A DNA stretch of 64,000 nucleotides. Origin: a virus. Every line of letters begins with the position of its first letter. Positions within the stretch are counted from its first letter, which is position 1. Under the pieces are notes generated by a model. It worked only from the letters and a program-made list of their open reading frames with translations, had not been told where the DNA came from and made no database searches. The stretch is from the IMG/VR virus record IMGVR_UViG_3300006738_000004, positions 1-64,000 of that record, one strand, 5' to 3'. Made by a program: the position numbers and the translations under genes. Of the stretch, positions 1 through 64,000 are shown piece after piece.

Positions 1-438
1 CCTTTTGACATCAAGCAGCAGGTTGCCTTCAGCGTTGTTTCAGACGCGGATTACTCTGGCTCCTGGGACACTGGTGGAACAATCAGTGGTAGTGGCTTTG
101 ACGGGGGTGTCCAAACGCAGACGTACCCCGCAGTTACCAAAGACATCGCCATCGGTGACAACGTTGGTGGCAGCCCTGCGAATGGCGTTGGAAGCCACAC
201 GGTTCTCATCACCTACTACGAGGGGTGCTGGTGGTCCGATTGGAACACCACCTTCCAGCGGGACACCGCTGTGGTGATGGAAAACGGCACCATCACCATC
301 ACGGATGTACACGATGGAGCCAGCGTCTACGGTGAGTTCCTGGCTACGGGTAACGACCCGAGCATCGGTCAGTTCACTTCTGCACGCTTCGGCGGCACAA
401 GTGGCATGGTCGCCAGTGAAGCTAATGCCCTTCCATAA
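1..438 (+). CDS. 3' fragment of unrecognised structural protein
   Basis: An open frame enters from the left edge in frame 1 and ends at TAA 436-438, giving 145 C-terminal residues; the start lies outside the window. The protein is rich in Gly, Ser, Thr, Asp and aromatic residues, has no Cys cluster apart from one GCWW segment, and reads as alternating short beta strands (for example GTITITDVHD). It lies directly upstream of the tail-assembly-chaperone position, where contractile phages usually carry sheath and tube genes, so a tube, tube-associated or virion decoration protein is possible. I do not recognise the family. Confidence 0.7.
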   Translation, partial: PFDIKQQVAFSVVSDADYSGSWDTGGTISGSGFDGGVQTQTYPAVTKDIAIGDNVGGSPANGVGSHTVLITYYEGCWWSDWNTTFQRDTAVVMENGTITITDVHDGASVYGEFLATGNDPSIGQFTSARFGGTSGMVASEANALP

Positions 439-518
439 GAACTGGCACCTGTCGTTTGATCTCGTAACAGCGTAGGCGGGTAGTATCTTCCTGGGCACGC
501 TGCCCTGGAGGTACTTCC

Positions 519-1724
519 GTGATCAACCTTGATACTTTGAAAGAGGCTCTCGCGCCTCTGGCTAAGATTGGTAAGGAAGAGCTTACCTTTGAGGTAGAGG
601 GCACCGTTGTCCATCTGGCCCCTCTCCTCCCACACCAGGAAGTTGAAGTACAGCGGTACTCCTCCTTGGTCCTGGAGGACACCCAAGACCTGGAAGGCAA
701 GGATGCTGATGACAACATGAGCAGAGCGGCTGCGCTGGACTATTTCGACAAGTTCCGTATCGAGGTCATCTCCTATGCCGTCATCCAAGTTGGAAGCCTG
801 AATCTTCGAGGGGTGGACATGGTGGAGACGGGAGAGGAACTGGACAACGGCGTCAAGGTCAAGGTCAAGCGTCATGTAGCTATGCGGGAGTTGGTCCTGG
901 AAAACTGGTCGCGCTCCATGATCACTTCCGTCTTCTCCCGCTACGGGGACCTTGTGGAGAAGCTCGCTCAGGAAGCAGATGAGATGACTGGCAGGGAGCC
1001 AGCAGACATGGATGTCGAGATTTCTCGCCTCCAAACTCGGCTCGACGGGCTTCGAGAGGAGCGGGCTAAGAGGGTGAAGGGTGATCCCAACGTCACCAAT
1101 CAACAGGTTGAAGACCTCGTGGCTTTGGGTGATGACCGTCAACGACGACTTGCGGAGGCTGCGGCGCAGCACCGGGAAGCAAGACAGGGGTCAGCAAAGC
1201 CTGTTGCCATAAAGACTCCTCAGGGAACCGTGGACTTGGAACACCGACAGGCCCAACCTCCTCCTCAAGCTCCACCGCCGCAAGCTCCACCGCCGCAAGC
1301 TCCACCGCCGCAACCGCCGCAAGCTCCTGAAGCAGGGCATCGGCAGACGCCTACACGCGCATCTGTGATTCCTGAGCATGAAACCCCAACCTCCTTTGAG
1401 GAGATGCGAAGTTCTTTTCAGGATGGGGAAGACCCCGACGTTTTTGCTGCGGAGCAAGCCCGAATCTTGGCAGCCCAAAGGGCAGCCCGTGAAGCAGCGG
1501 CAGTCCGGGCTGGGCATGTGCCTGAAGCAGAGGGGGAAGCTCAGCCAGAAGTTGCTGTGGATCTTGTAGGAGAAGCTACCCATGCAGGACAGGTGCATGG
1601 GGTGGACGCTTACCGCCTTCCTGCTCAAGAGGTGTCGCCTCGGGGCCGCAAGTCTAAGCCCAAAGCAAAGAAGCAAGGAGGTCCTCCTCCTGAGGTGAAT
1701 CCCCACTTCAAGCCTAATGGGTAG
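519..1724 (+). CDS. Putative tail assembly chaperone (first of two)
   Basis: 401 residues. GTG start at 519, six bases after GGAGGT (507-512). Residues 1-150 are a compact mixed alpha/beta region beginning with a segment of the type FEVEGTVVHLAPLLPHQEVE, which resembles a segment of the next gene (VVLDGVVVTFRSLTSSDY). Residues about 165-230 are helical and charged. Residues about 250-268 are a Pro/Gln linker made of three QAPPP units, and the tail ends in a basic Arg/Lys-rich segment. Two consecutive genes between tube-type genes and the tape measure normally encode the chaperones that coat the tape measure during tail assembly. That role is inferred from position. No programmed frameshift to the next gene is apparent. 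Confidence 0.55.
   Translation: MINLDTLKEALAPLAKIGKEELTFEVEGTVVHLAPLLPHQEVEVQRYSSLVLEDTQDLEGKDADDNMSRAAALDYFDKFRIEVISYAVIQVGSLNLRGVDMVETGEELDNGVKVKVKRHVAMRELVLENWSRSMITSVFSRYGDLVEKLAQEADEMTGREPADMDVEISRLQTRLDGLREERAKRVKGDPNVTNQQVEDLVALGDDRQRRLAEAAAQHREARQGSAKPVAIKTPQGTVDLEHRQAQPPPQAPPPQAPPPQAPPPQPPQAPEAGHRQTPTRASVIPEHETPTSFEEMRSSFQDGEDPDVFAAEQARILAAQRAAREAAAVRAGHVPEAEGEAQPEVAVDLVGEATHAGQVHGVDAYRLPAQEVSPRGRKSKPKAKKQGGPPPEVNPHFKPNG
1266..1310 (+). repeat. Three perfect tandem copies of a 15-bp unit
   Basis: The unit CAAGCTCCACCGCCG occurs at 1266-1280, 1281-1295 and 1296-1310, followed by a degenerate partial copy (CAACCGCCG, then CAAGCTCCT). It lies inside the chaperone-like gene at 519 and encodes QAPPP repeats. 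Exact nucleotide identity between copies suggests recent slippage expansion. Confidence 0.95.
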
Positions 1725-1729
1725 CGGGG

Positions 1730-3010
1730 GTGGCTGGGAACACCACCCGAGAAGCCCTGCTTCGGGAGTCCGCAGAAGCCTCCCTTTTACAGGAAGCTCA
1801 CCGACGAAGGTTCCTTTACGCTGATGTAGAGCGGCTCATTGAAGAGGGATTTCTCACTCACAATGTCGTCCTGGACGGTGTTGTGGTGACTTTTCGTAGC
1901 CTTACGAGCAGCGACTACGCAGACCTCCTGAACGCGACATACCCTGAGATGGCGCTGGTCTATTTCCATCAGCAGTTGGTGACGAAGGCCATTTACAAGG
2001 TCATGGGACTTCCTGTCGCGGGGCATGAGGAGAACTTTTGGATCAGGCGGCTTTGGGTGGAGAAGCTACCCATACCTTTTCTTAGGGTCTTTATGTCAGT
2101 GGTGGACGGGCTGAATCTTCGCGCAGAGCGGGCTGCCAACCGGACGGAGGCTTATTGCTACGAGCCGTACAGTCGGCAACTTTGGCTCATGGTGCGAAGT
2201 TCTGCCCCTTACGGTCGAACCGAGATGGGGCTGGTTCGCAGGTTGTGGGTTGCTCACAACCTGCATGAGGATGAGAGAAAAGCGGATGCGCGACAGTGGG
2301 ATCACACCCGTGCAGTTGTCGCAACCCAGGCCCACAAGTACGCCAAGAAGCTGGCAGAGCATGATCGGAACTGGGATGAGCGGGAAAAAAGCCGCCGTAG
2401 ACGCATCATTGAGAACGCCGTCAACTACATCATCCAAGGACCCAAGGAAGAGCAAGAGGAGGTGTACATCACCATTGATGGGAAGAGCTACTTGGCTCCC
2501 AAGGTGCGTGAAGCAACAACCTTGGAAGACCTGGGAGACGAGTTGGATCGGTGGATTGCGGGCGAGAAGGATTACCACGATGTCGTGGTTGAAGAGTATG
2601 AGCGGAAAGTGCGGGCGCAGTTTGAGGGCCAGAGAGCGGCACGAGAGGCAAAGCGTCAGCAGGCCGAAGAAATGGATAGCCTCTTAGAGCAGGCTGGTAT
2701 TCAACAGCCCGAAACCAAGTTGGTGGGGTACACGGCAGAGCAGTTGAGGGAGATGGGGCATAAGTTCAAACCTGCTGGAGTGACCACGGAAGCAACGAGT
2801 CAAAGCTCTGGGCGGCTCTATGACCGCTACATGAAGCATGAGGCTCAGAAGGGGTGGATTGGTAGTGGGGGGTTGGTGGAGGTGGCAGATGAGCCTCAGG
2901 AGCCGTCCCCTAATGAGCCGTCCCTTCAGGAGCGCCTGCAAGACAGAAAGCCCTCTCTCTTCCCTACTCCTTCTATGGACCCCGACAAGGTGAGAGGTTC
3001 CGATGGCTGA
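1730..3010 (+). CDS. Putative tail assembly chaperone (second of two)
   Basis: 426 residues, GTG start at 1730, five bases after the stop of the preceding gene, and overlapping the tape-measure gene by eight bases. The N-terminal 180 residues are mixed alpha/beta, with a short segment resembling the preceding protein. Residues about 190-330 are strongly charged and helical (ERKADARQWDHT, REKSRRRRIIENAVNYI, EGQRAAREAKRQQAEEMD), probably coiled coil. The tail is Pro/Glu/Ser-rich and likely disordered. Location immediately 5' of the tape measure is the classic chaperone position. Its frame is open upstream only from 1718 (TAA at 1715-1717), so it is translated as a separate protein and not as a frameshift product. 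The function is inferred from context. Confidence 0.55.
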   Translation: MAGNTTREALLRESAEASLLQEAHRRRFLYADVERLIEEGFLTHNVVLDGVVVTFRSLTSSDYADLLNATYPEMALVYFHQQLVTKAIYKVMGLPVAGHEENFWIRRLWVEKLPIPFLRVFMSVVDGLNLRAERAANRTEAYCYEPYSRQLWLMVRSSAPYGRTEMGLVRRLWVAHNLHEDERKADARQWDHTRAVVATQAHKYAKKLAEHDRNWDEREKSRRRRIIENAVNYIIQGPKEEQEEVYITIDGKSYLAPKVREATTLEDLGDELDRWIAGEKDYHDVVVEEYERKVRAQFEGQRAAREAKRQQAEEMDSLLEQAGIQQPETKLVGYTAEQLREMGHKFKPAGVTTEATSQSSGRLYDRYMKHEAQKGWIGSGGLVEVADEPQEPSPNEPSLQERLQDRKPSLFPTPSMDPDKVRGSDG

Positions 3011-6000
3011 CACTACCTTGAAAGCTGAACTGGTTGTTGATGTCAGCATGGGGATGCTGCGAGGCGACTCCAAGGTGCGAAGTGCTGTTGAGGGGCTTTT
3101 CGACAATGCTGTTGGGGTGGGGCTGATTCGGGGTGTAAAGGGCAGCAGTCGAGAACTTCAGGCCGAGATGTTCAAGGTCATCGCCCACTCCATGAGGTCG
3201 GGCGGTAAGTCCGGTGCCCAGGAGTTCTACAAAGTCTTCAAGGCGGGGTCGAAAGAGATCGTGTCTGCCCGCGAGGAGATGGCTCGCCTTGATCGAAGAA
3301 TCATCACCGAAACCAACGACGCTCATAAGAAGAGGATGCAAGGAGACAGACAAGCTCTCGATGATGAGGTTCGCCGTAAGACCAAGCTGATGAAGGACCA
3401 GCAGAAGACAATCGCCAAAGAGACAGAGCGTATGTCTGATGTCCTCAAGGAGGCTGGAAAGAACCTCAAAGAGAGTATTTCCGAAGGTGCCGAGGACCTG
3501 AACAAAGAGATCGAGAAGATCACCGGGCAGGACTTCGGAGAGGGTTTCGGGAAGGCAAAGAAGACGCACGACAAGACGAAGGCTTTTGGGCAGCAGGCTC
3601 AAAACATGGGCGGTCGGATGGGGAAGATCGGCAAGAGCATGGGCGGTCGGATGGGCAGGGGGCTTGCCAGTGGCGGCAAGATGCTGGCAGCGGCAGGAAC
3701 CGTAGCCGCTGGAGCCGCTGTGGTGGTCGCCGCTGTTGCCGGACTCGGCATCATGATGAAGAAGGTCTACGACTGGTCCAAGGGCATGAACAAGGCCCTT
3801 TTGGACAACGTGGCCTCTGCGGACTTGTGGTCTGACGCGATGGATCGAGGCCGCCTCGATATGAATCGTATGGCAGGCACCCTGAGGGACACTGCCACCG
3901 ACATGGCCCTTGACTGGCGTATGCAGTCCGAAGAGGTCATCGGGCTGATGCGGGCAGTCAATGATGCGGGGCTTACCTTCAAGGAGTTGGAGCAGTTCTC
4001 AGGGGGCCTCTCTTTTCGGGACGCGGTGCAGGATACGGCTGAGATGGTCTTGGTTGCCTCTAAGAACTTGGGCATCGGCTACCAGGAAGCAGGGGAGTAC
4101 GCTGACAGGATGATGCGTGACTTTGGGATGGGGATCGAAGGTGTGACTGAATCCTTCGCCAAGGTCTTTGTGGCTGCACAGGGTTCTGGGATGGCAGTCA
4201 AATCCTTCTTCACCGCTGTCAACGAGGCATCCTCAGGGATGGCCCTCTACAACTTCCGTCTGGATGACACTCTCGGCCTTTTGGGCCTGATGACGGAAGT
4301 ACTGGGAGAAGACTTGGCGAAGGAGCAACTCAAGATGTCCGGGCAGTTCAGGAACATGGGTATGCAGGAACGGACGAAGACGGCTCTGACGACAGGGGTA
4401 GGCCGTACTCAGAGCATCCTCAAGGCTGACGCTGAAGCTCAAGCACGAACATTCACAGAGCAGTTCGGGCATCAAATAGCGCAGCTTGGTGGCACTGGGA
4501 TGATTAGCAGCATGGGCCAACTGGACGCGGCAGCAGTCGGCTCGATGTCCGAGAAGGACTTCCGCAACGCCATCGGAAAACTTCGGGAGACAGACGGCAA
4601 CGACCCCATGGCTCGAAGCTTGGAGAACATCCGTCAGTTGTCCCAAGGCACGTCAGGTGGTGCCTTGGGTGCCGCATCTGGTATGGGCGGCCTTTCCCGA
4701 AGTGGGGAGATGGCTATGCAGCTTGCTCAAGCCAGTGCGGTCCTTGGGTCGAAGGGTGTTTCGAGTATGCAGGGGATGGATCAGATGGCCTTTGAAGAAA
4801 TCACCGGGCAGTCCGGTGAGAACTTCCAGATTCTCCAGCGCCTCGACCGTCAGTTTCGCTATGAGTACGACAAGGCAGGGGGAGCGGAAGGCACCGGGAA
4901 GAGCTTCTTCGAGTTTGTTGGTTCGGGGCAGTTTGCGGATGAGCTTGAGCAAGCCGCCATGGAAGCTCAAGACCCGATGCGGAGACTCGCTGAAGCACAA
5001 CTCAAGGAAACCACCAGCGTCGTACAGACCCTCAAGAACTACGTCGGTGTCGGGATTGACAGTGTGTCTCAGGGCATCGACACCCTATACAGGCATTTCA
5101 CAAGGTACGGGGGAGGAGAGTCCGAAGAAGCGGCAGCGAGCAAAGCAAAAGTGGACCAGATGCAAGAGCAGTTGCGGCACCTTACCGACATCCAATCTGC
5201 GGACAGAACCATGTCCGCTACAGCTACAGGGGCAGAAGCTACCCGAATCGCGGGGGAGCTTGAGACACGGGCGCAGACGATCAAGGACCTTCGGGACGCG
5301 ATTCGGGAGGAGCGGGATGTTTACACGGAAATGGCTGGGGGCAAGACTGAGACTGCGGCGAGGCAACGTGCATCGGTAAAGGCGGCAGGTCGGGAGATGG
5401 GCATTGACCCCATGACTTGGGTTCGTTCGCTGTTCGACAGCGGCAACTACAACCAAGGGATGCAGGTTGCAAGGGATGCAGGTATCGGCACCGGCACCGG
5501 AAGCTCCGGTCTTGAGTTCGATTGGAGGGATCTTAGCGATGAGCAATACGATTCAGTAATGACTCAACACGCGGGCGGGGTGCTTCGAGACGATGATGGG
5601 GGCGTGTCGAGAAACCACATCTACGGGGCGCAGTACGGGGGCGCAGTAACGAGGAAGATGAATCGGGGTCAGATGACGGATGATGAAATCGGGGAACTCT
5701 TCAACACGGGGGCTGTGTCAGTCACATTGGCCGAGTCCAAGGAACTGGACCAGGAGCAGCTTGATGCGATCACAAGCAGCCATGCAGCAGTAACCACGCA
5801 GCAACAGACTCTTGCAGACCAGCAGAAGCGACGAGACGAGGATGAAATCGCTGCAATCCAGGCTCTGCGGAAGGTGTTTGACCGCGAGGAGATGGGCAAA
5901 CTGACTGCTGTCACCGGGAAGACGCAAGGGCAGTTGGCTCAAATGAAGGTGTCAGGGGGAGGCATTTCCGAGGGCGAGTCTCAGGACTTGGCTAACCGGG

Positions 6001-6368
6001 CGCGGACTCGCTACAACCAGATGAATCCCAATGACCCGAGGACGGCGGGGCAGAGCCTGCCTCGGGAATGGCAGTCCATCCTCACGCAGTACGGTGTAAC
6101 GCCAGCGCACGCCAGCCAACCCTTCAGGGATTTCGTGTGGGACCCGATGAACGGTTTCCAAGAGTTCACCGCTGGTGACATCCCGATGGGTCCGGGGATG
6201 GGGCTGCCCGGAGGACCCCTATCAAAGGCTTTGACGGGTGGGGTGACTACCATCAATAACTACATCAACGGCACAGACGAGATGAACGCCCAGTTCGGTC
6301 GGATCCTGGACCAGACCTTGATCGACGCGGGGGTCTCAAAGCGGCCCGGACCCTCGAAGCTCGTATGA
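3003..6368 (+). CDS. Tail tape measure protein
   Basis: 1121 residues. The N-terminal 200 residues are long charged helices (coiled coil) with many Lys, Glu and Gln. A hydrophobic Ala/Val/Gly segment at about residues 224-250 would span a membrane. The rest is mostly helical, Met/Gln/Gly-rich, with a second charged helical stretch near residues 900-980. This architecture, the length and the position after two chaperone-like genes are typical of tape measure proteins, which occupy the tube lumen and set tail length. At roughly 0.15 nm per residue the tail would be about 170 nm. The C-terminal 80 residues are Pro/Gly-rich. No peptidase or lytic transglycosylase motif was seen. Confidence 0.88.
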   Translation: MADTTLKAELVVDVSMGMLRGDSKVRSAVEGLFDNAVGVGLIRGVKGSSRELQAEMFKVIAHSMRSGGKSGAQEFYKVFKAGSKEIVSAREEMARLDRRIITETNDAHKKRMQGDRQALDDEVRRKTKLMKDQQKTIAKETERMSDVLKEAGKNLKESISEGAEDLNKEIEKITGQDFGEGFGKAKKTHDKTKAFGQQAQNMGGRMGKIGKSMGGRMGRGLASGGKMLAAAGTVAAGAAVVVAAVAGLGIMMKKVYDWSKGMNKALLDNVASADLWSDAMDRGRLDMNRMAGTLRDTATDMALDWRMQSEEVIGLMRAVNDAGLTFKELEQFSGGLSFRDAVQDTAEMVLVASKNLGIGYQEAGEYADRMMRDFGMGIEGVTESFAKVFVAAQGSGMAVKSFFTAVNEASSGMALYNFRLDDTLGLLGLMTEVLGEDLAKEQLKMSGQFRNMGMQERTKTALTTGVGRTQSILKADAEAQARTFTEQFGHQIAQLGGTGMISSMGQLDAAAVGSMSEKDFRNAIGKLRETDGNDPMARSLENIRQLSQGTSGGALGAASGMGGLSRSGEMAMQLAQASAVLGSKGVSSMQGMDQMAFEEITGQSGENFQILQRLDRQFRYEYDKAGGAEGTGKSFFEFVGSGQFADELEQAAMEAQDPMRRLAEAQLKETTSVVQTLKNYVGVGIDSVSQGIDTLYRHFTRYGGGESEEAAASKAKVDQMQEQLRHLTDIQSADRTMSATATGAEATRIAGELETRAQTIKDLRDAIREERDVYTEMAGGKTETAARQRASVKAAGREMGIDPMTWVRSLFDSGNYNQGMQVARDAGIGTGTGSSGLEFDWRDLSDEQYDSVMTQHAGGVLRDDDGGVSRNHIYGAQYGGAVTRKMNRGQMTDDEIGELFNTGAVSVTLAESKELDQEQLDAITSSHAAVTTQQQTLADQQKRRDEDEIAAIQALRKVFDREEMGKLTAVTGKTQGQLAQMKVSGGGISEGESQDLANRARTRYNQMNPNDPRTAGQSLPREWQSILTQYGVTPAHASQPFRDFVWDPMNGFQEFTAGDIPMGPGMGLPGGPLSKALTGGVTTINNYINGTDEMNAQFGRILDQTLIDAGVSKRPGPSKLV

Positions 6369-6380
6369 GGAGGATGACCT

Positions 6381-7028
6381 ATGTCTACTGATGTTCCGAT
6401 TTTTCGCCCTGCTTTCCCTGCGGGGGCCGCAGATGTTGCATCCAGGAACGGCACGCAACCCGTCATCTTCGACATCCTGGGACCTGACCGAGAGACGAGC
6501 ATCCTTCCAGCCGAATGGAGGCTTGTGCTTCACGTCAACCCGTCCTCGATGAAGATGTCCTACAGCAAGAAGATCGAACGTATCCAGACGAAGGGTGGCT
6601 GGGTTGAACAGCATTGGGGGGATGACGCCCAGAACATCGCGTTCGAGGCGTCCACAGGCTCGTTCATGAGGCTTTATTCGGGTCTTTCTGATACCACCTC
6701 CACTACCTATGGGGGTACTCGGCGCGAGACCCTCGCCTATGACTCCTATTTGGACTGGCTGGCGCTGTTCCACAACAACGGCTCAGTTTACGACCACTCG
6801 GGTCAGGTTGTTTTCCAGGGCATCATCCAGGTCACTTTTGCGGCGGGGGTGTATCGGGGTTGGTTCACTCAGTTCTCTGTCACTGAATCTGCCGAAAAGC
6901 CTTACGCCTTTCAGTTGTCCTGCGCCATGGAAATCGCAGAGGAGATTCAGGTATGGCGTAGTGCTTACGGCGGTGAAGCCGACGGCGCTTACGAAGGCTA
7001 CGCGGACCTCGCGGACTTGAAGAGTTAG
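6381..7028 (+). CDS. Tail tube/baseplate junction protein candidate A
   Basis: 215 residues. ATG at 6381 follows GAGGAGGATGACCT. From about residue 51 there is a conserved-looking block: VNPSSMKMSYSKKI, a KGGW turn, HWGDD, then FEASTGSF, followed by LFHNNGSVYDHSG and a final strand with TESAEKP. The same order of motifs occurs in the next gene, so the two are paralogues. From memory this layout is found in contractile-tail proteins near the hub, often as the folded domain of tube-initiator or LysM-adjacent proteins. The exact role is not proven here. The position between tape measure and hub supports a tube-to-baseplate junction function. Confidence 0.6.
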   Translation: MSTDVPIFRPAFPAGAADVASRNGTQPVIFDILGPDRETSILPAEWRLVLHVNPSSMKMSYSKKIERIQTKGGWVEQHWGDDAQNIAFEASTGSFMRLYSGLSDTTSTTYGGTRRETLAYDSYLDWLALFHNNGSVYDHSGQVVFQGIIQVTFAAGVYRGWFTQFSVTESAEKPYAFQLSCAMEIAEEIQVWRSAYGGEADGAYEGYADLADLKS

Positions 7029-7032
7029 GGTA

Positions 7033-8466
7033 ATGGCTACTATCGGATACGTTGAAATCGCGGAACGCTACGCTTCGGTAACGACGGGGCCACGCCTCAC
7101 CTACTCGTTTGAAACGCAAGAGGGGCAGCCTGTTGACGGGTCGAACCCGATGCTTCGGGACTTGTCCCCGTTCACTATGTTCCTCCTACCTCCCGGAGGA
7201 GGCACCGGAGCCGACTTGGTGGCCCCTTATGTGGAGGCGGTTGGTGAAGAGGCTTTTGCCTATGTAGAACCCTTTACACTCAATGTTGAAGCCTACACAG
7301 GAGCATCATCAGTCAATACAGCTTCTCAGCAGGCGGCCAACAACATCAGAGCGACGTTTGGGATGTCGATGGTGGATCCCAACAATAGCCAATCGTATGA
7401 CAACACCATCTCCAACCTTGAGTCCACCGTGAGCGTGGCCCAAGTGACCCGGTACCAAGGAGGATCTGGGGAAGTCATTCCCACAATGTGCGATGGCTTT
7501 ACCGCAGCGGATATTGCGTTGCAGGTTGCTCAGATTCTGAATGTCCCCCCGCTTACGTTGCTGATCAACCCCAGTGAGATGGCCATCACCTACCAGTCCA
7601 TTCAGAACTACACGGACAGGGGACGAAACGGGTTCATTTTCCAACGATGGGGAGAGGGACAACCTACTATCTCGTTCTCGGGCAGTACTGGCGCTTACAT
7701 GGCCGGGGAAGGCACCTCAGGTGCGGGGTTTGGAGGACTTGAGGGCCTTACCAGACACAACGTGGGAGGTGCGTTGCTCAATGCGACCTCTGGGTTGAAT
7801 GAGGCACAGGCCAGTGATGGCTACACCAACGTCGCCACAGGTGTGCAGTTCGCCACCATGAGGGACTCTGCGGCGTTCCAGAACTTCATTTCCCTGTACC
7901 ACTTCTACCGTAACAACGGACTCATCTACGACACCATCGGGAAGTCTGAAGCACACCTTTTCGTGGGGTCCGTTGCGATTTCTTACGACCAGTGGATTTA
8001 CGTCGGGCACATCGAGAGCTTCGAGTTCTCTTTCACGGAAGAGAGCCAGCACCGCATGGAGTGGTCCATGGAGTTCGTCTGCGATGAGATGTACGACACC
8101 GCGACCTCTCCCTCTGTGGTCCTTCCTATGTACACCCCTGAGCCAAACCCTGCGTATCCAGGCCGTGCCAGTGACCGGGGAGGGGGTTCCCTGAGTTCTC
8201 ATGACGCAGTGGTAAGCAGTAATGGGACGGCTTGGCTGGGAGTCACCGGAGGTCCCGACTCTTTCCAAGACAACTCTTCGTTCGACACCAGTGCTTACGG
8301 GAATGACTTGGTGGCAGCTTGGGAAGACCATGGGGACGATCCTGATGTCCCCGGTTCCCAATGGCCCACTACTCAGTGGGAGAACTCAGCCTACACCAAC
8401 CAAGAGGACCGGGACCGTGAGGAAGAGATGCAGCAATGGATCGAAAACCTCACCAAGGATGACTGA
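7033..8466 (+). CDS. Tail tube/baseplate junction protein candidate B
   Basis: 477 residues. Residues about 177-350 carry the same motif order as the preceding protein: INPSEMAITYQSI, a glycine turn, RWGEGQP, FSGSTGAY, then FYRNNGLIYDTIG and FSFTEESQHR. An extra 170-residue N-terminal part (PPGGGTGADLVAP) and a Gly/Ser/Asp-rich tail distinguish it. The stop TGA shares one base with the next ATG (8466), so translation is probably coupled to the hub gene. Duplication followed by domain addition is the simplest explanation for the pair. The family name is uncertain. Confidence 0.6.
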   Translation: MATIGYVEIAERYASVTTGPRLTYSFETQEGQPVDGSNPMLRDLSPFTMFLLPPGGGTGADLVAPYVEAVGEEAFAYVEPFTLNVEAYTGASSVNTASQQAANNIRATFGMSMVDPNNSQSYDNTISNLESTVSVAQVTRYQGGSGEVIPTMCDGFTAADIALQVAQILNVPPLTLLINPSEMAITYQSIQNYTDRGRNGFIFQRWGEGQPTISFSGSTGAYMAGEGTSGAGFGGLEGLTRHNVGGALLNATSGLNEAQASDGYTNVATGVQFATMRDSAAFQNFISLYHFYRNNGLIYDTIGKSEAHLFVGSVAISYDQWIYVGHIESFEFSFTEESQHRMEWSMEFVCDEMYDTATSPSVVLPMYTPEPNPAYPGRASDRGGGSLSSHDAVVSSNGTAWLGVTGGPDSFQDNSSFDTSAYGNDLVAAWEDHGDDPDVPGSQWPTTQWENSAYTNQEDRDREEEMQQWIENLTKDD

Positions 8467-11400
8467 TGGGAGTTGGAGATCGACCATATGCAGGTGGCTG
8501 GAAGCAAAACCAGAACTCGGTAGTACGCCACACTCCTGATGCGAGGGTTTTCTTCAACGGGATGCTCACGCTTCCAGGGTGCCCTGCCTGTCACGGCTCC
8601 GTTGATGTTCAGAAGTACATCACAGGCGTGTCGGTGGACACCAGTGTGGAACCGGTGGCGAACTGCACGATTTCCATGTCAGTCCCGCGATTCGCTTCCG
8701 ATGTCTTTGGGCAGGACGGCTCTTTCATCATCACCCCAGGCATTGAAGTCGTGGTTTACATGCGGGGTTATTTTCCGATAGCGGGTGGTGCTGTTACTCC
8801 TGGTTGGGCTGAGGGGGTAGTTGAGGGGGAGATCAACACCAACGAGGTGGTTGCTTACCCTTACTATCAGGTCTTTCGCGGAATCGTTATCGAGGCGTCC
8901 CATGACTACAACGGGGGGATGTACAACGCTTCTTTGACCTGTGCGGACTTCTTGCATTTTTGGCAGAATCTCCAACTGGCGACCAACGGCGCTGTGTTGC
9001 AGAACTCCACTAACGATTCGAGCATCCAGGGCTACATGACGGGGCACCGCTTCACCAGGATGAACCCCTACGCCATCATCTACACGCTTTTCAAGGTTGG
9101 GTATGGCTCCACTGGGGGTGCAGATTACATCATGTCGGGGAAAACGAACCATGACGCTACTGCTTGGAAGGGTGAATCAGGCACGCAGTTGAACAAGCTC
9201 GCTGCGTTGAACATGGAGAGGATCCTGGCTTCGCATCAGATGAGCCTGAAGATGTTTGCAATGGACGGCACTCTTTACAGTGCCATGGAGATGGCTTTTA
9301 TCGGCACTTTCCATGACGACCAGAGCCAGGGCAGTCAGCTTTGGGAGAACGCGGGTGCCGACCATGGGACGGTGACAGGTCGGATGCTTGAGTTCCTGCG
9401 GAAGTACGGCTTCAACAGCGCGGCTGCCAACGCTCAGCTTCTGGATAGTAATGAGGGGGGTGATGCGGCTTACCTCAACATCCTGAAGCAAAATGCGTTC
9501 ATGATGGACATTGGCGCACTGGGCGCACTCAATCTTTGGGAAACGGAGTACATGACCAAGTTGGAGATTGGGGCTGCTGTCACCGACATCACAGGCTTCG
9601 AGTTGTACATGGACGTGGACGGGGACATTGTCTTCAAGCCTCCCTTTTGGAATATGGACACCTCTTCCGATCCGACGTACCGCATCGAGAACCGGGACCT
9701 GATTAGCCTGTCCCAGGCTTCCCGAGAACCGGAAGCAACCTACGTCAAAGTGACGGGCACTCACTTCAACGCTCAGGGAACAGGTACGGACGGTTGGGTG
9801 GCTCCTGGAGCCACCTACATCGACTACCGTTTGGTGGGGATGTTTGGGTGGCGGGAGCACAGCTTTGAGGCTGGGTACCTCTCAAGTGCCAAGCAGATGT
9901 ACATATCTGCCATTGCCCGGTTGGATGTCATCAATGTGGGGACACATACTTGTAGCGCCACGATCCCGATCCGTCCTGAGCTTCGTCCCGGATACCCCGT
10001 GTACATCACGGAAGCCCAATGCTTTTACTACATCCAATCCTTGAGCCACCAGTTCCAGTTTGGAGGTCAATGCACGACCACCATCAACGGGACAGCGCGT
10101 CGAGGTAAGTTCCATCCTCCAGGGACACCCCCGAAAGACCGTCCAGTCGCAATCTCAGACATTCGGCTCGACCGCCCAGACTTGCCAGCACTTCCCATTC
10201 TCGCAAGCGGTCAGGGAGGAGAGACGGCATCTCAGACGTTCGAGGCCCGCACCGTTGGGTTTCCTAACGTAGTGATGGCCTTGGACCCATCGCAGCAAAA
10301 CATACAGGGTTGGATTACAGATCCTTTCACCCAGCTTGAGTTGGGAGGGGACCAATCCGTGTGGGCCGAGAAGGCTGTTATTGAGTGGCTTCTTACCAAG
10401 GGGTACATAGAGGCAGACCCTGAAAACGCCCCCTCCACTGACCTCCACGTCGTCAGAACCGAAGGGCCGTGGAAGTTCCGCACGAGCAACACCGACTGGC
10501 AGACGATAAGGAAGGCTGAGATCACCGAGGGGTACGCAGCATACGCGGCGGCTGGTCAGGCGTTGTCTAAAGCACGGGAGGGTGACAACAGAACCGGCTA
10601 CGCGAACGCGCAGCGCATGTACATCGAGGCGATTTCAGGGCCATTCGGAACCTTGATAGGGGCTATCAAGAAGGACGACCTCAACAAGGATGAGGCCCTC
10701 AGAAACTGGATTGCTCTGTTAGAAACCCAGAAAGCCCGTTGGGCACCGAAAGCGGAAGGCCGTTACCGCTACTACTCAAGCTCACACCCGGACCCGGCGC
10801 ACCAAGGTCCAGACCTGATTCGGTGGGACAAGCTCGGTGGGACGATGAACCTCGAAACGCCCAGGTCCCCGGAGTCAAGCGGGAAGCTTCATATCCTCAA
10901 GGATGGGGGGACGGCCTACCCGCTGGTCGAGGAAATATCAGCATCAGATGTGGAAAGAGGGCTTACCGTTATGGCCCTGGATTCTGACGGGGAAGAGGCG
11001 ACACAGGCCATCATCCTGACCTCAGAACTCCACTTCGTGAACTTTTGTTATCACACCGCAATACCAAACCCTACCCGGCTCGTGGGAGCCAAGGGGCAAG
11101 ACTATCTGGCTGGGTTTTTCATAGACACTGGGCGTCTCGAATGGTGGGTGAGGGTTATTCGTGTGAATGGCCCAAACGCCCAAGCCGCCGAGAACAACCC
11201 CAAAGCATGGTTCTACGGGGATTCCGGGGACCCCCAGACTGGCTTTGATTCTCTCAAGCCTGCTGATGGGGTCATTGGTGCCCTCTTCGGGCTTATGGCT
11301 GAAGCAGGCAAGCAGATGAAGACCCCGTCGGGGAAAAACGCATGGGAATCTATAAAAGAGGGCGCTCCTTCTGGCGCAAGGTCGATAAAACAAGACGTGG

Positions 11401-13094
11401 AGACTTTCTTTAGTGCTGAAACTGGGTTTATGGGTTTATGCGGGGAGGAGGACCTAAACCCCAACTTCACATTGATGGCGCAGTACAACGCCTGTATGAA
11501 GTGGACGCCAGATAAAACTGACGACGACTACGCGGAGTGCGTAGACCCTTCCAAGAACAGCCCCAACTGGGAGGAGGATGCGGAGATTGGCTACTACAAC
11601 TGCGGGTGTGTGTTTGTATCCGGTCTGAAGGGTGATCTGGTGGTGGACCTTCGTGGCACTGGGTTGGAGTGTGAAGACCGGAGCATGGTAGACGCCAACA
11701 GGTGGGGGTTCCCTGTCACCGGGTGGTGGGTGGAGCCTCACAACCACGGCGGCGGGAACGCCCAGAACTGGTACAGCAGAAAGTTTGCGTACTACGTCCA
11801 GACGGCGTGGGATGCTTTGGGTAGGCGCTACATGGACTTGCTGAAGGCTGAGGGGATGAAGAACGACACTTCCTGGGAGCATCCTGAGTTGATGAATGAT
11901 GCGTTTGATGCGAAGCAGGAGTTCTACGATCAAATCGAGGAGAACTTTGGGGGTGATGATTTTGAGATCGGCCAGGGCATCCCCGACTTTGCTGCTCGGC
12001 AGGTGATGATTCGCTACGCCTCCGATGAGCAGCTTCGGGAGGAAGAGCCTGCGAGGCTTGTCCCAAGCCCGGTTTTTCCCGTTTCAGACAACGAGGGGTT
12101 TGAGGTGATTGGGTCCCAGGCTTACGGTCGCGGACTCAATGTTCTTCTCTACTCGGACCTTGTGGCGGCAACGGGCTTTGACTCCTCACGGGTGGTTGTT
12201 GGGAACGGCGACACGGGATCTCAAGCGTCTTTTCAAGCCGCCGAGGAGTTCCTGTGGACCTTTGCCACACAAAGTCGCCAAGACCCTGCGGCTGCGCTGT
12301 CAGCCATGAAGAACAAGGATGCGAGCACCTGGGCGAATGCGTCGATGGCGTTGGGGGTAGCGGGTGTCGATGTGCCCATGGAAAGTTGGACGCTCGACCA
12401 CTACACTGCCGGGATCAAACCGGCGACCACAGTCTCTGCGGTCACACAAGTGTTGGGAAAGACTGAGAGGGCCTTGTCCAACCACTCGACCGATTCTGAT
12501 GGGGCGTACCAGAGCCTTGTGGCAGGCAACATCCCGGTTGCGGTTGCTGAGATCACTGCGGGGGCTGAAAACGTATGTGCTTGTCGAGGGTTCCAGGGGG
12601 AGATTTACATGGCGATGTTGCAGGATTCGACTGGTTTGGCGCTCGCCTCTGAAGGGCCTATGCACCTGAGTGAGGATTTGGATGCGGATGCACTCATAGC
12701 CCAAGCGTCGAAACTTGAGGCTTGGTGGATGTCAAAGGATGCTTTGGCGGGCCGTCACTTGGATACGGAGAGGACCAACATCGCAACGATGATCTCAGAC
12801 ACCTTTGGGGCAGGAGGCCAGTACGACACGATGATGGGGATTTCGGAGGAGACTGGGTTGAGGGCGGGTGCAGTGGAGGCAAAGGAAAGGTACCACCAGT
12901 TGAAGATCGAGATCGAGGCTACAGCACGGGATATAGCCACAGGTGCTGTCTTTCAGGAACCCGAGGATGTGGTCCAGGAGGAGGGTGTCATCGCTACCAC
13001 TGAAGGGGAAAGCGGAGGCCCCCCTATGCCCGGACCTCCCGACTTGACCTACGGGGCGAGTTCGACTCCTGGGTATGATTTAGGGGACGACTGA
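8466..13094 (+). CDS. Baseplate hub protein (gp27/gpD-like) with long extension
   Basis: 1542 residues. The first 550 residues look like a tail hub: a start with FFNGMLTLPGCPAC, then beta strands on the pattern GVSVDT...NCTISMSVPRF, FRGIVIEASHDYNGG and SLTCADFLHFWQ, and later DVDGDIVFKPPFWNMD and RLVGMFGWREHS. These are typical of gp27/gpD-type hub proteins that bind the spike, which is the next gene. Residues 600-1542 are not part of a normal hub: they include a helix-rich zone and a Cys-rich stretch at about 990-1070 with at least six Cys. No catalytic motif for peptidoglycan cleavage was recognised. The hub call depends on the N-terminal part and the spike neighbour. Confidence 0.7.
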   Translation: MGVGDRPYAGGWKQNQNSVVRHTPDARVFFNGMLTLPGCPACHGSVDVQKYITGVSVDTSVEPVANCTISMSVPRFASDVFGQDGSFIITPGIEVVVYMRGYFPIAGGAVTPGWAEGVVEGEINTNEVVAYPYYQVFRGIVIEASHDYNGGMYNASLTCADFLHFWQNLQLATNGAVLQNSTNDSSIQGYMTGHRFTRMNPYAIIYTLFKVGYGSTGGADYIMSGKTNHDATAWKGESGTQLNKLAALNMERILASHQMSLKMFAMDGTLYSAMEMAFIGTFHDDQSQGSQLWENAGADHGTVTGRMLEFLRKYGFNSAAANAQLLDSNEGGDAAYLNILKQNAFMMDIGALGALNLWETEYMTKLEIGAAVTDITGFELYMDVDGDIVFKPPFWNMDTSSDPTYRIENRDLISLSQASREPEATYVKVTGTHFNAQGTGTDGWVAPGATYIDYRLVGMFGWREHSFEAGYLSSAKQMYISAIARLDVINVGTHTCSATIPIRPELRPGYPVYITEAQCFYYIQSLSHQFQFGGQCTTTINGTARRGKFHPPGTPPKDRPVAISDIRLDRPDLPALPILASGQGGETASQTFEARTVGFPNVVMALDPSQQNIQGWITDPFTQLELGGDQSVWAEKAVIEWLLTKGYIEADPENAPSTDLHVVRTEGPWKFRTSNTDWQTIRKAEITEGYAAYAAAGQALSKAREGDNRTGYANAQRMYIEAISGPFGTLIGAIKKDDLNKDEALRNWIALLETQKARWAPKAEGRYRYYSSSHPDPAHQGPDLIRWDKLGGTMNLETPRSPESSGKLHILKDGGTAYPLVEEISASDVERGLTVMALDSDGEEATQAIILTSELHFVNFCYHTAIPNPTRLVGAKGQDYLAGFFIDTGRLEWWVRVIRVNGPNAQAAENNPKAWFYGDSGDPQTGFDSLKPADGVIGALFGLMAEAGKQMKTPSGKNAWESIKEGAPSGARSIKQDVETFFSAETGFMGLCGEEDLNPNFTLMAQYNACMKWTPDKTDDDYAECVDPSKNSPNWEEDAEIGYYNCGCVFVSGLKGDLVVDLRGTGLECEDRSMVDANRWGFPVTGWWVEPHNHGGGNAQNWYSRKFAYYVQTAWDALGRRYMDLLKAEGMKNDTSWEHPELMNDAFDAKQEFYDQIEENFGGDDFEIGQGIPDFAARQVMIRYASDEQLREEEPARLVPSPVFPVSDNEGFEVIGSQAYGRGLNVLLYSDLVAATGFDSSRVVVGNGDTGSQASFQAAEEFLWTFATQSRQDPAAALSAMKNKDASTWANASMALGVAGVDVPMESWTLDHYTAGIKPATTVSAVTQVLGKTERALSNHSTDSDGAYQSLVAGNIPVAVAEITAGAENVCACRGFQGEIYMAMLQDSTGLALASEGPMHLSEDLDADALIAQASKLEAWWMSKDALAGRHLDTERTNIATMISDTFGAGGQYDTMMGISEETGLRAGAVEAKERYHQLKIEIEATARDIATGAVFQEPEDVVQEEGVIATTEGESGGPPMPGPPDLTYGASSTPGYDLGDD

Positions 13095-13105
13095 GGAGGT
13101 TTGTA

Positions 13106-15571
13106 ATGGCCGGTAAAGGTAAAAAGACCACAGGGAGACGTAACCGGGGGGAGGTTCGCGGGAAGCTGACGAATCGTCGTAGGAAAAGGCTTGAAGCAGA
13201 AAGCCTGAACTACACCGCAGGGGTACTTCGGAAAGGCTACGTCGTCCTGGTGAATGCCGTGGACATGACGGTGGACATCCAGCTTGTTCAAGGTCCCAAC
13301 AACAAGCCTTACAAAGGCATCCCCATCTCATTCGGAGCGTGCGGCAGCCGTACTTTCATGGGGGTGATGCCAGAGATGAACGACCAGTGTGTGGTGGGGT
13401 TCGCTCCTGCCACCATGGCAAACACTCGGCCCTACATCGTGGCTTGGATTCCCAATGCCCCTCGCATGGGAAGGGATTGGGTTCCTGTTTCCATCCATTC
13501 CCAGGCTGAGGTGGAAAACACTGTTCGTGTCAGGAATCAAGCGGGACCTTACGCCCCCCTGATTCGGAACAAGACACCTCGTTTGAATGAGGGGAATGCT
13601 TTTGTCTCGTCCGGGCAGGGCGCGGATTTGATTCTCGATGAGTCAGCCACCTTGACAAACCGCAGGGGCAACGAGGTGATCCTGCGCGACCAGGACCAAG
13701 CATTGGTTGTCCGTAGCGTGCAGCAGTTCCATGCGGGTTCCGGTTTCCGTATCTACGGAGGCATCGTCCAAAGAGACGCCGAGCTTCTTCCCACCACACT
13801 GTTCAATGCTCACTATTGGTGGGCAGCACCGGGACAAGCTCTCACTACGGATGAGGACGTCAAGCCATCCCAGTTCCCCACGGACTACGCGACCGCAGAC
13901 ACTCTTGCACCTTCGATGCTTTTTCAGCGGCGGTCAGATGGCACCAGGGTTCACCCTGATTACGGCAACACGAGCCTTGGGTTGGACCCATACAAGCTCT
14001 TAGAGCGGGGGTTGTTCATCTCCCCCTCCGGGGTGCTGCTCGGGGGCAAGATCAGCGATGCTGTTTACGGGGGCAAGCCCGTTTACCGAGTGAGCGAGGC
14101 TTTGGGGAATGCTTTTGGAGACTCTGAAGCAGAGACGTTCACAGAATACAGGATCGAAGTAACCCACACTTCTGACGGAACGCTCCCTGTCACGGAAGAA
14201 ACCGATGGGTTTGATGCCGACCGCCTTCCTCTTAGCGGCTCTGCCCGGTTGGCTCCTACTGGAGATGATGATTCCGAGGGGCAGCCCGAGATGGACAATC
14301 CTCCTCCTGTCCCAAGCAACAACGTCCCTTTTGTAGAGATGGTGATGGGGACTTACATCGGCAACGACCCCTTCTATGGCGGGAAGGAGCTTTACGGTCT
14401 GCCCATCTGCCCTCAGCTTGTTGGCAGTGACGGGTCTAAGTCTCCAGGGTTGGTGTCTGGGGTCGGTAAGCCAGTTAGCGAGCACGCTGCTTGGATTGTG
14501 AAAGTCCAGAACCCGGAAGACCCCACCCAACCTCCTTCTTGGATGGCTATCACCAAGGGGGGAGCTTTCCGGCAGTACTTCTCTGGGAAGGGTTCACCTG
14601 GAGGCGTTGCCGTCTATGACAACAGCCAGACCGACATCTATGGGGGTGAGGGGTACACCGTCCAGGCAGGTGGGGGGAATGCCTCAATCGACCTGGAGCA
14701 TACGGACGGTTCAAATCAAGACGGCTACGGGATCACGGCCACTTCGCCCGCTGCCATCCTGCTCCATGCAGGTGCTGCGTCTACCTCCATGGATGCCACG
14801 AACGCCTCTATGGCGGGCGAAGCCGCCTCCATGGTCATCAAGTCAGACACCAACACGAGCGTTGTGAGTGCGGGTGAGGAAAAGCATAGTTGCGCCAAGT
14901 TTACGGTGACGGACTGCGACGTGATGGCACAGTCGATCACCAAGAACTGGAATGTGAACAGCGGTGGCGGCATTGGGTTTAGCGGGGCGACGGGCAAGGA
15001 GATGTGGACCGGGAGTAAAGACATCGCCTACGGGGGGAAGGGGAACAGTGACCCCACCGGGCCTCCCCCCTTGGTGGAGACTTTCAGTGCCAATGCTGCC
15101 ACAGGAATCCTTGGTGCGGCAAAAGTGCGAGAGCAGACCCTCCAGATGGGGGCGTGGGATTGCTCAGGCCCAATGGTGAGGGAGGATCACACCTACAAGG
15201 TCGGCTCCATCAACCTCAAAGGGACAGGCACCGCCGCAATGGCTGCGGGGTTTGGGACAGGGGTGCGAGTCGGATCTGGTGTGGGGTCCCAAGACAACAG
15301 CACCTCCCACAAGCCTACTGGCATCAAGACGGTCGGTTACATCGGAAACGTGACCAGCAAGGCGGTTGCGGGGGGCACCTCGTTGACGAGCACCCTGGCC
15401 GCAACTGTGAAATCTGCGGCCAAGTTTGGTGCCAGCGCCCCTTTGATTCAACTGACGTCACCGGGGGTTTTCGCTGGCGCTGTCTTGTCGGAGGGGTGCA
15501 TCGACAATCTTACCGGATCTTCATTCATCTCCAGCGGTACAGTCGGATACTCGACCTGTCGTATCGGCTAA
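13106..15571 (+). CDS. Baseplate central spike protein (gpV/gp5-like)
   Basis: 821 residues. ATG at 13106, six bases after AGGAGG. The N terminus is very basic (residues 1-35), then residues about 40-115 form an OB-fold-like block with VVLVNAVDMTVDIQLVQG, a CGSRTFMGVMPEMNDQCVV turn and RPYIVAWIP. This matches the OB domain of P2 gpV / T4 gp5 spikes that docks onto the hub. The remainder is Gly/Ser/Thr-rich beta structure, expected to form a trimeric shaft, ending in a Ser/Gly/Thr-rich segment with two Cys. It is far longer than gpV (about 210 residues) and has no recognisable lysozyme domain. Position directly after the hub supports the call. Confidence 0.75.
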   Translation: MAGKGKKTTGRRNRGEVRGKLTNRRRKRLEAESLNYTAGVLRKGYVVLVNAVDMTVDIQLVQGPNNKPYKGIPISFGACGSRTFMGVMPEMNDQCVVGFAPATMANTRPYIVAWIPNAPRMGRDWVPVSIHSQAEVENTVRVRNQAGPYAPLIRNKTPRLNEGNAFVSSGQGADLILDESATLTNRRGNEVILRDQDQALVVRSVQQFHAGSGFRIYGGIVQRDAELLPTTLFNAHYWWAAPGQALTTDEDVKPSQFPTDYATADTLAPSMLFQRRSDGTRVHPDYGNTSLGLDPYKLLERGLFISPSGVLLGGKISDAVYGGKPVYRVSEALGNAFGDSEAETFTEYRIEVTHTSDGTLPVTEETDGFDADRLPLSGSARLAPTGDDDSEGQPEMDNPPPVPSNNVPFVEMVMGTYIGNDPFYGGKELYGLPICPQLVGSDGSKSPGLVSGVGKPVSEHAAWIVKVQNPEDPTQPPSWMAITKGGAFRQYFSGKGSPGGVAVYDNSQTDIYGGEGYTVQAGGGNASIDLEHTDGSNQDGYGITATSPAAILLHAGAASTSMDATNASMAGEAASMVIKSDTNTSVVSAGEEKHSCAKFTVTDCDVMAQSITKNWNVNSGGGIGFSGATGKEMWTGSKDIAYGGKGNSDPTGPPPLVETFSANAATGILGAAKVREQTLQMGAWDCSGPMVREDHTYKVGSINLKGTGTAAMAAGFGTGVRVGSGVGSQDNSTSHKPTGIKTVGYIGNVTSKAVAGGTSLTSTLAATVKSAAKFGASAPLIQLTSPGVFAGAVLSEGCIDNLTGSSFISSGTVGYSTCRIG

Positions 15572-15573
15572 TG

Positions 15574-15590
15574 ATGCGGGGTGTCCGCAT
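15574..15590 (+). other. Small intergenic hairpin
   Basis: ATGCGG and CCGCAT form a perfect 6-bp stem around a five-base loop between the spike stop and the next RBS (GGAG, 15592-15595). There is no T tract, so it is not a convincing terminator. It could modulate translation of the 15601 gene. Confidence 0.3.
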
Positions 15591-15600
15591 TGGAGTGTAG

Positions 15601-16173
15601 ATGGCTGTTACCGGTAAGGCTGTTTCGATGGCCATCATTGCAGCGGGGCCTAAGCTCGTAGGCCCTACTTGGCTCAAGGTGGCAGATGCCGTTGGGGTTT
15701 CGGTAGCCCAGTGGCTCAAAGCAGCAGGGGTACGAACTACTGGAGCTACCGCAGGCGTTGCAGGAGGAGGCACCGTAACCGGCAAGGTTGGCGTGGCTCC
15801 GATGGCGTTGCCTGGGACGATCCAAGCGGCTGGCTTGGTTGGAATCACCGGAGGCCAAATCGCCACTGCTGTTGGTATGGGGTTCTCGTCTGCTTTCAAC
15901 GCCAGCAACCAGTTCACGGGCGTCTCTACTGGGGTGGGGATTGGGGTGGAGGTCGTTACCAAGGTCACGGCGGCTAATGCTGGCTCTCTCATCACGATTC
16001 TCACGGGCAACCTCGCCGCCAAGAAGATCACTGGCTTGAACGCGGCCAAACTTGCCGCTGGGATCGGCAACGGTATTGCCGCTATTGCTTTGACTGGAGT
16101 GGGTGCAGGCGTAGCGGCGGGGTCTCCCTCCCCTGTGCCTGCGACGGGTACAAGCAAGTCCGTGGTGGTGTGA
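15601..16173 (+). CDS. Small Gly/Ala-rich baseplate protein, unrecognised
   Basis: 190 residues, almost entirely small and hydrophobic (Ala, Gly, Val, Ile, Thr) with few charges. It starts MAVTGKAVSMAIIAAG, contains a short helical segment PTWLKVADAVG, and then long Gly/Ala/Val runs (VGIGVEVVTKV) that could pack as amphipathic helices or insert in a membrane. It sits between the spike and the giant protein, with GGAG five bases before ATG and only three bases before the next start. A spike-tip, spike-chaperone or membrane-interacting injection role is conceivable from place and composition, but I do not recognise the family. Confidence 0.7.
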   Translation: MAVTGKAVSMAIIAAGPKLVGPTWLKVADAVGVSVAQWLKAAGVRTTGATAGVAGGGTVTGKVGVAPMALPGTIQAAGLVGITGGQIATAVGMGFSSAFNASNQFTGVSTGVGIGVEVVTKVTAANAGSLITILTGNLAAKKITGLNAAKLAAGIGNGIAAIALTGVGAGVAAGSPSPVPATGTSKSVVV

Positions 16174-16176
16174 GAG

Positions 16177-19100
16177 ATGGGTCTTGAGATCGACGGTTAT
16201 GTGCTTCGACCTGCGCGAAGTGCCCCTGCTAATGCCATTACGACTGGCGAGGCGGTCACTGGTGTTGACCGCACGCATGTCGATTTTGAGATGCCGTCGA
16301 ACTACGGCTACTACCTTTCTGTTGCTCAACGGCCAGTAGCTCCTTTTGCAGACCAGTATCGTTCTGCTGTGCTTCTGCGCCCTGAAGCAGGGAAGGAGGA
16401 GTTCCTGGTTTGGGCGGCCAACACGAGCAACTTCTCAGTCCTCGCAGAAGACACGGAGTTTGGGCTGTGGGATGTGCTTGGAGACCCTGATTTCGTCACT
16501 GCTTCAGCAGGAAGTCTGGAGGCAACCAACCTCATTGAGCCTCTTGAGCCTTACGCCGACGGCACCGACAAGCTGATCGTTGCGGATGAGTACCAACGCA
16601 GCCTGTATGAAGTGGACGCCGTGGTCATCAGGCGGGGTGACCTTCCCCTTGTTCCCTATGGGATAGGGGACAAGGCAGTTCTCTTCAACCCTGATGGCGT
16701 CAACTTCTCGGGCGGCATTGCTGAGCAAAACCCGGTCACAGGGGCGATTACCCTTAGCGATGCTGCTGGCAACATTCTGGAGGCTTTGGGAGGGGGGTTT
16801 TCCGTAGCCCGTGGGGACACGGTCACGTTTGTAGCCTACCGCCTTGCCCCTCCTACCTTTTGGTGGACCAAGAATGAACCAAACCTCACTCGCTTCGGGT
16901 GGAACGGCAAGGTGAGCCGCTGGGAGCCTCTGAAGGGGAGCCTCCCGCAGCATCTGGGGAAGGTAAAGGAAGACGAGACTTACCAGCTTTTCCCTCGCCC
17001 TGTCCGATTCGAGGCGGGGAGTGAGCTTCCCCATATCGTCGGCCTCGCGGATTCTTACGCCCTGGTACGAGTGGGTCTGGCGTTTGATGCAGGGTCCGAC
17101 AACCCCACTGTTGCCGTTGTCGCGGATGCCGCCATCGAAACCGGGCCGGACTGGGTGACCTTGGGGACTGACGCAGCCGTAGGCCAGAAGAACGGCGTCC
17201 TTATCTTCTCACCGGACTACATCGAGACCTACGGGGGCCTGGATGTCTGGTATTCCCCCGAGGACTTCACGCCTTCCAACGACGGGGACCTTGGGGCACT
17301 TCGGGAAGCGGCCACGTCTGACATCGCCTTGTCTCCGATTCCAGGACCGACTGACAGACCGCTCTTGAGGCTTGGGTTCCGGCAACACCTTGAGCCGATC
17401 ATGCGCCTCGATGATTCAGGACTCAACGTGGCGGGTGCCATATCATCCGGGTACTTCGAGTGGTCCATGACCACCGGCAAGGTTGTCTTCAGTCAGGTGG
17501 ACATCGACAAGGCGACCCCAGGTGAGGGGGGCTACGAGCTTTCCTACTTGGGAGCACGGGTCTACTACGACGGCATTGCCATGTCGATGCAGCCTGTCCC
17601 TCTCAAGGCCCCTGTTGCATGTCAGAACCTCGGCGGGACCGAGATGACAGGGGAGACACCGGTCGAGGGCATCCCTTCTGACGGCCCCTTGTTTCTTCCT
17701 CTTGCCGATCCGTTTCCGTTTCCGGGGACTTCTGGGGTGCGGTGGGTTCCCGATGAGACTGGAACAATCCCCAAGATCCACCCTTTGGTCCCTGCCCCTG
17801 ACACGCGTCCAAATGAGTCGGGGTTGATGCGTGAAGTAGAAGGGATTGGTGACTCGTTTTTCTTCTGTGGCAAGCAGGCTTGGGAGTTCACCAAGGTCAT
17901 GGAGTACTGGAGTGACCTGACGCCACTCCATATTGCGGTGCCCTTTTTGAGGGCTGAGGTGTCGAGACAGCGGGCCTCCCCCTCCCCCGCATCGAACACG
18001 ATGTCCAAGGTTCAGATCAAGCGGGCGATGTTTGTGGGGGAGCCATTTTACTTCGTCCAGGCAGAGATCCTCCCCGCGATTTACAGCGATGAGAAGAGTG
18101 GTGCGAGGCTCTGGTCTCGTGTTCGAGAGCCGTTCATCTTTGCCGACGGCGACGAGAAGATGCGGTTCTCTCTCAACAACACCACGGAGGTGATTTGGGA
18201 CAACGCTGATGCTGGATATGGGCTGGGGGCCGGGGAGTTCTCCGCAGAACTGGTCGTGGCCTCCCTCGAAGCAGCTATCTTGGCTGCTGGTGCATCCGGT
18301 ACCCACTTTGAGGTGACGGCATTCCGGGGTCGGGTGTCCATTGAAGGTAAGGGTACTTCTGCCACCGATCCTTCAGTAGAGATCAGTTGGCTCGACACGA
18401 AGGTTCATGTGGGGGACCTTCGAGGGAACGCAGCCTTGGGGTTCCTTCCTGCTTGGCGTGTTGATTTCACCAAGGATCAAGTTTGGCAGCCGGATAACGG
18501 GATGGCTTTCGGGCTTCACCGCAGCCCTGAGAACTTTGCCCGTAAGAACTCCAGGCCCGATACCAGGGCCGTCCATAGATTCGGCGGTAAGACAGGCAAG
18601 ATTCTCACGAAGAACCTTCCAGCGACCCCCTTCTACAACATCATGAACCACCCTTTGGTGGATCTTCCCGGCTTCGATGAGGACGTTCATTTCCAGAGGA
18701 CGGAAGGACTGTTCGTCCGAGAGTTGAAGAACTACGATGGCATCTACTACGAGTTTGCAGATGACCGTGTCCAGTGGGTGGATGTAGCCGAGACGTCGTC
18801 TGATCGAATCCTGTCCCCGACTAACCAGCTTTCGCTGGCAGCCCTCTACGCTCTTCCTGACACGCTGTCCTCTGCGGCTATGGAGCCGATTGATTCAGGC
18901 TACGGCCTCTATCTGAAAGAGCCTGCGGGCATTTACACTGAGCAGGTGTGGAAGGAGGATTTCCTTCTCCCAGGCGAGGGTAGCGCAGGCCAAGCTCTCC
19001 TGATTGATGTCATCGGGGTGCAGATTGTTGAAGGGGGTGCAGGGAAGTTTGTTGCGGGCACCACGACCTTCGAGGACAACAATATCTCGGACTGGTCCGA

Positions 19101-22100
19101 CCTCGTTCAGGTTCCTGAGGGTCCTCCTGAAGCAGGCTATTTGCTCCATGTCCTCAATGGGGACGCAGAGGGCATCTACACTGTGGTCTCGGTGGGGACG
19201 GGCGCAAGTGCGAACAAGCTCCTCATATCTCCTGCTTTTCCTGCGGCTGCTGGCCCGGATGAAGGGGAGGCATACGTTCAATGGAAGCTGTACCACGGGT
19301 ACACGCGGGAGGTGTACGACCCTGCGGTAGTTGCTGATGTCGTTCTCGATGTCTTCAACCATCTCCCAGAGGAGCCATTTGAGATCAAGGTCCTGACCTC
19401 GATGGGGACCATTGAGCATCCTTTGGGCTACACCGCTGAGATAGGGAAAGCCCGTGAAAATGATCGTCTGATTTGGCTCCGCTTTGGCTTGGAGGGTGGT
19501 GAGGTAGTGCCTCGCTACCTGGAGACCGGGGAGGAGATAGGCCCCATCGCTGAATCAGGGCTGGTAATCCCGGACCTGACTGACCCGTTCTTCATCAACG
19601 AAGACTTCGCCATCCGTGTGGAAGGGCGAAAGTTCACGACGGACTTTCCCGCAAGCGGGGACGGTTTGCTTGTAGTTACCCCGGCTGCTTTGATTACCCC
19701 CATTCCAGGGGATGGGGTGTTCGTCTGCGGGGCTACGGGAACTGACCCTGGAATCATCCAGTTCGGGGAAGACACCCTGAGCGAGAACGATGGGGCCATG
19801 ATCTACTACGATCAGGTGCTTCCTGCGGTTGCGCCAGCCGGGGAAGCGTTCATTGACCCCACCACAGGTGATGCGGTCATCTCCGCTAATGCGGCCACCG
19901 AGTTTCAGGGCGAAGAGCTTTACTTCGTTGAGCAGATGATCACTGAGAATCGTCTTGATGTTCGGCTTAGCCCGATAGGAGGGTCCCTTTTCTTCCAAGC
20001 CCCGCTTCGGGAATATCAGATTGTGGAGTCTCACTACTTCCAGGCTGATACCGATGGAGACAAGCTCGTTGAGACAGATGACGATGGAGTAGATAGCTTC
20101 GTGGAAGTAACGGAGTTCCTGCCCCTCTATGTCCAGTTGGAGGAGGCCACTCGGGTAGACGACAACACCTTCACGTTCAACCCGACAGGCAGAACGATTG
20201 CCGAAGAAACGGAACCCATGATTTGGGCTGGAGTAGAGCTTCAGAACTACCGGGGGTTCGTGACCGCTACGGTGAGTGGAAGCACCATCACTTTTGAGGA
20301 GGCGGTTGACGAGGACGACGTAGTGAAAATCAACTACGGCGTGTACGAGGCGTTCGGCGGCGAGATGGCCTACGAAGTCTCGAAGAAGCCTGTCTACCGC
20401 CCTCCTTTCATGATTGATTCAGGGGTGAGCGACTTCACTCTCGTCGGGGACCGCACAGATGTGCTTCAGGTAGGGCAGCTTTTCGTCTTGGCTGAGCAGC
20501 CGTTCTACATCCAGGATGTCAGCTACAGCCATAGTACAGAAGAGACAACGGTCACGATTTGGCCTCCCACCGTAACGAAGGTAGGGACGCGCTCCCCTGG
20601 AAACGACGGCGGGGTTCTTATCACCATTGATCCGGTGGCTGTGGTGATTGACCCTGCGGGGGGTGCCATTTCAGGCGGTGGCTACGAGGGGTTCATGATG
20701 ACCCTCCTGCTCCCGGACGGCGTCACTGAAGTCCCCTACTTGGAGGTAGACAAGTTCGCCACTGAGATCATCTTCCAGGGGGACTGGAGGGAGTACATGC
20801 GGGCAGGCCACCTGCTCGAAGTCGGCGGCTACCCGATCATCTTGATTTCTTCGACTCTGTCTGAGGACGGAAGGTACACCATCGCGTCTTTCGGCACACC
20901 CATCCCAAAGAAGATGGTGTACGGCACGGATGGCGTTCGCATTTCCGTGCGCCCCGTGTACGGCCCCCTTCCTTACCAGTTCACAGGCGTGGCCCCTTTC
21001 ATTGAGCGGGAGGACTATGCGTTGTTCTTGCTGGGGTCAGTTGATTCAAGCGGGCAGGAGTTGCCTGGAAAGGTCCTGAGAGAGGGCACCCACTACATGG
21101 CTGACCCGGAAACCGGGGACATCGCCCTCATGCTTCCAGAACAGAAGGCTCTCAAGGGAGGGGAGCGGCTTCTGTTCCAGTACATCCAAGGGAAGGTCAT
21201 CCATCCGATTATCGAAGATGAAGCCATCATCGCCCCTGCTTTCAAGTCAAAGCACCTTGCGATGGCTATCCCCTCAGCGGAAAACGCCATGTTGGGGGCT
21301 ACCTTCCTTGCCAAGTACGTCTTCAGGAACCCTGATTCGTTCTACGCCCAGACCATTCCAGTTGAGGAGTACTTGCCTGAGGTCCAGGAATCGGCTGTGG
21401 AGAAGGTCCAGAACTCGGGACCTTCCACAGGAGGTCCCCCTGAAGCATTCCCCGGTGACCCTGACATCCAGAAGCAGGGGATTCTTGGCCTCCGAGGCGA
21501 AGTGCATGATCTGTACGACCTGGACCGAGGAGGGCGGCTCTATCTTTCCTTCTACAACAACGTGGTTGTTGCCTTCGAGCAGATCCTGGAGAACATCGAC
21601 GGAAGAATCATTGGGGACCGGGACGGCAAGTTCAAGTTCTTCGTTGGGCGCGGGGTTCGGTATGCCTTCCGGGGGTACGAGGACGAGATTACTGGGTTCC
21701 TCAACCCGCGTCTGATTTGGCGGGATTTGATCGAGACCTGGGCCGCAGGACTTGGCGACGGCTACTACACCGAGGAAGACTCCCTTTACTTGCCTCCTAC
21801 TGCGTTTCCCTTTGACCTTACCGGGACTTTGTATCCCAACAAGACTGCTGGGTTACCGCCTGACCCGTTTGGGTTGGGGTTCTTCATGGCGCGGCAGAGG
21901 TTCCGCGTCAAGAACGACATGGACGACATCCTCATGGTTGGGATGAAGGCCGTCTTGTCGGTCAACCTCTTCCCGCCTTTCCCTGCTGTTGAACTCAAGC
22001 CGAAGTTCGAGAAGATGTGGGAGAAGAACCTCTTTTCTCGCCTTTATCCCCAGCGCACGAAAGCCTTTACGCGCTTGCTTCCAGGGCTTGAAGCAAACTC

Positions 22101-25100
22101 AGAGTTGCAGATTCCTGGAGAGTACGCCTTCTCCAGGATGACGCCGCAGTTCGGGCCGTTGCCGGGGGTGGTGACCCCCAAGATCACCAGCACCTTTGCT
22201 ACCAACATCGGGCCGATTGCCAACCCTGCCTTGGGGCAGATCACCGGAATCGTGTCGGTCCTTCCGAGGAATCGGCTTCCTCGTGCCCGCATCTGGGCCT
22301 ACTACCCAGAGGGGGACGCAAAGCTGGACCAAGCCATTGCGGATGCGGGAATCACGGCCACAGCGACGGTTGGCACCGCCACCCTGATTTGCACGCCGTT
22401 GGACTTTGTGGATTTTCCCATTGATAGCGAGACAGGGTTCCCTGACTTCATGCAGCTTGCCTCACTGCTTGACGGTGGCGTGTACGACCTTGCTTCCGGT
22501 AACTTGGAGTTGTCCACCCCTGGCTTCGAGGCAGGCCAGATGGTGCAGTACGGCCAGCCCACGGGAGACACCTGGAGCCTCTTCGACACAAGCCTCACCT
22601 TCCCGACGGTCTTTGGGCTTACCCCTCCCTCTCCGATCCCAGGGCCTGTGTTCGTGAAGGAGGTGATTGCTGGGGCTGTCATCACTCTCGGAAAGCAGGA
22701 CGGCACCCAGCTTATCGGGTCTGACATTCAGAAGAGCGATGAGACCTCTTTCGAGGCCGAGTACGGAGACACCATCTTCATTGGCTCGAAGCTGCCATTG
22801 GACGAAGCAGGAGGTTCGTCCAATGACCCCCCTGCTATGGAAGAGGTGGCCTTGGCCGCCGCTGCGTTGCCGGACTACCGCATGGGCCATGACTTGGCAG
22901 TTGGGCGGTTGAGGGGTGTCTACCGGGACATGACCTTCCCTTCAATGAAGGACTTCTTCGCCTTCCCGCTCAAGGAAATGACGGGACAGCAGCCGCCCGC
23001 GCCTCTTTCATGCCTTGAATCAGATGTGACCTTCATCAACACCAGGGACACTCCGGTTGAGCTTCCCTGTCTGAAGGGAGAACCACGGGATGATTCAGGG
23101 GATGTGCAAATCCCCTTCATGTCCACCACACTGACGGAGCTTTCGGTCTTGTACGAGGTGGCCCAGAGCTTGGAGTTCTTCGCCAACGCTGAGACTCCTT
23201 TTGACCTCCTCGCACTTCCAGGCATCCCTACTTTGGTGCCTCCAGGTCTCCCGAATCAGTACTGGAACTCGATCTACCCGGACGAGATTCTGCTCATGGA
23301 TGGGTCAATCCTCGCAGAGACCGATTCTGGGACGAATCGTGACGCTGGCAACTTGTACACGGAGCACGATCTCCAGCCTGTCAGCGCCATGGTTCCCTAC
23401 GTCGATGGCTCCCTCGTCGGCTCGTTGCGGGCTTATGATCTTGTTTTCGTGGAATGCCCAGATGATGGAGGGGCCGGAACTCCTCAGGACTCCTCAGGAC
23501 TCCCCGCAGGCTCGCAGGGAATCCTGACTGTCGGCACCGTTGATCATGGTGACTGGATTTCTAACGGCATCACGAGCTTTGCCCCTCCCCGCTTTATAGC
23601 CAGGACACGGCCTACTACCCCGGCCACCTCAACTGAACCCTTGCATAAGTACTATGCCCGGAACACCTACGGCTTCAATGAGGGTTGGGACGCCGGGACC
23701 AGCAGCGCCACCAGAGGGTGTGAGTTTACCGAGACTTTCGGCGGGGGCGTCTGGCAGATCGAGTTCAACTTCTCGTCGGCATGGCTGCACGATCCGGCAA
23801 ACCGGTACATCCTCGATGATGGGAGCAACACGCCTTGGGCAGCATGGCCAGCAGGAACGACGGGAGGGCTTCGGGAACTCATGTTGGGGCCTTGGCACCG
23901 CCACTTCCCCCCAAACCACTACACCAATGCCGTAACCCTCACCCTTTACCAACCAGATCCTGACCATGTGGGTGACCCCACCATTTGTAAGCTGACTTTC
24001 AGGTCCATTGAGCCTCCCGGTACCTATTCCCTTTGGATACCCGGACTCGGTGCTATCCCCTTGTTCTTGGCTGGCCTTGGTTGGGATATTGACGGCTCCT
24101 TCAAGATGCGGTTTGAGTCATCTAACTCTCTTATCGCTGCAACTACCGCCTCCCCTGCTGGCGGGCTGTCGGACGGGGAAAGATACGACTTCAACATCAA
24201 CATCGACACCTACATGACCAATGAGACGAGGAACTACATCTCGTCTCCACCTGCGGTTGGCTCCAACCACGGAAGTCATGGGGCCTATGTAAAGTTCGAC
24301 CGCCTGACGTTTGAGGAAGAGGTCTCTTTTGCTACCGCACTCCCACGGCAGACGCGACCCGCTAATGGTTGGGCGGCTGTGGATATGGGGATCCAACTCA
24401 ACGTCATCCAGTCCGTTGTGGGAGCGCCTGGAGTCAGGGCAGCGACTTGGGTGAATCATATTTCAGAGATCAATGGGGGGAAACGCCTTCAGTTCCGGGA
24501 GCGTTTCGGCACGCCGCGCCCGGACATCCTCCCTGCTGCAACCTTGCCTTACGTCGGACAGTTCATAGGGGGTGGGTCTGGGATAGGCCGCATCAAGACG
24601 ATGCCCTTCGAGTGGGACAACGAGTCCATCGTGGAGCAAGCAGGGGAAACAGTCCTCGACAACATCCTGTTGTCAGCGGCTCCTTCGTCTGACTTGGGGT
24701 TCAACGAGTCTCCGTCAGGCACGGGGAGCTACCAGCTTCTGATGGCCCACGGGACAATGTGGGATTGGGATCATGACACGGACCCCGCCACCTACATTGG
24801 TGCTCGCTTCTACATCACCGGGGTTAGTGGCGCGGTTGCCCCTATGGAGGGGGCTGTTGGAGAGGTGGAGCCTGGAGACATTGTTGTAGTTGGAGGACAG
24901 TACGACGCCGTCACCAACAGAACCTACGGGGCTGTCAAAGCAGGCACCTACTTGGTTCGCCATGCCGTAGAGCCTGATGTCGTTGATGCAGGGACGCCTT
25001 CCCTGCGGGGCCTCAACGCCAAGGTGAGCGGGGGGGATGATGGCTGGCTCAACCTGACCTTCCCTACCGTGAAGTCAGTGAACTACGACTATGATGCTGG

Positions 25101-27951
25101 GACGTTTGACATCACGATTGATGGGCTGTTGCCCGAGGTGTACGGAAGTGACAGCGGGCACACCTTCGAGATTCCTACTCCTGGCAACACACGACCCATC
25201 TACTTCATCTTCAACACCTCTTACGCAACCCAGAACGTAGCACAATGGGACATCGAGGAGGATTGCGTGTGGGCAGCGATGTACACGGACATCACTGTCG
25301 ATGCGGACGGCAACCATGTCTTTGAGTTGTCCATCAGTGATTCCCCTGAGAACGCCCAAGGAGACGTGCTGGCTTCAGGATCTCCTGAACCGGCCTTCGA
25401 TATGCTGGCAGCGGCCTTGGCCCAGGGAACGCGCATCTCAGGGATGACATGCCTCCCCATCGGGTCAATGGGGACATACCAGGACGGCAACGGGGTTTAC
25501 CGGGACCTCCCGGACAACAACCTGATTGGAGCCAATAAAGACTGGATGATGGATAACTGCTGTGCGGGCTTCAGGTTCCTCACCATACGGAACAACAACG
25601 CACCCGCTGACCCTACGAACACTAACTTTTCCAACGAGGGGCGGCTTTGGCTGTGGGATAGCGATGTTGCGGTCACATACAACACCTTCAGAGAGAGTGC
25701 ATCAGCCGCCAACTATGAGATTGGAGTCAGGGTTCCTACCCCCGTGAACCCGACAGAGTTCCAGCTTGACCAGAAGGCCCCTGTTTACTGGAAAAACAGG
25801 CTCTCCTCGATAGAGATCGAAGGGGTCCCTACTTTCATAGACATCAGCCACATCGGAAACGATAACACTGCCCCAAGCACACAGCCGCCCACTGGTTGGG
25901 ACGGCTCCGACCAGTGGAATCAGATCAACTTCGACCTGAGGATGGGGATGAGTGTGAACGCTGCGTATGCGTATGACCACAACCTGACTTGCATCCTTCC
26001 CGGCACTACCTTCTGGCTCGGCAACAACCTCGACAGCACGGCTTATCAGGACAGAGGGTTTTCCACGGTGGGGGGCATCATGCTGGAGCCTTCCTTCCCT
26101 CGAACCGGGGTGAACTTGCTCTCGGCCTTTCCTCATGTTGTGGATGCTGACCACACGCTGGAGGACGAGATGGTTGGGTCCCGCAACTATGATGACTTCA
26201 CGGGGGGTGGGATCAACTTCGAGCAAGTCTTTTTCTATGTGCGCCGAATCAGACGCTGGCACGACATCCAGGACAATCTGGCCCTGGACATCCAGAAGCT
26301 CAAGAAGGTGTACGAGATCCGGCGTGGGCGGCTACCTGCGGGCGGCTATGCACCACTCACGCGGATTTACACTGCTGACACCACAGTTCCTGGCTACGAC
26401 GGCAAGGCCACCAATGTCGGGGATTTCGATGACCCGGATGTGAACATCAACCCAGGTGACTTCCTACGGGTGATCGATAACGACGGCACCGTCCTGGAGA
26501 GGGTGGAAATCGAGAGCGTGCTCTCCTCGAACCAGTTGGTCATCAAGTTTCCAGGACTCGATGGGGGAGCGTTGCCGGGAAGCGTGAATGCGGGGGCCTA
26601 CTTCGAGATTTACCTCCAGCAGGCCCCAGTGCCCCACGAGCAGTCCAATGAGCAGTTGCTGACCTACCTGACGGATGAGGTCATCCACGAGCGCAAGGTT
26701 GAGTACAACCCGGTCAACCCGGACACCGACGGCGGTTTCGTAGACCTCAACAACACCTTGAGAGATACGGACGTGTCAGGGGCCGGGGCTTGGGCGGCCC
26801 TTGGAGTTGAGAAGGACGACATCCTCATCATTGACCCAGCGGGTCGAGATCCGTTGGGCATCCACAATAGCGGGGACCCACGCAACGCTCTTTACCTGGA
26901 CACGGAACGCGGAACGCGGCCTTTTGGAGACAGGGGCATCGTTGAGCGTAGCGCAGCCCTGCCAGACTCCTATGAAGTGGGAGGCCCCACGCCGCTGGAC
27001 GATAACCGAGGGTTTTACCGGATTATCGGGGATGAGGATTCTTCGGTGGGTCGCCTGGAAGTGGACGGGACATGCCGTTTCGCAGGTGGCGGGGAGGATG
27101 CTTCAGACAGCATCGTCTTTGGGACCATTCCTGAGGAGAACGGCTACGTCGTGCTTCCGACGATTCACAACTCTTTGGGGCCTCCTGATCCAAGTCTCCC
27201 CGGCCAAGAGGGTCAGCAGATGCTTCGGACTACGGCATACGTTGACCTCTCGTTGCCTTCGCCTGACGACATCTCCTTCAAGGACCGCCCCTACGATGCA
27301 GTCAACCTTATCTACGACAGGTATCAGAGCATCGCCCCATTCGGATACAAGATCATCCGACCCTCCCCGGTCTTTTCGGACGAGGCCGCAGAACTCATCC
27401 TCTTCATCCGGGAGAGGATGCTCTCGTGGATGGAGGAGATTGCTGCTTGGTGGGAGCACTATCGGGGCGGCTCCTACTACATCTTCCAGCGGGATGAGCA
27501 CATTGATGACTTGGGTGACCCCAACGACCCTGAGGATGGGCTTGGCCTCATCTACAACGACTTGTTCATCGACCTTGCAGGCCAGATCCTTGTACAGCCC
27601 TTTGCCAACGTAAAGGATTGCCTTTCCGTCTTGGACCGTAGGTTCTGGATTTTGGATACGAGGCTGGACAGCGAACCGACAGGCGGCGGCCCTTTCCCGT
27701 CTTATCCCTTCTACTCCACGCTGATTGACGGGGAGGGTCGTCCTGTTGAGGTGGACTTGATCGCTGATGTCCTGGACAACGACGACGATTTCCGTGGCGT
27801 CCGGTACGCCTGGATTCAGTTCCGTGCTGATTGGGGGGATGGCTCCATTCAGATGGCTCAGCGGGCCGCAGACCGCTTGGACCGTAAGCTCCTGAAGGAG
27901 AAGCTGCTGGTTGCGAAGCGAAAGGCCATGGGGAAGCTAAAGAGTAGTTGA
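16177..27951 (+). CDS. Giant virion structural protein (3924 residues)
   Basis: One uninterrupted frame of 11.8 kb, predicted near 420 kDa. It is acidic, beta-rich and Pro/Gly/Asp-rich throughout, with no signal peptide or clear membrane segment. Residues about 645-760 form a hook-like module (HFEVTAFRGRVSIEGKG, then ALGFLPAW) found in divergent form in other proteins of the window. Around residues 1780-1860 is a helical segment with NIDGRIIGDRDGKFKFF and an FLNPRLIWRDLIETW stretch. The C-terminal 170 residues are helical (MEEIAAWWEHYRGGSYYIF) and end in a Lys/Arg-rich tail. The gene lies inside the baseplate block between spike and wedge genes, so a peripheral baseplate or large tail-surface role is inferred. 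The start at 16177 is three bases after the previous stop. Confidence 0.85.
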   Translation: MGLEIDGYVLRPARSAPANAITTGEAVTGVDRTHVDFEMPSNYGYYLSVAQRPVAPFADQYRSAVLLRPEAGKEEFLVWAANTSNFSVLAEDTEFGLWDVLGDPDFVTASAGSLEATNLIEPLEPYADGTDKLIVADEYQRSLYEVDAVVIRRGDLPLVPYGIGDKAVLFNPDGVNFSGGIAEQNPVTGAITLSDAAGNILEALGGGFSVARGDTVTFVAYRLAPPTFWWTKNEPNLTRFGWNGKVSRWEPLKGSLPQHLGKVKEDETYQLFPRPVRFEAGSELPHIVGLADSYALVRVGLAFDAGSDNPTVAVVADAAIETGPDWVTLGTDAAVGQKNGVLIFSPDYIETYGGLDVWYSPEDFTPSNDGDLGALREAATSDIALSPIPGPTDRPLLRLGFRQHLEPIMRLDDSGLNVAGAISSGYFEWSMTTGKVVFSQVDIDKATPGEGGYELSYLGARVYYDGIAMSMQPVPLKAPVACQNLGGTEMTGETPVEGIPSDGPLFLPLADPFPFPGTSGVRWVPDETGTIPKIHPLVPAPDTRPNESGLMREVEGIGDSFFFCGKQAWEFTKVMEYWSDLTPLHIAVPFLRAEVSRQRASPSPASNTMSKVQIKRAMFVGEPFYFVQAEILPAIYSDEKSGARLWSRVREPFIFADGDEKMRFSLNNTTEVIWDNADAGYGLGAGEFSAELVVASLEAAILAAGASGTHFEVTAFRGRVSIEGKGTSATDPSVEISWLDTKVHVGDLRGNAALGFLPAWRVDFTKDQVWQPDNGMAFGLHRSPENFARKNSRPDTRAVHRFGGKTGKILTKNLPATPFYNIMNHPLVDLPGFDEDVHFQRTEGLFVRELKNYDGIYYEFADDRVQWVDVAETSSDRILSPTNQLSLAALYALPDTLSSAAMEPIDSGYGLYLKEPAGIYTEQVWKEDFLLPGEGSAGQALLIDVIGVQIVEGGAGKFVAGTTTFEDNNISDWSDLVQVPEGPPEAGYLLHVLNGDAEGIYTVVSVGTGASANKLLISPAFPAAAGPDEGEAYVQWKLYHGYTREVYDPAVVADVVLDVFNHLPEEPFEIKVLTSMGTIEHPLGYTAEIGKARENDRLIWLRFGLEGGEVVPRYLETGEEIGPIAESGLVIPDLTDPFFINEDFAIRVEGRKFTTDFPASGDGLLVVTPAALITPIPGDGVFVCGATGTDPGIIQFGEDTLSENDGAMIYYDQVLPAVAPAGEAFIDPTTGDAVISANAATEFQGEELYFVEQMITENRLDVRLSPIGGSLFFQAPLREYQIVESHYFQADTDGDKLVETDDDGVDSFVEVTEFLPLYVQLEEATRVDDNTFTFNPTGRTIAEETEPMIWAGVELQNYRGFVTATVSGSTITFEEAVDEDDVVKINYGVYEAFGGEMAYEVSKKPVYRPPFMIDSGVSDFTLVGDRTDVLQVGQLFVLAEQPFYIQDVSYSHSTEETTVTIWPPTVTKVGTRSPGNDGGVLITIDPVAVVIDPAGGAISGGGYEGFMMTLLLPDGVTEVPYLEVDKFATEIIFQGDWREYMRAGHLLEVGGYPIILISSTLSEDGRYTIASFGTPIPKKMVYGTDGVRISVRPVYGPLPYQFTGVAPFIEREDYALFLLGSVDSSGQELPGKVLREGTHYMADPETGDIALMLPEQKALKGGERLLFQYIQGKVIHPIIEDEAIIAPAFKSKHLAMAIPSAENAMLGATFLAKYVFRNPDSFYAQTIPVEEYLPEVQESAVEKVQNSGPSTGGPPEAFPGDPDIQKQGILGLRGEVHDLYDLDRGGRLYLSFYNNVVVAFEQILENIDGRIIGDRDGKFKFFVGRGVRYAFRGYEDEITGFLNPRLIWRDLIETWAAGLGDGYYTEEDSLYLPPTAFPFDLTGTLYPNKTAGLPPDPFGLGFFMARQRFRVKNDMDDILMVGMKAVLSVNLFPPFPAVELKPKFEKMWEKNLFSRLYPQRTKAFTRLLPGLEANSELQIPGEYAFSRMTPQFGPLPGVVTPKITSTFATNIGPIANPALGQITGIVSVLPRNRLPRARIWAYYPEGDAKLDQAIADAGITATATVGTATLICTPLDFVDFPIDSETGFPDFMQLASLLDGGVYDLASGNLELSTPGFEAGQMVQYGQPTGDTWSLFDTSLTFPTVFGLTPPSPIPGPVFVKEVIAGAVITLGKQDGTQLIGSDIQKSDETSFEAEYGDTIFIGSKLPLDEAGGSSNDPPAMEEVALAAAALPDYRMGHDLAVGRLRGVYRDMTFPSMKDFFAFPLKEMTGQQPPAPLSCLESDVTFINTRDTPVELPCLKGEPRDDSGDVQIPFMSTTLTELSVLYEVAQSLEFFANAETPFDLLALPGIPTLVPPGLPNQYWNSIYPDEILLMDGSILAETDSGTNRDAGNLYTEHDLQPVSAMVPYVDGSLVGSLRAYDLVFVECPDDGGAGTPQDSSGLPAGSQGILTVGTVDHGDWISNGITSFAPPRFIARTRPTTPATSTEPLHKYYARNTYGFNEGWDAGTSSATRGCEFTETFGGGVWQIEFNFSSAWLHDPANRYILDDGSNTPWAAWPAGTTGGLRELMLGPWHRHFPPNHYTNAVTLTLYQPDPDHVGDPTICKLTFRSIEPPGTYSLWIPGLGAIPLFLAGLGWDIDGSFKMRFESSNSLIAATTASPAGGLSDGERYDFNINIDTYMTNETRNYISSPPAVGSNHGSHGAYVKFDRLTFEEEVSFATALPRQTRPANGWAAVDMGIQLNVIQSVVGAPGVRAATWVNHISEINGGKRLQFRERFGTPRPDILPAATLPYVGQFIGGGSGIGRIKTMPFEWDNESIVEQAGETVLDNILLSAAPSSDLGFNESPSGTGSYQLLMAHGTMWDWDHDTDPATYIGARFYITGVSGAVAPMEGAVGEVEPGDIVVVGGQYDAVTNRTYGAVKAGTYLVRHAVEPDVVDAGTPSLRGLNAKVSGGDDGWLNLTFPTVKSVNYDYDAGTFDITIDGLLPEVYGSDSGHTFEIPTPGNTRPIYFIFNTSYATQNVAQWDIEEDCVWAAMYTDITVDADGNHVFELSISDSPENAQGDVLASGSPEPAFDMLAAALAQGTRISGMTCLPIGSMGTYQDGNGVYRDLPDNNLIGANKDWMMDNCCAGFRFLTIRNNNAPADPTNTNFSNEGRLWLWDSDVAVTYNTFRESASAANYEIGVRVPTPVNPTEFQLDQKAPVYWKNRLSSIEIEGVPTFIDISHIGNDNTAPSTQPPTGWDGSDQWNQINFDLRMGMSVNAAYAYDHNLTCILPGTTFWLGNNLDSTAYQDRGFSTVGGIMLEPSFPRTGVNLLSAFPHVVDADHTLEDEMVGSRNYDDFTGGGINFEQVFFYVRRIRRWHDIQDNLALDIQKLKKVYEIRRGRLPAGGYAPLTRIYTADTTVPGYDGKATNVGDFDDPDVNINPGDFLRVIDNDGTVLERVEIESVLSSNQLVIKFPGLDGGALPGSVNAGAYFEIYLQQAPVPHEQSNEQLLTYLTDEVIHERKVEYNPVNPDTDGGFVDLNNTLRDTDVSGAGAWAALGVEKDDILIIDPAGRDPLGIHNSGDPRNALYLDTERGTRPFGDRGIVERSAALPDSYEVGGPTPLDDNRGFYRIIGDEDSSVGRLEVDGTCRFAGGGEDASDSIVFGTIPEENGYVVLPTIHNSLGPPDPSLPGQEGQQMLRTTAYVDLSLPSPDDISFKDRPYDAVNLIYDRYQSIAPFGYKIIRPSPVFSDEAAELILFIRERMLSWMEEIAAWWEHYRGGSYYIFQRDEHIDDLGDPNDPEDGLGLIYNDLFIDLAGQILVQPFANVKDCLSVLDRRFWILDTRLDSEPTGGGPFPSYPFYSTLIDGEGRPVEVDLIADVLDNDDDFRGVRYAWIQFRADWGDGSIQMAQRAADRLDRKLLKEKLLVAKRKAMGKLKSS

Positions 27952-27991
27952 CGGTAGAGTGTGTTTAGAGGTCCTGGAGTAGGAGTCACCC

Positions 27992-28228
27992 ATGTCTGTT
28001 GAAGATGAGATTCGCCGTATAAAGGAAAAGCTGCACAGTCGGGGAGTTCCTACAGGTTCGTGGGTTGATGTCGAAGAGAAAGATGTTGTGAGTCCCACCC
28101 TGGAACGACAGAAGGAAGCTCTGGGGAAGGTGTCCGAGCTTCTTGAGAGGCAAATCGAAGATGACCAGAAGCAGATTGCCCAGCTACATGTCGCGCTCCA
28201 ACGACTGAAGCACGGCGGTGGGGCGTGA
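27992..28228 (+). CDS. Small coiled-coil protein, unrecognised
   Basis: 78 residues, ATG at 27992 six bases after AGGAG (27981-27985). It is predicted all-helical with heptad-like spacing in the second half (LGKVSELLERQIEDDQKQIA), rich in Glu, Lys, Gln and Leu, ending in GGGA. It lies three bases before the next gene, in the baseplate block. A trimerising or bundling structural peptide, or an assembly factor, would fit. The function is unknown. Confidence 0.7.
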   Translation: MSVEDEIRRIKEKLHSRGVPTGSWVDVEEKDVVSPTLERQKEALGKVSELLERQIEDDQKQIAQLHVALQRLKHGGGA

Positions 28229-28231
28229 CCC

Positions 28232-38215: not shown

Positions 38216-38449
38216 CTACTTGCTATGGGACACGAACTCGTTGAGGCGCTGGGCCGTCGAGATCACTTCTTCTGTGGTGTAGAAGGTCTTGCGGTCCTGG
38301 GCCTTGTCATCCCGCGCCATGTGCGCGTTGGTTTCAAGGATGGACTGGGCCAGATGCAGCAGGTCGAATCTCATCTCGTAAGGGTTCCGGCGACCACCGA
38401 CGTTAGGATTTTCATTGGCGTGAACGGGCGTGGGGATCTGAGAAGACAT
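38216..38449 (-). CDS. Small conserved-looking phage protein
   Basis: 77 residues. The ATG (complement of 38447-38449) was chosen over an in-frame ATG 63 bases upstream because AGGAGG lies five bases before it. The core NPYEMRFDLLHLAQSILETN is followed by a charged linker and FYTTEEVISTAQRLNEFVSH: two helices separated by a short loop. From memory this NPYE-x-R helix plus 'TTEEV' helix layout recurs as a small orphan in many large lytic phages. I cannot name its function. Twelve bases separate it from the downstream gene. Confidence 0.75.
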   Translation of the reverse strand: MSSQIPTPVHANENPNVGGRRNPYEMRFDLLHLAQSILETNAHMARDDKAQDRKTFYTTEEVISTAQRLNEFVSHSK

Positions 38450-38460
38450 GCTTCCCTCCT

Positions 38461-38479
38461 TGTGTGTGTTGTGTGTGTA
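38461..38479. repeat. TG-rich low-complexity tract
   Basis: An almost pure (TG)n run on the + strand lies immediately upstream of the ribosome site of the 77-residue minus-strand gene. It is noncoding. Confidence 0.85.
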
Positions 38480-38502
38480 TGCCCCGTTAGGGACGCTACA
38501 TC

Positions 38503-38546
38503 TTACCCACACTCCGACGAGTTATTACCCACACTCCGACGAGTTA
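38503..38546. repeat. Perfect 22-bp tandem direct repeat
   Basis: Two identical, abutting 22-bp copies lie at 38503-38524 and 38525-38546. Each starts TTACCCACAC and ends CGACGAGTTA. The right copy includes the stop codon of the HNH gene (complement of 38544-38546), and the left lies in the gap before the next minus-strand gene. It may be an operator pair or a duplication scar at the cassette's internal junction. Confidence 0.95.
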
Positions 38547-38981
38547 GACCCCTTCAAGCCATGACAGGTCTAAAGACCACTGCTCTTGGGAGCGTCGTGC
38601 CCACACCGCAAAACTCTCTTCGACATACTCCAAGGCGTCGTGGGCGTCCCAGCCATTTATCCCCATCAGGTGTTCGATGGCTTTGTCAGCACGGCCTATA
38701 ACCTGGGCACGGCCAATGTGCTTCACCTCATGACAACGAGGACACAGGGCAATCAGCCCCAACAGCTTCTGGGTCTTGGTTTCCTCGTCGTAGTGCCATC
38801 TCTCGTGGCACTCCACGGGCCACTTGGGTCCTTTGCCTCCGCAAATCTCACAGCGGTATTGTGCTGCCTTGTAGGTAGCCTTGCGTAGACGGTCCCATTC
38901 AGCCCTCGGAAGCTCTGACCGAAGGTTGGCTCCCCACTGGCCTTTAGGCACAAGCTCAATCGTGAGGTACGGCTTCTTCAT
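38544..38981 (-). CDS. HNH-family nuclease-like protein
   Basis: 145 residues from the ATG complementary to 38979-38981. A longer in-frame start exists but would lie inside the neighbouring gene, and the N terminus MKKPYLTIELVPKGQW is a natural beginning. Cys44-x2-Cys47 and Cys80-x2-Cys83 form a zinc-ribbon pair. Between them comes VECHER (Cys58, His59), then LIALCPRCHEVKHIG with His84 and His88, matching the His-x-Cys-x2-Cys-His layout of HNH proteins. The C-terminal half is helical. Such proteins cut or nick DNA and are common in phages as homing or packaging-linked nucleases. Which role applies is not clear. The start overlaps the upstream gene by 26 bases. Confidence 0.75.
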   Translation of the reverse strand: MKKPYLTIELVPKGQWGANLRSELPRAEWDRLRKATYKAAQYRCEICGGKGPKWPVECHERWHYDEETKTQKLLGLIALCPRCHEVKHIGRAQVIGRADKAIEHLMGINGWDAHDALEYVEESFAVWARRSQEQWSLDLSWLEGV

Positions 38982-39180
38982 CTTCCCAATCTGCCAACCC
39001 TGCCGCGATAGCGTCTTTACCACCTTGGCGAGCAGCGCGTTCAGCGGTGCGAGCCTCCGCAGCCATAGCACCGCGAGACATATGAGTACCAAACTGACGA
39101 GAATGACCCACTCGACCGCGAGAGCGAGGGATGAAGCGTTTCGATCCGTCCTTCCAAGATTTACATGCTTGCGAAGCCAT
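38956..39180 (-). CDS. Small basic protein, first gene of minus-strand cassette
   Basis: 74 residues; ATG at the complement of 39178-39180 with a strong AGGAGGAGCC ribosome site. The first 35 residues are Lys/Arg/Ser-rich (KSWKDGSKRFIPRSRGRVG); the remainder is Ala/Glu/Arg-rich helix (EARTAERAARQGGKDA) with an acidic end. It overlaps the HNH gene by 26 bases, so the two are probably translated together. A TATAGA hexamer lies just upstream on the minus strand and could be a -10 element, but no convincing -35 was found. It may be nucleic-acid binding. The function is unknown. Confidence 0.65.
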   Translation of the reverse strand: MASQACKSWKDGSKRFIPRSRGRVGHSRQFGTHMSRGAMAAEARTAERAARQGGKDAIAAGLADWEDEEAVPHD

Positions 39181-39241
39181 GGCTCCTCCTATGCACTCTA
39201 TACGGGGCCTGGAAACAGAGGGAACCCCCTAAACCTTGACC

Positions 39242-39260
39242 CGGTGCCTTGCCTATGCCT
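39242..39260 (+). promoter_or_regulatory. Candidate shared intergenic motif, copy 2
   Basis: CGGTGCCTTGCCTATGCCT lies in the 113-bp gap between the divergent minus cassette and the first fibre gene, about 35 bases before the ATG. It closely matches the sequence at 31772-31790. A TTGACC hexamer (39236-39241) precedes it, but the spacing to TATGCC (12 bases) is too short for a standard sigma-70 promoter. Confidence 0.35.
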
Positions 39261-39293
39261 CCAGGGCGGTAGGGTCCTCCTGGAGACTTCTTG

Positions 39294-40079
39294 ATGGCGG
39301 CACGAATCCGAAGTTGGCTGAACGCGGACCACGCGACTGACGTGGACGAGCAGAGCCGTGACGACCTCTCTTTTGCAGGGGCGGGTGACAACGTCTACGT
39401 CAGTTCCATCGACGCAGCTTCCACCTATGCGTGGACCATTGTGTTCGCCCCTGAGGGGTCTGGCGCTACGTTTTCGCTTAGCTCAGCCGACCCTTCTCCA
39501 GGGTTCTTCAACTGCGATGAGCCAGGGGCATACCTGATTCGGCTGGTCGTGGATGCAGGCCAGCCAACCGAGAGCACCCAGTACGTCAGGCTTCGTGCTT
39601 TGACTACGGTGGCCGCCCTGAAACTCGTCGCCGCAGGCGAGCGCCGTGACACCTCTGGAATCATTCCGGTCGATGTCGATGTCGAGGGCTGGGCCAATGA
39701 GCAGAACTACAACCTCACCCAGCTTGAGCAACTGATTCCGATAGGAACCGTTGAATCCGTTGCGAGCACATTCCAGTGGAACTCGGCCTCCCCGGTACAG
39801 GTCACAAACCTCATCGCTGCGGATGCTGTCTTGGAGCTTTGGCTGAAGTTCGACACCGCATTTCTGGATGCTGCTTCCACGGTTTCAGTGGGCACCGATT
39901 TGGACCTCGAAAAGTACCTCCCCATCGTGGATGTCGATGTCACCAACACGGTCTACACGCTGGCCTACTCTCCAGGGGATGTTCTTACGGCAAATCAATC
40001 TCTCCAGGTGAGCGTCATCCCTGGAGGCGCGGAGACACAAGGCTCCGGGACACTCCTGGCCTTGATCCGTCGAGGATAG
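39294..40079 (+). CDS. Fibre-type protein with PKD-like and C-terminal beta domain
   Basis: 261 residues from ATG 39294 (GGAG eight bases upstream); the TTG immediately before it is also in frame. Residues about 40-105 form a PKD/Ig-like domain (STYAWTIVF, PGAYLIRLVVDAGQPTE), followed by LVAAGERRD and the linker VDVEGWANEQNYNL. The same domain and linker begin the gene at 40873. The last 110 residues are a beta-sandwich that ends GSGTLLALIRRG and resembles the ends of the next fibre genes. It is the first gene after the minus-strand cassette. Role as a small receptor-contact or collar protein is inferred from architecture. Confidence 0.65.
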   Translation: MAARIRSWLNADHATDVDEQSRDDLSFAGAGDNVYVSSIDAASTYAWTIVFAPEGSGATFSLSSADPSPGFFNCDEPGAYLIRLVVDAGQPTESTQYVRLRALTTVAALKLVAAGERRDTSGIIPVDVDVEGWANEQNYNLTQLEQLIPIGTVESVASTFQWNSASPVQVTNLIAADAVLELWLKFDTAFLDAASTVSVGTDLDLEKYLPIVDVDVTNTVYTLAYSPGDVLTANQSLQVSVIPGGAETQGSGTLLALIRRG

Positions 40080-40082
40080 TTC

Positions 40083-40101
40083 CGGTGGGTTCTCTATTGC
40101 C
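40083..40101 (+). promoter_or_regulatory. Candidate shared intergenic motif, copy 3 (weak)
   Basis: CGGTGGGTTCTCTATTGCC keeps the CGGTG and CTATTGCC ends of the two other copies with a diverged centre. It lies directly after the 39294 gene and upstream of 40169. Confidence 0.25.
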
Positions 40102-40114
40102 GACATAGATTGAC

Positions 40115-40129
40115 GAGGCAGACTGCCTC
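40115..40129 (+). other. Small hairpin before fibre gene 40169
   Basis: GAGGCA and TGCCTC form a perfect 6-bp stem with a three-base loop. A CTTTT run follows ten bases later, too far for a standard intrinsic terminator. It could be a weak attenuator. Confidence 0.3.
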
Positions 40130-40168
40130 AGCGGAGCTTTTGATCACAACCCCGCAAGGAGCACTCTC

Positions 40169-40741
40169 ATGTCTGTCGTTCGTAAACTTCTCGGTACTAT
40201 TGAAGACCGGTTCTGGCTCTTCCAGGACTCCACCGCAAACCTTCTTGGCGTCTACGCCGTGAACCCCGACGGCGATCACATCGAGTTCAGGGATGCCAAC
40301 AACGTCTTCATTCGGCTGTCGGGCGCTGATGGCGTCGATCCTGAAGACTACGCCACCATGAACCAGATTGGCGGCGGTGGCGGTGGCGGTTCGGCCTTGG
40401 AGTGGATCAGTGTCCCTATCGCCTTTGGTGATGTGGGAGGGACGCCACCCGTAAGCATCGCAACGGTCCCTGATGGCGCAATGGTCCTCGATGTCCGCGT
40501 CAATGTTACTGCTGCTTGGGATGTTGATTCGACCGTCACAGCGGAGCTTACCGGGCAGACACCCTTCCTCGCTGCCTCCGACAGCCAGTTGGACGACATC
40601 CCAAGGGATTACTTGTTGTCTCTCGTCAGTGCGAACGGTACCGGTGGGCCTCTCACCATCACTTGCACCGTGGCTTCGGGAGGGACCCCGACTACTGGTG
40701 CTGGCACTGTCCTTGTTGGCTACGCGACTCCCGCCCTCTGA
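40169..40741 (+). CDS. Short fibre/adhesin protein with polyglycine hinge
   Basis: 190 residues; ATG preceded by AAGGAG with an eight-base spacer. The N-terminal 65 residues (VRKLLGTIEDRFWLFQDSTA, then IEFRDANNVFIRLSG) look like an attachment part with short beta strands. A run of seven Gly at about residues 68-74 acts as a hinge. The last 110 residues form the beta-sandwich beginning LEWISVPIAF, with PDGAMVLDVRVNV in the middle and GTVLVGYATPAL at the end, as in other fibres of this array. Attachment part - Gly hinge - lectin-like head is the layout of short receptor-binding fibres. The receptor is unknown. Confidence 0.65.
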   Translation: MSVVRKLLGTIEDRFWLFQDSTANLLGVYAVNPDGDHIEFRDANNVFIRLSGADGVDPEDYATMNQIGGGGGGGSALEWISVPIAFGDVGGTPPVSIATVPDGAMVLDVRVNVTAAWDVDSTVTAELTGQTPFLAASDSQLDDIPRDYLLSLVSANGTGGPLTITCTVASGGTPTTGAGTVLVGYATPAL

Positions 40742-40784
40742 TTCGGGACCGCTTTTCCCATAACGGGGTGATCCAATGAGGTGA

Positions 40785-40843
40785 CCATGAACGCACTATT
40801 TTCAGAATCCGGGACCTTTCCTGATTCCGTAGTGCGCTCATGG
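40785..40843. other. Extended intergenic stem-loop
   Basis: The arms CCATGAACGCACTA (40785-40798) and TAGTGCGCTCATGG (40830-40843) pair over 14 positions with one mismatch. An inner GAATC/GATTC stem closes a 13-base loop after a small internal loop. The whole lies in the 131-bp gap between 40741 and 40873. There is no T-run after the stem, so this is more likely an RNA regulatory or processing structure, or a protein-binding palindrome, than a terminator. Confidence 0.55.
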
Positions 40844-40872
40844 CCCTCGTGGTTCGCCGCTGAGGTGCCTTG

Positions 40873-43695
40873 ATGGCTGTCGCAATCATCGAGGCAACAA
40901 TCACCCGACCTTCGGGTGGCCCCCCAGGTCCGTTTACCGGGGTTAGTAGCGACGACATCTGGGTAAACGACACCGTTGCGTGTCACTCGGCGTCCACGGG
41001 CACGACCCCTTCGACCACTTATGCGTGGTCCATCGCCTACCAGCCTGACGGGTCCACGGCCTCGTTCAGCGGGGACGTTACGACTGACCATCCGGGTGAT
41101 TTCCTCGTCACCCACGGCGGCCCGTATCTGGTTCGGCTTGTCCTGGATGCAGGACTCCCGACGGAGAACGAGCAGTTCATCCGGCTTCGGGTCAAGGTCA
41201 CTCTTGATTCAGAGAGCCTGTTGCTGGTGGCAGCAGGAGAGCAATACGGTGGCGCTGCTACACCCATCCCGGTAGACATCGACCCGATTGGATGGACGAA
41301 CGAGCAGAACAACAACCTGCTCGCACTCCTCGAACTCATCAAGCCTTCCTATGCGGCGGGCAACGTCGTGTATGTCGATGCCAATGGGGGCGGCGACTAC
41401 TCCACTATCCAGGCAGCTATCAACTACGCGGTGGGCGAAGGGCCTACGGCAGTGGCTCCGTGGATTGTTCTCGTCCGTCCCGCTACTTACGACGAGAGCC
41501 TGATCTTCCAGCCTCATGTCCATGTCTATGGCTGGCCCGGTTCCGACCGGATGTGGTCCCCCTCGAACGGAAACCTTGTTCGGATACGAAACACCAACGC
41601 TTCGGGAAGCGTGCTCGCAACGACGGCAAGCACGCAACGCATCTCGATTGCCAACCTCCACTTCCTTCAACAGCACACCGACACGTTCCCTGCTCTGAAT
41701 GTCCAAGGGGCAGGTGGCCTTTCTGCGTACCGCTGCCTGTTTGATGTCCAGGGAGTTGCTGCCGTACAGGGGCCTGGGCTTCTCAGTGAGGGGGGTGGCT
41801 TCACTGAGCTTATCGAGTGCTCCTTGCGCCTCAACACCGCTGCGGGGAATGGAAGAGCGAGCGTTATCGCTAACTCCAGCTTGGTCACCCTCGACCAGTG
41901 CCTTGTCCAAGGACCCTCTGGGGCGATTCTTTCAGGGGCGAACAGTGTCCTGACACTCCGTGACACCCAGATGGTGCTGAGCGGGGACTTCGGCGTCCAG
42001 ATCGAGGAGGTGGGCCAAGCGGACCTCTTCTACACGCAGATCGAAGGGGCTACGGAGTCCATCGTCGTGAATGACGCTGGGACAGGAGGGGGTGACCCTG
42101 CAACGGTCACTGCTCGATGGTCACGCCTGGACGCGGGGGTGCGCTTCCGCACCTTGAACATCACCTCCAATACGACTTTCACGCTGGGGTCCACAGAACA
42201 TGGAGCCATCACCTTCCCAGACGGTGCCCCTACGTTCTTTGCGGCAACCACCCCTTCTGACAGCATCCTCTACGACCCCAACCTCGCACCGACCGCTCCT
42301 GACATCACCGCCACGAATGTCCAAGATGCCCTGGACCAAATCTTCACCTACGCCAGTCAGGTCAGGACACTGGACGATGCCTACGACGGCGGCCTGGGAG
42401 CAGGAGGTGTTGGGCGCACCATCACTGCGGATGCCGGGGCTGTTCAAATCACGGACGCTCCTGCGCCGTCACTCATTCCTCCTCCCAACAACCCTCAGGG
42501 CAAGCTCCAGGTGGTTGGCGCGGTGGAAATCGGAGGCGTGGACAAGCCCGAGATAGACCTCGACCCCAATGCTTTCGGAGTAGGCGCAGACATTTCCCTT
42601 GGCTGGCAGATTTGGCCGGATCAGGCGCTTTACGGGTCCACGGCCTTCCTACGCGGATCTTCCATTGGTGACCCTCACTGGAGGAACTACAACCTCTACC
42701 TGGGTACCAGCCCTTCTGACGGTGGTGGTCTTGGCGTTGCTCAGGGCCGCATCGGGAAGGTGGTGGTCGCTGGTGGGCAGGGCCTGGAACGAGGCAAGGT
42801 CGCCGCGCCTCACGCTGGTGATGTCTATGTGCTCGGTGGGGATACTTCGGAGCCTGTTGAAGTCACTGATGGCGGTTCGATCTTCCTTGGCCCAGGCGGC
42901 TCCATCACAGGAACTCCTGGATCTATCTTTTTGGGGCGGCCTGAATCAGCAACCGCAGCAACTCTTACAGCATTCCAGGCAGCCACTGACCCCTTGACCG
43001 TCAATGGGGAGTTCACGTTTGGCACTGAAGCAGGCGGCATCACGGTTACTTTTGTAGGCGGGGACACCCTCGGGGCGGTCCTTGGCAAGTTCAACTCCAC
43101 AGGTCGTGTTGTAGCTACTGAAGCAGCCGGGGTCATTACCCTCACCACGACATCAAAGGGTCCCATCACGGACCTCTTCTGGATTAGCTCCGATGGCGGC
43201 AGTGGTGCGGGCATCGACTTGGAACTGGGTAGGTTCTCAACCGAGAGTGCCGTTGGTGGTGCCTGGGTTGACCATATGGAAATCCGGGTCACGGACCACA
43301 ACGAGATCACTTTCGGGCCGCTCCCTGGTCCCGCCATAGGCCCGATGATCTACAACGCGGATACCGGGAAGCTCACTGTTCCGGGACTTATCGACCCCAC
43401 AGGCATCGTTTTTGACGATGCCCCCATCCCGCCCACAGGTGGGGCAAAAGGGGCGATTTTTGTCGCGGACGGCCTCAATCCTCTCGCTCCCATCAGAAAC
43501 AACCCCTATTACGTTGATGAGAACCAGATCGTTACCGATCTTTTAGGGGGTGGTCCCGGTGGTTTGCCTGTTCCCGATGATGAGGGACAGATCCTTTACG
43601 CCGCTACGTCAGCAGCATTCATCAAAGCGACTCCCGTAGTCGATGCCGATGGGTATTTATTGACCAATAGCGACGGGCACATGGTGGTGACATGA
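40873..43695 (+). CDS. Tail fibre/adhesin with PKD-like, beta-helix and hook-like domains
   Basis: 940 residues from ATG 40873. Residues about 45-160 repeat the PKD-like domain of the 39294 protein (TTYAWSIAYQPDG, LVLDAGLPTENEQFIRLR, LLVAAGEQ, GWTNEQNNNL). Residues about 164-450 begin YVDANGGGDYSTIQAAINYA and continue as a pectate-lyase-type right-handed beta-helix, the fold of many polysaccharide-binding or -cleaving tailspikes. A TATNVQDALDQIF linker follows near 470. Residues about 695-780 form a small hook-like module. No catalytic triad was identified. It overlaps the next gene by four bases (ATGA), indicating coupled translation. Confidence 0.75.
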   Translation: MAVAIIEATITRPSGGPPGPFTGVSSDDIWVNDTVACHSASTGTTPSTTYAWSIAYQPDGSTASFSGDVTTDHPGDFLVTHGGPYLVRLVLDAGLPTENEQFIRLRVKVTLDSESLLLVAAGEQYGGAATPIPVDIDPIGWTNEQNNNLLALLELIKPSYAAGNVVYVDANGGGDYSTIQAAINYAVGEGPTAVAPWIVLVRPATYDESLIFQPHVHVYGWPGSDRMWSPSNGNLVRIRNTNASGSVLATTASTQRISIANLHFLQQHTDTFPALNVQGAGGLSAYRCLFDVQGVAAVQGPGLLSEGGGFTELIECSLRLNTAAGNGRASVIANSSLVTLDQCLVQGPSGAILSGANSVLTLRDTQMVLSGDFGVQIEEVGQADLFYTQIEGATESIVVNDAGTGGGDPATVTARWSRLDAGVRFRTLNITSNTTFTLGSTEHGAITFPDGAPTFFAATTPSDSILYDPNLAPTAPDITATNVQDALDQIFTYASQVRTLDDAYDGGLGAGGVGRTITADAGAVQITDAPAPSLIPPPNNPQGKLQVVGAVEIGGVDKPEIDLDPNAFGVGADISLGWQIWPDQALYGSTAFLRGSSIGDPHWRNYNLYLGTSPSDGGGLGVAQGRIGKVVVAGGQGLERGKVAAPHAGDVYVLGGDTSEPVEVTDGGSIFLGPGGSITGTPGSIFLGRPESATAATLTAFQAATDPLTVNGEFTFGTEAGGITVTFVGGDTLGAVLGKFNSTGRVVATEAAGVITLTTTSKGPITDLFWISSDGGSGAGIDLELGRFSTESAVGGAWVDHMEIRVTDHNEITFGPLPGPAIGPMIYNADTGKLTVPGLIDPTGIVFDDAPIPPTGGAKGAIFVADGLNPLAPIRNNPYYVDENQIVTDLLGGGPGGLPVPDDEGQILYAATSAAFIKATPVVDADGYLLTNSDGHMVVT

Positions 43696-46600
43696 GCGCA
43701 TTTCACGGCGAACAAACTTCAGCACAAGGCATCCACACCCTGACGGCGTGGGAGCATGTTGACATAGCGGCTCGAAACGCCGGGACCTACGCCGCAGGCG
43801 ATGTAGGAAAGGTCTCGCGGGTTGGCACGGGCGTTGGCCCCTTCACCTTCTACATCTTGAAGGATGCCGGTGGCCCCATCACTGATGCGAACTGGGATGA
43901 CGTAGGCACCAGCACTGGAAGCACGGTGGCCCCCCTCACGGGACGCCTCTATGTAGACAGGACTTATGCTGGCCCCGCAGCTTCTGACGGATCGATTGCC
44001 GCTCCTTTCACCACCATCCAGGACGCTGTCAATGCGTGCAACCTGGGAGGCGCAGCTACCCCTGCGGAAGAAGAAGCGCAGTCGTGGCTTGTCGTTATCG
44101 CAGGCGGCTACTACGACGAAGCTCTCGCCCTCCCGGAGAAGCGGTCGATCTGGCTGAAAGGTGGTGCGGGCGTCTACCTTTCAGACGGCATCTCAAATCA
44201 ACCCGTCACCATTCCTGGTACGGTTCTCCCTTCCTCGAACGCGCCCTACACCTACACGTTCGAGAACATCATCTTTTCGGACACGGTAACGGTCACCTCT
44301 GGGGTTGCTCTTACCTACCACCTTTCGTTCCGTAGTTGCGTCTTCTTTGATCCTGCGGGAACTGCCGTTGGACCTGCGGTGGACGGCACAGGATGGGCCG
44401 GAGGCAGTGCCCTTCGCGTTTACGCGGAGAAGTCGGTTCTTCGCGCCTTTGACGGAAACTACGCCATTCAGTTGGTCGGGGACACCCAGAATACTGCCGT
44501 TGGAATGGACGAGTGCCAGCTTGAGGGCGGCATTACTTGCGCTGGATATGGGCGCATGAGGTCGTGTCAGTTCGGAAACGGGCCGTCTGGGACATGCGAC
44601 TTCGACTTCAACGCAGCGGGTATCGGGCTGACCGCAGTCACTCTTTCCAATGTTGAGCGGCCTGTTGGAGTCTTTGACTCGCAGTTTGCGGGGTCCACCC
44701 AGTTCAACGATGCCTCGGCAAACCCTAACACCAACCTCTATGTAGACAACGTCTCTGACAAGTCTTTCAGCGATGCCGGTGGCACTTTCGGTGCCAACAC
44801 CAATGCTACCCACCCCCTCTGGAATGCTTCAGCAGGAGGACCTCCCACTGGAGCAGCAGGTGGGGACCTGGGCAGTAACTACCCCAATCCGGCAGTCACG
44901 GCTGTGCATAGCGGGGCCAACCAACTCGCCATCGCCAATGGTTTGGCTGGTGATGAAGTCTTGGTTGTCAATGGTGCAGGTACGTCCATTACAGGATCTG
45001 CGCTCACAAACTTCGGAGACTTGTCCGGCCCAGCAGGGGCTGCGGATACAGCCCTGGCTGTCTTTGATAGCACTACGGGCAAGCTCATCAAGGATGTAGC
45101 GACTACCACCCTTGAGGACACCACAGGTCCAAAGTTGAAGCTCGCTGCGGCTGCGACAGCGGGGCACAACGCACAAATCATCCTGGATGCCGGAACCCTC
45201 GCGGATAAGTCTCAAATCACTCTGTTGCGTGGCGGTGTGACCGATTGGGTGTTCGGCGTGACCGCCTCTGACGAGTTCCACTGGGCAGACGCTTCCGGCA
45301 CTGTAAGGCTGAAGCTGGACCAGACCGGGGCCTTGACGTTCAACGAGGCGTACACCTTCCCCACAACAGACGGTGGGGTCGCTGGCGAGGTTCTGACCAC
45401 AGATGGTGGTGGAACAGTCACTTGGGCTGCCCCTGCTGGAGGCGGCACGGTCACCTCAACCGCAGCGACCACAGTGGCAACACAGCTTGCCTTGATGACC
45501 ACGGACACCAACATCTATAACGCCCCTGAAGCCACCCTTGTAGGCGGGGATTTCGCTCTTGATGCGTCTTCGCTCGGGGTGGGCCATACGGCATCTCTCA
45601 CGCTGAAGTCTGGCCACTCCACCGATCCCTCCATCCTTATGTTTGAGGATGCGTCTACTGCCCGGTGGGCGGTAGAGACCATCAATCCTGCCACGTCAGG
45701 CAATCTTCGATTCAAAGAACTGGGCACTAACCTCACTGTTATGTCTGTTTCGACCACGGGTGCCCTTACCCTTGGAGACCATGCAGGCGGGCATGAGTTC
45801 ACCCTCCCCGATGCTGACGGAACTATAAATCAAGTTCTCCAGACTAATGGTGCAGGTGCCGTTTCTTGGGGTTCTGTCGCCGGTGGTGGAACAGTCACCT
45901 CCTCAGCGGCGGGGACAACGGCAACTCAGCTTGCCGTGATGGCGTCCGACACGGACATCTACAACGCCCCGGAAGTCACCCTTGTGGAAGCGGGGCTTGC
46001 CCTTGATGCGTCCGCGCTGGGCGTGAACCATGACGCTTCCGTAACCCTGGCATCCGGGACCACTGCTGACGATGCAGTCATCAACTTCAAGCAGGCGAGT
46101 ACTGCCAAGTTCACTGTGGGAATCACTGATGTAGCCACCACCCCAGTCGGGGAGCTTCTGTTCTGGAGCGGGGTTGGAACGCAGTTGATGTCGCTGTCTG
46201 ATACCGCTCACCTGACGATTGCCCCAGGGGTCAACCAGTACACCCTTCCCTCTGCCCGTGGAGCAGCCCTCGAAGTTCTCCAGACTGACGCCGTGGGAAA
46301 TGTGTCCTGGGCAGCCGTGGCTGGAACTGGGGACGTATCAGGTCCAGGTGCGGCAGTTGTAGATGATGCCCTGGTTCGCTGGGACACCACTACCGGGACT
46401 TTGGTCAAGGACAGTTACGCCGTCTTGACGGATGCCCAGCTTACTCTGACTGGCGTTGCTGCCGCAGACGCCGCATCACTGACCCTTACGGCTGGAACCA
46501 CGGCAGACGCCACCCTGAACATAGACGCAGGGTCTGCCACAAACCGTGGAACGATTGCCTTCAAGCAGGCAGGCACCGACGTGATGAGCCTCGGCGTGGC

Positions 46601-47933
46601 AGCCAGTGCCACGTCGCTTGGCCTCTTGGACTCTGGGTCGGTTCAGAGGTTCGCCTTCAGCCAAACGGGTGTTCTCACGATCAACCCCGCAGCCGCCGAT
46701 TTCTTCGCCTTCCCCAGTGGCGATGGTGCTGCATCCCAAGTTCTCCAGACTGATGGTGCAGGTGCTGTCACTTGGGCCACGATTGCTGGAACCGGGGATG
46801 TTGTAGGCCCTGCGGGCGCTACAGACACGGCCTTGGCCCGTTTTGATACCAATACCGGCAAGTTGCTTCAGAACAGCGAGGCCACTCTCACCGACCTTGC
46901 CACTGACAACAAGGTGGTCTTGACCTTGGATGGTGGCGGTGCGGGAGACGCTGGCTTGACTCTCACTACGGGGGCCACACCGGGGCACGACGCTACTGTT
47001 ACTTTGGATCACGGTGGGGCCGCAGCCGATACAGCACTCCTCAAGTTCCAGAGCAACAGCACTCTCTTGTGCCAACTCGGCCTCCTTGGAGACGGCGTTA
47101 CCGCTCTTCCTGGAATCACACTCCAGGACGACGCAGGCAACACCAACCTGACAGTCACCTATGAGGCAGGTGCTCCCGTAGCAGGCTTGCACACCACGGT
47201 GGCGACGGTTGATGCGTCCGGGTATGTCGGTGGCAGCATCGCCTCACTTGTCGTGGACGGCGGCCCGGCGGGTGGTCCGGGCTTGGAGACGCACGCTACC
47301 TTGGAGTTCAAGCAAGCAGGGGTAGCAGGCTTCCACTTCTTGAGCCGCATGGGCGGGATGCACACGACCCCCACGCTCATGCTCAGGAGCGGGTTTGGCG
47401 ACGACGTACTACAACTGGATGCGACCGCAGCGGGTGCGCCTACCATCTGCATCAACGGGTCTGACCTTGGGGGTGACCATTGGTTCCTTCCTACGGTGGA
47501 TGGAACTGCCGGACAGGTTCTGACCACAGACGGCACCCACAATGCTGGGGGTGCCGCTTGGGCAACCCCGGCAGGCTCCAACGTCGAAATCCTGAAGGCT
47601 GATTTCTCCTACGCTGATCATGGAGGGACAGTCACAGTCATCCCTGACCTTGCGGAAGGGGATGTCGTTCTTCAGGTCTGGGTACGGTACACCATTGCTT
47701 TCAACAACGGAGTTGACCAAGTCGAAGTCGGGAACACCGGCTCGGTAGATGCGTACTTCGGGATGTCCGACACTGCCCCACACCACACCGCCTCAGGTTT
47801 CAGTACGGAGCCTGTGGACTTGGTGACGGTAGGTCCTTCCCCCGCCGATGTGATCGTTACCATCACCCCAGGCATTGGACTACCATCAACAACCGGTACT
47901 GGTTTCGTTTGTGTCCTGGTCCACAGAGCGTAG
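43692..47933 (+). CDS. Long tail fibre with internal repeats
   Basis: 1413 residues. Residues about 84-350 are a second beta-helix (LYVDRTYAGPAASDG, PFTTIQDAVNACN). From about residue 440 the protein is repetitive. GD-V/L-x-GP-x-A-x2-D-x-AL-x-R/V-F/W-D-x-x-TGK-L motifs occur three times and L-x-TD/TNG-x-G-x-V-x-W motifs five times (nt 45387, 45831, 46272, 46737, 47514). These two motifs are hallmarks of phage fibre shafts. Units of about 150 residues alternate a Gly/Ala-rich beta part and an FPxxDG turn. The last 110 residues are a beta-sandwich ending TGTGFVCVLVHRA, like other genes of the array. It is a trimeric shaft with a receptor-binding tip by inference. Confidence 0.85.
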   Translation: MSAFHGEQTSAQGIHTLTAWEHVDIAARNAGTYAAGDVGKVSRVGTGVGPFTFYILKDAGGPITDANWDDVGTSTGSTVAPLTGRLYVDRTYAGPAASDGSIAAPFTTIQDAVNACNLGGAATPAEEEAQSWLVVIAGGYYDEALALPEKRSIWLKGGAGVYLSDGISNQPVTIPGTVLPSSNAPYTYTFENIIFSDTVTVTSGVALTYHLSFRSCVFFDPAGTAVGPAVDGTGWAGGSALRVYAEKSVLRAFDGNYAIQLVGDTQNTAVGMDECQLEGGITCAGYGRMRSCQFGNGPSGTCDFDFNAAGIGLTAVTLSNVERPVGVFDSQFAGSTQFNDASANPNTNLYVDNVSDKSFSDAGGTFGANTNATHPLWNASAGGPPTGAAGGDLGSNYPNPAVTAVHSGANQLAIANGLAGDEVLVVNGAGTSITGSALTNFGDLSGPAGAADTALAVFDSTTGKLIKDVATTTLEDTTGPKLKLAAAATAGHNAQIILDAGTLADKSQITLLRGGVTDWVFGVTASDEFHWADASGTVRLKLDQTGALTFNEAYTFPTTDGGVAGEVLTTDGGGTVTWAAPAGGGTVTSTAATTVATQLALMTTDTNIYNAPEATLVGGDFALDASSLGVGHTASLTLKSGHSTDPSILMFEDASTARWAVETINPATSGNLRFKELGTNLTVMSVSTTGALTLGDHAGGHEFTLPDADGTINQVLQTNGAGAVSWGSVAGGGTVTSSAAGTTATQLAVMASDTDIYNAPEVTLVEAGLALDASALGVNHDASVTLASGTTADDAVINFKQASTAKFTVGITDVATTPVGELLFWSGVGTQLMSLSDTAHLTIAPGVNQYTLPSARGAALEVLQTDAVGNVSWAAVAGTGDVSGPGAAVVDDALVRWDTTTGTLVKDSYAVLTDAQLTLTGVAAADAASLTLTAGTTADATLNIDAGSATNRGTIAFKQAGTDVMSLGVAASATSLGLLDSGSVQRFAFSQTGVLTINPAAADFFAFPSGDGAASQVLQTDGAGAVTWATIAGTGDVVGPAGATDTALARFDTNTGKLLQNSEATLTDLATDNKVVLTLDGGGAGDAGLTLTTGATPGHDATVTLDHGGAAADTALLKFQSNSTLLCQLGLLGDGVTALPGITLQDDAGNTNLTVTYEAGAPVAGLHTTVATVDASGYVGGSIASLVVDGGPAGGPGLETHATLEFKQAGVAGFHFLSRMGGMHTTPTLMLRSGFGDDVLQLDATAAGAPTICINGSDLGGDHWFLPTVDGTAGQVLTTDGTHNAGGAAWATPAGSNVEILKADFSYADHGGTVTVIPDLAEGDVVLQVWVRYTIAFNNGVDQVEVGNTGSVDAYFGMSDTAPHHTASGFSTEPVDLVTVGPSPADVIVTITPGIGLPSTTGTGFVCVLVHRA
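45387..47560 (+). repeat. In-frame diverged repeats in the fibre gene
   Basis: Five copies of a motif starting Q/E-VL-[QT]-T[DN] begin at 45387, 45831, 46272, 46737 and 47514. Spacings of 444, 441, 465 and 777 bases are all multiples of three. The two most similar copies share the bases CAAGTTCTCCAGACT at 45831 and 46737. The repeats probably arose by duplication of a shaft unit of about 148 residues. Confidence 0.85.
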
Positions 47934-47941
47934 AGGTAGTC

Positions 47942-48634
47942 ATGGCATACAAAAAGATTGATGGCATCATCGACACCAAGCTCAAGGTGATGAAGACCAC
48001 GGGTCTTAGCGGTGATGTTTGGGCCGACGATGGCAACTATTTCCAAAATGATGAGACCGGAGGCTTCTCCGTTAGGACGGGCGCAGCCAATGCCTTGCAG
48101 GTTCTGCAAGTTGCAGACCCTGCCGCTACTACGGACTCAGCCACCAAGGACTATGTGGACACCAACGCTGGCTCGGTGGCTACCACTGAGCAGGTTGTCA
48201 CCATCGAGTTCGACTACAATGATTTCAATGCCCAGGTGCCATTTTCTACGACGGGGTTCCAATACGCGGTGATGCAAGCAACCTTCACGCTTCCAGACGG
48301 GGCTTATGTCACTGGTTGTGGGGTTTGGATTGATCCAACCAGTCCGTGGTCCAACACGGCTGAGTGCATTGTCGGTGATGCCACTACCCCGGTTCCTGCT
48401 GGGCCTCCCCCGGCCCAGGCAGGGAACGTCATGCCGGACAGGTGGATGCTCAAGACCAACAACAATGCTTCTGCGGGAGGAAAGGTCTTCTGGCAGCCTA
48501 ACTGGGACCTTCTCAACGACAATGTAGCCAAGACCATCTTCGTGTGTATCGGTGAGACCCAGGTCGCTGATCCAGGGATCACGGTCGGCAAATGTCAGGT
48601 CTTTCTCAAGTACGTCGAAGCTCCGAGGACATAA
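47942..48634 (+). CDS. Short fibre protein with adapter region and C-terminal beta domain
   Basis: 230 residues from ATG 47942 (GAGGTAGTC just before); an upstream in-frame ATG at 47909 would overlap the end of the previous gene without a ribosome site. The N-terminal 95 residues include VLQVADPAATTDSATKDYVD, the D-x2-TKDYVD linker seen in many tail fibres. The rest is a beta-rich head (VVTIEFDYNDF, LPDGAYVTGCGVWID, FVCIGETQVAD) of the type found in the neighbouring genes. It is a likely receptor-binding or cap subunit. Confidence 0.7.
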   Translation: MAYKKIDGIIDTKLKVMKTTGLSGDVWADDGNYFQNDETGGFSVRTGAANALQVLQVADPAATTDSATKDYVDTNAGSVATTEQVVTIEFDYNDFNAQVPFSTTGFQYAVMQATFTLPDGAYVTGCGVWIDPTSPWSNTAECIVGDATTPVPAGPPPAQAGNVMPDRWMLKTNNNASAGGKVFWQPNWDLLNDNVAKTIFVCIGETQVADPGITVGKCQVFLKYVEAPRT

Positions 48635-48637
48635 CCA

Positions 48638-49444
48638 ATGCCAACTGCAAAAGTCGTAAACGCCATAGAAGAACTCAGAGTCGCTGACCGGATCGTCCTG
48701 AACCATTATCCTAACGGGACCTACGACCCGTTTGAGCTTCTTCAAGATAACAACGGGAATGTTCGTTGCCAGAGAAGGGACACCGAGCACCTCGTACCCA
48801 TCCTCTTTGGGGAGGATTCGGGAGAGGCGGATAGCGGAGTCACTCGGGGCACTTTCGACACCTTGGCAGCCACTGTCACCACACACGGCACCGACATCGG
48901 GGTCAACGCTACTGACATCACCACGAATCAGGGCAACATCACCACGAACACTGGGAACATCACCACGAATAGCACTGACATCGGTGATAACGGCACCGAC
49001 ATCACCACGAACACGGCTGACATCAGTACCCTCAACAGCGCCGTCAGCGCACTGGGTGCCCAGAACGATGCCCAAGTATTGTGGTTGAAGCAGACCAACA
49101 TAGACTTCGCAACGGCTGGCTCGACTCCGATCACCATCGGGCTTCCCACTAACGCGAGGGTGTTTGATGTGAAGTTTGTCTTCGACGGGACTGATGCCCA
49201 AAGGACCCCGCAGACACCGCCTACTCTTACCGTGGAGTTCACCAACGGGGCAGCCGCCACTGTCCTGGACTGGACGAGCGCGGCCATGGTCATGATTCCA
49301 GAATACGTTTTCACTATCCCTCAGTACACAGAGAATGATGGTGGGGCCGGGTCGAACATTCAGGTGACCACAAGCCAAACTACGTTCAACACTCTCCCGG
49401 CGTTTACTATTTTGGTCGGCATCATCAAAGACCCACTTACTTGA
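48638..49444 (+). CDS. Short fibre with TDITTN-type coiled coil
   Basis: 268 residues. A 65-residue N-terminal part (MPTAKVVNAIEELRVADRIV) is followed at about residues 75-140 by repeats of the type TDITTN, GNITTN, TDIGDN, ADISTLNSAVSAL. These repeats, with hydrophobic residues at regular spacing, are typical of trimeric coiled-coil necks in fibres. The last 115 residues are the beta-sandwich head (LWLKQTNIDFATAG, LPTNARVFDVKFVFDG) shared with 40169 and 39294. It starts three bases after the previous stop. Confidence 0.7.
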   Translation: MPTAKVVNAIEELRVADRIVLNHYPNGTYDPFELLQDNNGNVRCQRRDTEHLVPILFGEDSGEADSGVTRGTFDTLAATVTTHGTDIGVNATDITTNQGNITTNTGNITTNSTDIGDNGTDITTNTADISTLNSAVSALGAQNDAQVLWLKQTNIDFATAGSTPITIGLPTNARVFDVKFVFDGTDAQRTPQTPPTLTVEFTNGAAATVLDWTSAAMVMIPEYVFTIPQYTENDGGAGSNIQVTTSQTTFNTLPAFTILVGIIKDPLT

Positions 49445-49457
49445 TTAGAGGTGACAT

Positions 49458-50210
49458 ATGGGATGCGAATCTCCACAGTTAGACGCGGTCATCATCCGAG
49501 ACACGATTTCTTGGAGGCTTGATCCTTCCGGCGATCCGATGCCAAGCCTCTACCAAATCGAGGGGCAGGGCCAACCTGCGATACACCTCAGTGCTGATGC
49601 GTCTGGGAACCAGCGGTGGCTCATCACGGACAGCAAGGGCCTGAGCGGGAACTCCACCGCAGAGCTTGCACCCGGTGACATTGCCCAGGTTGCGGCAAGG
49701 GATCACTTTTTTTTACTCAACAACGCCACAGCGGCCCAGGAGTTGAAAGACACTCTCCAGTTCGACACCACGAGTACTGGTGCCAAGATGATCGCCAATA
49801 CGTTTACGTCCACGAACACCTGGGCGACCGTCACCATCACCATCCCTTTCTTGTGCGCCTTCGACAACCTGAAGGCCACGCTGCAATCAGGGCAGGGGAT
49901 GTCTTTTGGGAGGGTGTACTTGGGGGTCAAGGACATCGCAAATGCACCTTCGTTTGGTATCAAGCTGATAGATTGCAAGGGGACGGCCCACGCTGGCCCC
50001 ACCATTTCCAACTTCTCGGTGAACGATAAGTTGGAAGCCTTCAACCTTTCGTTCACCGATTTCTTCGGTGCGGGCAACATCTCTACTGCTTCCATGCTGA
50101 AAAGGGAGACGGCCAACATCGTGGTCGAGATCAACATGCCGAGTGCCGAGTTGGTCGCCTACGTTGGAACAGCTTTGGTAGGAACCAATCCACGCGCTCT
50201 TGTGCCCTGA
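49458..50210 (+). CDS. Fibre-array structural protein
   Basis: 250 residues; ATG at 49458 after GAGGTGACAT. Residues 1-100 form a beta-rich part with the segment HLSADASGNQRWLITDS, and residues 100-250 form a second beta domain (NTWATVTITIPFLCAFDNL, VNDKLEAFNLSFTDFF, VVEINMPSAELVAYVG). No repeats or coiled coil are visible. It sits at the end of the run of short fibres, nineteen bases before the next large gene. A fibre head or connector is likely, but no specific family is recognised. Confidence 0.65.
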   Translation: MGCESPQLDAVIIRDTISWRLDPSGDPMPSLYQIEGQGQPAIHLSADASGNQRWLITDSKGLSGNSTAELAPGDIAQVAARDHFFLLNNATAAQELKDTLQFDTTSTGAKMIANTFTSTNTWATVTITIPFLCAFDNLKATLQSGQGMSFGRVYLGVKDIANAPSFGIKLIDCKGTAHAGPTISNFSVNDKLEAFNLSFTDFFGAGNISTASMLKRETANIVVEINMPSAELVAYVGTALVGTNPRALVP

Positions 50211-50229
50211 TACTAAGTAGGGTGACTGA

Positions 50230-53200
50230 GTGCCGGTTTTTCTACCAGGGTTGATGGGGGGGTTTGGATACGGAGGCAATGCCTACGGATTCTCACCTTA
50301 CGGTAGTGCGGCACATCCCAGGCTCCCGGTCCCACCGGGTGGAGGCTACGGCGGGGCTGCTTACGGCCTCTCGTCCTACGGCTCTGTAGACATCACCCCT
50401 CCAAGGGTGACAGGAGCGAACCCTATCGACGGGTTCACCGTGGAAGTCCTCTTCAGTGAAGAGATGGCCCACGACAGCCACCTCTTCCTGTCTACTAACT
50501 ACACCTTTGGGGCCACTTATGGCGTCCCTCTCACGACCGTTTCGGTTGAGGGGGGAACCCCAGGCTCCCACGGGGGCTTTACCTCCGTCATCATCACCCA
50601 TACGGGTACGACACTGGGAGGCTTGTACCTCCTTACGGTGAATGACGGCCTCACTGGGCCTCGTGATTTGGCGGGGAACATCGTTGGGCCACCACCAACG
50701 AACTCGGCATCGTTTTCTGCTTACGGGGACCCCACGACGTTCAAAGTCGAGGTTCCTCCTAACAATGATGACGGCCACACGGTGCTTCTGGAGTTCTTTG
50801 ATTCAAGGCAGCAGTTTCAGCCCTTGCTCCCTGAAGCAGAGTTTACTCCTGGAGTAGACGACACGGTCTCGTACTCGCTCGACACCGAGTACCCCGTCGT
50901 CCCAACCATCAACTCAGCGGAGCAGGTCACAGCCCTTCCAGCCAAGGTGTTCTTGGACATCAGCCCGATGACCAAGACGACCTACGGGCTAACGGTTGGC
51001 CCCGCAAGGGCGCTTACCTACAAGGCTGCCGTGCTGCCTGATGTTGACCCGGATTTCGACGGGGTTGAGGTAGGGACGGGGACTTCCACCCTTGGGGAAG
51101 GTCAACTCCTTCTTACCAAGGATCAAGGAGTCACTTACGGCTGGTCCTTTGGGGATACGTCTGGTCGGCTTGTGGGAGGGACTTCCTTCCGGGCAGACAT
51201 CAACTTCGATGCAGGCTCGGCGGCTATCTACCCGCCGATGTCGAGTTCCTCACTCTTCAGCTTCACGGTGAACGATGGGCAGCGTCAGGTGACGCTGACG
51301 CTGGCCGACATCGCTGGAACCAAGGTCATCGACATCAGCACCCCTCTCGGGGCCATTGGGTCGGTTCCTGCTGAATGGGGGGAGGTCGGGACATCAGACA
51401 CCCTCTCCCTTGTCAGAAACCAGAAGGGTGCCTTCTACTCGGTCCTGTTCAACGGGGTGCCCCTTCTTACGTTCCCTGTGGGGGGCGTGACTCCCACCAC
51501 AATCCCAGTGGGGGTGCAGGCCCTCCTCCTGAGTGCCCACAAGGTAGGACTGTTCAAGATCGCCTATCTGGGCGTTTCAGCTTCCACGACGGTCTTTACT
51601 GACACTTGGAACTTCATCCACGACCTTGCGGGGATCTTTGTAGGTTCTGGGGTTCTGGCACGGGACAGGATTCTCACTGACCGTGGGCCTTTGGTTCGTG
51701 GGTGGGGTGACGCTACTCCCGCTACCAAGGATGAGGTAGCGGTATGGGTCGAGGGTGTGGAAGTCGAGGTAGCGGATGTAAATCCCTACGTTGGGGAGAT
51801 TTACCCCGCTATTCCCATACCCTTGTCTGCTCCTGGCACGGTTTCTGTGGCCTTGGACTACATTTGGTTCTCCAACCCTCCAATGAAGATGGAGGGCCTG
51901 AACACGAGGGGCCTCACCCTCAACAAATGGGATCGCTCGGTAGGCCACACACCTGGGGCGCTCGCCCCACTGCCCGCATCTTCAATGGGGGCCTTCCGGC
52001 ACCACCGTTTCCCCATGGGAACGGCTTTGGGTCCTGTAGCCCGGAAGTCACCAAAGCAGATCGGCCACAGGTACATGGGTTTCCAGTTGGGGGGCTATTC
52101 TGCCCTTTTGAACCAACCGACGACCCTTTTGACGAACCAAAACCCTCACGAGTTGTCGGTTGGGGGCCTAAAGGCGCAAAGTCAAGCAACGTCCGTCTTG
52201 TTCGACGGGGAGACCTCTCCTACTAATGCTTCAACCCCGTGGGTTTTGCACGGGGTTGATTCAGGAGCAGTCTCTGCTAACAGCACCTACACCTTAGTGG
52301 ATGCCAGTGCTGGCTCTTACGCCACGGGGACCGCTGCCTTTTACGAACAGAACATCGACCTATCCCTGGATTGCCACGTTGAGTTAGGGCTTCGCCTAAA
52401 GGTGGACGACTCTGCGGGGACCTACGACGGGGTGTTCTCAGGAATCGCATGTGGGATTCATGATGGCCTACACCTGCTCATGGTCGGCTTCCTCAAGATT
52501 GATGGGGTTCGATCTCTCGGGCTTCTCAAAAACGCATCCCGTCCCGACTTTGAGGAGTCCTGGGAGGTGGGTCCTTCAGTAAGCGGGACAGCCACCACCG
52601 AAACGACGATAGACGTTCCTTACGACCCCATGCTCAACGGGATCAAGAGTGGATCTAAGGTTCGGATTCCCTCAGGCCCGCAGACAGGCGTCTACACGAT
52701 AGCGGAGTGTGGCCTTTATCTGAACGACCTGGGCACCGTAACTCTTGTGCTGGAGGAGGCCCTTCCTGAGCCTGTGCATCTTCTCGGGAACGACACAGTT
52801 GACCTCTTGTTCGATGTTCCATGGAACGAGGAGTTCGTTTCACTTCGATCCGTGTCTTTATTCCCAGCAGGGACAGCCTCAGTTTCGATTGGGGGGTCTG
52901 TCTCGGGTCCCTTGGCAGAGAACTTTGAGGTCACGGCCTACCCAGCCGACACTGCTTTACTGATTCCAGCAGTTCCCAAGGGACCTCAGAATGGAGTCGT
53001 GTTCTGGGGGTCCGTTTCACGGCCTGCAATCAACACCTCAGTCTGGGAAACGGTCCAGTACTCGGTCATCCCTAAGTACCTCGTAGAAGCCTCTCATGGA
53101 ATCACAGTTCTAACAGAGATGGGGGTCGTTCCTGAAGAGGACATGAACACCCCATGGTTCATCGCCGGGGGCTTTGGATTGTCACGAGTGGACTCAACTG

Positions 53201-56067
53201 GGGACACCCTCCTCCTCAAGTCTACTTCTTGCACAACCCCACCCCTTGGGGAGGCTCCTCTTACCTTCTCTTACAACCGGGCGGTCCCTTACCTTAGCCC
53301 CAAGGTGCGGACAGAGGTGGAGGCCACCTTCCAGGTGGACTCCTCTATTCGGGGGAGCGGCTCTGCCTCCCTGCTGATCGAAGACACAGAGAAAATGGCT
53401 GAGGCCACAACGCTGTTCTTTCGAGAGGGGTCCGTTGCTGGCGTAGCAGGGGATTTCAGAACCCTGCTCGATCTTCCCTTCTGCTCGTTGTCCGGGTTGC
53501 TGGACCCTGAGACAGCGGGGTGGGCACCATTCTCCTGGAACAGTGGCATCAACACAGCCGTTCCTTACGGGCAAAGGCTCGTCGTTTCCCAAGGCGGTAT
53601 TGGTGGCTCTCAGTGGCAGCAAGAGGCCACCCTTGATGCTGCCACGACCCTCTTTTGCATCACGGAGGGGGTGATTTTCGAGGCCACTGTAAAGGTGCTC
53701 GCAACTACTCCCGACCTTGGAAAGGCAGGCCCCAGTTTTGGCGGCCTTGTGCCTTGGGGCGGCGGCCACAGCCAAGTTATGCTGGACTTCCTCTCAGACG
53801 GGTTTGTCGGGCTGATCAGGACCAGTGATGCTGCGATTCTTGCCTCATTCTATGTGGGTTGGGAGGACGGAACAGAACAGTTCTATCGGCTGGTCTGCGA
53901 CCCCAGTGCGAACCTTGTAGTTCTCTCGGTAAACGACACTGTTGTAGGAACCGTCTCCCTTTCCTCGTTCACCATCGTCCCAGACCTTGACCCGCTCATG
54001 TTTAGGACGGTGTTTGGCGTGGTTGGTTCGGCAGTGTCCCTTTCATCTTGGGACGGCGTCAGCGGCGTTCCCCTGAAGGTTCGCGGAAGAGCAGAGGGGG
54101 ACATCACCCTGAAGCGCACTCTTGGCATTTACCTCGGGGGCGGTCGTGAGGACATCAACCATTACCGGATTCCTCGTAGTGACTCGTCAACTGCTGCTAA
54201 CTCCAGTAGCAGTGCCCAGCCCATCGAGATGGACTGGACAAACCCCCTGCGGGTGCGGCTGTACCACGACCCTGAATGGGGCGTATGCCTTTACCGTCCC
54301 GACCTTCCCCCTCCTCCCTGGCACACCGGGGACTTTGCTACGGAGACGACTGACCCCAGCGCAGCTTGGATCAGTGTGGAAAGTGCAGACCTCCCCTTCC
54401 ACAGCACCCTAAAGGGGGCGATCCGTTGGGGGTCCGTCAACCCCCGCTCCATCACGCAGCAGCGATGGGATTCAGTGAGGTACCGCTTGAGGGGCGCACC
54501 CGACGGCTTCGGCATTGCTCCTCAAAACATGCTCCTGAACCGATCCCACCGGATGACCTCGGGGGAGTTCCTGTACGACACCACCCCTGAAGTGGTCACA
54601 GTCAACTCTGCGGGTGCGAGAGAGGTCAATGTACGGGCTTGCGGAATCTACGCTGACCGGGTTTTTTCGGTCCAGGTGGATGGCGCTTTGCTCCCGTTTG
54701 CGGATTGGAACTTTGACTCCGACACCCAACTGCTGGTGCTGAGAACAGCCCTTCCTTCTGACACCTACCCCGTCACAGTCACGTTTGCCGCTGCCCACCC
54801 CATCACCGAAACTTACCTGTGCTCGCAGCCTATTGAAGGATCGGTCACCCTCCTCAACGAGGGGACACCTCCTATTCCCAAGAGCTTGGATACCGCCAGC
54901 ATCAGGGAAATCTTGGCAGGTTCCCGCCTGAACGACCCCCTGGATGTACTGGATGATGCTGAAACCCTCATCATCAATGACCCCCACCGAGTCATCAAGT
55001 TTAGGGAAACGGAGACCTCTCTCTATACGGACCTGACGTTCTGCGAGGTGGAAGACGGCGAGAACATCTGGATTTCCACCTTGTGCGACGGGCCGGGGAT
55101 TGGGGAGGGGTTCTCGGACATCAAGATTGAAGGCACCGATTACGCCAACTCCTTCTCAGTGCCGGAAGGTCCCGTGGGTCCATGGGGGAAATCCTCTCCC
55201 ACAATCAAGGGGTCCGCGACCCACTTCGACCAGTCTTCTGTGCTCCTTGCTTCAGGCGGTGTGATTCAGGGCGGCGTGCTCGGACCAGGAACTGCGGTTC
55301 TACACCCCAACGCGAGAGGTCCTTCAGGTAAGCCTCCTCCAGGAATGGGCCTGAATCAGGACTTCCGCATTGTCCTCTCTGCCCAGGCCGTATTGACGGA
55401 TGCGACAGTAGACCCTCCTGTTGAACAAGCCCTGGAAGAGAGATTCGACACCCAACGCCCTATGGGGGATAACGTACCTCCCACCGAAGCTCTCCCGGTC
55501 TCAAGCAACCCGGATGGGGTCCCTGGACTCCACAACCTGGGCAAGTGTGTGGCCCGTCTTGAGGACTATGGGTCGGATACCTCCACTTCAAGGCTGGGGC
55601 CATGGGGAGCCAAAACGTGGTTCGGGGAAGTCACTGTCCTGGACAACGCCGCTATCCTGGACGGGGACACCATCACTATCGCGGGGCTTCCGCTCACTGC
55701 TCGAATGTTTGCCCCTCCTGGAGGAACGGACGAGTTCCAGATTGGGATTGATGCTGCGGAGACTGTGGCAAACATTCGAGATGCGATCAACGACACCTCG
55801 AACAGCTTTGTGGGTCTGTGTCACTCCCAAGTGGAATCACTCCCCATTACAAATCAGGCAAACATCTCATCATCACGAGAGCTTACGTTCGTCCTGAGTA
55901 ATGGGGCTGCCTTCCGGCCTAACCCCAGGACCGGGCTGTTCAGCAAACGGTCCCTTCTGGGCGGTGGCGCACAACTGGATGGCTACCAGTTCATTCTGGG
56001 CGGGGGTGTTGCACTACCAAGCCCAACTGTTACAGAGTTCACCATCGAAGCGACTCCCCCGCCATAG
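50230..56067 (+). CDS. Large mosaic adhesin/virion protein with Ig-like and lectin-like segments
   Basis: 1945 residues, GTG start at 50230. The N terminus carries two Gly/Tyr-rich units (GGNAYGFSPYGS, GGAAYGLSSYGS). Residues about 56-155 match a bacterial Ig-like (Big_5 type) domain: ITPPRVTGANPIDGF, VLFSEEM, GGLYLLTVNDG, RDLAGNIV. Several later blocks resemble LamG/concanavalin jelly rolls (LSLVRNQKGAFYSVLFNG; FYRLVCDPSANLVVLSVND). A motif W-G-S-V-x4-I-x4-W-[ED]-[ST]-V-[QR]-Y occurs twice, near residues 925 and 1400. Residues about 1797-1917 form a hook-like module. No enzyme motif was identified. A carbohydrate-binding surface or tail-tip protein is inferred. Confidence 0.75.
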   Translation: MPVFLPGLMGGFGYGGNAYGFSPYGSAAHPRLPVPPGGGYGGAAYGLSSYGSVDITPPRVTGANPIDGFTVEVLFSEEMAHDSHLFLSTNYTFGATYGVPLTTVSVEGGTPGSHGGFTSVIITHTGTTLGGLYLLTVNDGLTGPRDLAGNIVGPPPTNSASFSAYGDPTTFKVEVPPNNDDGHTVLLEFFDSRQQFQPLLPEAEFTPGVDDTVSYSLDTEYPVVPTINSAEQVTALPAKVFLDISPMTKTTYGLTVGPARALTYKAAVLPDVDPDFDGVEVGTGTSTLGEGQLLLTKDQGVTYGWSFGDTSGRLVGGTSFRADINFDAGSAAIYPPMSSSSLFSFTVNDGQRQVTLTLADIAGTKVIDISTPLGAIGSVPAEWGEVGTSDTLSLVRNQKGAFYSVLFNGVPLLTFPVGGVTPTTIPVGVQALLLSAHKVGLFKIAYLGVSASTTVFTDTWNFIHDLAGIFVGSGVLARDRILTDRGPLVRGWGDATPATKDEVAVWVEGVEVEVADVNPYVGEIYPAIPIPLSAPGTVSVALDYIWFSNPPMKMEGLNTRGLTLNKWDRSVGHTPGALAPLPASSMGAFRHHRFPMGTALGPVARKSPKQIGHRYMGFQLGGYSALLNQPTTLLTNQNPHELSVGGLKAQSQATSVLFDGETSPTNASTPWVLHGVDSGAVSANSTYTLVDASAGSYATGTAAFYEQNIDLSLDCHVELGLRLKVDDSAGTYDGVFSGIACGIHDGLHLLMVGFLKIDGVRSLGLLKNASRPDFEESWEVGPSVSGTATTETTIDVPYDPMLNGIKSGSKVRIPSGPQTGVYTIAECGLYLNDLGTVTLVLEEALPEPVHLLGNDTVDLLFDVPWNEEFVSLRSVSLFPAGTASVSIGGSVSGPLAENFEVTAYPADTALLIPAVPKGPQNGVVFWGSVSRPAINTSVWETVQYSVIPKYLVEASHGITVLTEMGVVPEEDMNTPWFIAGGFGLSRVDSTGDTLLLKSTSCTTPPLGEAPLTFSYNRAVPYLSPKVRTEVEATFQVDSSIRGSGSASLLIEDTEKMAEATTLFFREGSVAGVAGDFRTLLDLPFCSLSGLLDPETAGWAPFSWNSGINTAVPYGQRLVVSQGGIGGSQWQQEATLDAATTLFCITEGVIFEATVKVLATTPDLGKAGPSFGGLVPWGGGHSQVMLDFLSDGFVGLIRTSDAAILASFYVGWEDGTEQFYRLVCDPSANLVVLSVNDTVVGTVSLSSFTIVPDLDPLMFRTVFGVVGSAVSLSSWDGVSGVPLKVRGRAEGDITLKRTLGIYLGGGREDINHYRIPRSDSSTAANSSSSAQPIEMDWTNPLRVRLYHDPEWGVCLYRPDLPPPPWHTGDFATETTDPSAAWISVESADLPFHSTLKGAIRWGSVNPRSITQQRWDSVRYRLRGAPDGFGIAPQNMLLNRSHRMTSGEFLYDTTPEVVTVNSAGAREVNVRACGIYADRVFSVQVDGALLPFADWNFDSDTQLLVLRTALPSDTYPVTVTFAAAHPITETYLCSQPIEGSVTLLNEGTPPIPKSLDTASIREILAGSRLNDPLDVLDDAETLIINDPHRVIKFRETETSLYTDLTFCEVEDGENIWISTLCDGPGIGEGFSDIKIEGTDYANSFSVPEGPVGPWGKSSPTIKGSATHFDQSSVLLASGGVIQGGVLGPGTAVLHPNARGPSGKPPPGMGLNQDFRIVLSAQAVLTDATVDPPVEQALEERFDTQRPMGDNVPPTEALPVSSNPDGVPGLHNLGKCVARLEDYGSDTSTSRLGPWGAKTWFGEVTVLDNAAILDGDTITIAGLPLTARMFAPPGGTDEFQIGIDAAETVANIRDAINDTSNSFVGLCHSQVESLPITNQANISSSRELTFVLSNGAAFRPNPRTGLFSKRSLLGGGAQLDGYQFILGGGVALPSPTVTEFTIEATPPP

Positions 56068-56158
56068 GGAATCTGCTTTATAGGCAGGTTCAAAGGCGAA
56101 CATGAACTACCGTCGGTTTTTCCCTTATCGGAGGCGTCGGTGAGCACAAAACTTTTCC

Positions 56159-56164
56159 AGGAGG
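56159..56164 (+). promoter_or_regulatory. Strong ribosome binding site of the holin candidate
   Basis: AGGAGG six bases before ATG 56171 fixes the start. The upstream gap (56068-56158) also contains TTTATAGG and a TTTTTCCCTTAT stretch, but no clear promoter could be assigned. Confidence 0.7.
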
Positions 56165-56170
56165 AAACAT

Positions 56171-56674
56171 ATGCGACACTTTCTAACCTTGATCGTGCTG
56201 GTACTCGGTCTGACGGTTCCAACCGCTGCTTTTGCGGAAGAACCTGCTGCGGCTGAAGCAACGGAAGAGGCGGCTCCCGCTTCAGATGAAGCCGCACCTG
56301 CGGGGGACGAAGCTGCGGCAGATGAGGCTGCTGGTGACGAGGAAGTCCCGGACACTCTCGATGATGCCGCTGACGACATCAGCTTGCTCGTGAAGGCAGT
56401 CCAGGACAAGAACTGGTCCCTGGCTCTTGGTTTCTTGCTGATGCTCCTTGTCATGCTTGCCAACAAGTTCGGCCTGAAGGACAAGGTTGGCTCCAAGGCG
56501 GTCCCGTGGGTCGCTATGGGCCTCGCTGTGGCCGCTACCAGTGGTATTGGGCTGGCTAACGGTCTGGCGCTGATGGATGCTGGTATGCAGGGTGTTCTGG
56601 CTGGCGTGGCTGCCATTGGTGGCTGGGAGTTGCTTTTCAAGCACATCCTCCAGAGCAAGCCCGCTGCTGACTGA
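56171..56674 (+). CDS. Holin candidate with signal peptide
   Basis: 167 residues. Residues 1-22 are a Sec-type signal (basic MRH, hydrophobic LTLIVLVLGLTV, cleavage site AFA before Glu23). Residues 23-69 are a highly acidic Ala/Glu/Asp linker with no aromatic residues. Then come three hydrophobic segments at about 83-97, 110-133 and 138-155, ending in a short Lys-containing tail. This fits a small holin-like membrane protein that would permeabilise the inner membrane at lysis. The signal peptide and long acidic linker are unusual. A membrane-anchored virion or superinfection protein is the alternative. It is the last gene before a strong hairpin, and no endolysin is seen nearby. Confidence 0.5.
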   Translation: MRHFLTLIVLVLGLTVPTAAFAEEPAAAEATEEAAPASDEAAPAGDEAAADEAAGDEEVPDTLDDAADDISLLVKAVQDKNWSLALGFLLMLLVMLANKFGLKDKVGSKAVPWVAMGLAVAATSGIGLANGLALMDAGMQGVLAGVAAIGGWELLFKHILQSKPAAD

Positions 56675-56697
56675 GTAACCTCAGTCCACAAACTCAG

Positions 56698-56727
56698 ACG
56701 CCCCCCGGAGAGATTCTCGGGGGGCGT
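56698..56727 (+). terminator. Strong GC hairpin after the holin candidate
   Basis: ACGCCCCCCG and GAGA pair with TCTC and GGGGGGCGT to form a roughly 13-bp stem with one bulged G and a GAT loop, 24 bases after the stop. Only TTCT follows, so it lacks a real T tract. It may work as an intrinsic terminator or RNA-stabilising end for the long + strand operon. Confidence 0.6.
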
Positions 56728-57069
56728 TCTGCGCTTACCGCCCCAGGTTTTTGCCGACTGGGGGCTTCGGCCCTAATGTGGTGGGTCCATGGGGACCTCC
56801 AGGAGAGAGGAAGTTTCAGCGGACTCCTTTGGCCTGCCGCTGCGTCAGGGGTGCGACCTGAGCTTCGCGCACCGGAAACCGCCTTGGGTGGGGACACTGG
56901 CGAAGGCCCCTAAATCTAATCCATCGAGCTTCTCTCCTCTTCTTGAACTCTCTACGGGAGCCGCTGGGAACGGGAACCCCTTCTCTCGATGATTTGGCTA
57001 TGAGTCAGGGTGTTCGACACCATGTGCGGAGTGTGCTCGGTAGAGTGCCGGACATGGAGGCAAGGTGAC
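56728..57069. other. Intergenic region, about 340 bases, no supported gene
   Basis: This gap holds short frames without ribosome sites. A compact hairpin with a TTCG tetraloop (CTTCGG core, 56761-56774) and a 7-bp inverted repeat CATCGAG/CTCGATG (56922-56928, 56985-56991) are visible. A promoter for the 57070 gene or a small structured RNA could lie here. No tRNA can be folded from it by eye. Confidence 0.5.
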
Positions 57070-57708
57070 ATGGGTTCAATGATGAAGGACAGGTTCCAAT
57101 CTCCTCGTGGCCGGGTAAGCCTTGGTTTCACCATGGAGCAAGCTGCTGTGATGGCCCTTCCCAAGGGAGAGGTCTTCATTGAGATGGTGGATGGCAAGAC
57201 GGGAGAGGTCCTTTTCAAGGAACATCGCCCCAACGTCATCACCGCTGACGCAGGCATTCAAGCCGCTCGCTACTTCAAGGACCCTTCGGAGCCTGCCAGC
57301 GGGGCCAACATGCTGGCTGTGGGCACCGGAGCTACGGGTGCCCTGTTGTCTCCCGACGCCCCAAGCCCTGACCAACGGGGTTTGAATGCGGAGATTTCCA
57401 GGAAGGCGTGGGCTTCCACTACGTTCAGGAACGCCGATGGTGGCGCGTCAGAGATCCCCACCAACGTGGTGGATTTCACCTGCACCTATGACGAGGCAGA
57501 AGCAGTCGGTCCTCTGAATGAGATGGGCATCCTGTCCACACGCTCGGACAACCCGTTGATCACCTACCCCAACCCGGACATCTACCCGGCTCGGGAACTG
57601 TCACGGGACTTGCGGGACTACGATGTGCTGATCAACTACCTGACTTTCGCGGTGATCTCGAAGCCCAGCACCGCTCGGCTGACCATTACTTGGCGAATCA
57701 CGTTCTAA
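57070..57708 (+). CDS. Tail/virion protein with LAVGTG-type fold
   Basis: 212 residues from ATG 57070 (GGAGG nine bases upstream); an ATG at 57010 is in frame but lacks a ribosome site. After a helical leader the protein shows VFIEMVDGKTGEVLFKEHRP, NVITADAGIQAARYF, NMLAVGTGATGAL, then a Gly/Thr beta part and NEMGILSTRSDNPL. The order 'unattended start - LAVGTG - E/N-x-G-I/L-F' is common to many phage tail proteins that decorate the tail tip, though no specific family is proven. It converges with the following minus-strand gene, overlapping it by eleven bases. Confidence 0.65.
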   Translation: MGSMMKDRFQSPRGRVSLGFTMEQAAVMALPKGEVFIEMVDGKTGEVLFKEHRPNVITADAGIQAARYFKDPSEPASGANMLAVGTGATGALLSPDAPSPDQRGLNAEISRKAWASTTFRNADGGASEIPTNVVDFTCTYDEAEAVGPLNEMGILSTRSDNPLITYPNPDIYPARELSRDLRDYDVLINYLTFAVISKPSTARLTITWRITF

Positions 57709-58435
57709 GCACGGCCTCCAACTCCTTGGCAGCAGCTTCGGTTAGCTCCATGAGGAAGTCTTCTTCCTCGTTGTAGGCAAGGTAGTGCCCTTCGTGAAGG
57801 ACGATGCTGCGGATAGTGCAGTAGGGATAAGGGAGGCTTTCCCGACCAGTGCCGGGATTTCCCATGGAGCCGGACTCATCGACTACGACCATGGGAGGAC
57901 TCGGCTCTCCAAAGGTGGAGAGGGGAGGCAGTTCCCCGACTCCTCCCACCATGTTCTGAAGTATTTGGGGCTTGTCTTCCACCACGGTCACTTCATGGCC
58001 GTTGGCCCATACAACATCATCCTTGCCGGGTCCTACACGGAAGCCAAGGCGGTCACCCTTGACCCAGAAGACCTTCCCTTCCGAAGAGCCGTCGAGAGTG
58101 CGGACATGCTCTCCCTTGGAGGGCATCTTGGGGGTGACGAGGGCCAGAATCCCGCTCCAGGTTTGTCCTGCGGGGGGTTGGGGGTTTCGGCAGAGGTCAT
58201 CAGGGAAACCCGGCAGAACTACCTCGACGTTAGAGGCCGCAGTCCAATGGACTGTGTCAGCCGCATCTTTGATGCCGATGCGGAGACCGTGGTTGTGGAG
58301 ACCTCCCTCCCCTTCCCAAAAAACGACGCCTCGTACTCCATGAGGAACCTTCCGGCCTTTCACCACAACGACGCTCTTCCCCTTCTGGACCGAAAAGAGA
58401 GTGTCACGGGCCTCTTGTTCTGCTGGAGTGGTCAT
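57698..58435 (-). CDS. Tandem SH3/KOW-like domain protein
   Basis: 245 residues on the minus strand; ATG at the complement of 58433-58435 with GGTGAGGA nine bases upstream. Two similar blocks are visible: residues about 18-75 (KGKSVVVVKGRKVPHG, GVVFWEG, HWTAASNVEVV) and about 105-155 (KGEHVRTLDGSSEGKVFWV, GFRVGPGKDDVVW, GHEVTVVE). The pattern K-G-x2-V-x4-G, G-x-VFW, then W and V resembles SH3/KOW-type modules that bind proteins or nucleic acids. A glycine-rich loop and an acidic helical C terminus follow. It is not in the virion operon orientation, so it is perhaps a host-takeover protein. No homologue is named. Confidence 0.7.
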   Translation of the reverse strand: MTTPAEQEARDTLFSVQKGKSVVVVKGRKVPHGVRGVVFWEGEGGLHNHGLRIGIKDAADTVHWTAASNVEVVLPGFPDDLCRNPQPPAGQTWSGILALVTPKMPSKGEHVRTLDGSSEGKVFWVKGDRLGFRVGPGKDDVVWANGHEVTVVEDKPQILQNMVGGVGELPPLSTFGEPSPPMVVVDESGSMGNPGTGRESLPYPYCTIRSIVLHEGHYLAYNEEEDFLMELTEAAAKELEAVLRT

Positions 58436-58481
58436 CTTGTGGTTTCCTCACCTTTAGGGGATCTACGGCAGCAAGAGGCCA

Positions 58482-58507
58482 ATGGAACCCCCCTTTCTCG
58501 GTTCCAT
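58482..58507. promoter_or_regulatory. Perfect 8-bp inverted repeat between divergent genes
   Basis: ATGGAACC (58482-58489) and GGTTCCAT (58500-58507) flank a pyrimidine-rich 10-base spacer, between the minus-strand SH3/KOW gene and the + strand small gene. This is the right place for an operator serving both directions. Binding is not shown. Confidence 0.45.
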
Positions 58508-58539
58508 GCCTATCGAGATGGACAAGCGGAGGTGGCTCT

Positions 58540-58719
58540 ATGGGATGCGGATGTCGCAAGAAGACTGGTCGCAAGAAGACGGCAAGTCATGTGAAAAAGC
58601 CCATCGCATCAAAGCCATTGCCAAACAACTTCGTGTCCAAAGCCTCCCCGAAAAGTCGAGGTGTGAGAAGGAGCGGGACGTATACGCGCACTGCTTCAGG
58701 GTCGGTGGTGCGGAAATGA
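58540..58719 (+). CDS. Small basic CxC protein
   Basis: 59 residues, too short for most gene finders; ATG at 58540 has a strong GGAGGTGG (58528-58535) upstream and the frame closes at TGA 58717-58719. It begins MGCGCRKKTGRKK, then KKPIASKPLPNN and a basic Ser/Arg/Thr-rich tail, with about one third Lys, Arg or Ser. The paired Cys at positions 3 and 5 could bind metal. The Met-Gly-Cys start could be modified, but no lipobox (LxxC) is present. I do not recognise a family, though small phage proteins starting MGCGC are familiar. It overlaps longer frames that have weaker start sites. Confidence 0.6.
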   Translation: MGCGCRKKTGRKKTASHVKKPIASKPLPNNFVSKASPKSRGVRRSGTYTRTASGSVVRK

Positions 58720-58797
58720 ATCAGGAGCGCGTTTCGGTGTCCCGGCTATACGCCGCGATGCCGTAGGTAAGGTACTCCCTCGGAGCGGGAATCCCGG

Positions 58798-61700
58798 ATG
58801 GCTATCAGAGATAAATACTTCACAGGTTCCACAGTCTCACGATACCTCCCGCCAGGGGAGCATTCGTGGGATGAGGCTGTGTACCAGTCCGGCAAGCCGG
58901 TTCTGGACGCTGAACTGAACCTATCCCAAGAGGTCGGGCGTCAACTCCGGTCCTTGGTACAGCAACGCACTGTCCCGTCTGGGTGGTTGCGGGGACCTGT
59001 TCCCCCTCGCTTCAACGAAGGGATTTCCTTCCTTCCCACCTCCAACCCCAACTTCGCCCCCAACACGTTTTGGATGGGGAAGAGGACCGCTCTCGTTGCG
59101 GGTGCCCCCATTGTGGTGGAGTTTTCCAACACCGACCTGCCTAACATAAACCGGATCGACCTGGATGCGGCCACCGTTTACGAAGGGACCGGCACCTCCA
59201 TCAAGCGCACGGACTTCGTGTTCCTTGAGGTATGGCGTTGCCTTGTCTCCCACTCCCCCCGTGCTTCAGCGACGGTCGAGGTGGTGACTTGGGGTGACCT
59301 GGATGCGGCTGATCAGATCCTCATCAACGCGGTTGTCCTGCAAGCGACAACGGGTGGGCCAGCACTCAACACGTTCAACCTGGGCCTGAATGCCAATGAG
59401 ACTGCCGCGAACATCGCCGCAGCCATCAATGAGCCTCTGAACGCCTTTACGGGGATCTGCACGGCTGCGGTGGACGTATCGGACCCCACCCAGGTGAACC
59501 TCACCACTGTCGATGCTTTGGCCGGGGCCGCTGGAAATGCAGTGACCCTGAGCCTTGCCCTCACCAATGCAGGCAGCATGACGGTGAATGCGGGACCAGG
59601 ACCCACGACCTTTGCGGGTGGTGCGGACACGCCCAACAAGCCCACGCAGTTCTCCCTCTATCGAAACGGAAACGTCCAGTCCCCCCTTGCCACCAACCTC
59701 CCTGACGAGATCGCGGACCCCACCATCGGGACCGAGACAACCAAGCGAGTTCAGTGGCAGTACAGGATTCGAGCCACCGGGGCGGCTGAGGGCGTCAACT
59801 TCAAGACCCAGCACGACGGTTTCTCGCAGCCCAATGTCCAGGCTCAAGGGTCCCAAGCTGCTCCTCTTGGGGCGCTCTTCCCCTTTGTCAAAGCAGACAT
59901 GACTTCGGTGATCGACAACAGCAGTGCTGTTGCCTACGACATCCGTGATCCTGGCCTGTGGATTTCCGGTGATGGGACTTCTGCTTCAGCGACCGCCCTT
60001 GGAACTGTCGATGGCTATGTCTATGCAGTGCCCATCGGTTTCGTGTTCCGTAGAAACGATGCCTACAACGGCGGGGTATCAGCACCCCCGCTGGGTCAGG
60101 GGTTTTCCCCTCTGGACAACACGAATGGAGGGTTGCCTTTCACCCATCCCTTGTTCGTGAACCCGTACATTGGAACCATTGAACCTAACGAGTCAGACCG
60201 CCCTGACGGTCAGTTCTATGATGTCATCTCCGACACGGACTTCCTCGACCTGCGGAAGAACGTGTATCCAGGAGGTATTGACCTCAAAGCAGAGCTTGAG
60301 CGCCAGATGGGCTTGGTCCTGGACAACACGCTGGGGACCTGGGCGATTGATTCAGGGGATAAGTCCGGCGCGATGGGCGGTGGCTCTGGGGATGTGAGTT
60401 GGAAGTACATGGTCTGCAACGAGATTGGTCGTGCAGATGCAGAAGGAGGCAACCCGCAAAACTCCGGGGACACCCTCCGGGGCAACTTCATCGCCAACTT
60501 CGATCATGTTCGCCGTCGTTTCGGAGACCAAGCTGTCGTAGAGCTTCGGGTTTTCCCGATCCTGCCAACCGACATTGCGATCAATGAGCCTGGGAAGTTC
60601 GTCATCAAGGACAACCCAGCTACGCAGCCCCTTTGCTGGGCTGAAGATGATGTCATCCACATTGACCTGAGCAGTCTGAACGCTACCGGGGATGGGACTT
60701 GGGCTGAAGCAACTGAAACCTACCACGGCGGCTCTGGCGGTTTTGTTTCCAACTTCTTCCCGTCAGGCACCTTGATCACTGGAATCAACACCATCCGACA
60801 TGACGACGGGCAATCCACCGCTGTTGTGGTTCCCGAAGTCCAGATGAAGCTCGTTACTGGGCTGGGCACGGACTACGTTCAAATCACGCTGGATAGGAAT
60901 GACACACCCTGTGATGGCGGCGGTATCGCGGGCTATCCAGGCACAACGATTTCCATGTCTGCTCCAACAGCAGCCAACGACACGGGAAGCCCTCGACGCA
61001 TCTTCGTGGAGTTGGAGATCACCTACCCGGTAGGCTCTGGAACTTCCGACACGCCCTGGCTGGACGCCAATGACGAGTCCGTGGTTCCAGATGCTCCCAC
61101 CTCTGTGGGGGTGTATGACTTCGGCCCTGCTGTTGAAGACGGCGACGTCAGTCAGAGGCCCCCGGATTTCAATGAGCAGTTGCCGCCCTTGTTCCGGCCC
61201 TCACACCGGGAGATCCAGGTTGAGTATGCGTGTGGCGACCCCGGTGCCCCCGGATCTGCGTACACGGACATACTCATCTCCGCAGATCCGCTGAACATCA
61301 CCGTGCCACGACGCATGTACGGATCGAAGAACACGGAAGCCACTGTCACAGACCTTATTTCAGGAACCGCCCGTGCAGTAGACCATTCAACCACTCACTA
61401 CGGGATGTCCTCCCGGCGTCTGGTTCTCAACGACACGGGGACCGCACCTGCCATCCCGCTTACCAATACAGGCTCTACGCCCGTTACTGTGAACTGGTGG
61501 CCTCAGGACCCCATCCCCAACTCTGGGGGTAGTGACGGCTACCAGCTTGCCTTCTACTACCGGACCCAGGCAGAGCAGACGGTAGGGAGCCAAACGGGTA
61601 TTCCCAGTCTCCCCGAGAACCTTGTAGTGGAGCCTCTGGTGATGGCCCGTAGCCTGTGGACTAACACGGTTTCCGTAGGCTCAGTAGATGTCCCCTTCCC

Positions 61701-62202
61701 GTACCTGAACCCGTCAGACCAAATCCCAGTCAACGCCGACACACCCGTGAATGATTTCCCAGGTGAGTGGGCACTTCAAGCAACTGCCGACATCTCGGTG
61801 ATGGATTTCGACGCTGACGTTGGCATCTTGAACCTGCATCAGATGGTCCCTGTGGCTAACGCACCTGAGTTTGACTTCAGGTTCCCCGACAAGGATGTGG
61901 AGTTCCGCTCCCACTACAAGTTCTTGGACACGAACGCTTACCGTCCCACCGCGATGGCACAACCGTTGTCAGGAATCGCCACACACAAGGTGAGCTTTCC
62001 CTTCCTTGCACGGGTGACGAGTGGCTTGGACGGCACGGCTGGAAGCACCCTGTGGAGGGAGAACGAGGTTATCCTGTTGGTTGTTACTCGATACGCCATC
62101 CTTGATGAGGACAACACCGTGCTTTTCACTGATGGTGCAGGGAACCGGACTTGTGTAGGGGTGTACCGCACTGAGGGCCTCACCCTTTTGGCCTCGGAGT
62201 AA
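58798..62202 (+). CDS. Large virion structural protein with ELNLSQE-type N terminus
   Basis: 1134 residues. The N terminus has VYQSGKPVLDAELNLSQEV, a pattern reminiscent of phage structural proteins annotated with DUF4815-type regions (Q-x-G-K-P-x2-D-x-ELN). Residues about 159-277 contain a hook-like repeat (TAANIAAAINEPLNAFTGIC, NAVTLSLAL). The remainder is beta-rich with many Pro/Asp turns, a helix near residue 500 (LKAELERQMGLVLDN), and a lectin-like C-terminal part. Start at 58798 follows CGGAG at a slightly long spacing. It probably forms part of the tail fibre or baseplate surface attached to the beta-helix protein encoded next. Confidence 0.7.
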   Translation: MAIRDKYFTGSTVSRYLPPGEHSWDEAVYQSGKPVLDAELNLSQEVGRQLRSLVQQRTVPSGWLRGPVPPRFNEGISFLPTSNPNFAPNTFWMGKRTALVAGAPIVVEFSNTDLPNINRIDLDAATVYEGTGTSIKRTDFVFLEVWRCLVSHSPRASATVEVVTWGDLDAADQILINAVVLQATTGGPALNTFNLGLNANETAANIAAAINEPLNAFTGICTAAVDVSDPTQVNLTTVDALAGAAGNAVTLSLALTNAGSMTVNAGPGPTTFAGGADTPNKPTQFSLYRNGNVQSPLATNLPDEIADPTIGTETTKRVQWQYRIRATGAAEGVNFKTQHDGFSQPNVQAQGSQAAPLGALFPFVKADMTSVIDNSSAVAYDIRDPGLWISGDGTSASATALGTVDGYVYAVPIGFVFRRNDAYNGGVSAPPLGQGFSPLDNTNGGLPFTHPLFVNPYIGTIEPNESDRPDGQFYDVISDTDFLDLRKNVYPGGIDLKAELERQMGLVLDNTLGTWAIDSGDKSGAMGGGSGDVSWKYMVCNEIGRADAEGGNPQNSGDTLRGNFIANFDHVRRRFGDQAVVELRVFPILPTDIAINEPGKFVIKDNPATQPLCWAEDDVIHIDLSSLNATGDGTWAEATETYHGGSGGFVSNFFPSGTLITGINTIRHDDGQSTAVVVPEVQMKLVTGLGTDYVQITLDRNDTPCDGGGIAGYPGTTISMSAPTAANDTGSPRRIFVELEITYPVGSGTSDTPWLDANDESVVPDAPTSVGVYDFGPAVEDGDVSQRPPDFNEQLPPLFRPSHREIQVEYACGDPGAPGSAYTDILISADPLNITVPRRMYGSKNTEATVTDLISGTARAVDHSTTHYGMSSRRLVLNDTGTAPAIPLTNTGSTPVTVNWWPQDPIPNSGGSDGYQLAFYYRTQAEQTVGSQTGIPSLPENLVVEPLVMARSLWTNTVSVGSVDVPFPYLNPSDQIPVNADTPVNDFPGEWALQATADISVMDFDADVGILNLHQMVPVANAPEFDFRFPDKDVEFRSHYKFLDTNAYRPTAMAQPLSGIATHKVSFPFLARVTSGLDGTAGSTLWRENEVILLVVTRYAILDEDNTVLFTDGAGNRTCVGVYRTEGLTLLASE

Positions 62203-62206
62203 GTAG

Positions 62207-64000
62207 ATGCCTCGTAATGTAGATCCCGGAACTATCGTAGTCGGCGCAGGGCTTGCTCCTGAAGGGACTGTTGAGGACAACTCCCTCCGGTACCCGGAAA
62301 GGGATGTAGACCCCCTTCGGGTCCACCTCCATGACACCAGCCGTGCCCACATGGCTGTGGCTATCGGCATTGACGATGCAGGCCATTGCTACACCTCGGA
62401 TGAGGTAGAAGGCGCACTCCAGGAAATCTGTGCTGCTGCTGGCGCGAGCCGCATGAACGGCATGGTCAACGGCGGCTACTTCGTTGAGCTTGGGCCACCT
62501 TCCACCGCAGTGATTCAGGCGGCTATCTCTGGTGGTGGTGTGGGCACGACGCTCACCTTGGTGGAACCCACGACCGTGTTGGTCAACACCCACGTCCTGC
62601 ATTTGGGTGGCATGACCATCACGCTCCCCGATGACGCTGTCAGCTTTGTCTATGTGGACTGCGATGGAACGCACGCCACTTACGAGACTCTCGTCTCCAC
62701 TTTGGCACCTCCTCCCCAGATTGATTCAGGGGGTTGGCCCGGTGTCGAGCATGTCATGATCGCCAAGATCACGACCGTGGGAGGCATTGTCACCGCATAC
62801 CAGGATGCCCGGTTCTTCGTGGCTGACCTGGACCGGAAGCTCGCTTACTCTGTGCGGGCCGTTCCAGGTGAGCCAGACAACGACCTCTATGCAGAGGCGT
62901 GCTTCGTTACCCTTGAAGCATCCCTTTTCTGGATGGAGTGGTACCACACCAATGCTATGGACGGCCAAGACACCAGGACTCGGATCCTGCTGCGAGGGAC
63001 CCAGACAGTCTTCGCGCCCCTTGTGGTACCGCTCAATAACGTGGTGTTCCAAGGGGACGGGGACGCGAAGATCGTATTCCCCGGTGGTTTTGCAGGGACC
63101 ACGTTGTTCGATGTTTCGGATCGTATAGGTGTTGAGTTCCGTGACCTTGAGTTTGTCTCAAGCGTGGCCACCAACAACACCGCCATCTGGGCGAACGGGG
63201 CAACGACCGCTTCCAGTGGGCTGAGGGTTACCAACTGCCAGTTTGCCCATACTGGAGGGGTAGCAAACCGTTGGACGACTGGTATTTCCGTAGAGTCCTC
63301 AGCGTCCCCGCCGTCCTGGATATTGGTCCAGGATTGCCAGATGATGGTGAGCGGTGCGGGGGTCCGCATTGATTCCGGTGCCTCCTGCACTATCCAAGGG
63401 TGCTTGGTAGCGGGGGTGGCTGGGGTCACCCCCGTGGGGATTGACCTCCCCGCCACTCAGCATGGGCTGGGTAGTGACAACAGGGTCTTGGATTGCGAGG
63501 TCAAGGACTGTGCAACCGCTATTCGAGCCACCGACAGCAAGAGGCTCCATGTAGAAGGTTGCCAGCTTGAGGCTGACGACGACGGCATCATCATCCGGGC
63601 GGCGACCCAGAGCTTCGATCTCGAAGAGAACGTGATCGAGGGGACCGTCATCAAGCTGGCCGATACCACCACTGCCTTGTGTGGCATCGTTTTCGACCAC
63701 TCTGCCATTATCGGCCCGATGACCAAGAACGCCGTCATCGACTGCCTTATCGAGAACCAACGAACTGCGGGCTGGGCCGCTGGGGATTTCTCGTGGGGAA
63801 TCGACTTCCGTAGCTTTGGGGGCGACGAGATCGGGGTGCTCAATCGAATCTCTGGCTGCACAATCCAGGGATTCAACAACCCTGCGGCTGCCTTGCTGGG
63901 CATTAGCGGGGGTGTGCGGCTTGACGCCGCTGCTGACCAGACTCGAATCGTAGATACCGCCTTCCACCTGTGCGCGAACGGCATCTATTTCGACGCTGGC
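62207..64000 (+). CDS. Parallel beta-helix tail protein (3' end outside window)
   Basis: At least 598 residues; ATG 62207, four bases after the previous stop, with the frame open to the right edge. Residues 1-90 are an N-terminal attachment part (VDPGTIVVGAGLAPEG, DEVEGALQEICAAAG). From about residue 270 short parallel strands with recurring turns appear: VVPLNNVVFQGDG, GVEFRDLEFVSS, GLRVTNCQFAHTGG, WILVQDCQMMVSGAGVRID, TIQGCLVAGV, RVLDCEVKDCATAIRATDSK. This Asn/Cys/Asp ladder repeat is the signature of right-handed beta-helices of the pectate-lyase/NosD type found in tailspikes. Any catalytic residues would need the rest of the gene. It is likely a host surface glycan-binding or -degrading fibre. 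Confidence 0.75.
   Translation, partial: MPRNVDPGTIVVGAGLAPEGTVEDNSLRYPERDVDPLRVHLHDTSRAHMAVAIGIDDAGHCYTSDEVEGALQEICAAAGASRMNGMVNGGYFVELGPPSTAVIQAAISGGGVGTTLTLVEPTTVLVNTHVLHLGGMTITLPDDAVSFVYVDCDGTHATYETLVSTLAPPPQIDSGGWPGVEHVMIAKITTVGGIVTAYQDARFFVADLDRKLAYSVRAVPGEPDNDLYAEACFVTLEASLFWMEWYHTNAMDGQDTRTRILLRGTQTVFAPLVVPLNNVVFQGDGDAKIVFPGGFAGTTLFDVSDRIGVEFRDLEFVSSVATNNTAIWANGATTASSGLRVTNCQFAHTGGVANRWTTGISVESSASPPSWILVQDCQMMVSGAGVRIDSGASCTIQGCLVAGVAGVTPVGIDLPATQHGLGSDNRVLDCEVKDCATAIRATDSKRLHVEGCQLEADDDGIIIRAATQSFDLEENVIEGTVIKLADTTTALCGIVFDHSAIIGPMTKNAVIDCLIENQRTAGWAAGDFSWGIDFRSFGGDEIGVLNRISGCTIQGFNNPAAALLGISGGVRLDAAADQTRIVDTAFHLCANGIYFDAG

Follow-up and report, generated by a model that had tools for sequence, protein, structure and literature searches.

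Positions 16177..27951 of a 64-kb stretch of viral DNA (the window, which is the first 64 kb of the 100,935-bp virus record IMGVR_UViG_3300006738_000004) encode a single 3,924-residue protein, here called the giant, which we consider to be a core component, structural and probably scaffold-like, of an enlarged baseplate on a contractile tail, with a probability of about 0.6. We infer its presence in the virion, and likewise its location, position, copy number and mechanical role. Between pairs of relatives, the segments of the giant diverge in step with the hub, spike, gp25, gp6 and 896-aa genes (r ~0.64-0.92), as would be expected of a core component and not of an exchanged module, and this co-divergence, together with synteny and a module shared with a wedge protein, favours a built-in structural role in the baseplate.

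The giant reading frame and its family

The ATG of the giant gene lies three bases past the stop of a 190-aa gene, and from there the frame has no internal stop over 3,924 codons, with no N in the 64-kb window. A 3,924-aa giant frame is also present in L001, another assembly of this virus with 99.93% identity to the window over 27.3 kb, and 51 homologues are likewise intact, which bears out the preliminary description of one uninterrupted frame. The window and L001 differ at 19 sites in total, with 15 inside the giant gene, and ten of the 19 fall within a 1.4-kb part of it (16307-17667), six of these within 35 bases. In L004 the frame is kept at ~60-63% protein identity to the window, with a dN of ~0.32 and saturated dS, which indicates strong purifying selection on the giant gene.

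Using iterated IMG/VR searches, which returned 44 loci and then the best 79 of 134 confirmed stretches, we found the whole giant gene at at least 91 loci, 51 of them distinct, and gathered more than 80 related contigs of up to 485 kb. The protein is 3,444-4,164 aa long (median 3,686) and is a single frame in all 51 non-redundant full-length members, and exactly one copy was present in each of the 20 records counted (101-485 kb). It is conserved collinearly over its full length, with no domain gained or lost among relatives, and residues 1801-1860 and 3721-3900 are among the least variable stretches.

Searching Pfam, PHROGs and PDB sequences with either the protein or family profiles gave no match to the giant. 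Among 50,697 phage records the only homologue was in LR745208.1 (IMG/VR 3300025030_000038), an unannotated, uncultured metagenomic phage of 485 kb with a full-length giant of 3,642 aa, and no isolated phage in that collection carries one. A first scan of genome contigs detected no homologue, while a second found family members on three MAG-binned contigs (L131, L132 and L133), from bins labelled Terriglobia, uncultured bacterium and Altiarchaeales; these are probably phage contigs, and the bins are weak hints of a host. A literature search on giant baseplate proteins in jumbo phages found none and, going by the literature searched, the family appears to be previously undescribed. Huge phages are reported to encode predicted proteins as long as 7,694 aa, some tentatively structural (Al-Shayeb et al. 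2020, PMC7162821), and the giant family is not singled out in the part of that paper covered here.

Gene order and the contractile tail

The giant lies within a conserved gene order of hub, spike, 190 aa, giant, 78-aa coiled coil, 896 aa, 282 aa, gp25, gp6 and gp7-like, and the relevant genes in the window are as follows.

6381-7028: tube-initiator-like gene; the pair with 7033-8466 has one weak Pfam match
7033-8466: tube-initiator-like gene resembling 6381-7028
8466..13094, plus strand: hub candidate, 1,542 aa, with a Tunturi_5 homologue annotated 'tail protein'
13106..15571, plus strand: spike candidate, 821 aa, with an OB-like N-terminus and repetitive C-terminus, by reading
15601..16173, plus strand: 190-aa Gly/Ala-rich hydrophobic protein, adjoining the giant in 46 of 50 relatives
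16177..27951, plus strand: giant gene, 3,924 aa, one frame, start ATG
27992..28228, plus strand: 78-aa coiled-coil-like conserved ORF ending in a (R)LKHGGG-type motif
28232..30922, plus strand: 896-aa partner gene with a weak tape-measure-like match at its N-terminus
31589..32971, plus strand: gp25-like sheath initiator / wedge subunit (Pfam and PHROGs)
32978..36451, plus strand: gp6 / Baseplate_J wedge protein, 1,157 aa (Pfam and PHROGs)
36393..37799, plus strand: gp7-position wedge protein with copies of a giant module at ~37239-37376 and ~37431-37574
50230..56067, plus strand: 1,945-aa protein in which the giant module recurs twice, more weakly

Upstream, the hub candidate has a profile match to phage G gp185 over 46 columns and the spike candidate has no family match, while the 190-aa protein is possibly a spike-tip or baseplate component. 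The adjacent genes at 6381-7028 and 7033-8466 show mutual sequence similarity across relatives, like tube-initiator paralogues. Downstream, at least 36 of 50 relatives have the 78-aa ORF with its HGGG-type end in the interval separating the giant from the 896-aa gene, and an 896-aa homologue follows the giant in 49 of the 50. The exception is L012, where the region downstream of the giant instead holds homologues of window genes 39291, 40870 and 50230. Baseplate_J was detected in 11 of 12 records, and the gp25-type and gp6/Baseplate_J-type wedge genes mark the locus as a contractile-tail (myovirus) baseplate cluster. The spike and wedge flanks given in the preliminary description therefore hold, with a candidate spike of OB/beta-helix type on one side and gp25-, gp6- and gp7-like genes on the other.

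Further indication of a contractile tail comes from relatives carrying the sheath C-terminal domain PF17482, detected above the cut-off in G010 and below it in G006 and G016, with the sheath C-terminus typical on reading; because relatives carry this domain, we take the lineage to be contractile. No sheath gene turned up in the 101-kb fragment to which the window belongs, nor did most of the records yield one, and PF04984 was absent from the records searched for sheath. The domains lie at G010:C1:147492-147758, G006:C1:384503-384772 and G016:C1:290528-290791, in frames of ~1,677-1,800 aa that are greatly enlarged compared with the 663 aa of T4.

In LR745208 the giant, at ~30-37% identity, is followed by an 896-aa-type partner, as in the window. 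However, unlike in the window, these two genes lie ~20 kb from the wedge genes and on the opposite strand, which indicates that the pair is a unit of its own and that co-transcription with the wedge genes is not required. Furthermore, the gp7-like and 1,945-aa homologues of LR745208 form one frame of 1,763 aa (L008 36542-41833), whereas their window counterparts, 36393-37799 and 50230-56067, stand 12 kb apart.

Modules and predicted structure of the giant

The following parts of the giant could be distinguished.

18109..18456, plus strand: residues 645-760, confident beta/alpha/beta unit (AlphaFold2)
19015..19161, plus strand: residues ~947-995, beta module shared with other proteins, with a weak copy at 3402-3440
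20413..20976, plus strand: residues 1413-1600, one module present in two degenerate copies
23557..26076, plus strand: residues 2461-3300, fastest-evolving, length-variable region
26077..27948, plus strand: residues 3301-3924, strongly conserved end with the helical C-terminal part

No repeated unit had been obvious by eye in the preliminary description, and by eye this stands, but profile methods detect degenerate repeats. Profile self-comparison aligned residues 1413-1490 with 1520-1600 (E 1e-6), recovered a short motif at 180-225, 422-470 and 1223-1260, and gave a weak match of 945-1026 to 3402-3440, so that on sequence profiles the chain is built in part of decayed repeats. The ~947-995 module was also found twice in the gp7-position wedge protein, with i-E values of 2.8e-8 and 6e-4 against 0.03 at best in reversed controls, with two weaker occurrences in the 1,945-aa protein at 50230-56067.

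AlphaFold2 was run with 26 and 51 relatives and gave usable models of residues 1-1200 and 2725-3924. In the first, pLDDT was mostly 75-95 over residues ~27-790 but confidence was poor at 800-946 and 1043-1127, while the second had a mean pLDDT of 77 and a pTM of 0.74. Segment-wise modelling had been proposed in the preliminary description, and both terminal thirds model as strings of small beta-rich domains in which short strands dominate and helix is scarce, except in the helical last ~190 residues. The one fold-like module recognised in that description, residues 645-760, is indeed predicted as a confident beta/alpha/beta unit, although no PDB fold was identified for it. Neither model had a whole-fold match in the PDB, and for the N-terminal model Foldseek found no match in PDB or BFVD at E <= 0.001. 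Weak local Foldseek matches were mostly to phage tail proteins (tailspikes, the phiTE baseplate, and lambda and Sf11 tail tips) or to other beta proteins. The sole match of the C-terminal model below E 0.001, to the Sf11 tail (3.4e-6), was rejected, having a TM of 0.06 and an rmsd of 42 over 868 columns.

Role of the giant and comparison with known systems

In T4, P2 and phage G the hub, gp25-, gp6- and gp7-type parts stand in a similar order to the window, but in none of them does anything like the giant cassette separate spike from gp25; in P2 the genes V, W, J and I follow one another with no insert, and phage G has no giant-like insert between its hub candidate and gp6. Tunturiibacter phage Tunturi_5, which of the cultured phages among the collection matches is nearest in its hub and gp6 homologues, has no giant homologue and carries several 1,000-2,000-aa proteins between its hub and gp25-type genes, where the window has one giant. 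Using hhalign, the best probability for the giant against T4 gp5-12/53 and P2 V/D/I/J was ~2%, and phage G gp184-189 and the large tail proteins of Tunturi_5 gave no profile match; homology to the tail proteins of these four phages was accordingly rejected.

The gp101 protein of Synechococcus phage Syn9, a 6,076-aa 'virion structural protein, putative fiber', is like the giant a very large protein encoded within a contractile phage's baseplate cluster, but it follows gp25 and gp6, at the position of T4 gp7, whereas the giant lies between spike and gp25. Among the best matches of giant segment HMMs gp101 was absent, and none of these was clearly better than reversed controls; we rejected homology to gp101, since no sequence or profile similarity rose above such controls. 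The earlier view that P2-type phages have nothing comparable thus applies to P2 but does not extend to contractile phages generally: giant baseplate-cluster proteins are already known in kind and, as far as sequence and profile comparison can detect, this family is not related to them.

As a core baseplate protein, the giant would string numerous small beta-rich domains along one polypeptide, with a helical part at its end. It would probably sit in several copies at the distal end of the tail between hub/spike and wedges, and would work with its cassette partners of 190 aa, 78 aa (the coiled coil) and 896 aa. Most likely it would broaden the baseplate as a scaffold and would link host contact to the gp25-gp6-gp7 wedge ring, which releases the sheath. 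The variable residues 2461-3300 would form the outward-facing part and may face the host. Against this reading, no fold-level match names a baseplate role, no isolate in the collection carries the giant, and in LR745208 the giant and 896-aa genes stand apart from the wedge genes.

We regard it as unlikely that the giant is mainly a receptor-binding organ, that is, a fibre or tip adhesin on the hub/spike with residues 2461-3300 binding the host surface. The length variation and fast evolution of its middle-to-late region fit such a role, as do weak Foldseek matches that include tailspikes and lambda gpJ-type tip proteins. However, most of the protein, including its two ends, is strongly conserved and co-diverges with the core tail genes, no domain swapping is seen even between phages at 30% identity, and even the divergence of the variable region follows that of the core (r 0.58-0.89). 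In addition, fibre and chaperone families were searched for with none detected, and fibre candidates may lie further downstream in the window. A receptor-binding role for residues 2461-3300 is possible, while a receptor-binding fibre with an exchanged C-terminal module was rejected on the conserved C-terminus and the co-divergence with the core.

Factors that assist assembly do occur in tail clusters, and the presence of the giant in the virion is itself something that we infer, but a non-virion scaffold or chaperone for an oversized baseplate is highly improbable given the size of the giant, its beta-rich domain-string architecture, the module it has in common with a wedge protein and its invariably single copy. 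A tape measure, which would be mostly alpha-helical and encoded upstream of the hub, was also rejected, as the modelled parts of the giant are rich in beta structure and its gene follows hub and spike.

Phage N4 ejects a virion RNA polymerase of 3,500 aa into its host cell. That the giant is likewise a virion-carried protein ejected into the cell, or a giant enzyme, is suggested by size alone and had been raised in the preliminary description as an injection or enzymatic machine, beside a large baseplate-surface assembly. The latter is supported by synteny, the wedge-shared module and the beta-rich models; the former we consider very doubtful, as no polymerase or enzyme family was found in Pfam, PHROGs or PDB sequences, the models of residues 1-1200 and 2725-3924 are strings of beta domains with little helix and no catalytic fold match in Foldseek, and the giant lies among baseplate genes in nearly all relatives. 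Finally, a sequencing artefact or chance open frame is refuted by a chance of ~10^-61 for a stop-free run this long at the window's base composition, by 51 distinct unbroken homologues and by the purifying selection on the gene.

Returning to the giant as a core baseplate protein, a bolder form of this reading, which we offer tentatively and think improbable as a whole, is that the many-protein peripheral baseplate apparatus of T4 is here fused into one ~4,000-residue chain, which would be an essential hallmark, passed on vertically, of a wide uncultured huge-phage lineage, with a four-gene cassette found nowhere else. The giant family is large and well-bounded, has no Pfam or PHROGs entry and no solved relative, and its gene is a specific marker for its huge-phage lineage. 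It thereby opens to testing how huge phages build and trigger unusually large tail tips.

Follow-up and report, generated by a model that had tools for sequence, protein, structure and literature searches.

A probable adhesin tip shared by five neighbouring proteins in a putative, variable myophage tail-fibre locus

The last 110-150 residues of five neighbouring gene products (P1, P2, P4, P5 and P6) of a large uncultured phage form one family, and the adjacent P7 lies outside it. We consider it likely that these genes belong to a variable myophage tail-fibre locus, where copying has placed a small adhesin tip, probably a trimer, on several stalks. The window analysed here comprises 64,000 nucleotides (positions 1 to 64,000 of IMG/VR record IMGVR_UViG_3300006738_000004) and is part of a virus record of 100,935 bases.

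The virus is a contractile-tailed phage (myophage). The ORFs of P1 through P7 were all confirmed to be present, each on the + strand (Table 1). They follow the baseplate genes, the region in which tail-fibre genes are usually placed. In proteins of 190-1413 aa, each with an N-terminal part of its own, the module forms the C-terminal end, and it is absent from P3; a search of the complete 100,935-base record with a profile of the module alignment A3 revealed no copy beyond the fibre genes. The IMG/VR contigs that contain relatives of the P1 anchor reach 618 kb, and LR745208.1, a 485-kb record of an uncultured phage, is distantly related (31% for part of the giant gene at 16177, and 32.5% for P8).

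Table 1. Features of the tail-fibre locus and the baseplate genes upstream of it
Feature	Coordinates	Strand	Description
Baseplate genes upstream of P1	31601..36451	+	place the locus in the tail region
Sheath-initiator/wedge-like gene	31601-32971	+	Pfam Sheath_initiator 3.2e-5, under the curated cut-off; PHROG baseplate 7e-9
Baseplate_J gene	32978-36451	+	Baseplate_J match 1.8e-20
P1 (gene 39294)	39294..40079	+	anchor domain 39294-39737, then type-1 head ~39735-40076
P2 (gene 40169)	40169..40741	+	short stalk, polyGly hinge, type-2 head ~40394-40738
P3 (gene 40873)	40873..43695	+	P1-like anchor at N-terminus (to ~41334), long body
P4 (gene 43692)	43692..47933	+	long, repeat-rich fibre; type-1 head at end
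P4 head module	47574..47930	+	
P5 (gene 47942)	47942..48634	+	TKDYVD stalk, divergent type-2-like head ~48179-48631
P6 (gene 48638)	48638..49444	+	TDITTN coiled-coil-like stalk, divergent head ~49058-49441
P7 (gene 49458)	49458..50210	+	neighbour gene without module
P8 (gene 50230)	50230..56067	+	large conserved protein; closes the fibre cassette in relatives

Relatedness of the five heads

The first-pass annotation had proposed a common C-terminal module in P1, P2, P4, P5 and P6 and, less clearly, in P7. Profile comparison of the C-terminal parts gave a signal above decoys and shuffles for the five proteins, and the part of the claim that concerned P7 was lost: P7 reached an hhalign value of 0.1%, a score equalled by 69/182 decoys and 45/150 shuffles. 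The 182 decoys were segments of other proteins encoded by these phages, and half of the segments were reversed; shuffles were column shuffles, 100 each in the first round and 150 with larger families. When each family held one to four sequences, P1 and P4 were clearly related (98.7%), P4-P2 (37.9%) and P2-P6 (60.6%) were suggestive, and most remaining pairs gave no signal. In that first round, decoys and shuffles favoured grouping P2 with P1/P4 and P6 with P2; the outcome was marginal for P5 and negative for P7. Two of the features by which the module had originally been recognized, a P-x-[GN]-A-x-V strand and a TG/GTG turn, are visible in alignment A5.

Four of the heads can be connected by sequence. 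P1 matches the P4 ortholog of the related locus L003 by blastp (29% over 117 aa, E 3e-7), and in leave-out hmmsearch a profile of eight P1-type heads alone found the window's P4 at E 1e-15, its P2 at 4.5e-4 and the P2 ortholog of L003 at 4e-6. A P2-type profile, for which the best reversed ORF among 5,506 scored 0.26, found the L003 ortholog of P5 at 1e-7 and the window's P5 at 0.0027; the latter weakens to 0.075-0.1 when the profiles are larger and mixed. Against the eight P2-type heads, P5 reached 93-95% in hhalign, and none of the 182 decoys or 150 shuffles scored as high. The P5 stalk also resembles a P2-type protein (L011, residues 36-130, blastp E 5e-6), a similarity that had been overlooked before.

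P6 is the weakest of the five members. Profiles built without it gave no hit, or E 3.6, in leave-out hmmsearch, so its membership rests on profile-profile comparison and structure. hhalign aligned about 110 columns of P6 with the P2-type profile (82%/80%; 0/182 decoys and 0/150 shuffles as high) and with an 18-row profile (86%/89%; 0/182 decoys as high). The same decoy and shuffle test gave a negative result for two further head types, taken from relatives. P6 entered alignments A3 and A5 on hhalign alone, and matches of P6 to profiles from these alignments carry no weight because P6 is itself among their rows. Common ancestry is shown by sequence for four heads, and by profile comparison and model for the fifth (P6). 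That a single module sits on different stalks is supported for five proteins by profile comparison; leave-out searches add support for four of them, and two structure models agree.

Database searches left these proteins largely without names. PHROG family phrog_4042 (129 aa, function unknown) was matched by 12 of 20 module sequences at E <=0.1 (best 3e-11); among the window heads, P4 matched at 0.0033 and P1 at 0.046, and the P2 and P6 heads gave no match to it. In Pfam, P1-P8 had no family at E <=1, and the module rows reached no E below 0.07; NCBIfam yielded for P1-P7 a single match, at 0.059 and far under its cut-off. Searches by tblastn of 50,697 phage records found nothing with P1, P2, the L003 P4 head, the L011 head, the P2-type head of L041 or the P1-type head of L060. 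The L003 ortholog of P5 matched four of these records (E 0.1-0.7), over its first 58 residues only. Scans with the P5 and P6 alignments returned nothing beyond the L003 group, and scanning with P6 alone yielded no confirmed relative.

Predicted fold and structural neighbours

Structure models of the P1 and P6 heads indicate that the head module is a small beta-sandwich of about 115 residues, built like trimeric capsid cement proteins. The model of the P1 head, made from 20 family sequences, is confident (pLDDT 91.5, pTM 0.84) and has seven strands. Its closest VIA-align neighbours are the cement proteins of KHP30 (Z 12.8), Pam1 (12.0), KHP40 (11.1) and GP4 (9.9), followed in fifth place by the foot of the R4C tail fibre (8gtc_T residues 117-226, Z 9.8 over 106 residues); the remaining rows score 8.3 and lower. 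Foldseek likewise returned Pam1 (E 1.9e-6), KHP30 (2.3e-5) and KHP40 (7.5e-4), and Pam1 was also found in the PDB by sequence profile alone (E 1.2e-5; 20 rows, two of which are P6). The P5 alignment had no sequence match in the PDB.

The model of the P6 head, built from itself and its L003 ortholog only, is of moderate quality (pLDDT 70.5, pTM 0.61). Its VIA list is led by KHP30 (10.1), KHP40 (9.3), Pam1 (8.8), a nodavirus protruding domain (8.8) and GP4 (8.6), with the R4C foot at 7.0. The four cement proteins nearest to the P1 head are thus also within the first five of the P6 head, with a small margin over other sandwiches. For this head, Foldseek gave no match at <=0.001 and no cement protein within the first 50 rows. 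Structure prediction and comparison, which the first-pass annotation had named as a check, gave the P1 and P6 heads common leading neighbours, the cement proteins.

A conserved gene pair, exchanged heads and a replaced gene

We compared the locus with its relatives and found the module in 11 of 80 sources surveyed (the window and L027-L105). A protein with P1 anchor and module is followed directly by a module-only protein of P2 size in 10/10 uncut loci. Several of these loci are near-duplicates, with L028, L029 and L031 representing a single sequence and L027 being closely related to the window. P8 comes directly after the pair in L032, L041, L046 and L060, whereas P3-P7 lie between the pair and P8 in the window. 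A tree of 20 heads separates the P1 type together with P4 from the P2 type together with P6, with support of 95/96, which indicates that the two head types are old. The module duplication proposed earlier agrees with this tree, in which the P4 head falls within type 1 and the P6 head joins type 2 through a long branch (2.25), a placement that may be a long-branch effect. The tree omits P5, which resembles type 2 in its head by leave-out profile and in its stalk by blastp.

P1 and P3 have a common N-terminal domain (alignment A4), which had also gone unnoticed; P1 is 43% identical to the L003 ortholog of P3 over this part by blastp. A contig search with the N-terminal part of P1 recovered 79 loci, some with module copies not seen before. 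Among 66 complete, distinct P1-anchor proteins (a count that omits ORFs cut by a contig end, fragment loci L106 and L107-L117, and duplicates judged by the last 40 residues), eight carry this module and 58 have other C-terminal parts. The latter split roughly into 14, 11, 10 and 23; classes B, C and D of the other heads were each seeded from five sequences, so that the sorting is rough and 23 of the 66 stay as "other". Shuffling has occurred at both ends: the module is found on several stalks, and the P1 anchor with several head types.

Divergence from the closest relatives is uneven. The window and its closest relative, L002, are 96.6% identical in P1, 92.3% in P3 and 90.3% in the Baseplate_J gene, but only 39% in P2, and their DNA alignment breaks at 40234-40713, inside P2. 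P2 is replaced in L002. From this one genome pair, the swap of one short fibre gene among near-identical neighbours would be the expected trace of host-range selection. Compared with L003, the P1 head changed more than the anchor (71% and 87% identity), and in P4, P5 and P6 stalk and head are comparably diverged; fast change is therefore not confined to the tips.

Interpretation of the locus

The profile and leave-out searches and the fold neighbours, including the R4C tip, count in favour of reading the module as a tail-fibre tip, as do the position after the baseplate genes, the exchanged C-terminal parts, the kept gene pair and the replacement of P2. The best structural neighbours are capsid cement and not receptor-binding proteins, which counts against a receptor-binding tip; the comparable divergence of stalks and heads from L003 also weighs against the tip reading, and the leave-out failure and moderate model of P6 count against a family of five. 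This last doubt raises the question of convergence, in which the likeness of P5 and P6 to the others would reflect convergent beta-sandwich sequence patterns, with relatedness limited to P1, P2 and P4. The initial pairwise comparisons, which for P5 and P6 mostly gave no signal, and the loss of P6 from leave-out hmmsearch are what such convergence would produce, but no decoy or shuffle reached the score of either protein, whereas P7 and the two other head types failed. Moreover, the ortholog of P5 was readily found by profile and the P6 model has the leading neighbours of the P1 head, so that we regard convergence as highly improbable.

The likeness to cement proteins could also mean that the module decorates the capsid, docking on the phage head with the N-terminal part pointing outward. 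We consider this improbable, as the genes come directly after the baseplate genes, the R4C tail-fibre foot has the fold too, and in P1 it is the N-terminal half that is conserved and the C-terminal part that is exchanged, the opposite of what docking by the module predicts. A somewhat stronger, though still unlikely, alternative is that the module is a trimerisation or folding knob that registers and caps the fibres, with host recognition located elsewhere (the long bodies of P3 and P4, or P8). Such a knob would account for the same module on five different stalks, and the related structures are trimers whose fold serves assembly. It would not, however, readily explain why several unrelated C-terminal parts are found joined to the P1 anchor, why the heads differ so strongly within one phage (11-29% identity to the P1 head in alignment A5), or why the gene exchanged in L002 is P2, which is barely more than a short stalk and a head.

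Known systems suggest how an adhesin tip of this kind may be arranged. The whole-module fold of the cement proteins of KHP30/KHP40, Pam1 and GP4 (7dn2, 7dou, 7eel, 8h89) matches the P1 head. Those of the KHP30/Pam1 type are entire small capsid proteins, unlike the present module, which ends longer proteins encoded after baseplate genes. In the available part of PMC9698820, the GP4, KHP30 and Pam1 cement proteins are reported to form trimers on capsids and are described as capsid stabilisers. The foot of the tail fibre of the marine siphophage R4C (8gtc chain T) is, as here, the C-terminal module of a baseplate fibre, and the window phage likewise combines this fold at a C-terminal tip with genes adjoining baseplate genes; R4C has one fibre type, whereas the window phage has five module-bearing proteins with other stalks. 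In the accessible text of PMC10276861, this baseplate fibre is trimeric, and its foot (residues 118-230) is called lectin-like, with the ability to bind carbohydrates. Because the R4C foot is lectin-like and the cement proteins are trimeric, we take the module to be a small trimeric tip and the locus to encode a set of adhesins. The trimeric state is assigned by analogy and, like the position in the virion, should be taken as probable.

Under the tail-fibre-tip reading, the beta-sandwich would sit at the C-terminal tip of the five fibres and probably work as a trimer, as its structural neighbours do, while the N-terminal parts would attach the fibres either to the baseplate or to one another. 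The tips would touch the host surface, most likely its sugars; receptor binding by the module is plausible and likely from its position, its fold and the replacement of P2. The older unit may be the gene pair of P1 (anchor and type-1 head) and P2 (short stalk and type-2 head). Both head types would then have been copied onto further stalks, P4 from type 1 and P5 and P6 from a source closest to type 2, with the copied-head genes placed between the pair and P8.

A more specific proposal, which we put forward tentatively and consider rather doubtful, is that the host-contact surface in this group of large phages is assembled from a single small cement-like trimer module, with two ancient, adjacent partner types whose heads are copied as a set and act together (e.g., in a mixed complex or in two-step recognition), P2 being the fast-exchanged specificity element. 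Joint action would follow from the adjacency of the partner genes across lineages and from the copying of heads as a set.

Modular phage adhesins are well known, and the adhesin locus described here is ordinary in kind, unusual in copy number, and without a functional name in the libraries tried. The spikes of Ackermannviridae reportedly have common N-terminal parts and differing enzymatic C-terminal parts, unlike the window phage, in which the C-terminal tip is common and the stalks differ. Their branched receptor-binding complexes, as far as the available part of PMC11414711 describes them, are similar to this locus in being modular, with several receptor-binding proteins per virion. It is less usual for a single phage to carry one tip on five stalks, for two head types to form an old pair, and for the tip to be linked to capsid cement proteins.

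One fold links capsid cement proteins and tail-fibre tips, here probably as five C-terminal heads in one phage, and the models assign a structure-based identity to proteins for which the searched libraries offer no function. The profile of the P1 anchor marks candidate adhesin genes in 77 loci, and P2 stands out as the likely determinant of host range among these large uncultured phages. Because five neighbouring fibres end in versions of one module, the phage probably presents variants of a tip on different stalks to its host.

Minus-strand ORFs and the Baseplate_J end

By eye, one of the three minus-strand ORFs ahead of P1, the protein with an anchor domain and type-1 head, had an HNH-like appearance (CEICGG...CPRCHEVKHIG). 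This ORF lacked any Pfam match, and versions of it were found at the same position in L002, the closest relative of the window, and in the related locus L003. Further upstream, with GTG taken as its start codon, the ORF at 36393-37799 would share up to 59 bases (36393-36451) with the 3' end of the Baseplate_J ORF.

A second head type on the P1 anchor

A second head type, with the pattern YRGWV...DMNTL...SDNAxFxGSxIYI, recurred on the P1 anchor (14/66 anchor proteins) and was more frequent there than the C-terminal beta-sandwich module.

Coordinates of the minus-strand ORFs and of second-type heads on the P1 anchor
Feature	Locus	Position	Strand	Context
Three ORFs	Window	37790-39092	-	Break into + strand tail genes, immediately ahead of P1
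Second head type	L015	4759-5631		
Second head type	L036	5830-6786		
Second head type	L041	5998-6798		
Second head type	L046	2718-3560		
Second head type	L054	6001-6816		

Fibre loci of relatives and P5 stalks

Long stretches of simple tandem repeats (7072-9430 and 19319-20188), with ORFs reading TARYTASSTA... and HGTVHG..., flank the fibre locus of L008 on both sides; L008 and L013 are one contig. In L018, the homologue of P8, the large protein closing the cassette, is split into two overlapping ORFs (9956-11182 and 11089-15435), reflecting either a frameshift or a sequencing error.

P5 orthologs differ in their stalks, which are of the TKDYVD type in the window (47942-48178) and of the GHVLTSDASGNAVW type in L003 (18754-18873). 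This sequence difference is a further sign that stalks may have been exchanged.
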